A DNA stretch of 64,000 bases from Pseudocercospora fijiensis CIRAD86 (taxonomy: Eukaryota > Ascomycota > Dothideomycetes > Mycosphaerellales > Mycosphaerellaceae), in assembly GCF_000340215.1 (NCBI RefSeq), contig NW_006921534.1, forward strand, positions 62,001 to 126,000. The letters are read 5' to 3'. This document shows positions 1-64,000 of this stretch, one piece after another. The notes under the pieces are model-generated. The model was given only the letters and a program-made list of their open reading frames with translations. It had not been told where the DNA came from and searched no databases. The translations under genes were made by a program, and so were the position numbers. The first letter of the stretch is position 1. The number at the start of each line of letters is the position of its first letter.

Positions 1-3000
1 TTTAATATACGAGGTCGTATAAAAAGCTATAGAGACTAGCTCTCTCTTTATCGGTAACTTCCTCCGAGAAGAAGTAGCGTAACTATATCTAATCCCCTAG
101 GCGCTTATTAGGCTTTAAGAGTATACGGAGTATATAGCTAGTATAGCGGTATCTATATACCTAGCTTAATCGCTAAAGCGCCTATTTAACGATGCCTAGA
201 TACTAATTCGAGTTGTTATCCTCTTCTAAGTCGTTACCCTTACGCTCTCTATATGCTACTCGATACGTTTAGTAGGTAGTAACGAATTAGTCGATCGTCT
301 CCTTTATATAGTTATAGAAAGCTTACTCTAGCCTTCTCGAACTAGTAGCCTAGAGCTAGCTACGGAGGAAGTCGGTAGTATAGGCGGTCTACTAGAGCGT
401 AGTAGTATAGAAGCGTAGTTAAACCTAGTTAAAGAGATCGGCTAGGAGCTAGGCGGCGTACGTAGTACAGAGGCTTACTATAATATTTAAACCCCGACGA
501 CTTTCTTTCTACTCTCTATTACCCGCGCCTAACCGGTCGTAACGATTACGAGAGAGTCTATACTTTATACTAAAGGAACTACTATTATAGGTCGTCGTTA
601 GTAAGTCGAATAGTATATTAAGTATTACCGATATAGAGGCTTCCTTAACGGCGCGGATTATACGATCGAGTTAGGCGGTATTTACGCCTACATTAACGGA
701 CCTTTACGAAAGGACTATATATATTATAAAGAGCTAGCGGTTTAACTATAAATGTATAAAGTCGACGACGTACTTACTTTTAAGTATAAAGAAAGGCTAG
801 TAAGTACGACGCCTATCTACTCCCTCGGTTAGGCTTAGGCGAGTTATAGGCAGATTAGGCTAATAGAGTAGGTCCTAGTAAATACGAACCTCTCCTCGTA
901 CGCTAAAGGGAATAGTGCTCGAGGCGTAGCTATCTAGCGTATTATACGCCTATATAATTTCCGCTTTAAAGGCGTCTAAGATACGAGCTCGGCGAAATGT
1001 AGTATCTTAGGCAATAAGGGAAGTAATAGCGGCTACCTAGTCGATAGTAGACTAGGAGAATATAAGAAGCGGTAGTATTAACTAACTAAAAATAGGTTCT
1101 ACCGTTCGGTTAATAGACGCGAAGAGATCCTTCGATATATTATATCCTTAGAAGAAGCCGATACTACTAAGCCGCTCTACGGACTTATAGAGTAGTTTAC
1201 CTCGGATACTATAAGCCTCTTATATACCGAACTACTAGTATACTTAAGAATACTCGATATTAAGGCCGCTAGTCTTCGTAACGCTATAGGCTGTCTAGTA
1301 AAGGGCGATAAGCGGAGATACTACTACGTCTTCGACTACTAGTCTAGTAGGGATGTTTTCCTACGCGAGGTCGAACTAAGCGCGGTCTATATTACGATAT
1401 ATAGGGTTAAACTAGCGCTCGAGGGACTAATCGAGGAGTTCTTTAAGCTCTAGGGGAGTCTATACCTCTAGACGGATTTTAGTCCTATACTATATAATAA
1501 CTAGTTCTATATACCGCTAATATATATCTAAGTCTCGACGTAACCGACGTTCGATACCCTACTATAAACAATATAGTCGTAGTATAGCTACGTCGACTAT
1601 AGGGTCTTAATTTGCCGGTAGCGGATCTATAATATCGTAAGAGATTTTACTAACGTTACGATTATTGCCTTCTACGCCTTATTTCTATCGAGCGTATACG
1701 CGATTATATACTTACTAGAAGGATAGGGGATAATATACGAGTACTCGAGAAGGATAAGTATCGCGAAGCGTAGGAATAAGGATAGTATTAATAAAGTAAG
1801 CCTATTTACGCTTGTTTATATAATAGCGACGTTACCGGTCGATCTTCCGATTTCGATTCGCTTTAGGGAGTAGAAGGTTAGGGAAGAAGAGGTACGTATT
1901 AAATCTAGAAGTATCGAGTCTAGTCGCGATCCGTATATACTTATAGCGTTCGGGTTGTATCGGAGAGCGGCCTACTAGTATATACTACTTATAAGTAATA
2001 GTCTTTATAAAGCGAGGCGTATAGAATAACCGAATACCGGCTCTATAGGTCGTAAGTAAGGTTATAGGGAGGAGAAGTGCGTTAATATCCTAGTATCGAG
2101 GAATATAAAATAGCTAATTAGTAGATATAAGGCACGACTTCTCGAGTAATAGGACCGTAGAAGGTACCCTATTAACCTACCCGGCGAGGAGTCTACGCTA
2201 GTCGACGCCTTAGAGCTACTTATATATATACGTCGGGAGCTTGCTATACTCTACGACGTACGTAAGTATATCTAGGAGCTAGTAAAGTTAACTTTAGGCG
2301 AAGGTAGCGGTAGTACCCTTAGTAATAAATTCTACGAGTATAACTTTAGGCGGTATCGGCTCCTCTTCTTCCGCGTCCGTATCCTAGTCTTAGGAATACT
2401 TATAAGAGCAACTATCTACGGCGAGCGCTTAGTAAAGTACTATCTGACTATAAGGGGTCGATATAATAAGTAGGTTGTCTAGTTCCTTATCGGAATTAAC
2501 CCTAGCGTCGCTACTCGAAGAACTACTTAAATCCGATTAGATTAAACTACTAGTTACCGAAGGTACTCGCGAGCTTTCGAGCGTAACGTCGCTATTATCG
2601 TCTCGACCCTACTAACCTCGCGGTAGCGTAGGTCGTAGCGGTAGTAGGGGTTCTAGTAAGGTAGGGCGCGGGTTACGCCCTCTAGGATTTAGCTAAATAT
2701 ATAGTAGAAGCCCGCGTTATAGCTACGATAGGTAAGCTCTAAGACGAGGCCTTTATAAGCTCTCTCTTAAATTAGACCTAGTAATACTATCTCTTAATCT
2801 AGACGGGCTTCGCTTTAAGCTAGGGCTAGGAATACTATCTCTAGAATTAGACTTAGATATACTCGCGCTTACGATCGGTCGACTACGCCGTACTAAGGCT
2901 AGTAGTTAATTCGTCCTATCTCTTAAAGTAGATAATAAGAGGCTCTCTAAAATAGGAGGGAAGGAGAGACTTCTTTAAGAAGTCGGCGAAGTAGGTTAAA

Positions 3001-3240
3001 TAGCGGACTTCGAAGCTAGTAATAGGGAAAAATAAGCTACGCTTACTTAGGAGTCTAGCTTAGGCGGCGTCGTAGGTAACGAGGGGCTCTCTAGAATAGG
3101 AGGGAAGGAGAGACTTCTTCGAGGAGTCGGCGAAGTAGGTTAAGTAGCGGACTTTAAAGCTAGTAATAGGGAAGAATAAGCTACGCTTTCTTAAGAGTTA
3201 GGCTTAGGCGGCGTCGCTAGTATAGAAGCTAGTAAGGAAG
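1..3240 (+). pseudogene. Gene relic X, copy A1 (function unknown)
   Basis: A single frame can be read for about 3 kb if TAA/TAG are treated as former CAA/CAG/TGG codons; it corresponds to the X frame in A4. I recognise no family. The N-terminal two thirds looks like a globular, mostly helical protein; the last third (about 2500-3240) is rich in Gln, Arg and Ser and includes a 143-bp duplicated block, then runs into the 30-bp minisatellite. Its start lies outside the window. X faces Y, and both frames meet in the minisatellite. No intact start or long open stretch remains, so it is a RIP-killed copy. A reverse transcriptase was looked for (YxDD block) and not seen. Confidence 0.55.
2941..3226 (+). 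repeat. 143-bp direct duplication in the 3' part of X
   Basis: Two copies of about 143 bp lie side by side, each starting at ggctctctaaaataggagg or its variant (2941 and 3084). The same pair is present in A4 (about 21904-22185), so the duplication is older than the spread of the units. In the X frame each copy encodes an Arg/Ser-rich stretch. Confidence 0.8.
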
Positions 3241-4387
3241 GCGTCGCTAGTATAGAAGCTAGCTAGGAAGGCGTCGCTAGTATAGAAGCTAGCGCGGGAG
3301 GTATCGCTAGTATAGAAGCTAGCTAGGGAGGTATCGCTAGTATAGAAGCTAGCTAGGGAGGTATCGCTAGTATAGAAGCTAGCGCGGAAGGTATCGCTAG
3401 TATAGAAGCTAGCGCGGGAGGTATCGCTAGTATAGAAGCTAGCTAGGGAGGTATCGCTAGTATAGAAGCTAGCGCGGGAGGTATCGCTAGTATAGAAGCT
3501 AGCGCGGAAGGTATCGCTAGTATAGAAGCTAGCGCGGGAGGTATCGCTAGTATAGAAGCTAGCGCGGGAGGTATCGCTAGTATAGAAGCTAGCGCGGGAG
3601 GTATCGCTAGTATAGAAGCTAGCGCGAGAGGTATCGCTAGTATAGAAGCTAGCGCTAGTAGGGATTATACTATAGCGGACGAAGGGGGTCTAGTAGCTAT
3701 CGGAGCGGGGCGGTAAACTATTCTATATAGGGTAAAAGGACCTATATATAAAGGGAGAGTATTAGATAGGTATACTAGTTAAGTACTATCTATTTTAGGG
3801 AGAAGGGGACGTAGAGGAGCCCGCCGAATAGCTAACCGAGGCTAGTCGTAGGTAGAGACAGCCTATACGATCGATTATTAAACGATAGACGTAGAAGTGC
3901 TATCCCTTAGAGTAGAGCTAGCGGCGTTAGCTCTAGTAAATTAATCGACTACCGCGATAATATCGTCGATCTCGAGCTAGTTAATATAGGTAGCGAGGAG
4001 CTATAGCCTATCTCTAGTATTTATACGTAGCGCTCTTTATAAAGAGAGCGGTAGTAGTCGTAGTACTAGGAGAAGTAGCCGTCCCTAACTAGCCGAATAG
4101 TGCTAACTCTAGAGTATTTAACTACCTACTATACCTATTTAGCTACGAAGTAGAGGGTTAATATAGGGGATAGGTTAGGTAGCCGAAGAAGTAGACGATA
4201 TAGTAGCTAGATATAGTAGTAGCGTAGACGAAGAAGATACTACGCCTAGGTCTTACTCGGCTTACTATACTTTCTTCTAGGCTCGTCGTAGAGCCGTACT
4301 CGCTAACTTCCTTATAGTACGTTCGGCCTTCTTCTTCCGCTCTTCCTTTTTAGTACCGAGTAGCTTACGCTATCCTTTAGGCGGCAT
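3208..4387 (-). pseudogene. Gene relic Y, copy A1 (basic N-terminus, 10-residue repeat tail)
   Basis: The frame starts at an intact ATG at 4387 with MPPKG and a strongly basic and acidic stretch rich in Lys, Arg and Glu (about residues 5-35), then Ser/Thr-rich and Leu-rich regions. Its last part is the minisatellite read as repeats of ASILAIPPAL. All interruptions in the first 230 codons are TAG/TAA at sites where Gln or Trp would fit. I recognise no family. In A2 and A4 the initiator ATG has become ATA, which fits a TpG to TpA change. Y converges with X. A palindromic hairpin lies about 280 bp upstream of the start. Confidence 0.5.
3211..3660 (+). repeat. 30-bp minisatellite, 15 copies (unit A1)
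   Basis: Fifteen consecutive 30-bp units share the core tcgctagtatagaagctagc. The unit is a multiple of three, so all frames stay in register. On the minus strand, in frame with Y, it gives a ten-residue repeat ASILAIPPAL; on the plus strand it continues the end of X, while another plus frame is open as ASIEASAGGI. Copy number differs between units (15 in A1, 5 left in A2, 11 in A4). Confidence 0.95.
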
Positions 4388-4663
4388 CGTATTAATTCCG
4401 TTAATAGCGGAGGGCAAAGCTTATATATAAGCCGCGCTAATAAGTATAGAATTCGAGGAGGTAGTAGTTCTATCTCGCGGAAACTACTAATACTAGAAAG
4501 GGCTACCCCTTTCTAGCGATATATTTTATATATAAGAGAGCAAGGAATAGTAGCGTAGTATATTTTGCGTATAAAGTAGTGCGTATAAGTAGGTTCGTAT
4601 ACTGCCTACGGCCTTTCCGTAGACGTTATAAAACCTAAAGTCTAGTAATTAAAGGATACCGTA

Positions 4664-4734
4664 AACAACTTAAAACTTTAGGTACGCACCTAAAACTAGG
4701 CGTTTTAGGTACGTACTAAAAGTTTTAAGTTGTT
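4664..4734. promoter_or_regulatory. Hairpin with nested TTTAGGTAC palindrome (A1)
   Basis: An inverted repeat of about 34-bp arms: aacaacttaaaactttagg on the left pairs with the reverse complement on the right. Inside the left arm sits tttaggtacgcacctaaa, a one-mismatch version of the TTTAGGTACGTACCTAAA palindrome found elsewhere. It lies upstream of Y and downstream of Z. Equivalent hairpins are at 8411-8481 and 23507-23577. A role as a shared control site, or as a small foldback element, is inference. Confidence 0.6.
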
Positions 4735-5202
4735 CCTCTATCGGACCGTAGGATAAGTAAACCTAAAGAGTATTACTAGTAGGTCTATTATTAAAGATAA
4801 AAGTCCTTACTAGGCGATAGGCGGAGTAATACGAGATACGGGGTAAGGTTCGTAGTAGCCTTCTATAATAGCGAAGGAAGGCTATTTAATTAGATAGTTA
4901 GCTAGGTTCTAATAATGTTTAATTAATATCGGATAGATAGGTTAGCTAGATTTCGGGAAAGGGTACCTCGTATACTTAATATAAGACTAAAAGTATAGCT
5001 AAGAAAATAGGTAAATCCCTACTTACGGAACTAGAGGGTAAGGGATAGGGGAATACGTACCCTATATATTTCTTAACCGGAAGCGCTCCGTCGCGTTCTA
5101 ATAGAGCGAGGGCCGTATCGCTAGTTATAGCTAATTAGCTAGACGCGGGCGCGGTCGAGATACGACTTAGAATACGAACGCCTTCTTACTTTAATGTTTC
5201 TT
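4735..5202. other. Interval between hairpin and helicase relic, no gene recognised
   Basis: About 470 bp of RIP-affected sequence present in all four units (8482-8950, 11020-11490 and 23578-24046 are the counterparts). It contains one copy of the motif tcgctagttatagctaatta also found in the right-end repeats. I see no convincing reading frame. It may be the 3' remnant of the helicase gene Z. Confidence 0.4.
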
Positions 5203-5276
5203 AAGCGCTTCGTCGTATTCTAGCGAAGCGGCTTACTAACTAGAAGCGCTTCGTCGTATTCTAACGAAGCGGCTTA
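5203..5276 (+). repeat. 41-bp direct repeat at the 3' end of Z
   Basis: Two copies of a 41-bp unit starting aagcgcttcgtcgtattcta (5203 and 5244). A2 and A3 also have two copies; A4 has three (about 24047-24155). The helicase frame Z loses its resemblance to the family at this point in every unit. Confidence 0.8.
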
Positions 5277-5969
5277 ACGATATCCTTATCCTTACTACGA
5301 CTACTAAGACGTATAAATTCTTCCTCGAATGTAGCGATATAACGTAAAAACTAGTCGATAGCGTAGTTAGTCTAATAAGCGATAATTATTAGTAGATCTC
5401 CCTTATTCTAGTTCTTAAGTATTACTTTAATAGCTTATATAGAGATATAGGTCTTACTAGTACCGGGTAGGCCTTAAATAATAGCAAGACGCGCCGTTAG
5501 AATACGACGGAGCGCTTCTAGTTAGGAGGCGTCTAGAGCACTATTAGGCTTAGAAGGCTAGTACTTAACTATATTAATATTCTCGAAGCTCTCGTTAGAG
5601 TTATTAACTAGGATAGAGCTTAGATCTCGCTTCGGCTATGCTTTGAAATACTTAGGCGCCGAAATATAAGGCTATATACTAACGAGGTACTCTAATAAGG
5701 GAAAACCCTCGTATATTATACGCTAAAGGCTAAGTAAGGTATACCGATTAGCTTCGAAAAGTCCGCTACGGTCCTCTATTATAAGATATTCTATAGTAGG
5801 ATCTAGCTCTAACTCCTCGGGACAGGTAAAAGCGAGATTAAGCTTAGGTAGATTCTACTAAAGTCTCTCTAGTAGTCGAGCGGTAATAGTAGCGATAATA
5901 GCGCGAGATACGAACTTGTTATTTATTAGTATAAGAACGACTAAGCTACTAGCGATAAGGCGGTTTAAC

Positions 5970-6477
5970 TATTCCTATAGAACTTTCTTACTAGTACGGA
6001 GGAGACTAAAAGTAACGCGGACGGCGAAGCTATATATAAATAAAGTCGCGCCGTAGATATAAACCTACTTAGGTTAGTATATAACGGGCGGCGCGTTAAA
6101 GGAGTAAAGGCGAGACTAACCTTCGTATAGATACCGACTTTGCTATTAAATGCGTCCTTAGCGGTATATAGAGTATAGCGAGTTATTAAGACTACTTCGC
6201 GAAGGCTACGGAGGGTATCTTCGCGGTTCCTATAGAACTTTCTTACTAGTACGGAGGAGACTAAAAGTAACGCGGACAGCGAAGCTACGTATAAACAAAG
6301 TCGCGCCGTAGATATAAACCTACTTAGGTTAGTATATAACGGGCGGCGCGTTAAAGGGGTAAAGGCGAGACTTACCTTAGTATAGATACCGACTTTGCTA
6401 TTAAATACGTCCTTAGCGGTATATAGAGTATAGCGGGTTATTAAGACTACTTCGCGAAGGCCGCGGAGGGTATCTTC
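5970..6477 (-). repeat. About 254-bp tandem duplication within Z (A1)
   Basis: Two near-identical copies start at ggttcctatagaactttctt (5970 and 6224). Each contains the intron and flanking coding sequence of Z. The same duplication is present in A2 (about 9718 and 9973), A3 (about 12258 and 12514) and A4 (about 24856 and 25110). Confidence 0.8.
6320..6375 (-). other. Spliceosomal intron in Z
   Basis: On the minus strand a donor GTAAG follows the exon end ACTAAG. A TACTAAC branch site and the acceptor AAGTAG lie 56 bp further on. Removing it joins GIYTK to VYIYGATLF in one frame. The counterpart within the first duplicated copy (about 6066-6121) keeps the branch site. These signals show that Z was once a normal nuclear gene. 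Confidence 0.6.
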
Positions 6478-6506
6478 GTAGTATAGCTTATAGAGAGTAC
6501 TTTAGG

Positions 6507-7200
6507 AGAATAGTTCTATAAGGAAGGCGATAAATAGTAAATAAGGCTAGTCGACGTCGTACGCGAAGGCGAGCGTTCCTATCGCTAGTTATAGCTAATT
6601 AGCCCGCGGCCCTTACTATATCGCTAGTTATAGCTAATTAGCCCGACGTAGGCGTAGTCGAGATACGACTAAGAATACGACTACCTTCTTATTTAGCTCG
6701 TAATATACGTAGGTAGCCTACGAGTAGGCGCGAGAATATATTCTTTTATACCTTCGATATTATAATATCGAATAAACAGAGAATAGTTCTATAAGGGAGG
6801 CGATAAATAGTAAATAGAGCTCGTCGATGTCGCGCGCGAGGGCGAGCGTTCCTATCGCTAGTTATAGCTAATTAGCCCGCGGCCCTTACCGTATCGCTAG
6901 TTATAGCTAATTAGCCTAACGTAGGCGTAGTCGAGATACGACTAAGAATACGACCGCCTTCTTATTTAGCTTGCAATATACGTAGGCGGCCTACGAGTAG
7001 GCGCGAGAATATATTCTTTTATACCTTCGATATTATAATATCGAATAAATAGAGAATAGTTCTATAAGGGAGGCGATAAATAGTAAATAGAGCTCGTTAA
7101 CGTCGCGAGCGAGGGCGAGCGTTCCTATCGCTAGTTATAGCTAATTAGCCCGCGGCCCTTACTATATTACTAGTTATAGCTAATTAGCCCGACGCTAGCG
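6507..7200 (+). repeat. 273-bp subterminal tandem repeats (A1)
   Basis: The segment starting gagaatagttctataa recurs at 6507, 6779 and 7052, a period of 272-273 bp. Each copy contains two instances of tcgctagttatagctaatta, an imperfect palindrome, and a stretch like the first exon of Z. The block occupies the last 700 bp before the telomeric tract in all four units (about 10260-10950, 12790-13490 and 25390-26080). Confidence 0.85.
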
Positions 7201-7223
7201 CCCTACTATACGTCCGCTATATA

Positions 7224-7241
7224 CCTAACCCTAACCCTAAA
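7224..7241 (+). repeat. Interstitial telomeric tract, end of A1
   Basis: cctaaccctaaccctaaa, three CCCTAA-type repeats, followed by gtgccctatagt, after which A2 begins at once. CCCTAA on the plus strand means a chromosome end, if it follows this polarity, would lie to the left. Confidence 0.95.
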
Positions 7242-7254
7242 GTGCCCTATAGTA

Positions 7255-8134
7255 GAGATATCGCTAGTATAGAAGCTAGCGCGGGAGGTATCGCTAGTAT
7301 AGAAGCTAGCGCGGAAGATATCGCTAGTATAGAAGCTAGCGCGGAAGGTATCGCTAGTATAGAAGCTAGCGCGGAAGGTATCGCTAGTATAGAAGCTAGC
7401 GCTAGTAGGGATTATACTATAGCGGACGAAGGGGGTCTAGTAGCTATCGGAGCGAGGCGGTAAACTATTCTATATAGAGTAAAAGGACCTATATACGAAG
7501 GGAGAGTATTAGATAGGTATACTAGTTAAGTACTATCTGTTTTAGGGAGAAGGGGACGTAGAGGAGCCCGCCGAATAGCTAACCGAGGCTAGTCGTAGGT
7601 AGGGATAGCCTATACAATCGATTATTAAATAATAGACGTAGAAGTACTATCCCTTAGAGTAGAGCTAGCGGCGTTAGCTCTAGTAAATTAATTAACTACC
7701 GCGATAATATCGTCGATCTTAAGCTAGTTAATATAGGCAGCGAGGAGCTATAGCCTATCTCTAGTATTTATACGCGGCGCTATCTATAAAGAGAGTAGTA
7801 GTAGTCGTAGTACTAGAAGAAGTAGCCGTCCCTAACTAGCCGAATAGTACTAACTCTAGAGTATTTAACTACCTACTACGCCTATTTAGCTACGAAGTAG
7901 AGGGTTAATATAGGGGATAGGTTAGGTAGCCGAGGAGGTAGACGATATAGCGGCTAGATATAGTAGTAGCGCAGACGAAGAAGATACTACGCCTAGGTCT
8001 TACTCGGCTTGCTATACTTTCTTCTAGGCTCGTCGTAAAGCTATACTCGCTAACTTCCTTACGGTACGTTTAGCCTTCTTCTTCCGCTCTTCCTCTTTAG
8101 TACCGAGTAGCTTACGCTATCCTTTAGGCAGTAT
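7255..8134 (-). pseudogene. Gene relic Y, copy A2 (start codon lost)
   Basis: The second copy of the basic protein Y. The initiator has become ATA (8134-8132), as expected from RIP of ATG. Its repeat tail is shortened to five ASILAIPPAL-type repeats by the left truncation of A2. Otherwise it is colinear with the A1 copy, with transitions. Confidence 0.45.
7258..7410 (+). repeat. 30-bp minisatellite, 5 copies (A2)
   Basis: Five units with the core tcgctagtatagaagctagc follow directly after the A1 terminus. The open plus frame here (7242-7463) is just this repeat plus flank and is not a gene. Confidence 0.9.
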
Positions 8135-8410
8135 CGTATTAATTCCGTTAATAGCGGAGGGCAAAGCTTATATATAAGCCGCGCTAATAAGTATAGAATT
8201 CGAGGAGGTAGTAGTTCTATCTCGCGGAAACTACTAATACTAGAAAGGGCTACCCCTTTCTAGCGATGTATTTTATATATAAGAGAGTAAGGAATAGTAG
8301 CGCAGTATATTTTGTATATAAAGCAGTATATATAAGCAGGTTCGTATACTGCCTACGGGCTTCCCGTAGACGTTGCAAAACCTAAAGTCTAGCAATTAAA
8401 AGATACTATA

Positions 8411-8481
8411 AACAACTTAAAACTTTAGGTACGTACCTAAAACTAGGCGTTTTAGGTATATACTAAAAGTTTTAAGTTGTT
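8411..8481. promoter_or_regulatory. Hairpin with perfect TTTAGGTACGTACCTAAA palindrome (A2)
   Basis: Counterpart of the A1 hairpin. The 18-bp palindrome at 8424-8441 is perfect here. It lies upstream of Y and downstream of Z. Confidence 0.6.
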
Positions 8482-8962
8482 CCTCTATCGGACCGTAGGA
8501 TAAGTAAACCTAAAGAGTATTACTAGTAGGTCTATTATTAAAGGTAAAAGTCCTTGCTAGGCGATAGGCGGAGTAATACGAGATATAGAGTAAGGTTCGT
8601 AGTAGCCTTCCGTAATAGCGAAGGAAGGCTATTTAATTAGATAGTTAGCTAGGTTCTAATAATGTTTAATTAATATCGGGTAGATAGGTTAGCTAGATTT
8701 CGGGAAAGGGTACCTCGTATACTTAATATTAGACTAAAAGTATAGCTAAGAAGATAGGTAAATCCCTTCTTACGGAACCGGAGGGTAAGGGGTAGGGGAA
8801 TACGTATCTCGTATGTTTCTTAACTAGAAGCGCTCCGTCGCGTTCTAACGAAGCGAGGGCCGTATCGCTAGTTATAGCTAATTAGCTAGACGCGGGCGCG
8901 GTCGAGATACGACTTAGAATACGAACGTCTTCTTACTTTAATATTTCTTAAGCGCTTCGTCG

Positions 8963-10305
8963 TATCCTAGCGAAGCGGCTTACTAACTAGAAGCGCTTCG
9001 TTATATCCTAACGAAGCGGCTTAACGACATCCTTATCCTTGCTACGACTACCGAGACGTATAAATTCTTCCTCGAATATAGCGATATAACGTAAAAACTA
9101 GTCGATAGCGTAGTTAGTCTAATAAGCGATAATTATTAGTAGATCTCCCTTATTCTAGTTCTCGAGCATTACTTTAATAGCTTATATAGAGATATAGGTC
9201 TTGCTAGTACCGGATAGGCCTTAAATAATAGTAAGACGCGCTATTAGAATACGACGGAGCGCTTCTAGTTAGGAGGCGTCTAGAGCACTATTAGGCTTAG
9301 AAGGCTAGTACTTAACTATATTAATATTCTCGAAGCTCTCGTTAGAGTTATTAACTAGGATAGAGCTTAGATCTCGCTTCGGCTATGCTTTAAAATACTT
9401 AGGCGCCGAAATGTAAGGCTATATACTAACGAGGTACTCTAATAAGGGAAAACCCTCGCGTATTATACGCTAAAGGCTAAGTAAGGTATACCGATTAGCT
9501 TCGAAAAGTCCGCTACGGTCCTCTACTATAAGATATTCTATAGCAGGATCTAGCTCTAACTCCTCGGGACGGGCAAAGGCGAGATTAAGCTTAGGTAGAT
9601 TCTACTAAAGTCTCTTTAGTAGTCGAGCGGTAATAGTAGCGATAATAGCGCGAGATACGAACTTGTTATTTATTAGTATAAGAACGACTAAGCTGCTAGC
9701 GATAAGGCGCTTTAACTGTTCCTATAGAACTTTCTTACTAGTACGGAGGAGACTAAAAGTAACGCAGATAGCGAAGCTATATATAGACAAAGTCGCGCTA
9801 TAGATATAAACCTACTTAGGTTAGTATATAACGGGCGGCGCGTTAAAGGAGTAAAGGCGAGACTAACCTTCGTATAGATGCCGACTTTGCTATTAAATGC
9901 GTCCTTAGCGGTATATAGAGTATAGCGAGTTATTAAGACTACTTCGTAAAGGCCGTAGAGGGTATCTTCGCGGTTCCTATAGAACTTTCTTACTAGTACG
10001 GAGGAGACTAAAAGTAACGCGGACGGCGAAGCTACGTATAGACAAAGTCGCGCTATAGATATAAACCTACTTAGGTTAGTATATAATAGGCGGCGCGTTA
10101 AAGGGGTAAAGGCGAGACTTACCTTAGTATAGATACCGACTTTGCTATTAAATGCGTCCTTAGCGGTATATAGAGTATAGCGGGTTATTAAGACTACTTC
10201 GCGAAGGCTACGAAAGGCATCTTCGCGGTATAGCTCGTAGAGAGTGCTCTAAGAGAATAGTTCTATAAGGGAGGCGATAAATAGTAAATAGAGCTAGTCG
10301 ATATC
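8963..10305 (-). pseudogene. Helicase relic Z, copy A2
   Basis: Colinear with the A1 copy at an offset of about 3748 bp. The Walker A region is near 9198-9222. It keeps the tandem internal duplication and the intron-like segments (branch TACTAAC on the minus strand). It ends at the same 41-bp repeat, so it too lacks helicase motifs II-VI. Confidence 0.6.
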
Positions 10306-10950
10306 GCGCGCGAGGGCGAGCGTTCCTATCGCTAGTTATAGCTAATTAGCCCGCGGCCCTTACCGTATCGCTAGTTATAGCTAATTAGCCCGACGCGGGC
10401 GTAGTCGAGATACGACTAAGAATGCGACCGCCTTCTTATTTAGCTTATAATATACGTAGGCGGCCTACGAGTAGGCGCGAGAATATATTCTTTTATACCT
10501 TCGATATTATAATATCGAATAAATAGAGAATAGTTCTATAAGGGAGACGATAAATAGTAAATAGAGCTCGTCGACGTTACGCGCGAGGGCGAGCGTTCCT
10601 ATCGCTAGTTATAGCTAATTAGCCCGCGGCCCTTACTATATCGCTAGTTATAGCTAATTAGCCTAACGCGGGCGTAGTCGAGATACGACTAAGAATGCGA
10701 GCGCCTTCTTATTTAGCTCGCAATATACGTAGGCGGCCTACGAGTAGGCGCGAGAATATATTCTTTTATATCTTTAATATTATAATATCGAATAAATAGA
10801 GAATAGTTCTATAAGGGAGGCGATAAATAGTAAATAGGGCTCGTCGATATCGCGAGCGAGGGCGAGCGTTTCTATCGCTAGTTATAGCTAATTAGCCCGC
10901 GGCCCTTGCCGTATCGCTAGTTATAGCTAATTAGCCCGACGCCGGCGCCC
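10260..10950 (+). repeat. 273-bp subterminal repeats (A2)
   Basis: Same organisation as in A1, with the tcgctagttatagctaatta motif repeated twice per unit. Confidence 0.8.
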
Positions 10951-10970
10951 TACTATACGCCCGCTATACG

Positions 10971-10988
10971 CCTAACCCTAACCCTAAA
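10971..10988 (+). repeat. Interstitial telomeric tract, end of A2
   Basis: cctaaccctaaccctaaa followed by gtgccctatagt; A3 starts at 11001. Confidence 0.95.
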
Positions 10989-11503
10989 GTGCCCTATAGT
11001 ATACTAAAAGTTTTAAGTTGTTCCTCTATCGGACCGTAGGATAAGTAAACCTAAAAAGTATTACTAGTAGGTCTATTATTAAAGGTAAAAGTCCTTACTA
11101 GGCGATAGGCGGAGTAATACGAGATATAGGGTAAGGTTTATAGTAGCCTTCTATAATAGCGAAGGAAGGCTATTTAATTAGATAGTTAGCTAGGTTCTAA
11201 TAATATTTAATTAATATCGGGTAGATAGGTTAGCTAGATTTCGGGAAAGGATACCTCGTATACTTAATATAAGACTAAAAGTATAGCTAAGAAGATAGGT
11301 AAATCCCTACTTACGGAACCGGAGGATAAGGGATAGGGAAATATATATCCTATATATTTCTTAACTAGAAGCGCTCTATCGCGTTCTAACGGAGCGAGGG
11401 CCGTATCGCTAGTTATAGCTAATTAGCTAGACGCGGGCGCGGTCGAGATACGACTTAGAATATAAACGCCTTCTTACTTTAATATTTCTTAAGCGCTTTA
11501 TCG

Positions 11504-12845
11504 TATCCTAGCGAAGCGGCTTACTAACTAGAAGCGCTTCGTCGTATCCTAACGAAGCGGCTTAACGATATCCTTATCCTTACTACGACTACTAAGACGT
11601 ATAAATTCTTCCTCGAATATAGCGATATAACGTAAAAACTAGTCGATAGCGTAGTTAGTCTAATAAGCGATAATTATTAGTAGATCTCCCTTATTCTAGT
11701 TCTCGAGTATTACTTTAATAGCTTATATAGAGATATAGGTCTTACTAGTACTAGGTAGGCCTTAAATAATAGTAAGACGCGCCGTTAGAATATAACGGAG
11801 CGCTTTTAGTTAGGAGGCGTCTAGAGTACTATTAGGCTTAGAAGGCTAGTACTTAACTATATTAATATTCTCGAAGCTCTCGTTAGAGTTATTAACTAGA
11901 ATAGAGCTTAGATCTCGCTTCGGCTATACTTTAATATACTTAGACGCCGAAATATAAGGCTATATACTAACGAGGTGCTCTAATAAAAGGAAACCCTCGC
12001 GTATTATATACTAAAGGCTAAGTAAGATATACCGATTAGCTTCGAAAAGTCCGCTACGGTCCTCTACTATAAGATATTCTATAGTAGGATCTAGCTCTAA
12101 CTCCTCGGGACGGGTAAAGGCAAGATTAAGCTTAGGTAGATTCTACTAAAGTCCCTCTAGTAGTCGAGCGGTAATAGTAGCGATAATAGCGCGAGATACG
12201 AACTTATTATTTATTAGTATAAGAACGACTAAGCTACCGGCGATAAGGCGCTTTAACTATTCCTATAGAACTTTCTTACTAGTACGGAGGAGACTAAAAG
12301 TAATATAGATAGTAAAGCTATATATAGATAAAGTCGCGCTATAGATATAAACCTACTTAGGTTAGTATATAATAGGCGGCGCGTTAAAGGGGTAAAGGCG
12401 AGACTAACCTTCGTATAGATACCGACTTTGCTATTAAATACGTCCTTAGCGATATATAGAGTATAGCGAGTTATTAAAACTACTTCGCGAAGGCCGTAGA
12501 GGGTATCTTCGCGGTTCCTATAGAACTTTCTTACTAGTATAGAGGAGACTAAAAGTAACGCGGACGGCGAAGCTATATATAAATAAAGTCGCGCTATAAA
12601 TATAAACCTACTTAGGTTAGTATATAACGGGCGGCGTATTAAAAGGGTAAAGGCGAGACTAACCTTAGTATAGATACCGACTTTACTATTAAATATATCC
12701 TTAGCGGTATATAGAGTATAGCGAGTTATTAAGACTACTTCGCGAAAGCCGTAGAGAGTATCTTCGCGATATAGCTTATAAAGAGTACTCTAAGAGAATA
12801 GTTCTATAAGGGAGGCGATAAATAGTAAATAGAGCTAGTCGATAT
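11504..12845 (-). pseudogene. Helicase relic Z, copy A3
   Basis: Colinear with Z of A1 at an offset of about 6289 bp. The Walker A region is near 11739-11764. It has the same 3' truncation at the 41-bp repeat and the same internal duplication. Confidence 0.6.
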
Positions 12846-13490
12846 CGCGCGTAAGGGCGAGCGTTCCTATCGCTAGTTATAGCTAATTAGCCCGTAGCCC
12901 TTACTATATCGCTAGTTATAGCTAATTAGCCTAATATAGGCATAGTCGAGATACGACTAAGAATGCGACCGCCTTCTTATTTAGCTCGTAATATATATAG
13001 GCGGCTTACGAGTAGGCGTAAGAATATATTCTTTTATATTTTCGATATTATAATATTAAATAAATAGAGAATAGTTCTATAAGGGAGGCGATAAATAGTA
13101 AATAGAGCTCGTCGACGTCGCGCGCGAGAGCGAGCGTTCCTATCGCTAGTTATAGCTAATTAGCCCGCGGCTCTTACTATATCGCTAGTTATAGCTAATT
13201 AGCCTAACGTAGGCGTAGTCGAAATACAACTAAGAATATAACTACCTTCTTATTTAGCTCGTAATATACGTAGGTAGCCTACGAGTAGGCGCGAGAATAT
13301 ATTCTTTTATATCTTCGATATTATAATATCGAATAAATAGAGAATAGTTCTATAAGGGAGGCGATAAATAGTAAATAGAGCTCGTCGACGTTATACGCGA
13401 GAGCGAGCGTTCTTATCGCTAGTTATAGCTAATTAGCCCGCGGCCCTTATTATATCGCTAGTTATAGCTAATTAGCCCGACGCCGGCGCC
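12790..13490 (+). repeat. 273-bp subterminal repeats (A3)
   Basis: Same organisation as in A1, with more C-to-T and G-to-A changes. Confidence 0.8.
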
Positions 13491-13511
13491 CTACTATATA
13501 CCCGCTATACG

Positions 13512-13529
13512 CCTAACCCTAACTCTAAA
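13512..13529 (+). repeat. Interstitial telomeric tract, end of A3
   Basis: cctaaccctaactctaaa, one mismatch from the other tracts, followed by gtgccctatagt and the start of A4 at 13542. Confidence 0.93.
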
Positions 13530-13541
13530 GTGCCCTATAGT

Positions 13542-14668
13542 ACCTATATTAACCTTAGGTATTACGGTATCGAACCCTAGGCGCTCGATCTTAGTAGAAT
13601 CGCTAAAAAGCTATAGATATAGACGCGCGCTACCGGTAGTAAGGATAATATTATTAATATAGGCGATACGCGCCTTATTATTAGTAAAGTTATCTAGGCG
13701 TAGGCTAGTCCCTAGATTTATATTACCGCGCTTAGATAAAATATCGAACGTCTTAAGTATAGTATCTAAATCGGTATTACCTTATATACGCTATATCTCC
13801 GTAGTAGTAGATCTATCGTATAGACCCTTCTTAACGAGGTTTAGTAATATCTCTATAATATTACTTATACGCTCTTCCTACTCTTTAGTATTTACTCGGC
13901 TAGCCTTCGGGTCGATATAGACTAGGGTAGTAGTAGTAGCGACGCGGGAGATCCTTATCGGCTCGAGTAATAGGTTAACTAAGGCGTTATTATTCTTATT
14001 CTTTATCTTATTATATAGGTATAAGAGTAGTAGTCCTTAATAGAGGTCTTCTCCGTATATCTCTAGTTCTAGAACTAGGTAGACTAGCTAGAGAGTAGGT
14101 CTATAAAGCGTAGTAGGAGTGCCTACGAAGAACGTAGGAATATACGCTAGATCTAGCCGATCGATTATAGGATCGAGAGAGTCTAGAATAACCTTTATCT
14201 TCTATACGGCGTAGATATAGATAAAGGCTATACGCTTTAGGTTACCCTTAACGGTATCGGGATAGCGCGGGCTTATAAGAGCGCGATCTACCTTATCGTC
14301 GTCCTCTACTATTATACTCTTAACCTTAATCTAGCCTTTAGTAAAGCTAGAGATAGTCTTAAGGATCTTATTCGGCGTAAGCTAGAGTCGGTAGCTCTAC
14401 TAGTTACCGCTATCTTTCTCGTCGATATCTATCTTATCGACGTCGTTATTAGGGTCTTACTCTACTATATCGTCTAAACCTTAGGCGTCTTCGCTATCGC
14501 TAACGTATTCTAATAAAACGGGCTATTTACCCTTACGCTTAGTCGGTCTAGCTTTATACCGAGTACCCGCTAGGGGTCTAGCGTACTTAGCCGACGCGCT
14601 CTTATATTTACTAAATATTCGCTATAATAACTTAGTACTATTCTAGAGAGGAGAATTAAGAATATAGA
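13542..14668 (-). pseudogene. Gene relic R (unknown, acidic linker, C-terminus cut off)
   Basis: A frame of about 375 codons is interrupted only by TAA/TAG. The first 60 residues are basic (segment KARPTKRKGK), then an Asp/Glu-rich linker, then a globular part ending at the unit boundary at 13542, where the frame is cut by the A3 terminus. I recognise no family. A cluster of TTTAGGTAC palindromes lies just upstream of the presumed start near 14668. The broken C-terminus is the direct evidence that A4 is truncated on its left. Confidence 0.5.
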
Positions 14669-14863
14669 AACTTTAGGCATATACCTAAATTATAAACCTT
14701 CGAAGAAACTTTAGGTACGTACCTATTTAATATATAGAATAGGTATATACCTAAAGTTTTATTTTTAGAGTTAACTTAAGGCGTATACCTAAATCGTAGT
14801 ATTTTAAGGAAACTTTAGGTACGTACCTATTTAACGCGTAGAATAGGTATATACCTAAAGTTT
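14668..14863. promoter_or_regulatory. Cluster of TTTAGGTAC palindromes between Q and R
   Basis: Three sites: a single one at 14668-14690, and two paired sites (14706-14759 and 14809-14863). In each paired site AAACTTTAGGTACGTACC on the left faces its inverted copy about 30 bp away, so each can form a hairpin. The cluster sits immediately upstream of R and downstream of Q. Confidence 0.65.
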
Positions 14864-14869
14864 TATCTT

Positions 14870-15433
14870 TTAAGTAGAATCGATATAACGGTAAAGGAAA
14901 AAAAGAATAAAAAAAGGGGGTATACTTAGGCCTGTTATACTTACGACGCGATATAAGTAGAAATACTTAAACGCTAGCTCGAGCTTCGTTATTATACGTA
15001 CGAACTAGTCGCCGACTAGGATCTCTATAGCTCTTACGGTAGTCTCGTTCTTAATAGATCTAGCGGAGTAGGCGGCTATATAGATACCTTAACTATAGGA
15101 TAGGGCCGTTACTACGCTACGGGTCTTGTCTATAATGTCCTTAAAGCTATTAACGCGACCTTCCTTAAACCTCTACTCGGCTAGGTTAAGCTTATCTTAG
15201 TCTATCTCTATACCGATAGTCTTGTCCTACTTAGCTTTAGTTAACTTCTTAGGCGTATTAGCGGTCTTAGCCTTCTTTACTAGCGACTCTTTCGGGAAAG
15301 GATCGCCGAGGCTAAGTAGTATAGTATACTACTTCTTAGCAGTAGACGTCGGGGTTTGCGATAGGTCGCTTAGCGGACTAGTACCTAATTTGCGCTTACG
15401 CGCGCTAGGGATAAGTAGGGAACTTATAGCTAT
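14870..15433 (-). pseudogene. Gene relic Q (small basic protein, unknown)
   Basis: About 187 codons from an ATA (former ATG) at 15433 to a TAA at 14870-14872, with only RIP-type stops between. The N-terminus is basic (SARKRKLG), followed by a Lys-rich, Ser/Thr/Pro-rich linker and a C-terminal domain of about 90 residues. No family is recognised. It is divergent from P across a 400-bp gap that contains two palindromes of the shared type. The open plus-strand frame at 15222-15452 is its antisense shadow. Confidence 0.5.
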
Positions 15434-15498
15434 AGTTTTTTCGCGATTATAGTAATATATTTCTTTTGAAAATAGTTTAACTATTAGTATTTTTAAAG

Positions 15499-15520
15499 AA
15501 ACTTTAGGTATATACCTATT
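15499..15520. promoter_or_regulatory. TTTAGGTAC palindrome upstream of Q
   Basis: aaactttaggtatatacct, about 65 bp upstream of the presumed Q start. Confidence 0.5.
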
Positions 15521-15748
15521 CTAGTACTAGTAATAGTAAGTGCTACGGAAGGTTACAATTAATATTTAAGTTAAGAAGAGGGAGCAGGTTTGTAAAAGAA
15601 GAAAAGTTACGTTACGTACGGACTACGTATTCCCCGCTAGCGGCATTCGCCGCGTCTAATAGCGATATTTGCTTTAAACCCTAAGCCGCACTAGTATTAG
15701 GTAATAGCCTATAAGGTTATATAAGGTTATATAAGGTATAATATAAGG

Positions 15749-15774
15749 AAATTTTAGGTGCGTACCTAAAGTTC
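15749..15774. promoter_or_regulatory. TTTAGGTAC palindrome upstream of P
   Basis: attttaggtgcgtacctaaa, about 65 bp upstream of the presumed P start at 15839. It follows three short direct repeats of ataaggttat. Confidence 0.5.
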
Positions 15775-15838
15775 TATTAAACGCTTATAATTGCTACTTA
15801 CTATAATAACCTTATACTACTATCTAACTAAGGCGAGG

Positions 15839-17422
15839 ATATCGTTCTCTAAACTGTCGATCGAGCTAAAGGATTAAATCCTACGCTACCTAGTAAACGT
15901 TAGGCATAGAGACTATAAAGTCTAGGTTGCTTATAACTATAGTATAGATAGGGAGTAGTAGATATAATATAAGCGCTAGCCGGCGGGGTTCGGTATCGAT
16001 AGTTAGACTCGAACTATCGTATAGGATTAGATATATACGGCGGTCCTAGTCGCTCTCTATATTAACGGTAGTCCCGAATTGCGACTCTTATTATATATGC
16101 CTATACTTACTAACTATAGCGACGAAGCGGTTCGGATAGTAATAGCGAGTATACGGCCTAGTCTCCGGTTTAGCGAGGTCGTAATTAAGACGAAGTCGGA
16201 TCCTCCTTTACCTATTAAGAAGCGCAAACGCTACTTCTCGTTATTGCTAGTATAGAGTTTAACGATATATATCTATATACTCTCGATTATATAAGGTAGT
16301 TACTTACTACCTTATTATCCTTAGCGGCTAGCGCCGACGCCCGAGAATATACTATAGGAGACGTCTTATAAGGTATTAATTAATACGAGTAGCTATAATA
16401 ATAGTAGGCCTAGTACGATAGTACAATTATTAGCCGTATTTAGACCGCTATATAGTCTCGGGAATAACCTTTACCTATACGATAGAGAACGTAGTTAAAG
16501 GAGGCTCGACGAATATATTAACTTAAGCTCGGAGAGTATACTAAGGTAGTAGTCGCGGTCTATATACGACTAATTGCTATTCGTTAAGTACCTCGTAGAC
16601 AACCTCTACTTAAGTTATTATAATACATTCTTTAGGTATCGTAGCTCGGCGTTAGTATCTCTACGACTCTACGACGTCGCCCTCGTATATTTCCGGTTTG
16701 TATAGACCTTACGTTCTAGACTCTAGGATATACGAGATAAGGATCGGCGGTAGTTAAAAGACATATAGCAAAGTGCGGATAGATTAGCGGTATATACTAG
16801 ATTTTACTTAATATCGGTCGCACTCGTATACGGCGGTTTTATATATAATATTCTAGTTTCTCGCGCGGTATAGCTACGGTCGCCGGATTATAGGAAGCAC
16901 TAGTATTTATATTAGATTATTACCGATCTAGGTAATAAGACTAAAGGTATATTTAGCCTTAAGCGTTATACTCGGTATAGACTCGATAAGAAAACTTAGC
17001 TATTAATATAGTATCGCTTCTTAGTTTATTACTATCTACCGGACTTTAACGTTACAATAGCGGATATTAAGGCACTTCGCTATAACCTTAAACTACTATA
17101 TAGCGAGATAGAGTACGAGATTGGAATCGGGGCATTTAACCTCGAAGATAATATTAAAGTCTTAGGAACGATTATATATTAGTAGCGCTATAGTATCGCC
17201 TACCTAGCGAACGGTATAGTAGATATAACTCTAATCGAACTTCTAAAGGGGGAGGAGGCGTACGATAACGATATTACGCTCGTCGTACTATAGCGACTAA
17301 GTATAGCGAAGGAACGCGAGCTACTAGTAATAGAAGAGGGTACGGCTACTCTACGTAAAGTATCGATAGAGGAAGAGAACCCTACGCTACTTAAAGGTAA
17401 TGTTCTTAGATTAGGTATATAA
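15839..17422 (+). pseudogene. Gene relic P (F-box-like N-terminus, otherwise unknown)
   Basis: About 527 codons from an ATA (former ATG) at 15839 to TAA at 17420-17422, broken only by TAA/TAG. The first residues read MSFSKLSIELKDQILRYLVN, which has the spacing of an F-box core (L-x-x-E-L-x-x-x-I-L-x-x-L). After a basic linker (PPLPIKKRKRY) comes a long, helix-rich C-terminal region of about 350 residues with no motif I can name. The F-box call rests on this short pattern alone. It is divergent from Q and upstream of X on the same strand. Confidence 0.45.
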
Positions 17423-17479
17423 TACTACGATTATAGAAATAGTCTCCGTAATATTAAATTATATAAATAATTACATAAG

Positions 17480-17880
17480 CATATAAATAAGTAACAACGT
17501 CTTTATTTAATTAATTATAGTCCTTCTAGCTTATACAACTACGTAATAATTTCGTTCCTTAAGTAGTTAACTATATAAAGAATTTAGGGCCTATTAAGTA
17601 AAGTTAGTCTACCTCGTTATCGTCCTCGATAACCCTATAGTATATATAAGGGTTAAGAGCTATAGTAATCTATATATTAAGTAGATAGTATAATAGAATA
17701 TCTAGCGGTATTCTATAGCTCCGAGTAAATATAGATCGCTATATATAGTAGTAGAAAACGCCTCTTCTAAGATACTAATTTCCGACTTTATAGGTCGAGA
17801 TTTCTACCTATACTACGAGGCTCTATCTCTAATAGTATAGTATAGCTTCCGGATAAAGAGAGGTTAGTACTATATAGCAA
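17480..17880 (-). pseudogene. Possible small minus-strand coding relic
   Basis: The 700-bp gap between P and the next palindrome contains a minus-strand frame of about 115 codons with only RIP-type stops. A second minus frame is nearly as open, so I cannot choose between them and it may be chance. No family is recognised. Confidence 0.2.
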
Positions 17881-18133
17881 TTTTGTTATTCTAAGCATAT
17901 AGAACAATAATAGTATAATAGAATCCTATTATTCTCGACGCTAGTCTAGCAAAGTCGATAAAGTAATAAACCTAGATTATACGCTATTATATATAATAGG
18001 CTATCTGTTTATTTAGTAGTATACTAGTCGCTCGCTATTTAATCTTATTTAAGCGCTATCTACTTAGTTAACCGGCCTATATCTACTTCTTTAACTATAC
18101 GATTAAATATTATAGAGACTATACGCAAATAAA

Positions 18134-18188
18134 GGAACTTTAGGTATATACCTATTCTACGTATTAAATAGGTACGTACCTAAAGTTT
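18134..18188. promoter_or_regulatory. Paired TTTAGGTAC palindrome upstream of X
   Basis: aactttaggtatatacctat on the left faces the inverted copy ataggtacgtacctaaagtt, the same hairpin layout as the two sites upstream of R. It lies roughly 130-200 bp upstream of the presumed X start. Confidence 0.6.
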
Positions 18189-18314
18189 CTTTATTAGTAT
18201 ACACTTATTATATAACTACGGTTTTAGGTATACGCCCGAAGTTTTTGCTATTATCGGCGCTATCTAGTAGCCGTATTAAGCAGTAGCTATACCTAGTATT
18301 CGGCTAGCCTTACC

Positions 18315-21300
18315 TTACTATTTCGCGACGGAATCTACTCGTTGTTATCGTCGTCGTCGGTAGACGTAGAGTTACTATTATCTAGCCCTCTTAGTCGCTA
18401 AATCTATCGTATCGCTATAAAGTAGTTAATAAGATCTTCGCTAATTATCTACTATCCTTAATTATAGAGTAGATTAGGAGTATAGCGGTATATTATATAA
18501 AGTTAGTTCTTCTTTTTTACGGTACTAACGAGCGACTAATACTACGAGATAGTACTATTCTAGATAAGGTTACTCGCGCTAACTAGGATAGTAGCTACCT
18601 ACTTTACCTAGTATTAAGCGGTAGTACTAGGTATTTTCTTCTATCGAACGGCTTAATAGATTTTACTTTTATCGTAAGTAAGGAGGATGCGTATCTAATT
18701 TATTATATAACGCTCTATACTATACTTAAACTATTACGTAATGTCTAGGTAATCCCGACTAAGTAAAGCAAGTATATCGAAATAGTACCTCGCCTACCTA
18801 CGCTATAGTCGGCGTTCCTAGCTATCGCGGCGAAAACCGTCGTCCTAGTTAAAGAGTAGCTAAAGGCAGGTTTACTAGATAGCGGTAAATAAGGTAAAGC
18901 CGCCTTTTATAGCGTTACTACTACTACCCCGGGCGACGACAATATTAGGTTTTCTACCTATTATTTAATATACGAGGTCGTATAAAAAGCTATAGAGACT
19001 AGCTCTCTCTTTATCGGTAACTTCCTCCGAGAAGAAGTAGCGTAATCGTATCTAATCCCCTAGGCGCTTATCGGGCTTTAGGAGTATATAGAGTATATAG
19101 CTAGTATAGTAGTATCTATATACCTAGCTTAATCGCTAAAGCGCCTATTTAACGATACCTAGGTACTAATCCGAGTTATTATCCTCTTCTAAGTCGTTAC
19201 CCTTACGCTCCCTATACGCTACTCGATATATTTAGTAGATAGTAACGAATTAGTCGATCGTCTCCTTTATATAGTTATAGAAAGCTTACTCTAGCCTTCC
19301 TAAACTAGTAGTCTAGAGCTAGCTACGGAGGAAGTCGATAGTATAGGCAGTCTACTAGAGCGCGGTAGTATAGAAGCGTAGTTAAACCTAGTTAAAAAGA
19401 TCGGCTAGGAGCTAGGCGGCGTACGTAGTACGGAGGCTTACTATAATATTTAAATCCCGACGACTTCCTTTCTACTCTCTATCGCCCGCGCCTAACTAGT
19501 CGTAACGATTATAAGAGAGTCTATACTTTATACTAAAGGAACTACTATTATAGGTCGTAGTTAGTAAGTCGAATAGTATATTAAGTATTACCGACGTAGA
19601 GGCTTCCTTAACGGCGTAGGTTATACGATTAAGTTAGACGGTATTTACGCCTACGTTAACGGACCTTTACGAAAGGACTATATATATTATAAAGAGCTAG
19701 CGGTTTAACTATAAACGTATAAAGTCGACGACGTACTTACTCTTAAGTATAAAGAAAGGCTAGTAAGTGCGACGCCTATCTACTCCCTCGATTAGGCTTA
19801 GGCGAGTTATAGGTAGATTAGGCTAATAGAGTAGGTCCTAGTAAGTATAAACCTCTCCTCGTATACTAAAAGGAACGGTACTCGAGGCGTAGCTATCTAG
19901 CGTATTATATACCTATATAATTTCCGCTTTAAAGGCGTCTAAGATACGAGCTCGGCGAAATATAGTATCTCGGGTAATAAGGGAAGTAACGGTAGCTACC
20001 TAGTCGATAGTAGACTAGGAGAATATAAGAAGCGGTAGTATTAACTAACTAAAAATAGGTTCTACTATTTAGTTAATAAACGCGAAGAGATCCTTCGATA
20101 TATTATATCCTTAGAAGAAGCCGATACTACTAAGCCGCTCTACGGACTTATAGAGTAGTTTGCCTTAGATACTATAAGCCTCTTATATACCGAACTACTA
20201 GTATACTTAAGGATGCTCGATACTAAGGCCGCTAGTCTTCGTAATACTATAGGCTATTCGGTAAAAGGCGATAAGTAGAGATACTACTACGTCTTCGACT
20301 ACTAGTCTAGTAGAAATGTCTTCCTACGCGAGGTCGAACTAAGCGCGGTCTATATTATAATATATAGGGTTAAACTAGCGCTCGAGGGACTAATCGAGGA
20401 GTTCTTTAAGCTCTAGGGGAGTCTATACCTCTAGACGGATTTTAGTCCTATACTATATAATAACTAGTTCTATATACCGCTAATATATATTTAAGTCTCG
20501 ACGTAACCGACGTTCGATACCCTACTATAAACAATATAGTCGTAGTATAGCTACGTCGACTATAGGGTCTTAATTTACCGGTAGCAGATCTATAATATTA
20601 TAAGAGATTTTACTAACGTTACGATTATTACCTTCTACGCCTTATTTCTATCGAGTATATACGCGATTATATACTTACTAGAAGGATAGGAGATAATATA
20701 CGAGCACTCGAGAAGGATAAGTATCGCGAAGCGTAGGAATAAGGATAGTATTAATAAAGTAAGCCTATTTACGCTTGTTTATATAATAGCGACGTTACCG
20801 GTCGATCTTCCGATTTCGATTCGCTTTAGAGAGTAGAAGGTTAGGGAAGAAAAGGTACGTATTAAACCTAGAAGCATCGAGTCTAGTCGCGATCCGTATA
20901 TACTTATAGCGTTCGGGTCGTATCGGAGAGCGGCCTACTAGTATATACTACTCGTAAGTAATAGTCTTTATAAAGCGAGGCGTATAGAATAACCGAATAC
21001 CGGCTCTATAGGTCGTAAGTAAAGTTATAGGGAGGAGAAGTGCGTTAATATCCTAGTATCGAGTAATATAAAATAGCTAATTAGTAAATATAAGATACAA
21101 CTTCTCGAGTAATAGGACCGTAGAAGGTATCCCGTTAATCTACCTAGCGAGGAGTCTACGCTAGTCGACGCCTCGGAGCTACTTATATATATACGTCGGG
21201 AGCTTACTATACTCTACGACGTACGTAAGTATATCTAGGAGCTAGTAAAGTTAACTTTAGGCGAAGGTAGCGATAGTACCCTTAGTAACAAATTCTACGA

Positions 21301-22203
21301 GTATAACTTTAGATAGTATCGGCTCCTCTTCTTCCGCGTTCGTATCCTAGTCTTAGGAATACTTATAAGAGCAACTATCTACGGCGAGCGCTTAGTAAAG
21401 TACTATCCGACTATAAGGGGTCGATATAATAGGTAGATTATCTAGTTCCTCGTCGGAATTAACCCTAGCGTCGCTACTCGAAGAACTACTTAAATCCGAT
21501 TAGATTAAACTACTAGTTACCGAAGGTACTCGCGAGCTTTTAAGCGTAACGTCGCTATTATCGTCTCGACTCTACTAACCTCGTAGTAGCGTAGGTCGTA
21601 GCGGTAGTAGGGGTTCTAGTAAAGTAGGGCGCGGGTTACGCCCTCTAGGATTTAGCTAGATACGTAGTAGGAGCCCGCGTTATAGCTATAATAGCTAAGC
21701 TCTAAAACAAGGCCTTTATAAGCTCTCTTTTAAATTAGACCTAGTAATACTATCTCTTAATCTAGATAGGCTTCGCCTTAAGCTAGGGCTAGGAATACTA
21801 TCTCTAGAATTAGACTTAGATATACTTGCGCTTACGATCGGTCGACTACGCTATACTAAGGCTAGTAGTTAATTCGTCTTATCTCTTAAAGTAGGTAATA
21901 AGAGGCTCTCTAGAATAGGAGGGAAGGAGAGACTTCTTCGAGAAGTCGGCGAAGTAGGTTAAGTAGTAGACTTCGAAGCTAGTAATAGGGGAGAATAAGC
22001 TACGCTTACTTAGGAGTCTAGCTTAGGCGGCGTCGTAGGTAACGAGGGGCTCTCTAAAATAGGAGGGAAGAAGAGACTTCTTTAAGGAGTCGGCGAAGTA
22101 GGTTAAGTAGTAGACTTCGAAGCTAGTAATAGGGAAGAATAAGCTACGCTTCCTTAGGAGTTAGGCTTAGGCGGCGTCGCTAGTATAGAAGCTAGTAGAG
22201 AAG
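18315..22203 (+). pseudogene. Gene relic X, copy A4 (about 1,270 codons, unknown)
   Basis: The most complete X. The frame can be followed from about 18315 to the 30-bp minisatellite, with TAA/TAG at places where Gln or Trp fit. Segments such as PLYGLIEWFALD (Trp restored) and GERLVKYYPTIRGR are shared with A1. The last third is rich in Gln, Arg and Ser and includes the 143-bp duplication. I recognise no domain. A paired palindrome lies upstream and Y converges from the right. The exact start and any introns are unknown. Confidence 0.5.
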
Positions 22204-22503
22204 GCGTCGCTAGTATAGAAGCTAGCTAGGAAGGCGTCGCTAGTATAGAAGCTAGCTAGGGAGGTATCGCTAGTATAGAAGCTAGCTAGGGAGGTATCGC
22301 TAGTATAGAAGCTAGCTAGGGAGGTATCGCTAGTATAGAAGCTAGCGCGGGAGGTATCGCTAGTATAGAAGCTAGCGCGGGAGATATCGCTAGTATAGAA
22401 GCTAGCTAGGGAGGTATCGCTAGTATAGAAGCTAGCTAGGGAGGTATCGCTAGTATAGAAGCTAGTACGGGAGGTATCGCTAGTATAGAAGCTAGCGCTA
22501 GTA
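22174..22503 (+). repeat. 30-bp minisatellite, 11 copies (A4)
   Basis: Eleven units with the core tcgctagtatagaagctagc at the meeting point of X and Y. Confidence 0.95.
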
Positions 22504-23230
22504 GGGATTATACTATAGCGGACGAAGGGGATCTAGTAGCTATCGGAGCGGGATAGTAAACTATTCTATATAGGGTAAGAGGACCTATATACGAAGGGAG
22601 AGTATTAGATAGATATACTAGTTAAGTACTATCTATTTTAGGGAGAAGGGGACGTAGAGGAGCCCGCCGAATAGCTAACCGAGGCTAGTCGTAGGTAGGG
22701 ATAGCCTATACGATCGATTGTTAAACGATAGACGTAGAAGTACTATCCCTTAGAGTAGAGCTAGCGGCGTTAGCTCTAGCGAATTAATCGACTACCGCGA
22801 TAATATCGTTAATCTTAAGCTAGTTAATATAGGTAGCGAGGAGCTATAGCCTATCTCTAGTATTTATATATAGCGCTATCTATAAAGAGAGCGGTAGTAG
22901 TCGTAGTACTAGGAGAAGTAGCCGTCCCTAACTAGCTAAATAGTACTAACTTTAGAGTGTTTAACTACCTACTACGCCTATTTAGCTACAAAGTAGAGGG
23001 TTAATATAGGGGATAGATTAGATAGCCGAGGAGGTAGACGATATAGCGGCTAGATATAGTAGTAGCGCAGACGAAGAAGATACTACGCCTAGGTCTTACT
23101 CGGCTTACTATACTTTCTTCTAGGCTTATTATAGAGCCGTACTCGCTAACTTCCTCGCGGTACGTTCGGCCTTCTTCTTCCGCTCTTCCTCTTTAGTACC
23201 GAGTAGCTTACGCTATCCTTTAGGCGGTAT
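22174..23230 (-). pseudogene. Gene relic Y, copy A4 (start codon lost)
   Basis: Third copy of Y, colinear with A1, with ATG changed to ATA at 23230-23228. Its repeat tail covers 11 minisatellite units. A hairpin with the shared palindrome lies at 23507-23577. Confidence 0.45.
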
Positions 23231-23506
23231 CGTATTAATTCCGTTAATAGCGGAGGGCAAAGCTTATATATAAGCCGCGCTAATAAGTATAGAATTCGAG
23301 GAGGTAGTAGTTCTATCTCGTAGAAACTACTAATACTAGAAAGGGCTACCCCTTTCTAGCGATACATTTTATATATAAGAGAGTAAGGAATAGTAGCGTA
23401 GTATATTTTGCGTATAAAGTAGTATATATAAGCAGGTTCGTATACTGCCTACGGCCTTCCTATAAACGTTATAAAACCTAAAGTCTAGTAATTAAAGGAT
23501 ACTATA

Positions 23507-23577
23507 AACAACTTAAAACTTTAGGTACGTACCTAAAACTAGGCGTTTTAGGTACGTACTAAAAGTTTTAAGTTGTT
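23507..23577. promoter_or_regulatory. Hairpin with perfect TTTAGGTACGTACCTAAA palindrome (A4)
   Basis: Counterpart of the A1 and A2 hairpins, with the 18-bp palindrome perfect at 23520-23537. Confidence 0.6.
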
Positions 23578-24099
23578 CCTCTATCGGACCGTAGGATAAG
23601 TAAACCTAAAGAGTATTACTAGTAGGTCTGTTATTAAAGGTAAAAGTCCTTGCTAGGCGATAGGTAGAGTAATACGAGATATAGGGTAAGGTTCGTAGTA
23701 GCCTTCCGTAATAGCGAAGGAAGGCTATTTAATTAGATAGTTAGCTAGGTTCTAATAACGTTTAATTAATGTCGGGCAGATAGGTTAGCTAGATTTCGGG
23801 AAAGGGTACCTCGTATACTTAATATAAGACTAAAAGTATAGCTAAGAAGATAGGTAAATCCCTACTTATAGAACCGGAGGGTAAGGGGTAGGGGAATATA
23901 TATCCCGTATATTTCTTAACCGGAAGCGCTCCGTCGCGTTCTAACGGAGCGAGGGCCGTATCGCTAGTTATAGCTAATTAGCTAGACGCGGGCGCGGTCG
24001 AGATACGACTTAGAATACGAACGCCTTTTTACTTTAATATTTCTTAAGCGCTTCGTCGTATCTTAGCGAAGCGGCTTACTAACTAGAAGCGCTTCGTCG

Positions 24100-25440
24100 T
24101 ATCCTAACGAAGCGGCTTACTAACTAGAAGCGCTTCGTCGTATCCTAACGAAGCGGCTTAATAATATCCTTATCCTTACTACGACTACCGAGACGTACAA
24201 ATTCTTTCTTAAATATAGCGATATAACGTAAAAACTAGTCGATAGCGTAGTTAGTCTAATAAGCGATAATTATTAGTAGATCTCCCTTATTCTAGTTCTC
24301 GAGTGTTACTTTAATAGCTTATATAGAGATATAGGTCTTACTAGTACCGGGTAAGCCTTAAATAATAGTAAGACGCGGCGTTAGAATACGACGGAGCGCT
24401 TCTAGTTAGGAGGCGTCTAGAGTACTATTAGGCTTAGGAGGCTAGTACTTAACTATATCAATATTCTCGAAGCTCTCGTTAGAGTTATTAACTAGGATAG
24501 AGCTTAGATCTCGCTTCGGCTATACTTTAATATACTTAGGCGCCGAAATATAAGGCTATATACTAACGAGGTACTCTAATAAAAGGAAACCCTCGCGTAT
24601 TATACGCTAAAGGCTAAGTAAGGTATACTAATTAGCTTCGAAAAGTCCGCTACGGTCCTCTACTATAAGATATTCTATAGTAGGATCTAGCTCTAACTCC
24701 TCGGGATAGGTAAAGGCGAGATTAAGCTTAAGTAGATTCTACTAAAGTCCCTCTAGTAGTCGAGCGGTAATAGTAGCGATAATAGCGCGAAATACGAACT
24801 TATTATTTATTAGTATAAGAACGACTAAGCTACCGGCGATAAGGCGCTTTAACTATTCCTATAGAACTTTCTTACTAGTACAAAGGAGACTAAAAGTAAC
24901 GCAGACGGCGAAGCTACGTATAGATAAGGTCGCGCCGTAGATATAAACCTACTTAGGTTAGTATATAACGGGCGGCGCGTTAAAGGGGTAAAGGCGAGAC
25001 TAACCTTAGTATAGATACCGACTTTGCTATTAAATGCGTCCTTAGCGGTATATAGAGTATAGCGAGTTATTAAGACTACTTCGCGAAGGCCGTAAAGGGT
25101 ATCTTCGTAGTTTCTATAGAACTTTCTTACTAGTACGGAGGAGACTAAAAGTAACGCAGACGGCAAAGCTACGTATAGATAAAGTCGCGCCGTAGATATA
25201 AACCTACTTAGGTTAGTATATAACGGGCGGCGCGTTAAAGGGGTAAAGGCGAACCTAACCTTAGTATAGATACCGACTTTACTATTAAATGCGTCCTTAG
25301 TAGTATATAGAGTATAGCAAGTTATTAAGACTACTTCGCGAAGGCCGCGGAGGGCATCTTCGCGGTATAGCTCGTAAAGAGTACTCTAAGAGAATAGTTC
25401 TATAAGGGAGGCGATAAATAGTAAATAGAGCTTATCGATA
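24100..25440 (-). pseudogene. Helicase relic Z, copy A4
   Basis: Colinear with Z of A1 (offset about 18885 bp). It has the same Walker A region (near 24335-24360), tandem duplication and truncation, here with three copies of the 41-bp repeat at its end. The open minus frame 24849-25166 lies in another frame of the duplicated exon and is not the helicase frame. Confidence 0.6.
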
Positions 25441-26080
25441 TCGTACGTAAGGGCGAGCGTTCCTATCGCTAGTTATAGCTAATTAGCCTACGGCTCTTAC
25501 TATATCGCTAGTTATAGCTAATTAGTCTAACGTAGGCGTAGTCGAGATACGACTTAGAATACGACTACCTTCTTATTTAGATATATATAGGCGGCCTACG
25601 AGTAGGCGCGAGAATATATTCTTTTATATCTTTAATATTATAATATCGAATAAATAGAGAATAGTTCTATAAGGGAGGCGATAAATAGTAAATAGGGCTC
25701 GTCGACGTCGCGCGTAAAGGCGAGCGTTCCTATCGCTAGTTATAACTAATTAGCTCGCGGCCCTTACTATATCGCTAGTTATAGCTAATTAGCCTAATAT
25801 AGACGTAGTCGAGATACGACTTAGAATACGACCGCCTTCTTATTTAGCTCGTAATATACGTAGGCGGCCTATAAGTAGGCGCGAGAATATATTCTTTTAT
25901 ACCTTCGATATTATAATATCGAATAAATAGAGAATAGTTCTATAAGAGAGGCGATAAATAGTAAATAAAGCTTATCGATATCGCGCGCGAGGGCGAGCGT
26001 TCCTATCGCTAGTTATAGCTAATTAGCCCGCGGCCCTTACCGTATCGCTAGTTATAGCTAATTAGCCTAACGCCGGCGCC
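25390..26080 (+). repeat. 273-bp subterminal repeats (A4)
   Basis: Same organisation as in the other units. One copy is shortened by about 10 bp near 25580. Confidence 0.8.
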
Positions 26081-26101
26081 CTACTATACGCCCGCTATAC
26101 G

Positions 26102-26119
26102 CCTAACCCTAACCCTAAA
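26102..26119 (+). repeat. Interstitial telomeric tract, end of A4
   Basis: cctaaccctaaccctaaa followed by gtgccctatagt, then a change to the degenerate CTTAAA tract at 26132. Confidence 0.95.
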
Positions 26120-26131
26120 GTGCCCTATAGT

Positions 26132-26275
26132 CTTAAACTTAAACTTAAACTTAACCCTAAACTTAAACCTAAACGTTGTCTTAAACTTTAATCTAACCTC
26201 TAATCTAAACTTAAACTTTATCTCTAATTTCGCCTTAAACTCGAACTCGAATACAAACTATATCTCTAACTTAAA
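26132..26275 (+). repeat. Degenerate telomere-like tract (CTTAAA/CCTAAA variants)
   Basis: It begins cttaaacttaaacttaaac and continues with decaying CTTAAA, CCTAAA and CCCTAA variants. The simplest reading is an old telomeric tract altered by C-to-T changes. It lies exactly at the right border of A4, which supports addition of A4 to a former chromosome end. Origin as a telomere is inference. Confidence 0.6.
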
Positions 26276-26439
26276 TCTTATAGTTTACTCTATAATATCT
26301 TACTCCCGTATAGTTTACTCTATAATAGTTTGCTATATTTCACTCCCTTATTACTCTTGCCCTTATAGTTCTCTCTAATGCTTTTCTGCTTCCGATAATC
26401 CTAACTCGCCTTATAGGTCCCTATTATATATACTTACCT
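26276..26439. other. AT-rich spacer, no gene
   Basis: A short, mildly RIP-affected segment with the repeated motif atagtttactctataat. No coding frame is seen. Confidence 0.5.
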
Positions 26440-27180
26440 ATTTGCTAGACGGTTAAACTCTTAGGCGACTATCGTATATACTAACCTATTCGCTATATAG
26501 CGAAACCTATAGGCTATTATCTTATATAACGACTATTTTGCTATATAGCAAATCTATAGGTTATTATCTTATATACTAGCCTATCTACTAGACGGCAAAA
26601 CATCCGAGATAGCGTATCGTATATCGACCTATTTGCTAGATAGCAAAATCTATACGCTACTATCTTATATATCGACCTGTTTGCTAGACGGCGAATTAAA
26701 AGTAGTATTATATTATACGCTAACCCGTTTGCTAGACGGCAAATTGAATGTACTACTATTTTATATACCGACCCGTTTACTAGACAGCAAATTAAATGTA
26801 CTACTATTTTGTATACCGACCCGTTTGCTAGACGGCAAAATCTATGCGCTGCTATCTTGTATAATAACCTCTTTATCGGATAGCAAAACCTATACGCTAC
26901 TATCTTATATACCGACCTCTTTACTAGATAGCATAACCTATACGCTGCTATTTAGTATACCGACCCGTTTGCTAGACGGCAAAATCTATAGGCAGCTATC
27001 TTATATGCCGACCTCTCTACTAGATTGCAAAATCTACGCGCTGCTATCTTATATACCGACCCGTTTGCTAAACGGCAAAATTTATAGGTAGCTATCTTAT
27101 ATTACCGACCTCTTTGTAGAACACAAAATCTATAAGCTATTATATCGTATACTAACCTCTTTAACTAATAGTAAAATATC
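26440..27180 (+). repeat. 48-bp minisatellite with TTTGCTAGACGGCAAA core
   Basis: About 15 diverged copies of a 48-bp unit; well preserved copies are exactly 48 bp apart (for example 26779 and 26827). Each carries cccgtttgctagacggcaaa or a variant. Since 48 is a multiple of three, one frame is open over 26633-27091 as a 16-residue repeat (LLDGK core). I regard that as a consequence of the repeat, not as a gene. The array ends close to the assembly gap, so its true length may be underestimated. Confidence 0.85.
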
Positions 27181-27229
27181 TAGGCTGTAATAGTATATAA
27201 ACTACTTTATATAGGATTATATAAACATT

Positions 27230-27504
27230 NNNNNNNNNNNNNNNNNNNNNNNNNNNNNNNNNNNNNNNNNNNNNNNNNNNNNNNNNNNNNNNNNNNNNNN
27301 NNNNNNNNNNNNNNNNNNNNNNNNNNNNNNNNNNNNNNNNNNNNNNNNNNNNNNNNNNNNNNNNNNNNNNNNNNNNNNNNNNNNNNNNNNNNNNNNNNNN
27401 NNNNNNNNNNNNNNNNNNNNNNNNNNNNNNNNNNNNNNNNNNNNNNNNNNNNNNNNNNNNNNNNNNNNNNNNNNNNNNNNNNNNNNNNNNNNNNNNNNNN
27501 NNNN
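27230..27504. other. Assembly gap (275 N)
   Basis: A run of unknown bases. It follows the 48-bp minisatellite, a plausible cause of an unresolved assembly; the real size may differ. Confidence 1.
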
Positions 27505-29210
27505 TATATCTACAGTAACTAACCTTTATACGTCCGACTACTAATATATATATACCTATACTCTGTTATGCTATAAGCACCGTAACCTATACTAGACCGC
27601 TTCGCTTCGTATATTAAAGTCGCTAGTACGTAGGTTAAAGCGCGTATAATTAGAACCTAATAATAGGTGCCGTAATACCGCCTACCTTCCCTTATTATCT
27701 CGTCCTTTAGTCGATACTAGAATAACGGGTAATATATATACCGAGAGCCGTACTAGTATCTTATCCGCTAGATTATATCTACTAAACTCCGTATCGGAGA
27801 GAGTATACGCTTCTATATCCGCTACTATACTAGCGATTACATTCTAGTCGTAGGAAGGTTCGGTATCGGCGTCTAGTACTATTAGAGTATCGAGCAGCTC
27901 CTCGACTATATATCGACTCGTATACTAGCTTCTCTAGCGATATATAATAAGGAATACTCGTAATATACCCTTCTACGTCGATATATCTAACCCCTACTAC
28001 GGTTACTAGACAACGTCCTTAAATGGTTTAGAGAACTACCGTCTCGTATAATATAGGTAGACCGAAGTACGGCACTTAGCCCGTCTAGTCTAGGCCGTCG
28101 GCTAGTAGGTTACGGATAGGTAAGGCGGGCGCATTACTAGAGCTATAGCGTTAAATAACGCTATAAACGTAATCTGCCCTTACTATAGTCGGTATTAGTC
28201 TACTAGGTTATCTTTATCCTAGTACTCTAGTAACCTACCGAATACTATAGCGACCTTAGCTAACGCTAAATACTACCTCGCGGGCTCCTAATCGAAGCCG
28301 AACGTCTAGTACGGCTAGTTACTATCGTCCTAGCTAAGTATATTTAACGCTACTCCGCCGTCCTTTAGCTATAGAGAGTCGATAGTTTTAGCCTAATTAT
28401 AAAGAAGGGCGAGGCTTCGTACTAACTACTTAACCGGGTTATCTACTAACGTACTACCTACGCGGATCGGCCTTAGTACCGAATTATCTAAGTCGCGGAG
28501 CGCCCCGAATAGGCGAAAACGGTTAACGTAATAACGCAGTTCGTATAATATCTCGTCGATTATCCGTTACTATTCGGCTTTAACTTTAGTACGGTATCTA
28601 ACCTATACGTTATACGTCGGCAATATAACGCAGTCTAGAATATAACCCTATATCGCTAGCTCTTCCTAGCTATTGTCGAACGGCCCCTTTACTACCTATA
28701 GCGCGGCTAGGCGCTTTATATATACCGTATAGCTAGCTAGCGGCAATAGGACTCGGATAGTATTAGACTCTATATAGTATACGTTACTGCTACTATTATC
28801 TCTTTCATTTTCTCTATCTACCCGTATATATATGTCCGCTAGGATAGAGTCTAGTCGAGCGAATTACTATTATTCGATTACGTAGGTATCGTCTATAATT
28901 ATAGGTACGAAGACGACCGGTATAAAGATCGGATCTTTATACTATACCGTAAGGACGATAAGATCCCTCGGCTACGCGTATAGAGCAGCGGTATATAACG
29001 CCCTATAGACGCCTAAGTACGATCGGCGCTAGTATCGATATATAGAAAATAGCGGGCGTCGATTATAGGAGTCGTTTGCGTCGCAATGTATTACTCGTCG
29101 CTCGGATAGTGTTTCGCTTACTACCTACTAAAAAACTATATCGAGGAGCTCTAGTAAGAGTAATAGTAGTATCGTAGTTATAGTAAGTATAAAGAATATC
29201 GCTATATAGC
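27505..29210 (-). pseudogene. Gene relic S (unknown, C-terminus lost in the gap)
   Basis: A minus-strand frame of about 560 codons runs from near 29210 to the gap, with only TAA/TAG interruptions. It reads as a globular protein without low-complexity stretches; segments such as DSLWLKDGGVALNIL (Trp restored, about 28330-28380) look well folded. I cannot assign a family. There is no sign that it belongs to the A units. Its 3' end is hidden by the gap. Confidence 0.45.
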
Positions 29211-30493
29211 TAAGATATCGAGCGCGATATTAACTCCTTTTATTTTAATATATATATCTCGAGTAATCGCTCTCGCGCCTATACGTATTCGGATCTAGTA
29301 CTATTAATTAGTAACTGTGTTTTTTTCTAGCTTTTATATAAACCGCTATCGCCTACGATATATTACTCGAATCTCGTCGATAACCCTCTAACTTTAATGC
29401 TATAATCTATTAGTACTCTATATTAGGATAGCTTTATAGTTTAGTCGGTTAGTATCTACTAAGACGCTATATACTATCTATAATTTTATATTACGATACC
29501 CTATATAAAGTAAAATTTATAAATTGTCTATAACCTAGCTAGTTTATATATACGAGACGAGACGTAGCTATTAATCGCGTATAATATAGCGATAGTAAGA
29601 TATATACGAAAACATAAATCTACGCCGGAGCTTTTAAAGTTAGAGGTAGAGTAAGAGCTACAAAATCAATTACTAGGGCTAGTCTAGCGTAAATAGGGCG
29701 CTATTAGGGTTGTCTAGAAACTATTAAGCTATAAGTAGACTATTTTACTAGTCGGGAAAATAGTATTTAACGTTATTACGATATATATCGCTAGTAGGGC
29801 ATCTTTAACGCTAGTTAAGACAACTATTATTTTATCCCTAAGGAGGTACCGACGACTAAGCCCCGGCTAGTATCCTTACGCTACCCGTATATTATCGCGC
29901 CGACCGGGAAACCCTAGGGCACTTATAGTACTACTTATAGAATATATTAAGCTACGAGTAGACTGTTCTACTAGCCGGGAAGTTAATTATCGATACTCCT
30001 ATATCGTAAGTAGGGCGTTTCGGTACTATCCGTAGAAATTATTAAGCTACGAGTAGACTATTTCGCTAGCTAGGAAGTTAGCTATTAAGGCTCGGATCGG
30101 CGGTAAGGCGCAGTTAGTGCTATTTATATAAATTATCTAGCTATAAGTAGACTATCCTACTAGCTAGGAAATTAACTATCGAGGCTTTTATATCGTAAGT
30201 AGGGCGCTTTTAGTGCTATTTATAGAAATTATTAAGCTACGAGTAGACTATTTTACTAGCCGGGAAAATAGTTATTAACGTCCTACGATATATATCGTTA
30301 GTAGTATGCATTTAATGCTACCTACTATATCTAGCGTTTAATTATATAAAGATATATCGACGGCGAAGACCTACTTAACGTTATTATATTACCTATAGAC
30401 TATTTCGCCGACTAGGAACTCTAAAGTACTATCTCCTACTAGGCGATTTAATATATAGGATAATAATTAGCACTAGATTAATTAGTACGTATT
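29211..30493. repeat. Spacer with array of GACTATTTTACTAGCCGG motifs
   Basis: No gene is seen. From 29730 to 30410 six versions of a block agctacgagtagactatttt, followed by actagccgggaaaatag or similar, recur about 90-200 bp apart (near 29740, 29960, 30057, 30146, 30247 and 30396). The core TTTACTAGCCGGGAAA is a near-palindrome related to the 48-bp minisatellite core and to intron motifs at 58-64 kb. Confidence 0.6.
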
Positions 30494-30667
30494 TTATACG
30501 CATCCTTCTAATACTCGAAATAGGTATATAGTAGTACGTCTATCCCCTCTATCGACTAATCTCGTTAATCTATATCTATCCTCGATGCCGCTTAAGAGTA
30601 ACTATACTAATCGTTAACTATAATACTATTACCTATCGGCCTCGCCTATAGTTATAGAGACCGTATC
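30494..30667 (-). pseudogene. C-terminal end of the split SNF2 gene
   Basis: The frame that is broken at 56830 by the gypsy insertion continues here. After removal of the insertion and one copy of the GTATC duplication, AYLDT joins VSITIGEADR in the same frame. It then runs about 55 codons to a TAA at 30494-30496 after VLEGC. This continuity is strong evidence that both parts belonged to one gene. Confidence 0.65.
30663..30667. repeat. Gypsy target-site duplication, left copy (GTATC)
   Basis: GTATC immediately before the 5' LTR, matching 56830-56834 immediately after the 3' LTR. Five base pairs is usual for Ty3/gypsy integration. Confidence 0.9.
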
Positions 30668-31297
30668 TATTATAGTAGCTGCCTAGAAAGCACCGACAAG
30701 TCCTATAAGCTAGCCGCTATACTATAAAGTAATATCGGATTTAAGTTGCCTTAGTAGTAGGGGCCCCTAGCGAAGTAGGTCGCCTAGTTAGCCTAAGTCG
30801 CCTAGTACGCCTAGTACGCCTAGTACGCCTAGTACGCCCGGGTCGCCTAGGTCGCCTAGTTAGCCGCCTACTTAGCCGTATAACGTAATATCTTAGGGAC
30901 TCCCGTAGAGGCCGCATATAGTAGAACAATACGTTATATATTAATATACAAACGATAGGACTATACTAAACTATGCGTACGTATATACGGACGATAGCAA
31001 GCGAGATATATAGAGCTGTAGGACAGATCCGAGTAGTAGGAAGGAACCGGAAGGTAGGGAAGAGCTAGGAGAAACATATTTACTTAAGAGCGGTTAAACG
31101 AGTTCGTATACGCGCGCTACGTAAGTTAGCTAGAAGACAAAGGTACTATAAGATAGCGGATATACGTGCTTACGCTTACGCGTCGGACGCGCTAGACGGC
31201 CGTAGGGCGGAATACTAAGGAAGAGGCTCTCCCTCTAAGGTACCCTTCTTCCTTTCTTCGTAGTTCGTCTTATATAAATAGTAGCTATATTAATTTA
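30668..31297 (+). repeat. 5' LTR, first 630 bp
   Basis: Aligned without gaps to 56135-56764. It includes four tandem copies of a cgcctagtac-type decamer (about 30800-30840). About twenty differences from the 3' LTR were noticed, all transitions as far as compared, so LTR divergence here measures RIP rather than age. The open frame 30741-30929, with its twin 56208-56396, lies in the LTR and is not considered a gene. Confidence 0.93.
31296..31297. repeat. TA target duplication of the DNA transposon, left copy
   Basis: The LTR reads aatttagtgctccc when uninterrupted (56758-56771). Here it reads aattta before the insertion and tagtactccc after it, so TA is duplicated. Confidence 0.85.
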
Positions 31298-31339
31298 CGT
31301 TACGAAAACTTTTTTTCTAATCGCGTCGATCCTATCGAT
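31298..31339 (+). repeat. Left terminal inverted repeat
   Basis: It starts cgttacgaaaacttttttt and matches the reverse complement of 50721-50762 over about 42 bp with a handful of mismatches. Confidence 0.85.
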
Positions 31340-31490
31340 CCTATCGATCCTAAGCGATCCTAAGCGATCCTAAGCGATCCTAAGCGACCGAGTCGCGACC
31401 CGACTCGCGCCCGGATTACTTAGGATCGATAGGATCGATACGATCGACGCGATCGACGCGATCGATAGGATCGATAGTGTAAATTTTTAT
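31320..31490. repeat. Left subterminal GATCC repeats
   Basis: Repeated gatcctatc and gatcctaagc units, then an inverted series (gatcgatagg, gatcgacgc). Subterminal short repeats next to the TIRs are typical transposase-binding regions in CACTA-like elements; that role is inferred. Confidence 0.75.
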
Positions 31491-31805
31491 ATATATAGGA
31501 TCGCTCTAGGTCGCTCGTAGTCGTAGTCGTTAGTAGTGTTTATACTATTCGTATAGTACTATATTAATACTTATCGACTCGTCGACTCGGTCGTATTAGT
31601 CGACTCGGTCTAAACTAGAATATACTAGTAGTACTACAGTTTTAAGTATATTACTATTATATTAACCGTCGTTACTATATATCGCTATATCCTGTCTTAT
31701 ACGTTCTCTATAAACTATAAAATCATTCTTCGCCGCCTTAGTATTATTATCCTTTGTGTTTTAGAGGTGCGATTTCTATATACTCTATATAGTACGTTGC
31801 CTTTT

Positions 31806-34800
31806 TATTACTCGCCCGTAAGCCTTTACGGCTCGCATTTCCTTATCCTCCTATTCCTCGTCGTAAATTGTATTATACGTCTCGAAATCAACTATACTAT
31901 TAATATAGCGAGTCCTATATAAGGCGCCTTCGTCTACGGGTACGGCGTACAATATATAATAGACTAGTAGTAGGCTATATACCCGTCGCCCTTTAAGTCT
32001 ACTATAGTACGGTAAAAGACGCCGTAGCCGGATTGTCGTTAGACTATACGCATCCTTATACTCGCTCTTATCGTTAATATAGTCGTAAAGCTTAATAAAA
32101 ACGCCTATAACGGGCCTCCGTTTCGTCCTAAGCCCCTTCCTATATTTGATTCCTATTTCTATATTAATCGAGATTACGTACTTTAGTTAAGCTAGTAGGC
32201 GACCGCCGAATCGAACCGCTAATTTATTAGGTGTTTCTATATAATTAACGTTGTATTCCTATACCTATATAAAATTATAACGTCTGTTGCCGTAGAGCCT
32301 CTCCTAGTTTAGTATATATCTCGCGAAGTCGGCTGCTACTACGTTAGGATGTTCTATATCCTTACCCGTAGGCTTCTAGCATCGGATTCTACCGTAGAAG
32401 CAGATCTCTATATCTAGGACATATATATAGTCCGTTACGATATCGTTAGGGTCGGCTGCGGTACTTAATGCGCTATTCTTATCGTAGGCACCCTATTGCC
32501 GTACGAATACCGCAATCGCTTATTAGAAGTCGCGACCTAAGTTCTCTTCTATTGCAGCTATAGCCTCCCTTATCGTAATCTACTTAACCGATTTCTTTCC
32601 GTCCCTCTATTTCTCGGACTAGTATCCTAGGATGTCCTCTACTAGCCGTACTATAGTTAGCATTATTAGCTATTGCGTATACTCCTTAATAGTGCGAGTA
32701 TTTATAGGGATTGCTATATATTCTTTATCGTCTTCGGCCTATATATTCAATCTGTTAGCATCGCTATTTAGTATACTTTCTTCCTAGCTAGGCTTCTTAT
32801 TTGTTAGCCGAAATGCAAGCTTTAGTAGTTTATAGTGTTTGTGCTCGAAATGGCTAGTATTTAAGTCTAGAAGATTGCCGAACGTCTTAATATAGCTCGG
32901 GGCATGTGTTATGCCGTAGAATTTCGGTATATTAAAGTGCCCTTCTATTTATGTTATTATTAGCTCGTTAGCTTCGTCGTCCTCGTCTATTGTAACTATA
33001 TCGTCGTTATTTAGGTCGTTCGTTCTTCGCGTAGTAGCCTTCGCCTCCCGCTAGGCCCTCTTCTATGCCTTTGTTACCCTATATAGGCGAAATACATTCT
33101 TCTATTCGTTTATCCGGTACAATGCTATCCTAAGATACTTAACTGTTTCGTCGTTATAGTATCTATATATCGCTAGAACGGTAAAGTCTACTAGTATACG
33201 TAGAAATCTTATCGCCTACGGTTAACGGACCTCTTCGAGTAGTAGTACAAATATAACTAATAAGACTCGTAGGACGCTTTGCTGCTCTTAGCCTATCTAC
33301 TAAGTAACTGCTAAGTAGTAGCAGAACTTGCGAAGATTAGTGTATACGGGTATATACGCGAACCGTCTATCTAGTATTGTATCGATAATCCCTTATACTA
33401 CCGTTTTCCCTAGCTTTCTTGTTTTAGTAGATAGGCCCCTATTCGGGGTCGAGTCGGTAACTAGTCGGTATCTCCTCGTTTTTATATAGCTTATCTTGTC
33501 TACTAGTAGGTCCGTAGTCTATTAGATTGCGTATATTAGCACTCCTTTTAGTAGCTAGTATAGTGTGTCTACTACTAAAGACCGGTATATATCGACGTGT
33601 TTCTAGCGCTATATAAAGCAATCGATATCGTAGACGTTTTACGGATCCTTCGCTATATATTCGCCTTTGCGTTGCCTTAGATGTCGCTACTTCGTAGATT
33701 CGTATAACCGCTATTCTACTATAATATCGAGGTGCTCTCGTTCTATCGGGTGCACTAGGTAGCTTAGGCAATGTATGTTTGTCTTAACTCCGGTAATTGC
33801 AACTTGCTCTTTATAGTCTACTAATATTACTACTAAGATTAGAAAGCACCTACGCGTCGCGCTATCTATGTATATAATGTCCTAGCCCTCGCTGTCGGCC
33901 GCTTTTATAGCGGAGCGAAATATATATACTATCGATATGTAATATATACTGTTTTTAGTAAAACTATCGCTATCCTTAACGACCGGCAGTAGTCCTAGTA
34001 AGATCGTGCTAGGTCTGTTGTTCGCGTTACGTACTCGTACGTATAGGTTTCCGATAGTAAGGTATATAGGGTATGCTATTAAGTTACCTTAGTAGTTAGT
34101 TATCTGCGTTTTATCGGTTAATACGATTAGAGGTACGATCGTTGCGCCGTCTATGTTTATCTTGCTCTAGGTATCCTACTACTAGTCTACTAACGCTATA
34201 TTAGAGTAGATTCGCCGTAGTAGGTCGTTAGTCGTCTATGCTCGATATAGCTTATATACTAGATTATTCCTAAAGCTACTATAACCTATTAAGAACATTA
34301 CTGCTTTCTTAACAGATCGGTATCGTAGCACTAGCTCCGTGCTACCGCAACCCGTTCGACTTGTCGGAAGGTATAGCTTTCGAACCTTTATTTAACCTAA
34401 TGCCCTCGATAGTAGTATGCCGCCGGCTCGCAGTTTCGACGTTATAGCCTTTACTAAACTGTAATTATACTATACCTAGCTATAGGCTTGCTAGCGGCAC
34501 GGCTAGTATATTTAGTAAATACATCGATATTATCCGCGGTACGGTAGCCTTTTAGTGTTAGCCGTAATCTTATTAACTTCTAGCTTCCTAGCGTTATTGT
34601 CGTTCCGGCGGCAGTTGCTTATACGCTTTCTATTTCGTCTTCGTCCGCTAGGCTATCCTATATATCGAATTCTAGTAATTCAAGATATCTATCCTATTTA
34701 ATACTATCTATACTTCCCTTGTCTTCCTATAGCGCTAGTACTATTAGCGTTAATATCGTTGCTAGAATAGCTTCTATTATGCCTTCTTTATTTACGTCTT

Positions 34801-35032
34801 GCTATGTGCCTTCTAGTATCGATCTGTCGTCGGCTTATTCGGCGCTCTAGTTACTACCTTAGATCGTATGTGAGTTAAGTCGGGCTCGCTTCGCGGCATT
34901 GTTTGTAGTAGAATCGTGCTCGGCAAATTCTTTTAGTACGACGCGTTTCTCGCACTTGTTTCTATATTGCTTATAGCCGTAGGAGCTTTTAAGTAGCCGG
35001 TTATATAACCCGTATTCGATGTAGTAAGACAT
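31806..35032 (-). pseudogene. Plavaka-type (CACTA-like) transposase relic
   Basis: Starts at an ATG at 35032 (MSYYIEYG..., with a CxxxxK-rich N-terminal part). Diagnostic blocks follow in family order: ALVDWWWDTQSK (Trp restored, about 34150-34200), PLIVLTDKTQ, YLTIGN, RPSTILLGLLPV (about 33980), RRCFLILVVILVDYKEQ with ITGVKT (about 33790-33870), and near the C-terminus FTVLAIYRYYNDET and HFNIPKFYG (about 32910-33180). These match the Plavaka transposases of fungi, a CACTA-related group, in sequence and order, about 1,070 codons in all. Stops are TAA/TAG at Gln or Trp positions, with some frame changes in the N-terminal third. It is the leftmost gene and reads toward the left terminus. Confidence 0.8.
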
Positions 35033-35869
35033 TACTATATATGTAGTTAGCTTTCGATAATAGGCGCTAGTGCTATAGCTACTATAGGGTTACCGTATAT
35101 CGACGTATACGAAGTTACTAAGGCTCTACTACTACGAAGTTAGGCATAAGTCGGGGTCCGACTCGATATCGATTCGTAGCCCGCGGATTCGGCAAAATCT
35201 CGGATTTATCCCGTTCGATTATACTAACTTAATGTTACTCTACTAGCGCCTCTTGCGATAATATTTAAATACTAATTTGTATGCCGACTCGCCGTCCGAC
35301 TCGGCTACTAGTTAGGACCAATCGGAAAATTAATACTAAATATAAACGACCGTACTACACTTCGACTAGACTTCTACGTTACTTCTAACGCCCTAAGGCC
35401 TATATATTATACCGTAAAATGCGTTGTATATATTCAATTCTGTATACGTATAGGAGTAGCATTGCTCCGGTTTAATACTACGCCGTAGCATTATTAATTA
35501 CGTTAAATTCGCCCGGTACTACTAAGGCTTGCTCTAGTTATGTTATAGCTAGGTTGTATTCCTAAGTAAAGTAAACGAATAGCGCTCGAGTGACTGCTAG
35601 TAAGTATTGCTTAGCCGACTTAGTAACGACGTCGTTTAAGGCGGTATCTAATAAGCGGTTTATGTCAAATCTGAGGCCTCTAAGACTCGTAGCAGTTACG
35701 ACTACCCTATCGGTGCGCCTATTAGATAGAAGTATAAAGCCTTATCCTATCGACTCTATTTGATTTTTATATATACGCTATTATATATACGCTATTACAC
35801 ACACGCTATTATATATACGCTATTATATAGACCTATACGCCGACTTATTAATATTAACCTATGTCTTAA
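35033..35869. other. Spacer with 16-bp microsatellite, no gene recognised
   Basis: It contains tatatacgctattatatata-type tandem copies (about 35768-35830), partly as acacacacgctatta. No convincing frame is seen. Confidence 0.4.
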
Positions 35870-36640
35870 CCTCTAGCGTAGCTAAGTATCGGGTCTCGCG
35901 TCGCTCTAGGGATAGTGCGCTAGTTATCCGCTCCCTAGCTAATAGCACTATTCTATTAGCTAGAGCCCGCGGCTCTAACCTGCTTTAGGGTTCTAGGTAT
36001 TAAGGTCGGCTAGGTATGTTTCCGGTCGGGGTCGAATTGCCCTTATACTAGACTATATCTTCGACGTAGCGAGATCTAGAGCTAATCGTATCGATGTAGG
36101 TGCTTTAGCCGGGTATTACCTACTCGCTCGCCTATACTTAATAGGATATTGTAGGTTATAACCTAGAGTTAATCGGCTTTCTATACTAGTAGGCCGGGGA
36201 GGGTAATAATGCTCGCGTCTACTGTTTTCTAGTCGGTAGCAATTACACTACTACTAGTGCCTCTTTCTATTTTATAGGCTAGTTCGCTAATAAGGATTTG
36301 CTACTCGATCGCTCGTACCTAGAAGACTAGTTTGCATACCTCCTATACGATCTAGTTCTAGCTAATACTAAGCTCGCCGACTATATTATATTTCCGGACG
36401 GTAGTATATTAGACTAGGACGCTAGTAAGGATCGTGCTATTGCTTTAGTCCGCGGCGTAGATAAGTAGTATATCGATAGTGTCTAGAGAAGTACGTTTTA
36501 CTATAACTCGAATGTTTAGCTATCGCTAACTCTAAGTAGTACGATAAACGTTTACTACGGTTAGCTTAAGGCAGTATTACATACTATCGCAGGATAGCGT
36601 GCGAGCACTACTAGTCTAGTATAGACATATGCATTATTTA
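35870..36640 (-). pseudogene. Possible gene relic U (unknown)
   Basis: Two overlapping minus frames are both open apart from TAA/TAG, so the true one is uncertain. The more protein-like one is Ser, Arg and Gln rich with segments such as TPRTKAIARSLLA. No family is recognised. It may be an accessory gene of the transposon or the N-terminal part of a neighbouring gene. Confidence 0.3.
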
Positions 36641-37054
36641 TATATAGGATTGCTAAGTTCGGGGTCGATTAATAATTTAGGGGCGGATTAATACTACGAC
36701 TCGGCATCTTAGAGTTAGCCTACACTTTTCGGTAATACTATTAATATATCAAACTTATATCCTACTATATTACGATGCTATTTTCTAGTATTACCGTCTT
36801 CGTATTAGACGCTCGGTTAGCGCTAGACTAACCTGTATCCTATATACTAGCGGTAACTACGCCTTCGCGGATTGTCGAATTACCTAGAAGTAACTTAAAA
36901 CATTCCGGCATATATAGCGACTAATTTAAGTACAGATACGTATACCTATACATTTCATCGCGATAGGCCTTAATATAGATTAATGCAGTGCCGAAGAGTT
37001 TAGCTACTACTAGTTGAAATTATTGTCCTAGCTACTATCCTAGCATTCTACTAC

Positions 37055-37565
37055 TACTACTACTACTACCGACTCGCTATAGATAGCCTACTTAGCCTCG
37101 ATTCGTATAAGTTCCGTACTGCTTAACTTTCCGATATCTAGTTTCCTTGTCCGATCTAGCCTCCCGGCTACTAGATCTATATCCTATTACTACTATTACT
37201 ACTACCGACTTACTACGGATGCCCTACTCGGCCTAGAGTCGTATAAGTTCCGCACTGCTTTACTTCCCGCTATCTAGTTTCCTTGTCTTATCTAGCCTCC
37301 CGGCTACTAGATCTATATCCTATTGCTACTATTACTGCTACCGACTCGCGGCGGATAGCCTACTCGGCCTAGAGTCGTACGAGTTCCGCACTGCTTTACT
37401 TCCCGCTATCTAGTTTCCTTGTCCTATCTAGCCTCTCGGCTACTAGATCTATATCCTATTGCTACTATTACTGCTACCGACTCGCGGCGGATAGCCTAAT
37501 TAGTCTCGACTCGTACGAGTTCTGCACTGCTTTAGGTCCCGCTATATAGTTTCTTGTCTTTTATA
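37055..37565 (+). repeat. 136-bp tandem repeat, about four copies
   Basis: The marker ctagatctatatcctatt occurs at 37171, 37307 and 37443, exactly 136 bp apart. Each unit begins with a (tac)n stretch and contains gttccgcactgctttacttc. The array lies inside the DNA transposon between U and a large hairpin. Confidence 0.9.
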
Positions 37566-37639
37566 GCATCTCGTTATAATTCTCGGTAGAAGTACTATAG
37601 GATTTTCGTCGCCGTCGTAGTTATACTATAGTTAACGAA

Positions 37640-37855
37640 GGTCGAGGCTAATAACGCCGTAGGCTCGGATCTAGTACCGGTATATTAAAAGGGCATATAA
37701 GGCTATAATTATCATTAAGCAGCTAACCTCTTCGTTATAGGTAGAGCTATTTGCCTTCGCCTATAACGAAGGGATTAGCTGCTTAATAATAATTACAGCC
37801 TTATACGCCCTTTTAATATACCAGTGCTAGATCCGAGCCTACAGCGTTGTTAGGT
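37640..37855. repeat. Large hairpin, about 90-bp arms
   Basis: The left arm (about 37640-37730) and right arm (about 37768-37855) are inverted copies. Both arms carry ggctcggatctag at the outer side and cttcgttatagg at the inner side, around a loop of about 35 bp. It sits downstream of the Argonaute-like relic. It could be a foldback element or a source of double-stranded RNA if transcribed. Confidence 0.85.
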
Positions 37856-37857
37856 TT

Positions 37858-38230
37858 ATGTCGAGTCCGGGCGCTAGATTGCTAAGGTATATATCTAGTA
37901 TAGGTAAATACGGCCTTAGTCGTATAGCTAAAGATATAGTAGTAGTAGTATATAAATTGCTAAAGTTTATTCTCCTAATATTGAATTCTTCTTTTTCTTC
38001 TTCTTCTTCTTTATCCTCTAGACGAGACTACTCTTATCCGGCGTTAAAAACTGAAGAATTACTGCTATAACTCTTAGCTAGGACGCTAAACAAATAGGTA
38101 CGGCCACGCTCGCAAAGAAGGTCTATATAGTATACTAGTAGGCAGATAGACATAGCCTTTGTCGTACGGCTAAAGAGGTAGCAGAGGTAGTATATAAATT
38201 GCTAAAGTTTATCCGCCTTAAACTTGATTT
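37858..38230. repeat. About 115-bp direct repeat at the Argonaute 3' end
   Basis: Two copies (about 37880-37990 and 38120-38215) share tatataaattgctaaagttt and flanking sequence. On the minus strand both encode a version of the last part of the PIWI domain (KLQQFIYY...), so the second is a partial duplication of the gene's end. The open plus frame 37858-38070 is an antisense shadow. Confidence 0.65.
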
Positions 38231-39177
38231 CGTCCTTAGTAACTACGTAGTAAGCGGGTCGTGCTATGCCTTAAAGTCCTAAATGTGCCTATAGCCCGAC
38301 CCTATATAGATCTTATCGGCGATACTATAGTCGACGACTGTACCTACGAGTAGGTTCTAACAGTTATTATATGCATCCTGCCTACGAGTCGGGTAGAAAC
38401 GAGTATAGTAACGCTTACTAACGATAATTACGGTTATCTTCGGATACTTCTCTTTGCTACCGTAGAGCTTTGTAAAGGCCTTTTTAGGACTACCTAGGTT
38501 ACTATATAGTGCACTACCTCGATTGCTCTTGCGGTTAGTAACTAGGACCGACTACTTGTTAAATTTTCTAGGTCTAGTAAACTTAACGCTCTGCAAGTTC
38601 TAGCAGTCCTTCTATAGTGTACTAGGTTTCGAATTCGAATTATAGCCTACGCGAGGAGTATCTAGGATGCGGCCGGGCACTATAATTATACTAGTACCTA
38701 CCGAGAAGCTAAATAGCTTTACGGGAGTTAACTAATAATTACCGGTAGGATCGGTAAGATAGAAGAGCCGCGGACTATTCCTAAGCCTAGTACTAGGAGT
38801 TCCGGTAATAGACATAGCATCGAGGTTTAGAAATATAGCTACGAATTTAAGCATCTTAGAAGTCTAGTCGCCTCTAAGTAGGCGTCGATAAGGCTTATTA
38901 GTACGGATTGTATATAGCTCGGTAGGTAGGTACTAGGGATTAGCGCGTATACTAACGTTAAGTACTAGACGATCTAGGTGTCTAAGGGTAATTCCGTAGT
39001 ATTAACGGAAGTAATCATTTATAGTAATCTATTGCGTTGTAGTATTCGGGATACTATAGTCGGCAAGGCGGAATCTAACCTAGTTAGCATTACTAAAACG
39101 CTAAACCTAGATCTTGTCGGTAGCCTTCGCGAAGCCGATAATAGGCCTAACCTTAACTCTGAACGGCTTTTGCTCCG
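38030..39177 (-). pseudogene. Argonaute-like relic (PAZ, part of MID, C-terminal half of PIWI)
   Basis: Blocks appear in Argonaute order on the minus strand: EQKPFRVKV and ATDKIQVQRF (linker 1, about 39090-39175); a PAZ domain with ITINDYFRQYYGITL and YLPTELYTIRTNKPYRRLL (about 38890-39030); GDQTSKMLKF (38851-38874); a MID start with VPGRILDTPR (38652-38680); then YPKITVIIVSKRYYTRFYP (38385-38425), VGTVVD, and in the next frame QAHLGLQGIARPAYYVV (Gln restored, 38238-38300) and KAMSIC...LLCERGR. About 250 residues that should hold the first two catalytic acids of PIWI are missing near 38555, and one frameshift lies near 38310. An acidic tail follows. Family knowledge: Argonautes bind small RNAs for silencing. 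This copy cannot be functional. Confidence 0.8.
38235..38315 (-). other. Frameshift in the PIWI part of the Argonaute relic
   Basis: GTVVDYSIAD is read in one frame, QAHLGLQG in the next. They are joined by a shift of one base near 38310. It may be a small deletion after inactivation or an unrecognised intron. Confidence 0.5.
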
Positions 39178-39387
39178 ACGCATACAACCTAGCGTAATAC
39201 CGTTAGGTTAGATAATAAGGGACCGTTTATTCGGCTAGAGGGCTATAAGGAAGCTTAGAGGCTCGAAAGAGGAAGCTCTCGGGCACTTTTTCGAACCCCT
39301 AAGTATCCTTATAGCCCTCTAGCCAAACAAACAGTCCCTTATTATCTAACCTAACGGTATTACGCTAGTTTGTATACGTCGGAGTAA
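39170..39387. repeat. Palindromic insertion-like hairpin, about 100-bp arms, at the 5' edge of the Argonaute frame
   Basis: The left arm 39170-39269 and right arm 39286-39387 are inverted copies (tccgacgcatacaacctagc versus its inverted counterpart) with a loop of about 16 bp. The Argonaute frame reads cleanly up to its edge and is lost beyond it. It resembles a foldback or MITE-type element but shows no clear target duplication. The open plus frame 38978-39211 overlaps its left arm by chance. Confidence 0.8.
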
Positions 39388-39399
39388 TATATAGCAAGA

Positions 39400-39970
39400 A
39401 TAATAAAGGTATAGTTATAGGATACTCTAAGAGTAAGTAAGGCGACTCGGTCGTCCTTCCGCGATACTCTTACTACCTTTACCTTAGCTATAATCTAGCT
39501 CCGTAGTATAATAGCGGCGCTCTATATTAGATAGGGTTTAGCTTCTTATTCTGCTAAAGTCTCCGAGAGTAGTTAGGCGACTTAGTTGTCCTCCCGCGAT
39601 ACTCTTACCGCCTTTAACCTAGCTGTAATCTAGCTGCGTAGTATAATAGCGGCGCCGCGTAGTAGATAGGGTTTAGGTTCTTGTTCTACTAGAGGCCCGC
39701 GATAGCCGTAGCCGTAGTTCGTGTCTCGAGCTTAACTTTACCTACGCCTTTGCCCTAGCTATAATCTTACTCCGTAGTATAATAGCGGCGCCGAGTAGTA
39801 GATAGGGTTTGGCTTCTTGTTCTACTAGAGGCCCGCGATAGCCGTAGCCGTAGCGTCCTTCTCGCGATACTCCTTATCGCCGGCGTAGTTCTTATCTTAA
39901 GGTTAACCTTGTCTACGCCTTTGCCCTAACTATAGTCTAGCTCCGCACGTATAATAGTAGCGCTATATAG
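39400..39970 (+). repeat. Second array with about 136-bp period
   Basis: The marker tagtataatagcggcgc occurs at 39504, 39639 and 39775 (135 and 136 bp apart), with a fourth degenerate copy near 39947. The sequence differs from the 37-kb array although the period is the same. It lies where the Argonaute N-terminal domain would be expected. Confidence 0.75.
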
Positions 39971-40179
39971 TAAATAGTGTCGTAGCGCCGAGTATAGTTC
40001 TAGCTAGCGCGCTAGTTGCTAATCGCTCTAGCTACGGTTGCGGGGTTGTTTAACCGATCGCCTATACTACGTAACCTAGTCGACTATATTCGATTTCCTA
40101 GCCTAGGGTCTATACTATGTATATTCTACTTAATACTAGAACGATAGGGAACTTCGATAATATAGATAAGGTAAAGGAT

Positions 40180-40545
40180 AGTTAAGAATCGTAGTACGCG
40201 GTTAAGTCGTTAGTACTTAATCGAGTCGATAAACGTAGTAGCTAGTTAGCCTTTCCTAACGTAGAGGACCCGGTTAGATAGATTAAACGAAGTATTCGAA
40301 TCTCGGGTAGGGTAGCGCTATATATCCGTAAGAATAGACCGCCGCTATTTATACGATAGAAGACGAATAAAGAACTGCAAGACGAGGTAGAGCGGTTAGT
40401 ACTAGAGTTAGAGCAATTGCGTAAAAAGGTTGCGTTTCTATTACGAAAACAATAGGCATATAATAATATTATACTCGATGCGTAAAGAAGGTAGTAACGG
40501 AACATAGGGAAATATACTATACAGATGTATAGTAAGAGGGGATAG
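40180..40545 (+). pseudogene. Small coiled-coil protein relic W
   Basis: A plus-strand frame of about 115 codons with few RIP stops: PNVEDPVR, a basic stretch, then KNRPPLFIR, and a heptad-like run LQDEVERLVLELEQLRKKV (about 40374-40434). Leu/Val residues at seven-residue spacing next to basic residues suggest a leucine zipper, possibly bZIP-like, but the basic region does not match the bZIP signature clearly. The open minus frame 40242-40505 is its antisense shadow. Confidence 0.4.
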
Positions 40546-40760
40546 GAAGGGTAGGGCGGTAGGTTAGGTAGCTTCCTAATACGTCGGTTTGCCGATTAGT
40601 AACCTAAGCCGGACTAAGTCGGATAGCTAGTCGGTTGTCGAGTCGTATCGCTAATTTGAAGGGTAGAGCGGTAGTCTAAGTCGCTTCCTAATATATAGGC
40701 TTGCCGACTCGTACCCTAAGTCGGTTATCGAGTCGTATCGCTAATTTGTACCTATAGTAG
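40540..40760 (+). repeat. Short direct repeats (gagtcgtatcgctaatttg)
   Basis: The segment gagtcgtatcgctaatttg occurs twice about 90 bp apart, with cgcttcctaatacgtcgg variants. The CGACTCG theme also recurs in both subterminal regions of the transposon. Confidence 0.6.
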
Positions 40761-40799
40761 TAGTTATTAACATTAGGCGCGGATAAATACAACGTTAGG

Positions 40800-43700
40800 C
40801 TTGCTTTGCTTATATTAACATTTTATAGCGTATCTGCTATATCGACGTCGACTCTGTATACTACTTCCCCCGCTCGCAATACTAGCGCCGACGTACGCTA
40901 TAGCTATATCCTATTATACTTTACCCTTTTTCCTCTTTTTTTCCTTCTCGAAGCCGAGCGATTGTTATATATCCTAAGCTCGTACCTGTCTACTTATAAC
41001 CTATACTGCCTATATAATTACAACCGATACTATTACAAATCGGTACGACTCCGTAAAATCTACCCTCTAAACGCCGGCCGCGCGAGATACTCTTCTACCT
41101 ATTTAAATGTTAGCCTCCGGAGTCTAGTAGTTGTCGATAATAATAACGGTATCTATAGGGGGGAGGTTTATACTAGTTATAATCTAGCTTGTATATACTA
41201 CTATAAGCTACTTCTCGTCGCTGTATCTATCTACCTTGTTCCTCGTAGATACGAACTCTTTAATAAGGTCGGCCCTAGTAGTATCGGTCTAGCTACTCTA
41301 AGTATCGATAAGGATTCTATATACTATATTACTAGTACTTAGGATGTTATCGTAATACTCGGAGTCTTTTTTCTATATAGCTAGCTACTAAAGATACTAC
41401 AAAAATGTTAGTCTTATATACTTAGTAGATAGGGGGGCAGATAGATACGTACTAAGTCTAAAACGAAGACATTCTACGGCTTAAAGCTAGCTAGCACAAT
41501 CTTACTTCTATGCCCGTACTAGCGCTACTTGCTACGCTTAATTCGGATTATATACCGTAGCGATACTATAACCGGCTCGTTATGCAGTGTTAGTATATAG
41601 TCCTAGAGGTAGGGATCTAATAAACCGTAGTCGCGTATCCTAGGAAGCATGTTTTTAATGTCCTATAGTGTGAAAGTACTAAGTTCCTTAATTAAGTCCG
41701 TATCGCCCCCCCCGTAGTACGAGAAGTAGCGATAGAAACATAGTAAAGACCCGTATTATCTTAGATATGTATATAAATTTAGTATCTTCCGCTGCCTTCT
41801 ATTCTTCGACCTACTCGCTTAGTACTAGATCTTCTATAGATTTAAATTGCAAGCCGATATTAAAATAGGAATATAGTAGACAATCGATAGCTAGTACGCG
41901 CGGAGCATTAGGTATAGGTTGCTATATTAGCGTCTTCTTAAGGCGAACCATTTTCGTTAGTAACTAAGGGCGAAACTTGTCTAGCGCCCGAGTATCTTTA
42001 TCCGTAATACTTGGTTCTATTCGACCTACTATCGCGTTAGAGTATTCGGATTGTAAGTACTTAGAAACCTAATTGCTAATATGCCTAGCCGAGTTAGAGA
42101 TATTACTATTGTCGCTAAACTAGAAGTTACGTTCTATATCGCGCGTCTCTTTAGTCGATAGCGATTAGTCGACGAAATCAAACCGTACTATAGAAGGCGA
42201 CTAAACAGGGCAGAGGTACCCCTTTATATCGTAGGTATTAACGTATCTCTATACTAAGGCAGTTGCGATAATAGCTAAATTAGATAGTTTACTAAAGAGG
42301 GTGCTACTTAGGCCGAGAACGAAAGGATAGCCTATAAGACTAGCGACGGCAGTCTACTCTTTAGCGCTATATGTCTTAGTAATATAAAACTCGTCGACGA
42401 TAATAGTCGCAGCTAGTATACGAAGTAGCGGCGGTTTCGAATTAGATTTCTCCGACCGTGTCTAGGACTTCTATTTCTTAGCTCGTTCGTACGTTATAAA
42501 ATCTAGTACGTTAGATATTATAGTCGAGATAGTAAGGACGATCCATTTATAGTACTATAAATAAGGGGGTACTTCTATATCCTCGTATTTAAGCAATAAG
42601 CGCACCGGGACGCCTTTTTTAAACTACTACTTATCTATAACCTTTGTACCGAACACCTATTCTAGTTCTAGCCGAGTCGGGAGCGCTATATAATCGAGAT
42701 AAAGAACGTCCTCGATATATACGACCTAGTTATAGTTCTACGGACTAGTTCTGTTACGTCTCTTATCTTTCGTTAGCTTACTAGAGTCTTTTATAAAACA
42801 TACGAACATAGCTCCGGGGGGCATAAAGTTGTCGATCTTATATATCTAGTTTTCGGCTAGCTACTTCGGAACACAGATAACGTAAACGCTAGGGCGGATA
42901 ACCGGCTTTGCACCGCTAGCTAATACCTACAGATCGAACGCAATTTTCTTATTTAGCCGAAGTCCTAGGTTAACCGACGAATTAGATAGCCGAAAGGGAT
43001 AGGCGTTAGTAGTTAATAGCCTGTTATTACTCTATACCCTCTACTATATCGAGGTTATAGCGACGTACCCTAACGTATATACCGTCTTGCCTATACCTAC
43101 GTCTATACCACCGATATAGAAGTCCGCGCTAGCAACGGAAGCTAGAAGCGTCTAGGTAATTGTATAGAATTAGTAAGACTTTAACGGACGAGTCGATCTC
43201 TAATTAGGCGGAATAACGCCTATACGCGGCGAAGTCTAAGAGGGATCGAGTAGTCTAAAATCGTATATTAACTTAAAGTTCTTAGCGTCGAGATAGGAGT
43301 ATACGTTACTAGATAACTGCTTCTCGACGTCGGTTTCTATATCTAAATCTATCGACTAGCTAGGTATCGCCGACGAGATCTAATCGACAAAATTTACTAA
43401 CGTCTAGATCGGTAGAGGGTCGGCTTAGACTTCTGCTTGCGTGCCCGGTAGTCGTACGGCGAGTTTAGGCTTATTCGGATCTAGTAGCGATACGATCTAA
43501 CTCGGTAACGACTCGATCTATTTCTAGCGAATTCGATCTCGCTTCGAGTCGATTATATCTCCGGCCTTCTTACTATTAGTATTATCGGCTTTACTCGGAT
43601 TAATTTTTCTATTATCCTTAGCATTATTACTAGCATTTGTCTACGCCGGAGGTTGTACTAGGGATAGTACTAGTCTATTTGAAGCGTGCTATATCTTAGG

Positions 43701-45265
43701 TAGAGTAGAAGCAATATAGGTCTTTACCGTATACTCTATCGTATCGGGCTATACGGAACGGACGGCCGTTTAAACCGAATCGTCGAGGGCGACTAGAAGT
43801 AAAGTAGTGTTCCTATTATAACCGTTGTCGCGGAGCACCTCCTTAACTGCCTTATCGATAGCCTACTAAATCGCTATTATATCCGCGGCGACGTCGGCTA
43901 TAGCTTTTCGCGCGGCTACCTGCCGAGCTACCTCCTACTCTTTATATATCTTCTAGAATCTATCCGCGATAAGCTGTTTATAGCGCTCGCGATCGGCGCG
44001 ATCCTTACGAGCGAGTCGGTCGTCCTTAGCTTACTTAATAGCCGATTTCGTAGGCGACTACGGACCCTAACCGATATTGATTTCGGCAGGATTACCGGCT
44101 ATAGAAGTACCGTACTAAGCTAGGTCGATAGTTCTAGAAGCCTTAAGTAGGGACGGTCGACGATATATAGAAGGTATCCTAGTATAGTCCGTTATATTTT
44201 TGCCGACGAGGAAATCGAGTCTAGTAGAAATCCTAGTATCTAAGCTATTATATATCTCTATAGCTAGGGAGTAGAATATCGGATTAGTCTTACATTTAGA
44301 AAGACCTTTAGGGCCGCGAGCTAGATCGATTACTACGAAGAATTCGTACTTCTACTATTCGGGCGATAGTAATAACTCTCGTACGAGCTAGAGCCGCAAC
44401 AAATCCTTTATACTAATATTATTAGAAGTCTTCGATTATAGGATAGACTAATTTAGGCTAAATACGTCGTAGTCTACCGTTAAAGGTAACCGCTAGTCGA
44501 TAATACTAAACTATAACGTAATCTTAGCCCGGTCCGGCTTAATAGGGCGTAGCGCGTCGGACATTACTAGATTAGTATCCTTACTACCGTGCGAATCTCC
44601 TAGCGTTATTCTCTTAAATACCCGACCGGCTCTACTAGTCTTACTAGCAGAGGCAGAACTTGCTCTACGCTTAGGTATAGAGGGCGTAGTTTGTCGGGAT
44701 CTATTAGTCTCGCTCTCGGATACGTCTTCCTCTTTAGTATTATTACCGGCCGGTAGGGTAAACTTGTCCCTTATAACCTTCTATATAAGGCAGCATACTA
44801 AGTAGACTATAGACCTCTAAATTTCATTATTCGGACTATTTGCATTGTCCTACGGAAGCATTCCCCTAACGTACTACTTCGGAGCCTGTTTAGGATCTTT
44901 AAAGTACTATTCGGGCATCAATAGCGTACGTCTAGGTTTAGTAGGATAGTTGAGGTTGCTAGCAATAGCGTATACTATAGCTTTCTCCTCCTTATAATGC
45001 CCCTTAACGGGCTAGCGACTCTACTTCCCCTTTAACTAGTTAAATAAAAAATGTTTCTCTAGATATAGAAGGAGCCTTTTTATTACTAACGTAAGAAGAG
45101 GCTTGTCGATGCTATACAGGTTTAGTATAATATGTTTAGGGACGTCTTTGCCGCTATTTAAGGCTTTAATTAGTAGCTCGTTGTCCTTTAGCTAGTCCTC
45201 GACATTCGTAGAGACTACTATCTCGGTAAAGGCAGTAGGCGACGAGTTTGTAACTAGTATATAGC
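40800..45265 (-). pseudogene. SNF2-like helicase relic carried by the DNA transposon
   Basis: A long minus frame of about 1,480 codons. The N-terminal 700 residues hold Ser/Lys-rich linkers and a charged coiled stretch (about 43880-44030). A Walker A reads GGIDVGIGKT (43075-43116), motif II IIVDEFY (42364-42410, His to Tyr by RIP of DEFH), and motif III LGLSSTLFSKL (about 42290). The second RecA domain ends with NLPPIDTVIIIDNY, then TPEANI and GRRVSRAAG (41085-41175), corresponding to motifs V-VI. This order is that of SNF2-type ATPases. Stops are almost all TAA/TAG. The open plus frame 40806-41342 is its shadow. As cargo it might remodel chromatin or DNA at the element, which is speculation. 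Confidence 0.7.
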
Positions 45266-46590
45266 ATTAGTATATAACAGGTTATACTAATTAGTAATAC
45301 TTATATAACAGAGGTTAGGGACTATAGATCGATAACGACGTACACTATCCGAGAGTAGTAGATAAACTAATAGAGTTAGTAAAATTCGCTATACGTTAGG
45401 GTCGGCGGAGGTAAGAATAGGAGCGGAGAGCTACTTATACCCGCCGACCCTAACGCGAGCCGTTAGAGTTGCGTTATATAACGAGTGTCTATATATACTA
45501 GCTTAACGCTAGTCGAGCACGACGGCTAAGTTATATAGTACGGCCTATATACGAGTTAGAATAGGGCATTAGCGAAGGAAATAATATACTATACGTACGA
45601 TAGGGAGGGTAAGGGGGTGTATATGCATAGAACAGGTGTATTAGTACGAGTTAATAGTAAATGTTGAAGAAGGTAGTAATAAGGAAAGGTAACGACCTTA
45701 AATGCCTACCTCGTAACCGGGTCGGTTAGCGAGTCGGGCCTAACTAACTAATAAATCGACGAAGTAAGGCATCTAGCGCTTAAGTATGTAATAGTTTAGT
45801 TACGCAACTAGTAACCGAAGTAATAAGGCTATAGATAATCGTTATAGTATAAACCCCTATACGATAGACAGTTCTAGATATAGGACTAACAAGTCGTAGT
45901 AAATATAGTACTACGTAATAAGTAATCGAAAGTTAGTAAAGTAAATATAAGCCTATTTATAGCAGAGTTGCGACTACGATCGCCGGCGCGAGACGCGAGT
46001 GCTTATAAGCTACGCAATGTAGCTAAATTGACCGATCTATGTCCTTATAGTAACTAACAATTATTATACGATAGCGGGTAGACTAGACCCGCTATAGTAC
46101 GAGGGTATAGGCTAGTAAGGCGGTTAGTCTTAGGACCCGAGAGCAGGGCATATAGATAGTTCGAGCTAACGATTAAGATAGCATGTTTTCTATAGATGCT
46201 ACTAACTCTATCGGCGGCGAAAAGGTATGTATTTAGCTATAACGAGTAGTAAACAAAGGCATAAAACGATCGAAATATTCTATAGATCGTATACTAGAGT
46301 AGTAGTCTACGTAGGAGGCCGAATAAACGACCGTATATAAATCCGCGGCAATATAATACACTAGGCGTAAGGTTAAGAAGCGAGATAATAGATAACGTAA
46401 TTTGCCGAACCCGCTACCGAAGTTAGTAATAGAGGATATAGAAGTTGCCTAGTAGGCTTAGTACCCGATTCGATACCGAATTAGGGCCCGAGTCGGTATT
46501 AGCAAACCCCGCGACTAGAGTAGTTCTAGTTTCTACTACTAACTAACGTCGACTTTCTACTACGCTATATATACAACTACCGCCTTCGAG
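45266..46590. other. Divergent spacer between the helicase and V
   Basis: No convincing gene. A 15-bp inverted repeat (cgttagggtcggcgg at 45394-45408 and ccgccgaccctaacg at 45441-45455) can form a hairpin in what would be the shared promoter region of two divergent genes. Confidence 0.5.
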
Positions 46591-49500
46591 AATGCTACGT
46601 ACTTAACTACCTCGCGATTAATATTTAATAGGCGGTATTACCCGCGGCCTTAGCCTATCGCCGTCGATATACTATGTATTTTACGCTAGCGTCGAGAGGT
46701 CAATTTAGGAGTCTAGTTAGATTAGTAGCACGTTTCGATTACTATTATTGCTAGAACGCCGAAGGACGCAAGGTTACCTATACGACCTAGTATTAATAGA
46801 CGAGAAATACGAAGAAGAGTTCCCTAAGGTAGTAAAGCAGATCCGTATAGTAGAGGGACAGACTACGTTTAGGTGCCTAGTATACAAGATTTGTTCTAAT
46901 TATCGCCGACGGACGAGACGAAAAACAGTGCGTATAACAACGCGTAGAGTCGGCGATACTAGCGATTACGCGGAAATTGCTATATCTACGGATACTAAAC
47001 TAGCGACACTAGAAGGATCTAGAGCGGTGCCGCCGTACCGCGTGCTAAATAATATATAGTAGAGCATAGTTATAGTATAAGAGCAGAATAGGAAGGTAAA
47101 ACCTATATATCGACTATATAAACTCGATTATCGCTAGCCTATAGTTAGAGGCCGCGCGTTAGTAGGAGTCGATAACATAGACCTCGAACGATTAGTTAAG
47201 ATACTACGGGTAGATTGTAGTTTCGAAGCCGGCGTCGACGCCTTGCATTAGATAAGCGACTAATATAGACACGTTCGAATTAACAACGAGCGATAGTAGA
47301 GGGCTAGTCTATCCGATATATTAGGCAGAGGCCTATAGCTGCGATTTGCAATCTATAGGCAAATTAAGGAGGCAGAACGAGCGTAAATGTAAACGCAGAA
47401 AAGCGAGATAAATAATTAATTTTACTAAGTCCGATATAGAAGTCCTACTCTAATAGTAATAGGCACTAATCTATTTATTAAACGGAAGGCAAGATACCCC
47501 GACTACGATAAGCACTACGCTTTGATCTTAGACATATGCTAATATATAGTAAGCATATTACGTATAGTAGTCTTAAGCGCCGCGATCTCTTCCTTTATCT
47601 ATTTAATCTCGGCCTATATTTAAGCACCCTAATCGCGCTATAGCGATAGCGGACTCGGGGTAGCCCGATAGTTAAGGAAAGGCTAAATCGGCTACGACTA
47701 GCAGTCGTCGTGCTAGGGTAGATTGCATACATCTAGCTAATCTAGTTAGAATTGTATCTATCGAGTATAGGGCCTCTACGGTATTATTAACCTCGAATTA
47801 GCTAAACACGTCGATAGAGATAGTTCTAACTAACCCGTAATATTGCGAGGCGGCTTCGAAGATATATATTCGACCTAGCGGATTAGCTAACGCCGATTAA
47901 TTTACCGATAAAGAACATATATCTATATATACCGTAGTAGCGACCGAGCGAGGAATAAATAGTCTAAATACGCCGATTGCTTTAGTGCAATATCGATAGT
48001 GTTACTATATGCCGTCGGCATAGACTATAATAATTACCGCTAGACTAATAATAGCGCTAGATTAATAGTTCCCGAATCCGACTCGCGACCGAATTAGGCT
48101 AGCGTCGACAAGGTACGAAAATAGCGAATAGTCTATAAGCTACGATTATACTTTAGCGTTAGCGGGGCATATCCGACAGGACTAATAAGCGATTATAGAC
48201 AGCGACTCGGGCAGTCTATATAGGAGCAGAAGATAAAACCGCAATTTAATGCCCCCCTTTTCGTAGAGTAAACAAGCACGAAGACGCGTATAGTCTAATG
48301 CATACTACGTTAGATTCGCAATAATACTACTACTCGTTATAGTACACTTAGGATAGGTCGCAACTATAAAGAAGATAAATATAGAACTAAGTCGTTATCT
48401 AACTCGACAGAGTCGGATAGGGATACTAGATTCGAAGAAGAAAACGGGGAGGATACTCGTTTATATATAGCGACTAGCATTAGATCGAAATTCATAAAGG
48501 TAACGTACGCTAGAGCACGGTAATAGAGGACTAACGTAACTAGTATAAGGGCAAGAATAGCAAAGATCCGGCAAGGCTAAAACAGAAGTACGGCGACGAT
48601 AAGGCGGATTAGAGCGACGATATAAAGCTATTAAAACGACGTAAGAAGCGAGACAAAGGCTTAACGACTTCTAGTAAAGAACGTTTGAATCGAAAGAAGG
48701 GCTTACTCGAAGCAAGGGAGCAAATCTTGTATAACGAGACGCGTCGTAAACTATTCGCTATTACGTTAACTAGGGCCTAAGGATATAAGACGATGTTTCC
48801 TACTACCTAAACCCTAGTATAGGTAGACGAAACAATTAAGGAGGTATATAGTAAAAACTACGATCGATTACTAGCTTTACGTACAATAGTGCTATAGCCG
48901 GGTAGCTATATACCGTCGAGAGACGTAGTCTAAGCAGTCGGTAGAGATCCCGATATAACAGCATCGAGACTAATATTAGAATAGTTGCGAGAAGCTATAC
49001 GAAAGGAGCGAGGCTATATTAATACCTATATCCGATTAACCTTAACAAACTAAGCACCGATCGTAATAACCGACACTCTAAAAAGGATAGTATACGCTAA
49101 GAGGATGCTCGACAACTAAATCTTCGAGTGCTACGACGAGAAACTAGTAAGACCCTCTCTAAAATAGCATAGTTACTAGATAATAGCTAACGGTCGATAT
49201 ATGCTACGCGCGACCTTAGTAAGCTTATATACAAATGTCTAGCGGGTATACTACTCCGGCAGGATCGGCGAGGCTAGAAGACACATATTAAACAGTACTA
49301 CTACAAAGTCACCCCTTTTATAATATTGTCTACCGCTACGGTACTCGGTAGAATACTAACCGGATAGTCGATAGAGTCGTATTTAACTAAAGTCAGAGGT
49401 AAAGCGATCTAGCTAGCCCTAGATTATAAGTTAATATACTAGCCGTTCCTAGATCGGATAACTACGTAGAATGCGACGGATTAAGCTACTCGTAACCTTT

Positions 49501-50370
49501 AGTTATCGAAAGCGTAGAAGATATACGTACGGTATATAGATAGAGTATAGGATACCCCTAAATTATTAATAAATAACTTCGAGAGCGTACGTAACGATAT
49601 CGATACACTTATAGCAATCGACGTCGTTTTAGATTCCGACGATAAAGGCGGATCGATCGAGCGCTATAGTAAGAGTAGTCTGCGAGCGCCGTGTTTCTCT
49701 TACCTACTAATATAATCGACAGGTCCTAAAGCGTCTACCGGGTAATAATTAAGTAAATAACTCAAAGCCGGCGACAATGCGATAGATAGGTTAGCGGAGG
49801 CGGAGGCCCTACCTAAGAAAAACGATATTAGACTGCCTATACTATAGAGCAGTTTCTAAGCGATAGATTAGGAGCCGACGGGGGCTATTAATCCGTTTAC
49901 TTCGGTACGGGGAGGCAACGGCACAAGTATAACCGAGACAATAGAATATAATAGAACCGAAGACAATTAATACTAAAGGTATAGATATACCGCGGTAATA
50001 GTAACAGGGAAGGATTGCGCGCTAATTACTATAAGAATAGTAGGTATTCCGACTAGTCTTATATAACAGATAAGACTTTATTCGCAGCGGTAAGTAATCG
50101 CGTTAGGGATATATTAGGGCTAGAAGAGGGGGAGTAGATATAGTAGGCGGATATAGAGGCGGACGGCGGCAAAGTTAAGGAGATAGTATTTAACGAGGAG
50201 ACGTAGGATCGAAGAATTAGGAGATATATAGTAAAAGAGAAGAAGAAGTTAAAAGGAAACAAACGAAAGAAGGTAGAGGTATATCGCTTTAATATAGCCG
50301 TAGAGGACGAATAGAATACATTCTTATTAACCGTAATAAATAGATGCCCTATACAACATAACGAAATCTA
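46590..50370 (+). pseudogene. Gene relic V (about 1,250 codons, unknown)
   Basis: A plus frame can be followed across TAA/TAG for about 3.8 kb. It includes the open segment 46748-47059 (RRTQGYLYDLVLIDEKYEEE...), which has conserved-looking Cys and basic residues (CLVYKICSNYRRR), and a well-behaved block at about 48960-49300 (KERGYINTYIRL, YDEKLVRPSL). The C-terminal third is Gln/Arg rich with an acidic-basic tail. I compared it by eye with transposase, RdRP and Dicer signatures and saw none. It may be a second transposon-encoded protein, as CACTA-type elements often have. Confidence 0.45.
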
Positions 50371-50619
50371 TTAATACTATACGAGTCGGTCGCTAAGTCG
50401 GTACTAACTTAGTATACGTAGTAGACGTATGCAAATGCTAGTAGTTACCCGAGTATATATATAAACGTTAGATGTTAGTAGAAGCAACTATCGTATAATA
50501 TACAGATCCGATAGAAAATGTAATTCAAATGCTAGTACTAGTACATGCGACGACTCGAGCCCGACTCGATATACGAGTCGGACGGTAAAAAACAAAATTC
50601 TTAATACGAACAGATTTGC

Positions 50620-50745
50620 TAGAATTTCTAGATCGCGACGATCCTGTTAGACAAGATCTTTAACATACGATCCTAAGGATCCTAAGGATCCTAAGGATCC
50701 TAAGGATCCTAAGCGATCCTATCGATAGGATCGTCGCGATCGGTA
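50620..50745. repeat. Right subterminal GATCC repeats
   Basis: Five or more tandem gatcctaag units (about 50670-50713) follow a solitary gcgacgatcctg. They mirror the left subterminal array but have a different unit length. Confidence 0.75.
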
Positions 50746-50762
50746 AAAAAGTTTCTATAACG
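50721..50762 (-). repeat. Right terminal inverted repeat
   Basis: It ends gtttctataacg just before the second TA and pairs with 31298-31339. Confidence 0.85.
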
Positions 50763-50829
50763 TAGTACTCCCTTTAGTTTAGTTTAAAGTTTCGTATACA
50801 TTCTTACTGCTTAGCTACTAACCCTTACA
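50763..50829 (+). repeat. 5' LTR, last 65 bp, with TA duplication (50763-50764)
   Basis: 50765-50829 aligns with 56765-56829 and ends in acccttaca, keeping the canonical CA end. Together with 30668-31297 it makes a 695-bp LTR, exactly the length of the 3' LTR. Confidence 0.92.
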
Positions 50830-50899
50830 TTACGAACTGCCTTAAAAAACGCCTCTATTAAGATAGATACGCCCGACGAATAGATTTAAAATACAAGAC

Positions 50900-52135
50900 C
50901 TAACGAAGTACCTAATTTTTCTAGCTTAGTATAGAATAAAATCCCCGCTACGCGCGAATAGCTAGATTACGCCTACGCTACCGACCTGGAACTGCTCGTT
51001 AACCTACTTAAGGCTTACAAAGATGCTACTCGTTTCCTCTCGGTCTCCCGTACTAGCCTTAGTACAGCTCTTAGCGACGCGAATGCTTCTATCGCGGAAA
51101 AAGAAGACGAGGTAGGCCGCCTCTAGTCGTAGCTCGCCTCTACTCGCCTAGGCGCCGCGGTACCCGCTTCTTACCTATTTATACCTACTTCGAATAAGAG
51201 TAAGAAGCTAAGCGACCCCGAACGCTTTACCGGCAAGCGTAAAGTATATAAAGAATTTAAGATATAGGTTAAGATCCGCTTTCTCGCTAACGCCGACTAC
51301 TATCCGACTAAAGCTTTAAAGACCGGATTTATATTTTCTCTACTTAGTAGCTCCGCCCTCGATTCCTACCGTAGCCTCTTAGAAAATATAGAAACAACTA
51401 TAACGGCTACTATCTAGAAGGCCCTCGACGCTAGTTTCGGCGACCCCGACTATAAGCAAACTATACGCCTAAACTTAGATAAACTTAAGCAAGCAAACAA
51501 GACCTACTAAGAGTACTATACCGCCTTCTAATACGAGATTAGATACGCCGAATACCCCCCGGACGTCGCTAAGTAGATCTTAGTACGCGGCCTTAGCGAA
51601 GAAATAATACTATAAGTCCGCGATAAGGATACGGAGAATCTAAACATTACCGAACTGTACGCCTTGCTTACGCGTATCGATAATACGACTCGAAACTTCG
51701 CGAAAATTATCGCTAACCGCGGAGGCGCCCGTACGAATACCGGTCGCTTTACGTCGCCGTTCGCTACGCTACCGTCGAAGTTATAGATAGCTTAGACGCC
51801 GGCTTTAGTACTAGCTCCGGCTATAGCCCTAATACCGCTAGGCGCCTAGCCTACTGCCGATCCGATAGATTTAAGCGCTACCTCGCTCGGCGCCCGTCTA
51901 CGCGCACCCCTAGTAAATAGTAAGCTTTCGGAAGAAGAGAAGTAGCGTCGCCGTATAGTAGGAGAATATATCTACTACGGAGTAAAAGGATATATTGCTC
52001 GCCTCTGCCTGTCTCTCGTCGGCCGGCTAAATACGCTAACGATATAGCGAGTCGCCGCCGCGAATGTTATAATTCTAGATACGCCTTTACCGGCTAGCGC
52101 TACTCCGAGCGGCTAGGGAAAAGCTTAAACCTTGT
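50900..52135 (+). pseudogene. gag: gag relic of the gypsy element
   Basis: The frame reads a coiled segment (IAEKEDEVGRLQSQLASTRL, Gln restored), then DPERFTGKRKVYKEF, FGDPDYKQT and KLKQANKTYQEYY (Gln restored). These match the retrotransposon gag capsid domain of ascomycete Ty3/gypsy elements. A zinc knuckle at about 51965-52010 has the CCHC spacing, but RIP has turned two Cys and the His into Tyr. It is in a different frame from pol (pol is -1 relative to gag), which suggests frameshifting or separate translation if indels are not to blame. Confidence 0.8.
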
Positions 52136-52229
52136 ATATAGTCGCTTATAAGGTTTATTCGTTCTAAAACTAAGAGTATCTACTACTACCTTCCCTTTCT
52201 CTAGCTCGGCTATAGAGAAAGAGTTAGTC

Positions 52230-55200
52230 TGCTAGCCTTTCGTAGTAGAAACGTTAATAGGAAATTAAAAGAAATTATTAAAAACTATAGCTCTTATTAA
52301 TAACGGCGCAACCGGCTACTCGTTTATAGATTACGACTATACGAGAGAGCTCGGCTTAACGTTCTAAGACCTTACGTACGCTCGGGAGTTAGAAATGTTT
52401 AACGGTACGACCGCGGCCGCCGGTAAGGTAACCTAGATCTACTACTTATCTATTACTATCGGCCCGTATACCGAATATATTATGTTTTTCCTTACGAAAC
52501 TCCCGAAGACTTATCCCGTTATTCTTAGTCTTCCTTAGCTTAAAAAGTATAACCCGGTTATCGACTAGGCCTCCGAATCTCTATCCTTTACGAGCAAGCA
52601 TTGCGCTAAGTACTACTTTAACGAATCTAGTTCTACCTCCGATACTCTCCGAGATCGTACTATATTCGCTATTAGCGCGGCTACCTTCTCGCGTCTTACC
52701 CGCGATAAACGCACTTAGATCTTCGCTATAATAATATAGGATATCGAGAAGGCTATCCGAAAGTTCGACGAAGAACTAACGGATCTAAGAACGAAACTAC
52801 CGAAGGAGTATTAGTACCGACTCTACTAGTTTTCGAAGAAGAACGCCGACATTCTGCTACCGTACCGGCTAGGTATCGACTACAAAATCGAGCTAATCGA
52901 CGGCAAGCCGCCGCTATACGGCCCTCTCTACTCGATGTCTCGAGATAAGCTCCTCGTACTAAAGAAATACCTAGAAGACAACCTATAAAAGGGCTTTATC
53001 CGCCCTAGTTCCTCCGAAGCAGCCGCACTAGTTATATTTGCCCGGAAACCCGGCAGAGGTCTCCGTTTCTACGTAGACTACCGGGGCCTTAACGCGTTAA
53101 CAAAAAAGAACCGCTACCTAATCCCTCTTATAAACGAAACGCTCGAACGCCTTTCGAAGGCTCGCTAGTTTACTAAGCTCGACGTAATCGCCGCCTTTAA
53201 CGCAATCTATATCGCCGAGGGAGACGAATAGTTAATAGCCTTCCGAATCCGTTACGGCCTTTTTGAATACCTAGTCTTGCCGTTCGGGCTCTATAACGGA
53301 CCTAGTACGTTCTAATTATATATTAACGATACGCTTAAAGAATTCCTAGACGCCTTCGTCTCGGCGTATATAGACAATATCCTAATTTATAGCAAAACGA
53401 AAGCGGAATACTACGAATATATCGAAAAGGTACTTAAGAAACTCGTAGAAGCTAGACTATATATCGACATCGACAAGTGCGAATTCTATAAGTAAGAGGT
53501 AAAATTCCTCGGCCTTATTGTCTCTTTAGAAGGTATTCGAATAGATCCCGGCAAGATCGAAGCCGTTCTAAACTAGGGGGTACTACGAAACGTAAAAGAA
53601 GTCTAGGGCTTCCTCGGTTTTGCTAACTTCTACCGGAGATTTATACGGAATTTTAGCGGAATCGCCCGTCTACTTACGGCACTTACGCGGAAAGACGTTA
53701 AATTTGAATAGTTACCGGCCTATTAAGAAGCCTTCGACTAGTTACGGTAAAGTTTTACGACCGTACCGATCCTATAGTACTTCGACTTCGATAAAGAAAC
53801 GCGCCTAGAAACCGATACTTCCGACGGTATAACTAGCGCCGTTCTCCTTTAACGAACGACCCCGGAAGATACGTAGCTGCCTATAGCCTACCTCTCTAAG
53901 AAAATGTCCTCCGCGGAGTACAATTACGATATCTACGATAAGGAGCTCCTCGCAATCGTTAAGGCTTTCGAAGAATAGCGTCCGGAACTTAAAGGTTCTA
54001 AGTTACCGATCTAGGTTAGCTCGGATTATAAGAACCTTATCTACTTTCTTAAGAGCAAAATCCTTAGCTATAGGTAGGTACGCTAGAGTAAGTTTCTTTC
54101 CCGGTTTAACTTCGTTATTTAGTATACGCCCGGTAAAGCAAACTTATAGGCCGACGTACTTACGAGGTATAACGGAGACTCGCCTTTAGATCGAGGTCCG
54201 TAGCGTAAAGAACAGTCTATCCTTAAGGAATACAACCTTAGCTAGGAACTATACGAGCTCCTCGGAGACGACTTTACCGGCCTAGAGCCTCTCGTAGCAT
54301 CCTTTATACTAATAGCCGCTCCTGCCTTTCTCGGAGACGACGATAGCTCGGACGACGAAGATACGAGTTTAGAAAGCTTAGATAGCGACTAGGAAAGCGA
54401 AGAGGAAGTATAGGACCTCCTCGAACCTACCTAGCTCGAATAGTAGCTTACGATAGTATACGCCGAAGACGCTTTTACTAAAGGTCTAATTTAAGCTTTA
54501 TAGAACAAGGAGCGGTTATACGAGAACGTTTCTCTCTCGGAGTACGAGCTCCGTAGAACCCTACTACGAGTACCCTATATAACATTTAGAAATGCCCTCT
54601 ACGTCCCGGATTTCGAAGATTTACGCGACTAGATTATACGTTCCGCTTACAACCCTCTCGGAATAGTATATCCCGGTCGAGCTAAGATATTGTCTTAGCT
54701 CCGGAAGTAGTACTACTAGCCTAATCTATACCGAGATATCGACCGATTCGTTAAGAACTACGTAGTATACCGCAGGGCGAAAGCAGATACGCGTAAGCCG
54801 TAAGGGCTACTAAAACCTCTTAAAGTCCCTCTACGACTATAGCAATACATTTTAATAGATTTTATTATAGGCCTACCGAAAGGATCCGACTTTAACGGCC
54901 TCTAGTTTTAAAACATACTAGTCGTAGTTTGCCGCCTTACGAAACGTAAGAAGGTATTAAATGCCCGCAGCCTAACCGTAAAGAATACGGCTTAGGTCTT
55001 CTACCGGGACGTATAGAAAGATATAGGCCTACCTAAATTAATTGTATCTAATCGCGGCCCGAATTTCGTTGCCCGTTTCTAGAAGCGCCTCTACGAACGA
55101 TTGAAAATTCAAGCGCGCCTTTTAACGGCTTACTACCCGTAAACCGACGGGCAAACCGAACGGGCTAACGCGCAGATCGAGTAAATTATTAGGTGCTTCT

Positions 55201-56160
55201 ACAATTACTACTAAAACGACTAGCTAAGATTAACGCCTTCTATTGAATTTGCTATTAACAATTAGGAGTCGGCTACAACTTAGACTACGCCGTTCTACGC
55301 CTCTACTAGATTTTACCCCTAAACCGGTATAGAACTAATAGAGATCGAACTAGAGCCCCCGGTAAACGATCCGGAAAGAGACGCCGATGCCTTCGCTCTT
55401 TAAATAGCCTAGACCTACTAAGAGCTCTAGGACGAGATAAGATATGCCTAAGAAGTATACGAGCACTATACTAATTAGCGTAGACGCGCCGCGCTAGATT
55501 ACTAGGTCGGAGATTACGTCTACCTCGACTTACGATATATTAGAACTAACCGACCTTCGAAAAAGCTCGACTAGAAAAATCTAGGACCCTTCCGGATTGT
55601 AAAGAAAGTCGGTATATACGTATACGAACTAGATCTCCTAGAAAATCTTAATATTTACCCGGTTAAACACGTTATTAATCTAAGAACCGCCGGAGAAATC
55701 GCGGACCCCGAAGACATCCCGCCGATACTAGAAGCTACCGAGGCTACCGATTAGGCCGAAAACGAGCCGGAATCTGCCTTAGGCATAGTACGGGCGATTA
55801 TCGGATAGAGCTTTAGTAATACAAATTTCGGAAATCTTAATCCTCCTAGGCCGTAGGGAGAGGTATAATAGGAGGGGTACTTAGACGAGGATACGACCTA
55901 GGAACCTCTACGCTATATTATCTTCGCCCGCGAAGTAATCGAGGAATTCCTACGAGACTACACCGACTATACGACAATAGAAGGAGCTATCCCGGAACAT
56001 TTTCTCCGAGAAGCGTATAAATAGAATTTAGATTAAGATCTCCGACCCGAACTAGGACAAGAATACTAGTACCTATTGTATACGGACCTCCTTTAGCGTC
56101 GTAGGAACTCCGCGTAGAACGAGGGGAGGGCTACTATTATAGTAGCTGCCTAGAAAGCAC
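52230..56160 (+). pseudogene. pol: pol relic: protease, reverse transcriptase, RNase H, integrase
   Basis: One frame with RIP stops. The protease region starts near 52290 (LINNGATGYSFID, where D-S-G or D-T-G is expected). Reverse transcriptase covers 52930-53600, with [22 protein letters not shown] and the active site YIDNILIYS at about 53368 (second Asp of YxDD mutated to Asn). RNase H follows with LETDTSDG. The integrase zinc finger (about 54650-54790) has lost His and Cys to Tyr. The integrase core keeps IDFIIGLP and PQTDGQTERANAQIEQ, but the second Asp is Asn in SNRGPNF. The C-terminal part runs to the 3' LTR. Domain order is Ty3/gypsy. Open frames inside it (for example 53620-53808) are shadows. 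Confidence 0.9.
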
Positions 56161-56829
56161 CGACAAGTCCTATAAGCTAGCCGCTATACTATAAAGTAAT
56201 ATCGGATTTAAGTTGCCTTAGTAGTAGAGGCCCCTAGCGAAGTAGGTCGCCTAGTTAGCCTAAGTCGCCTAGTACGCCTAGTACGCCTAGTACGCCTAGT
56301 ACGCCCGGGTCGCCTAGGTCGCCTAGTTAGCCGCCTACTTAGCCGTATAACGTAATATCTTAGGGACTCCCGTAGAGGCCGCATATAGTAGAACAATACG
56401 TTATATATTAATATACGAACGATAGGACTGCACTAAACTACGCGTACGTATATACGGACGATAGTAAGCGAGATATATAGAGCCGTAGGATAGATCCGAG
56501 TAGTAGGAAGGAACCGGAAGGTAGGGAAGAGCTAGGAGAAACATATTTACTTAAGAGCGGTTAAACGAGTTCGTATACGCGCGCTACGCAAGTTAGCTAG
56601 GAAACAAAGGTACTACGAGATAGCGGATATACGTGCTTACGCTTACGCGTCGGACGCGCTAGACGGCCGTAGGGCGGAATACTAAGGAAGGGGCTCTCCC
56701 TCTAAGGCACCTTTCTTCCTTTCTTCGCAGTTCGTCTTATATAGATAGCAGCTATATTAATTTAGTGCTCCCTTTAGTTTAGTTTAAAGTTTCGTATATA
56801 TTCTTACTACTTAGCTACTAACCCTTATA
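56135..56829 (+). repeat. 3' LTR (695 bp, uninterrupted)
   Basis: This is the intact counterpart of the split 5' LTR, and therefore the empty-site reference for the DNA transposon. It ends acccttata, where the 5' LTR has CA. Confidence 0.95.
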
Positions 56830-56834
56830 GTATC
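56830..56834. repeat. Gypsy target-site duplication, right copy (GTATC)
   Basis: GTATC directly after the 3' LTR, matching 30663-30667. Confidence 0.9.
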
Positions 56835-58019
56835 TAAGTACGCCTAGATTAATACTAATATAGCGTCGATCTTACCCTCTATATTCGGTATCTTACGAAG
56901 CGGAGCCTATCGATCCTATAGCCTAGTAACTAGACCGCCGAGAAGATAGGTATTTAGCTATTCGATTTTAGTCGACTTCCTAGTCTTAGCTTCGAATATA
57001 AGACCGATAGCCGTACCGGCGTTACTAAGTTTATATAAGCGGAGTATACCGAGGGCGTCGTTAATCTTTAGGTATAGGGTAGCGCGCTTATCCTCTATTA
57101 ATAGCTAGCTAGCGATAGTAGAGGAAGCTAATAGCTAGGCGTACGATTATAGGCGCTTTAGTATATATCGGGTACGCTTCGCGCTATAACGCTTACCTAA
57201 TAAATTACGGCTAAGGCTAAGCTTACGCTTACGAGGCCGAGTTAGAGACTAGATATCCGTCTAAGGGCTAGTAATACCGCCTAGAGGCAAGTCTAGATCT
57301 TATAGATAGTCGGGGGCGGAAGATAGTTTAGAACTCGAGCGCCGGTTTATAGCTAACTCGTCGTCGTTATCGACGTCCTCGGTACTAGTAGGAGCGGATA
57401 ATAGTCGCTTCTATTAAGCTTACTTCTATCGAGCTCTATCGATATAGCGTATAATAGCGTCGTCGTTATTACTATTATCGTTACTATCGTCGCTATTCTT
57501 AGTAACGATAGTAGTAGATAGCGAAAACTTTAGGCCTTTAATATAGAGTCTCCCCTTACCCTTAGATCGAGCCTTAGATAGGGGCTAAGCGGATACCTTA
57601 CTATCCGATAGATAGGGAGTATTAGCCTTACTATTAGGTCGATTAATATCCGTATTAGCCGGACTAGTCGGGTCGTTAGCGTAATCGGATTAGCTATCGT
57701 CGAAGCTATAGTTAGATTCGCTATCGTCGATTATTATTACCGGTTATTAGATTTCTCTAAGTAGGATAGTATCGTCTTACTCGAGGTCGTATATAAGGTC
57801 GCCGAACTAATTATTAGGGCTAATAACCGGGATAGAATTAGGATCGTTAGAATCGGCTATTTTAGGCTCGATAGGGGCTAGGAATATAAGATATTCGAAT
57901 TTAGTCCGACTATTTAATAGGATCTTAAGCTTAGCTACTACCTACCTAAATAGTATAGAGTAGCGCTAGTAGTTTCGCGCTATAACGTCTTCGAGGTATA
58001 CTATAAGGGGAATTAGCAA

Positions 58020-58070
58020 TTATATAAATACCGAAACGCTAACTATTTTACTAAATAGCAAAGTAGTTAG
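58020..58070. repeat. Hairpin motif pair in a probable intron of the SNF2 gene
   Basis: cgctaactattttactaaat faces an inverted copy, giving a stem of about 17 bp. On the minus strand a branch-like tgctaat and an acceptor ttatag follow, so it probably lies in an intron. Confidence 0.5.
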
Positions 58071-59203
58071 CGATACGACGACGATACTTACTATACTAAT
58101 ATAGAATAATATCTAGATTATAGTCGCTAGTATCGATAGCCTAGTAAGATATATCGTAAAGGTATCGATATATTATCTCGAGAGAGATAAACTCGACCTA
58201 ATCTATATAGTATATATATAACTAGGCGCGAAAGTTAAGAGGCGTAATCTCGGGCTTAGCTTTAATATTAGGATCGTCGTAATTATCTAGATCTCGCGTA
58301 GAATAGTTAGAAGCGGGAGTCGGGACGGCTATTATAGTATCGAGGGTATAAGCCGTCTACTTAGCCTTAAGTCTACTATAAGATAGGCGCTAGATTGCCT
58401 TAATAGAAAGAACGTATTTTATTACCGGCGTACGATACTCCTTCTATATAGGGTCGCGGCGACTAGATCGAATACTATATATAGTTCGTATATAGATATC
58501 CGCTATACCCTACTTTACGCGATAAGCCGCCTCTACGGTAAACGTATCTTCGTCTTACTAGGTAGTAGAGTCGGCTACGATTATAGTAGTTAATAGACGA
58601 TATACTTCCTTTTAAACTACGTTTAGGTCGGGGGTAACGGTTACTATAAGCTAGTTAAAGAATCGAGTATAGTAATCGTACTATAGTATATAGTCGATTA
58701 TATCGTCTAAGCTAAGGTCGTATACGATAACTAGGTAAGTCTACCTAACGCGAGAGGAGCGACCCGTCTACTAAGCCTTCTAGGTAAAGCCGACGATATC
58801 TAAGACGAGTTAGACGTATCCGCTATACTATAGATTAGCCGCCTCGGATCTAGTATAAGACGAGAGGATAATAACCTTAACCTTAGGATTATAGTTATAG
58901 TTATCCTCGGTAGAGCTACGCTCGGCTTAGGTTATCCTAGCGTAAATAGAGATATAATCGATTATATATAGGTCGAGAAGGAGCTCGATAGCCTTATAAT
59001 TTAGCGGCTCGTTAACCTAAAAGATTATCTTCTCGTCGGCGAGGATAACATATCGGTAGAGGAGCTATAGCGAAGCGTATAGCTTAGGTAACTCTTAAAT
59101 TAGGTACTTAAGGCGATCTAGGCGCGCCCTAATACTAGGGTTATTAACATTTCCCTTAGTATAGGTCTAGAAGAAGTCCTAGGTAGATACAGAGTTCTAA
59201 GAC

Positions 59204-59331
59204 CTAAACGGTAGTTAGTAAGAGTATAGTTAAAGTAGAGTAATCGCCGACTATTTCGCTAGCTAGTAAAACCGTCGACGTTATATAATAGTTTTACTAG
59301 CTAGCGAAACGGTTAGAGATAGTAGACTTAT
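59204..59331 (-). other. SNF2 gene intron with inverted motif pair
   Basis: Branch TACTAAC and acceptor TTTAG are clear; the donor TATAAGT fits a RIP-damaged GTAAGT. Inside, tttcgctagctagtaaaac (59253-59271) is a perfect inverted repeat of gttttactagctagcgaaa (59291-59309). Confidence 0.6.
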
Positions 59332-60988
59332 AGTAAGTTAATATATAGCATAGAAGAGTCGATATTATACTCGAGAAGCTAGCTAAATATACCCGAGAAG
59401 GCGCTAAGTACTAATAATCGGCGAAATACGATAGAGTAGGAGCGCTTCTAGCTAGAAGTAGTCGGGTTATTATAGACGCGGTTAAGGCGGTCGTTACCTA
59501 CGATTATAGCGAATCTAGCGACTATAGCGCAATATATAGCCTCTAACGTTAAAGTAGGCGAGGTCTCTATATAGATAATCTACTATAGTAGGATTTCGGA
59601 GCCGAGTATTACGGTCTCGCCCTAGATAAGTAGTTAGGTACCTTTAACGCGGCGAAGTATATAGATACTTATTAGTAGGGGAACGAGGGTAGAGTAGCGC
59701 CTATCTATATCCTTCTTATCGCTCGGGCGTAAGAGAGTCCGCTAGGCGACGGGATTAATTACCTAGAGGTAGCATTCCTACTCGCTAATACTATACTACT
59801 TCTTACTATTGCTATTCGGGGCAGGTTAGGACACTTAGTTAGTAGGTACGCGAGTTTAGTCTATACCGTACTTCTTACGGAACTCCTCGTATAGCCGCTC
59901 GTAGACGTCCGAGCTACCGAGGCTACCGATAAGTTCTTCGCGACGAGTATCTAGCTACTTCTTACGAATACGCCGAAAGAGATAGCGTATAAGGCTAGCA
60001 AAGTCGGCTATATTATTACGGAATAGCGTAGCTATCGCGAATACTAAGACCGTATACTCGTTATCGAGTAGTATCTATATAGAGTTACTTTATAGAGAAA
60101 ACTTATTCTTAAAGTAATAGCCTTTATCGCCGATAACGATAGATAGCCGGGCGGCGCGCGTACCCTATAGAAGAGATATATTATTAGATATATACTCTAG
60201 TAGGAACGCCTCGTTCTTCTCCTATTCCTTAGCGGCGTCGTATATATACTCGGCGGTATTATCGAGTACAGTAAAGTCGTCGAGAGACTCTTCGGGTTCC
60301 TCGATATCGCGGAGTTACTCGAGTTTCTAGCCGTATCGCGTCTTATATATAACGCCTAGTTATATAGTCTTCTAGACCTACGAATCCCTAGTAGTAATAA
60401 GGATAGTACGAGTAGTCTATAGGCTTTCGACTAGCAACCTATTAACGAAAGTAATAAGACCTTCTAGCTTAGCGGTAGTACCTTTAACGTAGTAGGTAGG
60501 ATTCTTAGGATCGGGCTTAACGTTAATATATATAGCGACGTTAATATAGCGCGCGTAGCCCTCTCTAGGCCTAAAGTATTAGGCGCAATTATTACGCTAG
60601 ATATTAACGGCCGTATTAGGGCTAATCTCGTATATAGGTATATAATCTAGTAGGGCCGGATTATACTCGTTAAAGAAGGCCTAGACTACTAAGAATACGA
60701 GGTTATATACGTCGGCGTCGGTATACTTTAGTAGAGTACGCTACTCGCTACCGGCCTTTACTATTTAGATATCGATACCGATATACTAGCCTAGCTTAGA
60801 CTCTATAGGCAATCCTAGATAGGCCTAGACGTAGGCATCGATAAGCTCCTACTTATCCGGCGTAAGTAGGCGAGTATCGACGTCTATCGAGGCCTAGTTA
60901 GTAGCGTTAACTATAGATATAGGAATTTATATATTAGTAATAGGGCGAGGCGCGATATTACTCTTAATATACGCGCGGTAGAGTACGG

Positions 60989-61125
60989 CTATAATAAACG
61001 TTAGTAGAGGAGAAATAAGTAGTAGGCAGACTATTTTACCGTCTAGATAAAAAGAAAAAAGCATATAAGCGACGACTAGATTACCGGCCGGCAAAACGGT
61101 CTATACGTAGAAAGAGAAAACGTAC
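60989..61125 (-). other. SNF2 gene intron with motif pair
   Basis: Donor GTACGT, branch TACTAAC, acceptor TATTATAG, 137 bp. It contains cgttttgccggccggtaa and, further on, tctagacggtaaaatag, two members of the same near-palindromic motif. Confidence 0.65.
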
Positions 61126-62470
61126 CTCGGTAGTTACGACGCTATTCTTCGATATATTCGGACTAATAGACGACGGCGTAGAGGACCGTAATAGTCTTAC
61201 TAGTACCTACGTTATCGGCGAGGATAGCGCCTTATATAGGCGACTTCTATATTTAGAGAATCTACGCGATTACCTAAGGCTACTATAGCTTTAAGGCGAG
61301 ATCGCGAAATATAATATAGAATCTATACTTACTAATAGGGTCAATCTCGCCGTCTAGGAGCGCGGTAACTATAATGCCCGTCGCGGCGTACGCGTTTATA
61401 AATATAGGAGGGACGGCTAATACGCTATTTATATAACGTAATATATTGCTAAATATAGTATTCGTATCTATAGGGTACTATAGAAGTTCGCGGTAGTCTA
61501 GGGAGTCGGCGGTATAGTACTCGGCCTCTCGGTTAATATAGTCCTATATAGCCGATAGTAGATTATCGTTTGTATCTTAGGGTAGAGGCATACCTATAGT
61601 ACGGTAGACCTTCTCTATATATTAGTAGTAACCTTTATAAAGAAACCGCTTATTAGCCGGATCGATAGTAGTATAGTCGTTAAAGAAGATTAGATTACGG
61701 CGCTCGGCGAGGCATTTAATATATTCGTCGTATATAGTCTAATCCTATATATCTAGATCGCGGGTATTAAGGTTAGTAGTCTTACCCGCGAATAGGTTAT
61801 AGCGTATACCCGAGAGATATTAGATAGTATTATTATACTCTTAGGCCGAACGGAGAATAGTACGTTTTATATTAGTAAAGAATTCGGTTTCGACGTAGGC
61901 TAGAGCCTAGCGAGCTTCGTTATCGGCTAGTTTTTAGTCTTAGGCCTACTCTACGGTATTAAATATTATAGTACCGGGGACTCCGTATACGATAGGCTCC
62001 GCGTTAGCCCTACCGTAGAAATCCTTCTTAAATACGTACGCTATACCCCCTACTTCCTTATTCTTACGAACCTTAGTATACTAGTATTAGACTAGTAATA
62101 TAAGGCGAAAGAGGACATTTCCGTTAACCTCCTAGCCTTAAATACTCTTAGCTACCTTTCGGTATTCGGGGGGAATCTCTAGAGGCACTTCGAGTATATA
62201 CGCGTAGTCTTCGTATATCTCGGCGACTATTCGTACTAGGTAGGCTATACGTAAGAAATAGACGGCGAGGCGTAGTCTCGGCTTCGAATATAGGAAGCGG
62301 ATATCGTTAGGTATATCCTCTACCGTAAGATCGTCGATAGTAAAAGTATTATCGGATATAGCGAAGATATACTCGAGAATAGTCTTCGTCGGAACTAAAT
62401 TATTCGAGTTACCCGGTAGCTAGTCCTCCTTAGGTAGGTCGTCGTTACTATCGCGTAAACTAAATAGGTT

Positions 62471-62634
62471 CTATATAATAATATTAGCGTTAACTAGAAG
62501 GGATATATAACTACGAGGACTAAACCGCTAACTATTTCGCTAGCCGGTAAAGTCTAACTTCGGTATAGCGGGTTTACTAGCCGGTAAAACAGTTAGTATA
62601 TTAGTCTAGATATATAGCGTAGGACGGAACTTAC
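62471..62634 (-). other. SNF2 gene intron with motif pair
   Basis: Donor GTAAGT, acceptor TATATAG, 164 bp. It contains gttttaccggctagtaaac and ctttaccggctagcgaaa about 40 bp apart. Confidence 0.65.
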
Positions 62635-63150
62635 CTAGTATCTACCGTTATTCTAATACTACCGACCTACCGACTACGATATAGCCTAAAGGAACCCTTT
62701 ATATAGATCCTAATAAGGGAAGTTTAGAAATAAGAGAATATATCTATTTTTCTCTAGACCGGATTCTAGGAAGCCGAGAAGGTATATACTGCAATCGGCC
62801 TAGACGGGAACTCGCGTACTATTTACTAGGAATATTCTAAGCGCCTCTCTTCTAGCTTTACGTATAGCCTCGTATAGTGCCTGCTTCTTATCCGTAGTTA
62901 GGCTAAACTATAGCGGTACGGTTACTACCTTAGATACCTTAGGAGCCTTAGGCTTAGGCTTAGGCTAGGCAGATATATCCGGCGTAGGAGGAGTAGCTAG
63001 TATATTCTAGGTAGCCTTAGTGCTCTTACCCTTAGTTCTCGTAGGGAGAGTCGGCGACGACTCGGTAGCGTTCGCGTTAGTAGTAACTATCTTCTTATAC
63101 TTCTTCGGCGTCGCTAGGCTAGTTAGTACGAACTTCTCGTTTAGATTTAT

Positions 63151-64000
63151 AATCGCCGTCGGTATATAGCGTACTAGCCGTTATTTACCGTTCGGACTAG
63201 CTAGAAGAGTAGCTCGTAGATATAGATTAGTTTACCGGGCGGAGAAAATAGGAGTATAGACTAGTTTACTAAATAGAGAAACGAGACAGAGGTAGGTAGA
63301 CGAGGAAGGCGGTAGTAGTAGGAGTAGATTATAAAGTAGAAGAAGTTAGGGCGATAGTAGAAAGGTATATACTAGTATTAGCGCTCGGACCTCTAACCGT
63401 TTATATAGCGGGCCGCGTAGATAGCGCAAATATATAGGGCAGTTTACTTTACTAACGCGCGTATAAAAGAGACGTCCCGAGCGATATAGCTAATTTATAT
63501 AGTAAAGTTAGGACCGCCTTTCGTTCGGTACGTTAGTTAAGGCCGATAGGTAAAGTCCGCTAAAACGCGCTAGTATAGGGTTTAGAACCTAATCTAAGAG
63601 GAAGGAATAAAGTAAAGCCGAAGCGACGCTATTACCTTACTAAGATCCTATACTAGACAGACCGCTTACGTCGCCTATATAATTTTATATAGTATATCAA
63701 AGTCGTATATCTCTGTCTACGATATAGGCGAGGTTGCGCGCGAAGTAGGGCTATAGAAGGTAGCCGAACGACGACAAAGCAGTATATAATAGTAACGTAA
63801 TATATACGTAGACTTTATATATACGGTAGATACGAGGCGTAGAAGGAAGTAAAGTAAAGTCTAACTAGAGTAGGTACGGCAAGACGAAATATAACTAAGG
63901 CAATACTAACGACTTTACTAGCCGGAAAAGTAGTTAACCGTCGCTGCGAGAGTATATCTAGTTAAGACGGATTAGTAACCGATAGAGTGCTTATTAGAGA
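63151..64000. other. Upstream region of the SNF2 gene, no gene seen
   Basis: 850 bp without a convincing frame on either strand. It holds three further versions of the near-palindromic motif (about 63225, 63263 and 63911), the last as gactttactagccggaaaag. It may include promoter and 5' untranslated sequence. Confidence 0.4.

What the first reader, a model, noticed from the sequence alone, without database searches (positions are those of the whole stretch)
38030..39177. Argonaute gene carried as cargo inside a giant DNA transposon
PAZ, MID-start and PIWI blocks are readable in Argonaute order inside a 19.5-kb element bounded by TIRs and a TA duplication. A transposon that carries part of the silencing machinery is unexpected. 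It could have interfered with host RNAi, guided the element, or been a captured host gene. The blocks are seen in the sequence; the role is speculation.
Basis: partly seen in the sequence, partly recalled or inferred. Interest (0 to 1): 0.92.

Follow-up and report, generated by a model that had tools for sequence, protein, structure and literature searches.

The report
Transposon carrying a dead Argonaute fragment
A large fungal jumping gene picked up part of its host's own RNA-silencing gene and spread it to dozens of places in the genome, where the copies found are all broken; it looks like an accidental passenger rather than a working weapon.

Summary
On the minus strand at 39175-38022 lie RIP-damaged PAZ, linker-2, MID-start and C-terminal PIWI pieces. 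They sit in a 19,465-bp element (31298-50762) with 18-bp TIRs, a 2-bp target duplication and a Plavaka transposase. The Argonaute is not private to this copy: of 62 damaged loci compiled (a lower bound), 44 have a Plavaka transposase 3' on the same strand, 41 of them 3.2-5.6 kb away. The donor is an intact QDE2-like host gene, 99% identical to Pseudocercospora fijiensis MYCFIDRAFT_133529. The copies mostly carry P. fijiensis-specific residues, so capture followed the split from P. musae. The known stretch is partial: host residues about 300-1038 of 1051. All 19 window-family copies read share a frameshift, and the 18 that span it share a large internal deletion, so in this family it was dead before it spread. 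Transversions among element families fall evenly over codon positions (49/43/49), without sign of protein selection. Best reading: transduplication of a host RNAi gene as a passenger, then RIP. A counter-silencing role is possible but unsupported.

The parts
31298..50762 (.). Plavaka-type DNA transposon, 19,465 bp, flanked by TA/TA
   Evidence: 31 same-strand pairs of left and right ends, 21 of them 19.2-20.9 kb; perfect 2-bp duplication in 9 of 11 copies
31298..31315 (+). Left terminal inverted repeat, 18 bp
   Evidence: the L009 copy stops matching at this point
50745..50762 (-). Right terminal inverted repeat, 3 mismatches in 18
33537..34349 (-). Plavaka transposase domain (PF18759, E 1.2e-41), with stops inside
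   Evidence: the named relatives found are basidiomycete proteins with the Plavaka domain at 22-36% identity
38022..39175 (-). Captured, RIP-damaged fragment of the host QDE2-like Argonaute
38852..39100 (-). PAZ remnant
   Evidence: PF02170 E 4.3e-8
38642..38725 (-). Linker-2 remnant (ArgoL2, below cut-off)
   Evidence: PF16488 E 0.0088
38309..38509 (-). PIWI piece, host residues 870-942, after an internal deletion of about residues 643-876 (edges approximate)
38022..38309 (-). PIWI C-terminal piece, host residues 943-1038, in another frame; ends 13 residues before the host stop codon
37890..37987 (-). Partial repeat of PIWI residues 967-995 beyond the capture junction
   Evidence: TBLASTN E 0.026
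37648..37853 (.). Foldback palindrome (94-bp arms) on the 3' side of the Argonaute piece
39170..39387 (.). Foldback palindrome (102-bp arms) where the Argonaute piece breaks off at its N side

Best explanation
Transduplication. A Plavaka DNA transposon of the P. fijiensis lineage took up a piece of the host's own QDE2-like Argonaute gene (known stretch about residues 300-1038 of 1051, so without the N domain and the last 13 residues) and spread it by cut-and-paste transposition. Elements lost different internal parts of the piece. RIP then put stops into the copies while the donor gene stayed intact. Shown: donor, junction, linkage, RIP, and in the window family a deletion and frameshift older than the spread. 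Inferred: that the piece never benefited the element, and how it was picked up (the captured part of the donor has no intron, so DNA and RNA routes cannot be told apart).
For: Donor: the intact ORF at C3:5762.2-5765.35 kb is the best host match, with orthologues in named Mycosphaerellaceae at 62-99% (family membership recalled) and no RIP signature ((CA+TG)/(AC+GT) 1.21 in the captured part, 1.17 before it, 0.32 in the element's piece). RIP: 17 of 17 stops in the window piece fall on host Q (13) or W (4); 116 of 165 C>T/G>A changes lie in CpA/TpG context (104 of 116 in the C29 copy). Linkage: 44 of 62 Argonaute loci have a Plavaka transposase 3' on the same strand, and 44 of 70 Plavaka domains have such an Argonaute. 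Of the 26 without, I looked at 10: nine read N in whole or part, one (C20) is readable and holds neither Argonaute nor element sequence. Same capture junction (about residue 1038, GAA run, same flank) in the window family, L006 and L060. Dead before spread: frame break at 942/943 in 19 of 19 window-family copies fetched; residues 671-865 missing in 18 of 19, the other lacking the upstream part. No constraint: 141 transversion sites variable among 11 family representatives split 49/43/49 over codon positions.
Against: Other families keep long stretches without a frameshift once stops are read through: 287 codons in L006, 320 in L033, so an ancestral element may have held a longer, translatable piece. 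Against the host alone, the closest copies lean to third positions (transversions at positions 1/2/3: L033 0/1/3, L056 0/3/4, L057 2/6/7, L058 3/1/6); the host's own branch may cause this, but the numbers are too small to tell. Only 6 transversion sites separate all families from the host (1/2/3), so selection just after capture is untestable. Not every change is RIP-like: the window piece also has 33 reverse transitions and 49 transversions, part of them in misaligned stretches, and in L006 and L027 4 of 27 and 3 of 36 stops fall on other residues than Q or W. L027, L060 and L062 keep Pro at 451 and 458 as in P. musae, where the others do not, which one simple capture does not explain. 18 of 62 Argonaute loci have no Plavaka within 20 kb on that side.
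Confidence: 0.84

Rival explanations
1. Functional cargo: an ancestral element carried a translatable Argonaute piece that blunted host RNAi (for instance by binding guides without slicing), and only its decayed descendants remain.
For: The families together cover residues about 300-1038; L006 and L033 are free of frameshifts over 287 and 320 codons; slight third-position lean of the closest copies against the host. TET/JBP cargo in fungal transposons, Plavaka included, is proposed to help escape from silencing (Kojima 2025, abstract and passages).
Against: No copy read extends into the N domain or the last 13 residues; flat codon-position pattern among families; the window family spread with a deleted, frameshifted piece.
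Confidence: 0.09
2. The fragment works as nucleic acid rather than protein: small RNAs from it, or RIP spreading from it, weaken the host Argonaute gene.
For: A sequence-only role would survive loss of the reading frame; two palindromes flank the piece. In Z. tritici an amplified DNA methyltransferase gene lost all copies, the original included, to RIP (Dhillon 2019, abstract).
Against: The donor shows no RIP signature and is open over 1051 codons; the damaged copies are now far from the donor in sequence; no small-RNA data were available.
Confidence: 0.06
3. The Argonaute piece is a private secondary insertion in this one copy.
For: Palindromes lie at both sides of it.
Against: The piece is inside 19 of 31 elements with both ends and beside 44 of 70 Plavaka transposases, on the same strand.
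Confidence: 0.01

Closest known systems
Histone H3 captured by a hAT transposon in P. fijiensis and relatives (Dhillon et al. 2019, PMC6710886)
   Same: Same fungus; host gene inside a TIR DNA transposon, amplified, copies broken by CpA-to-TpA RIP, donor intact (abstract, outline, passages and section 6 seen)
   Different: Other superfamily (hAT, 8-bp duplication, about 9.5 kb), other gene, an old event in six genomes; here Plavaka, an RNAi gene, and capture after the split from P. musae. 'Argonaute' occurs 0 times in its main text
TET/JBP genes carried by Plavaka and other fungal transposons (Kojima 2025, PMC12730594)
   Same: Plavaka with cargo that touches silencing (abstract and passages seen)
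   Different: There the cargo is proposed to act; here it is a partial, unconstrained fragment in an ascomycete element with other termini. 'Argonaute' and 'RNAi' occur 0 times in its main text
QDE2-like Argonaute MYCFIDRAFT_133529 of P. fijiensis
   Same: Source of the fragment (99% identical to the intact gene of this genome)
   Different: Intact host gene; the flanks fetched have no similarity to the element

Membership tests
Plavaka DNA transposon | Plavaka transposase domain (PF18759) | tested here: met
   E 1.2e-41; 70 copies in the genome, each with stops inside
Plavaka DNA transposon | 2-bp (or 2-3 bp) target duplication, after Kojima 2025 | tested here: met
   9 of 11 copies perfect
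Plavaka DNA transposon | Termini TGT..ACA (PlavakaA) or CATCA..TGATG (PlavakaB), after Kojima 2025 | tested here: not met
   Termini are CGTTACG..CGTAACG: described here as an element with a Plavaka transposase, in neither published terminal group
[quoted passage not shown]
   Transposase is RIP-damaged; motif not traced
Argonaute (working slicer) | N, PAZ, MID and PIWI domains | tested here: not met
   PAZ, linker 2 and the PIWI end present; N, most of MID and the PIWI start missing in this copy
Argonaute (working slicer) | Catalytic Asp-Asp-His set of PIWI (recalled) | tested here: not met
   The blocks that hold both Asp lie in the stretch deleted from the window copy
[quoted passage not shown]

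The most novel reading that the evidence does not exclude
Fungal DNA transposons in this lineage took pieces of Argonaute on more than one occasion as a form of counter-defence: an early element carried an open L1-PAZ-MID-PIWI piece, or used the sequence as a silencing decoy, that dulled host RNAi during the burst. The two sequence groups of Argonaute copies would be two such episodes.
Probability: 0.08. Interest if true: 0.88.

Novelty: new member of a known kind. Interest (0 to 1): 0.52.

Why it matters
It gives a donor-identified, relatively dated case of a DNA transposon taking up part of the host's silencing machinery, in a genome where another gene (histone H3) met the same fate. That makes a testable pair: do transposons that capture defence genes gain anything, or is capture blind and RIP the only judge? 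The codon-position test on transversions, which RIP does not make, sees no selection among families here and can be used on other RIP-damaged cargo genes.

Tried and rejected
Dicer idea: a weak Helicase_C match at 41237-41079 (E 0.0016, below cut-off), also in L012 (E 0.0034) and L034 (E 0.022), not in L013. A PDB search and a protein search gave no helicase, so no claim is made.

Two-superfamily idea: L027 holds Argonaute and histone H3, which looked like the hAT-H3 element carrying Argonaute. A 5,021-bp unit with 18/18 TIRs and an 8-bp duplication closes before the Argonaute, so the H3 unit is a neighbour, not the carrier. The carrier of that group is not identified; no Plavaka domain lies within 20 kb 3' of it on the same strand.

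Empty elements: 12 of 31 elements with both ends have no Argonaute listed. I looked at the place in 9 of the 12; all nine read N in whole or part, so they are no evidence either way.

Second capture: residues at 451 and 458 suggest two episodes, but the shared junction favours one capture plus later exchange; left open.

Literature: nothing on Argonaute in a Plavaka or in P. fijiensis repeats in the listings, which show 1 of 1, 8 of 9, 15 of 81, 3 of 3, 5 of 5, 12 of 49 and 12 of 164 papers; two further searches failed. Absence from print is therefore not claimed.

A first count of linkage (43 of 61) had left out one locus and mistyped one coordinate; one search repeats it with the lists in full, apart from the open host genes, the L002-like copies, one PIWI place of untested type (C1:99302) and short extra fragments beside listed places, and supersedes it. 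In the same check the Argonaute-bearing end pairs were recounted as 17 of 31, or 19 of 31 with the places.

Full report
What was checked. The finding says that PAZ, MID-start and PIWI blocks can be read at 38030-39177 inside a 19.5-kb TIR element. Six-frame Pfam scans with stops read through find PAZ, linker 2 and two PIWI pieces on the minus strand in Argonaute order, and nothing at E <= 0.01 on the plus strand. Two of the four matches are below Pfam's curated cut-off, but the two above it (PAZ E 4.3e-8, PIWI end E 5.3e-12) and the TBLASTN match to a host Argonaute leave no room for chance. The span is 39175 to 38022.

The element. The left TIR starts at 31298 and the right one ends at 50762, 19,465 bp, with TA on both sides. 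Genome searches with the two ends scored 40 of 229 and 40 of 241 candidates. Pairing these gave 31 same-strand pairs of 15-45 kb, 21 of them 19.2-20.9 kb. Both ends of ten further copies were fetched. With the window, 9 of 11 have a perfect 2-bp duplication (TA in six, GC, AA, GA), one has TT/TA and one was not scorable. The transposase is Plavaka (PF18759, E 1.2e-41). A genome search found 70 Plavaka domains, 70 of 70 candidates scored, each with stops inside. A protein search with the read-through gave 11 matches; the eight named ones are basidiomycete proteins with Plavaka domains at 22-36% identity. The termini differ from both groups that Kojima 2025 describes. Beside the element lies a 631-bp repeat (97%) that recurs at 56134-56764, with gag, RT, RNase H and integrase domains between, so it appears to have landed in or at the edge of an LTR.

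The donor. The genome (73.9 Mb, 30 contigs) has six Argonaute loci with open frames; in one of them (L007) the second PIWI stretch has one TAG, perhaps an intron. One, L001, matches the element's piece closely; the other five are 26-29% identical to it. Its protein is 99% identical to P. fijiensis MYCFIDRAFT_133529, 88% to a P. musae and 82% to a P. eumusae protein, with all five Pfam Argonaute domains. So the genome is P. fijiensis or nearly so (inference). The donor's frame is open over 1051 codons from stop to stop and shows no RIP signature. Its fetched flanks have no similarity to the element; about 1.2 kb of ordinary sequence precedes it, and beyond that a 3-kb stretch has a RIP signature.

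How many copies. From, whose lists are capped, I compiled 62 damaged loci of this Argonaute. 44 have a Plavaka transposase 3' on the same strand within 20 kb, 41 of them at 3.2-5.6 kb; 18 have none. 44 of the 70 Plavaka domains are so paired, and 19 of the 31 elements with both ends hold the piece. Of the 26 unpaired Plavaka domains I looked at the expected place in 10: nine read N in whole or part, and one (C20) is readable and holds neither Argonaute nor element sequence. The 18 Argonaute loci without Plavaka include a group of copies (L027, L028, L062 and others) whose carrier I could not identify, and one at a contig end (C29).

Damage. In the window piece 17 of 17 stops sit on host Q or W codons; in L006 23 of 27, in L027 33 of 36, in L033 15 of 15 and in L056 18 of 18. 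In the window piece 116 of 165 C>T/G>A changes are in CpA/TpG context and 116 of 170 such host sites are changed; there are also 33 reverse transitions and 49 transversions, part of them in misaligned stretches. But RIP is not the whole story. In the window family the piece lacks host residues 671-865 in 18 of the 19 copies fetched (the other lacks the upstream part) and has a frame break at 942/943 in 19 of 19. RIP makes neither deletions nor frameshifts (established knowledge), and shared defects must predate the spread. Other families lost other parts: L006 lacks 513-751, and L033 keeps 454-773. The known stretch runs from about residue 300 to 1038. The end at 1038, followed by a GAA run and the same flank, is shared by the window family, L006 and L060, which points to one capture junction; that L060 sits in a Plavaka element is not shown. 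The start at 300 is seen only in L027 and L062 and might be a later deletion.

Selection. RIP makes only transitions, so I compared purine/pyrimidine states alone, after masking misaligned stretches. Among 11 family representatives 141 sites vary: 49, 43 and 49 at codon positions 1, 2 and 3. A protein under selection should show an excess at position 3. Caveats: the count includes changes after RIP; only 6 sites separate all copies from the host (1, 2, 3), so the first phase after capture cannot be tested; and the closest copies lean to position 3 against the host (L033 0/1/3, L056 0/3/4, L057 2/6/7, L058 3/1/6), which the host's own constrained branch could explain.

Timing. Where P. fijiensis differs from both P. 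musae and P. eumusae, which agree, the copies carry the P. fijiensis residue by 11:1 (window), 9:0 (L006), 16:0 (L033), 17:0 (L056), 12:0, 13:0, 11:0 and 15:0 (L057, L058, L059, L061), and by 16:5, 11:2 and 13:3 in L027, L060 and L062; 6-17 sites per copy that fit both or neither are left out. Capture therefore followed the split from P. musae. L027, L060 and L062 keep P. musae-like Pro at 451 and 458 (Leu by a RIP-type change in two of them at 458); the others read at 458 have the host's Ala codon or a RIP-type derivative, and at 451 Ser (L061) or Tyr (window, L006, L056, L059). At 868 L006 too has the P. musae-like Leu. With a shared junction this suggests one capture and later exchange with the host gene or among copies; it is not settled.

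Mechanism and verdict. The evidence fits transduplication: partial uptake of a host gene, spread by transposition, internal deletion, then RIP. The same fungus has a published precedent, histone H3 in a hAT element (PMC6710886; abstract, outline, passages and section 6 seen). Cargo that touches silencing is known from Plavaka and other fungal transposons as TET/JBP genes (PMC12730594; abstract and passages seen). What I have not seen elsewhere is the gene, an RNAi effector, in an ascomycete Plavaka element with its donor and relative date known. A counter-defence role is attractive but has no positive evidence beyond long frameshift-free stretches in two families and a slight third-position lean.

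Noticed in passing
L008 (G000:C27:81886-85740); also G000:C25:36562-37822, C17:17287-18580, C1:86068-86400: A second host Argonaute (L002 type) also has a damaged copy: L008 is 56% identical to L002 over 361 aa; the C25, C17 and C1 places hold PIWI pieces with stops, also near contig ends, whose type was not tested. A TIR like that of the window element lies beside L008's copy at 3468 but faces away from it.
   Followed up: partly
L027 (G000:C10:2.80 Mb) and L028 (C7:2.00 Mb): A 5.0-kb unit with 18/18 TIRs and the 8-bp duplication ATAGCTAT holds two histone H3 remnants in L027: probably a short form of the published hAT-H3 element, next to an Argonaute copy.
   Followed up: partly
window 30666-31297 and 56134-56764: 631-bp direct repeats, 97% identical, with gag, RT, RNase H and integrase domains between them: the Plavaka element sits in or at the edge of the LTR of a retrotransposon.
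   Followed up: partly
window 37045-37573 and 39476-39980: 136-bp tandem units on the 3' side of the Argonaute piece and other short repeats on its 5' side, besides the two palindromes.
   Followed up: no
window 41079-41237, minus: Weak Helicase_C match (E 0.0016), seen also in two of three other copies tested, below cut-off and without support from the PDB or protein search.
   Followed up: yes
window 2900-26200: Four copies of a multi-kb repeat unit with internal 273-, 255- and 30-bp tandem arrays, and a 48-bp array at 26429-27198; not identified.
   Followed up: no
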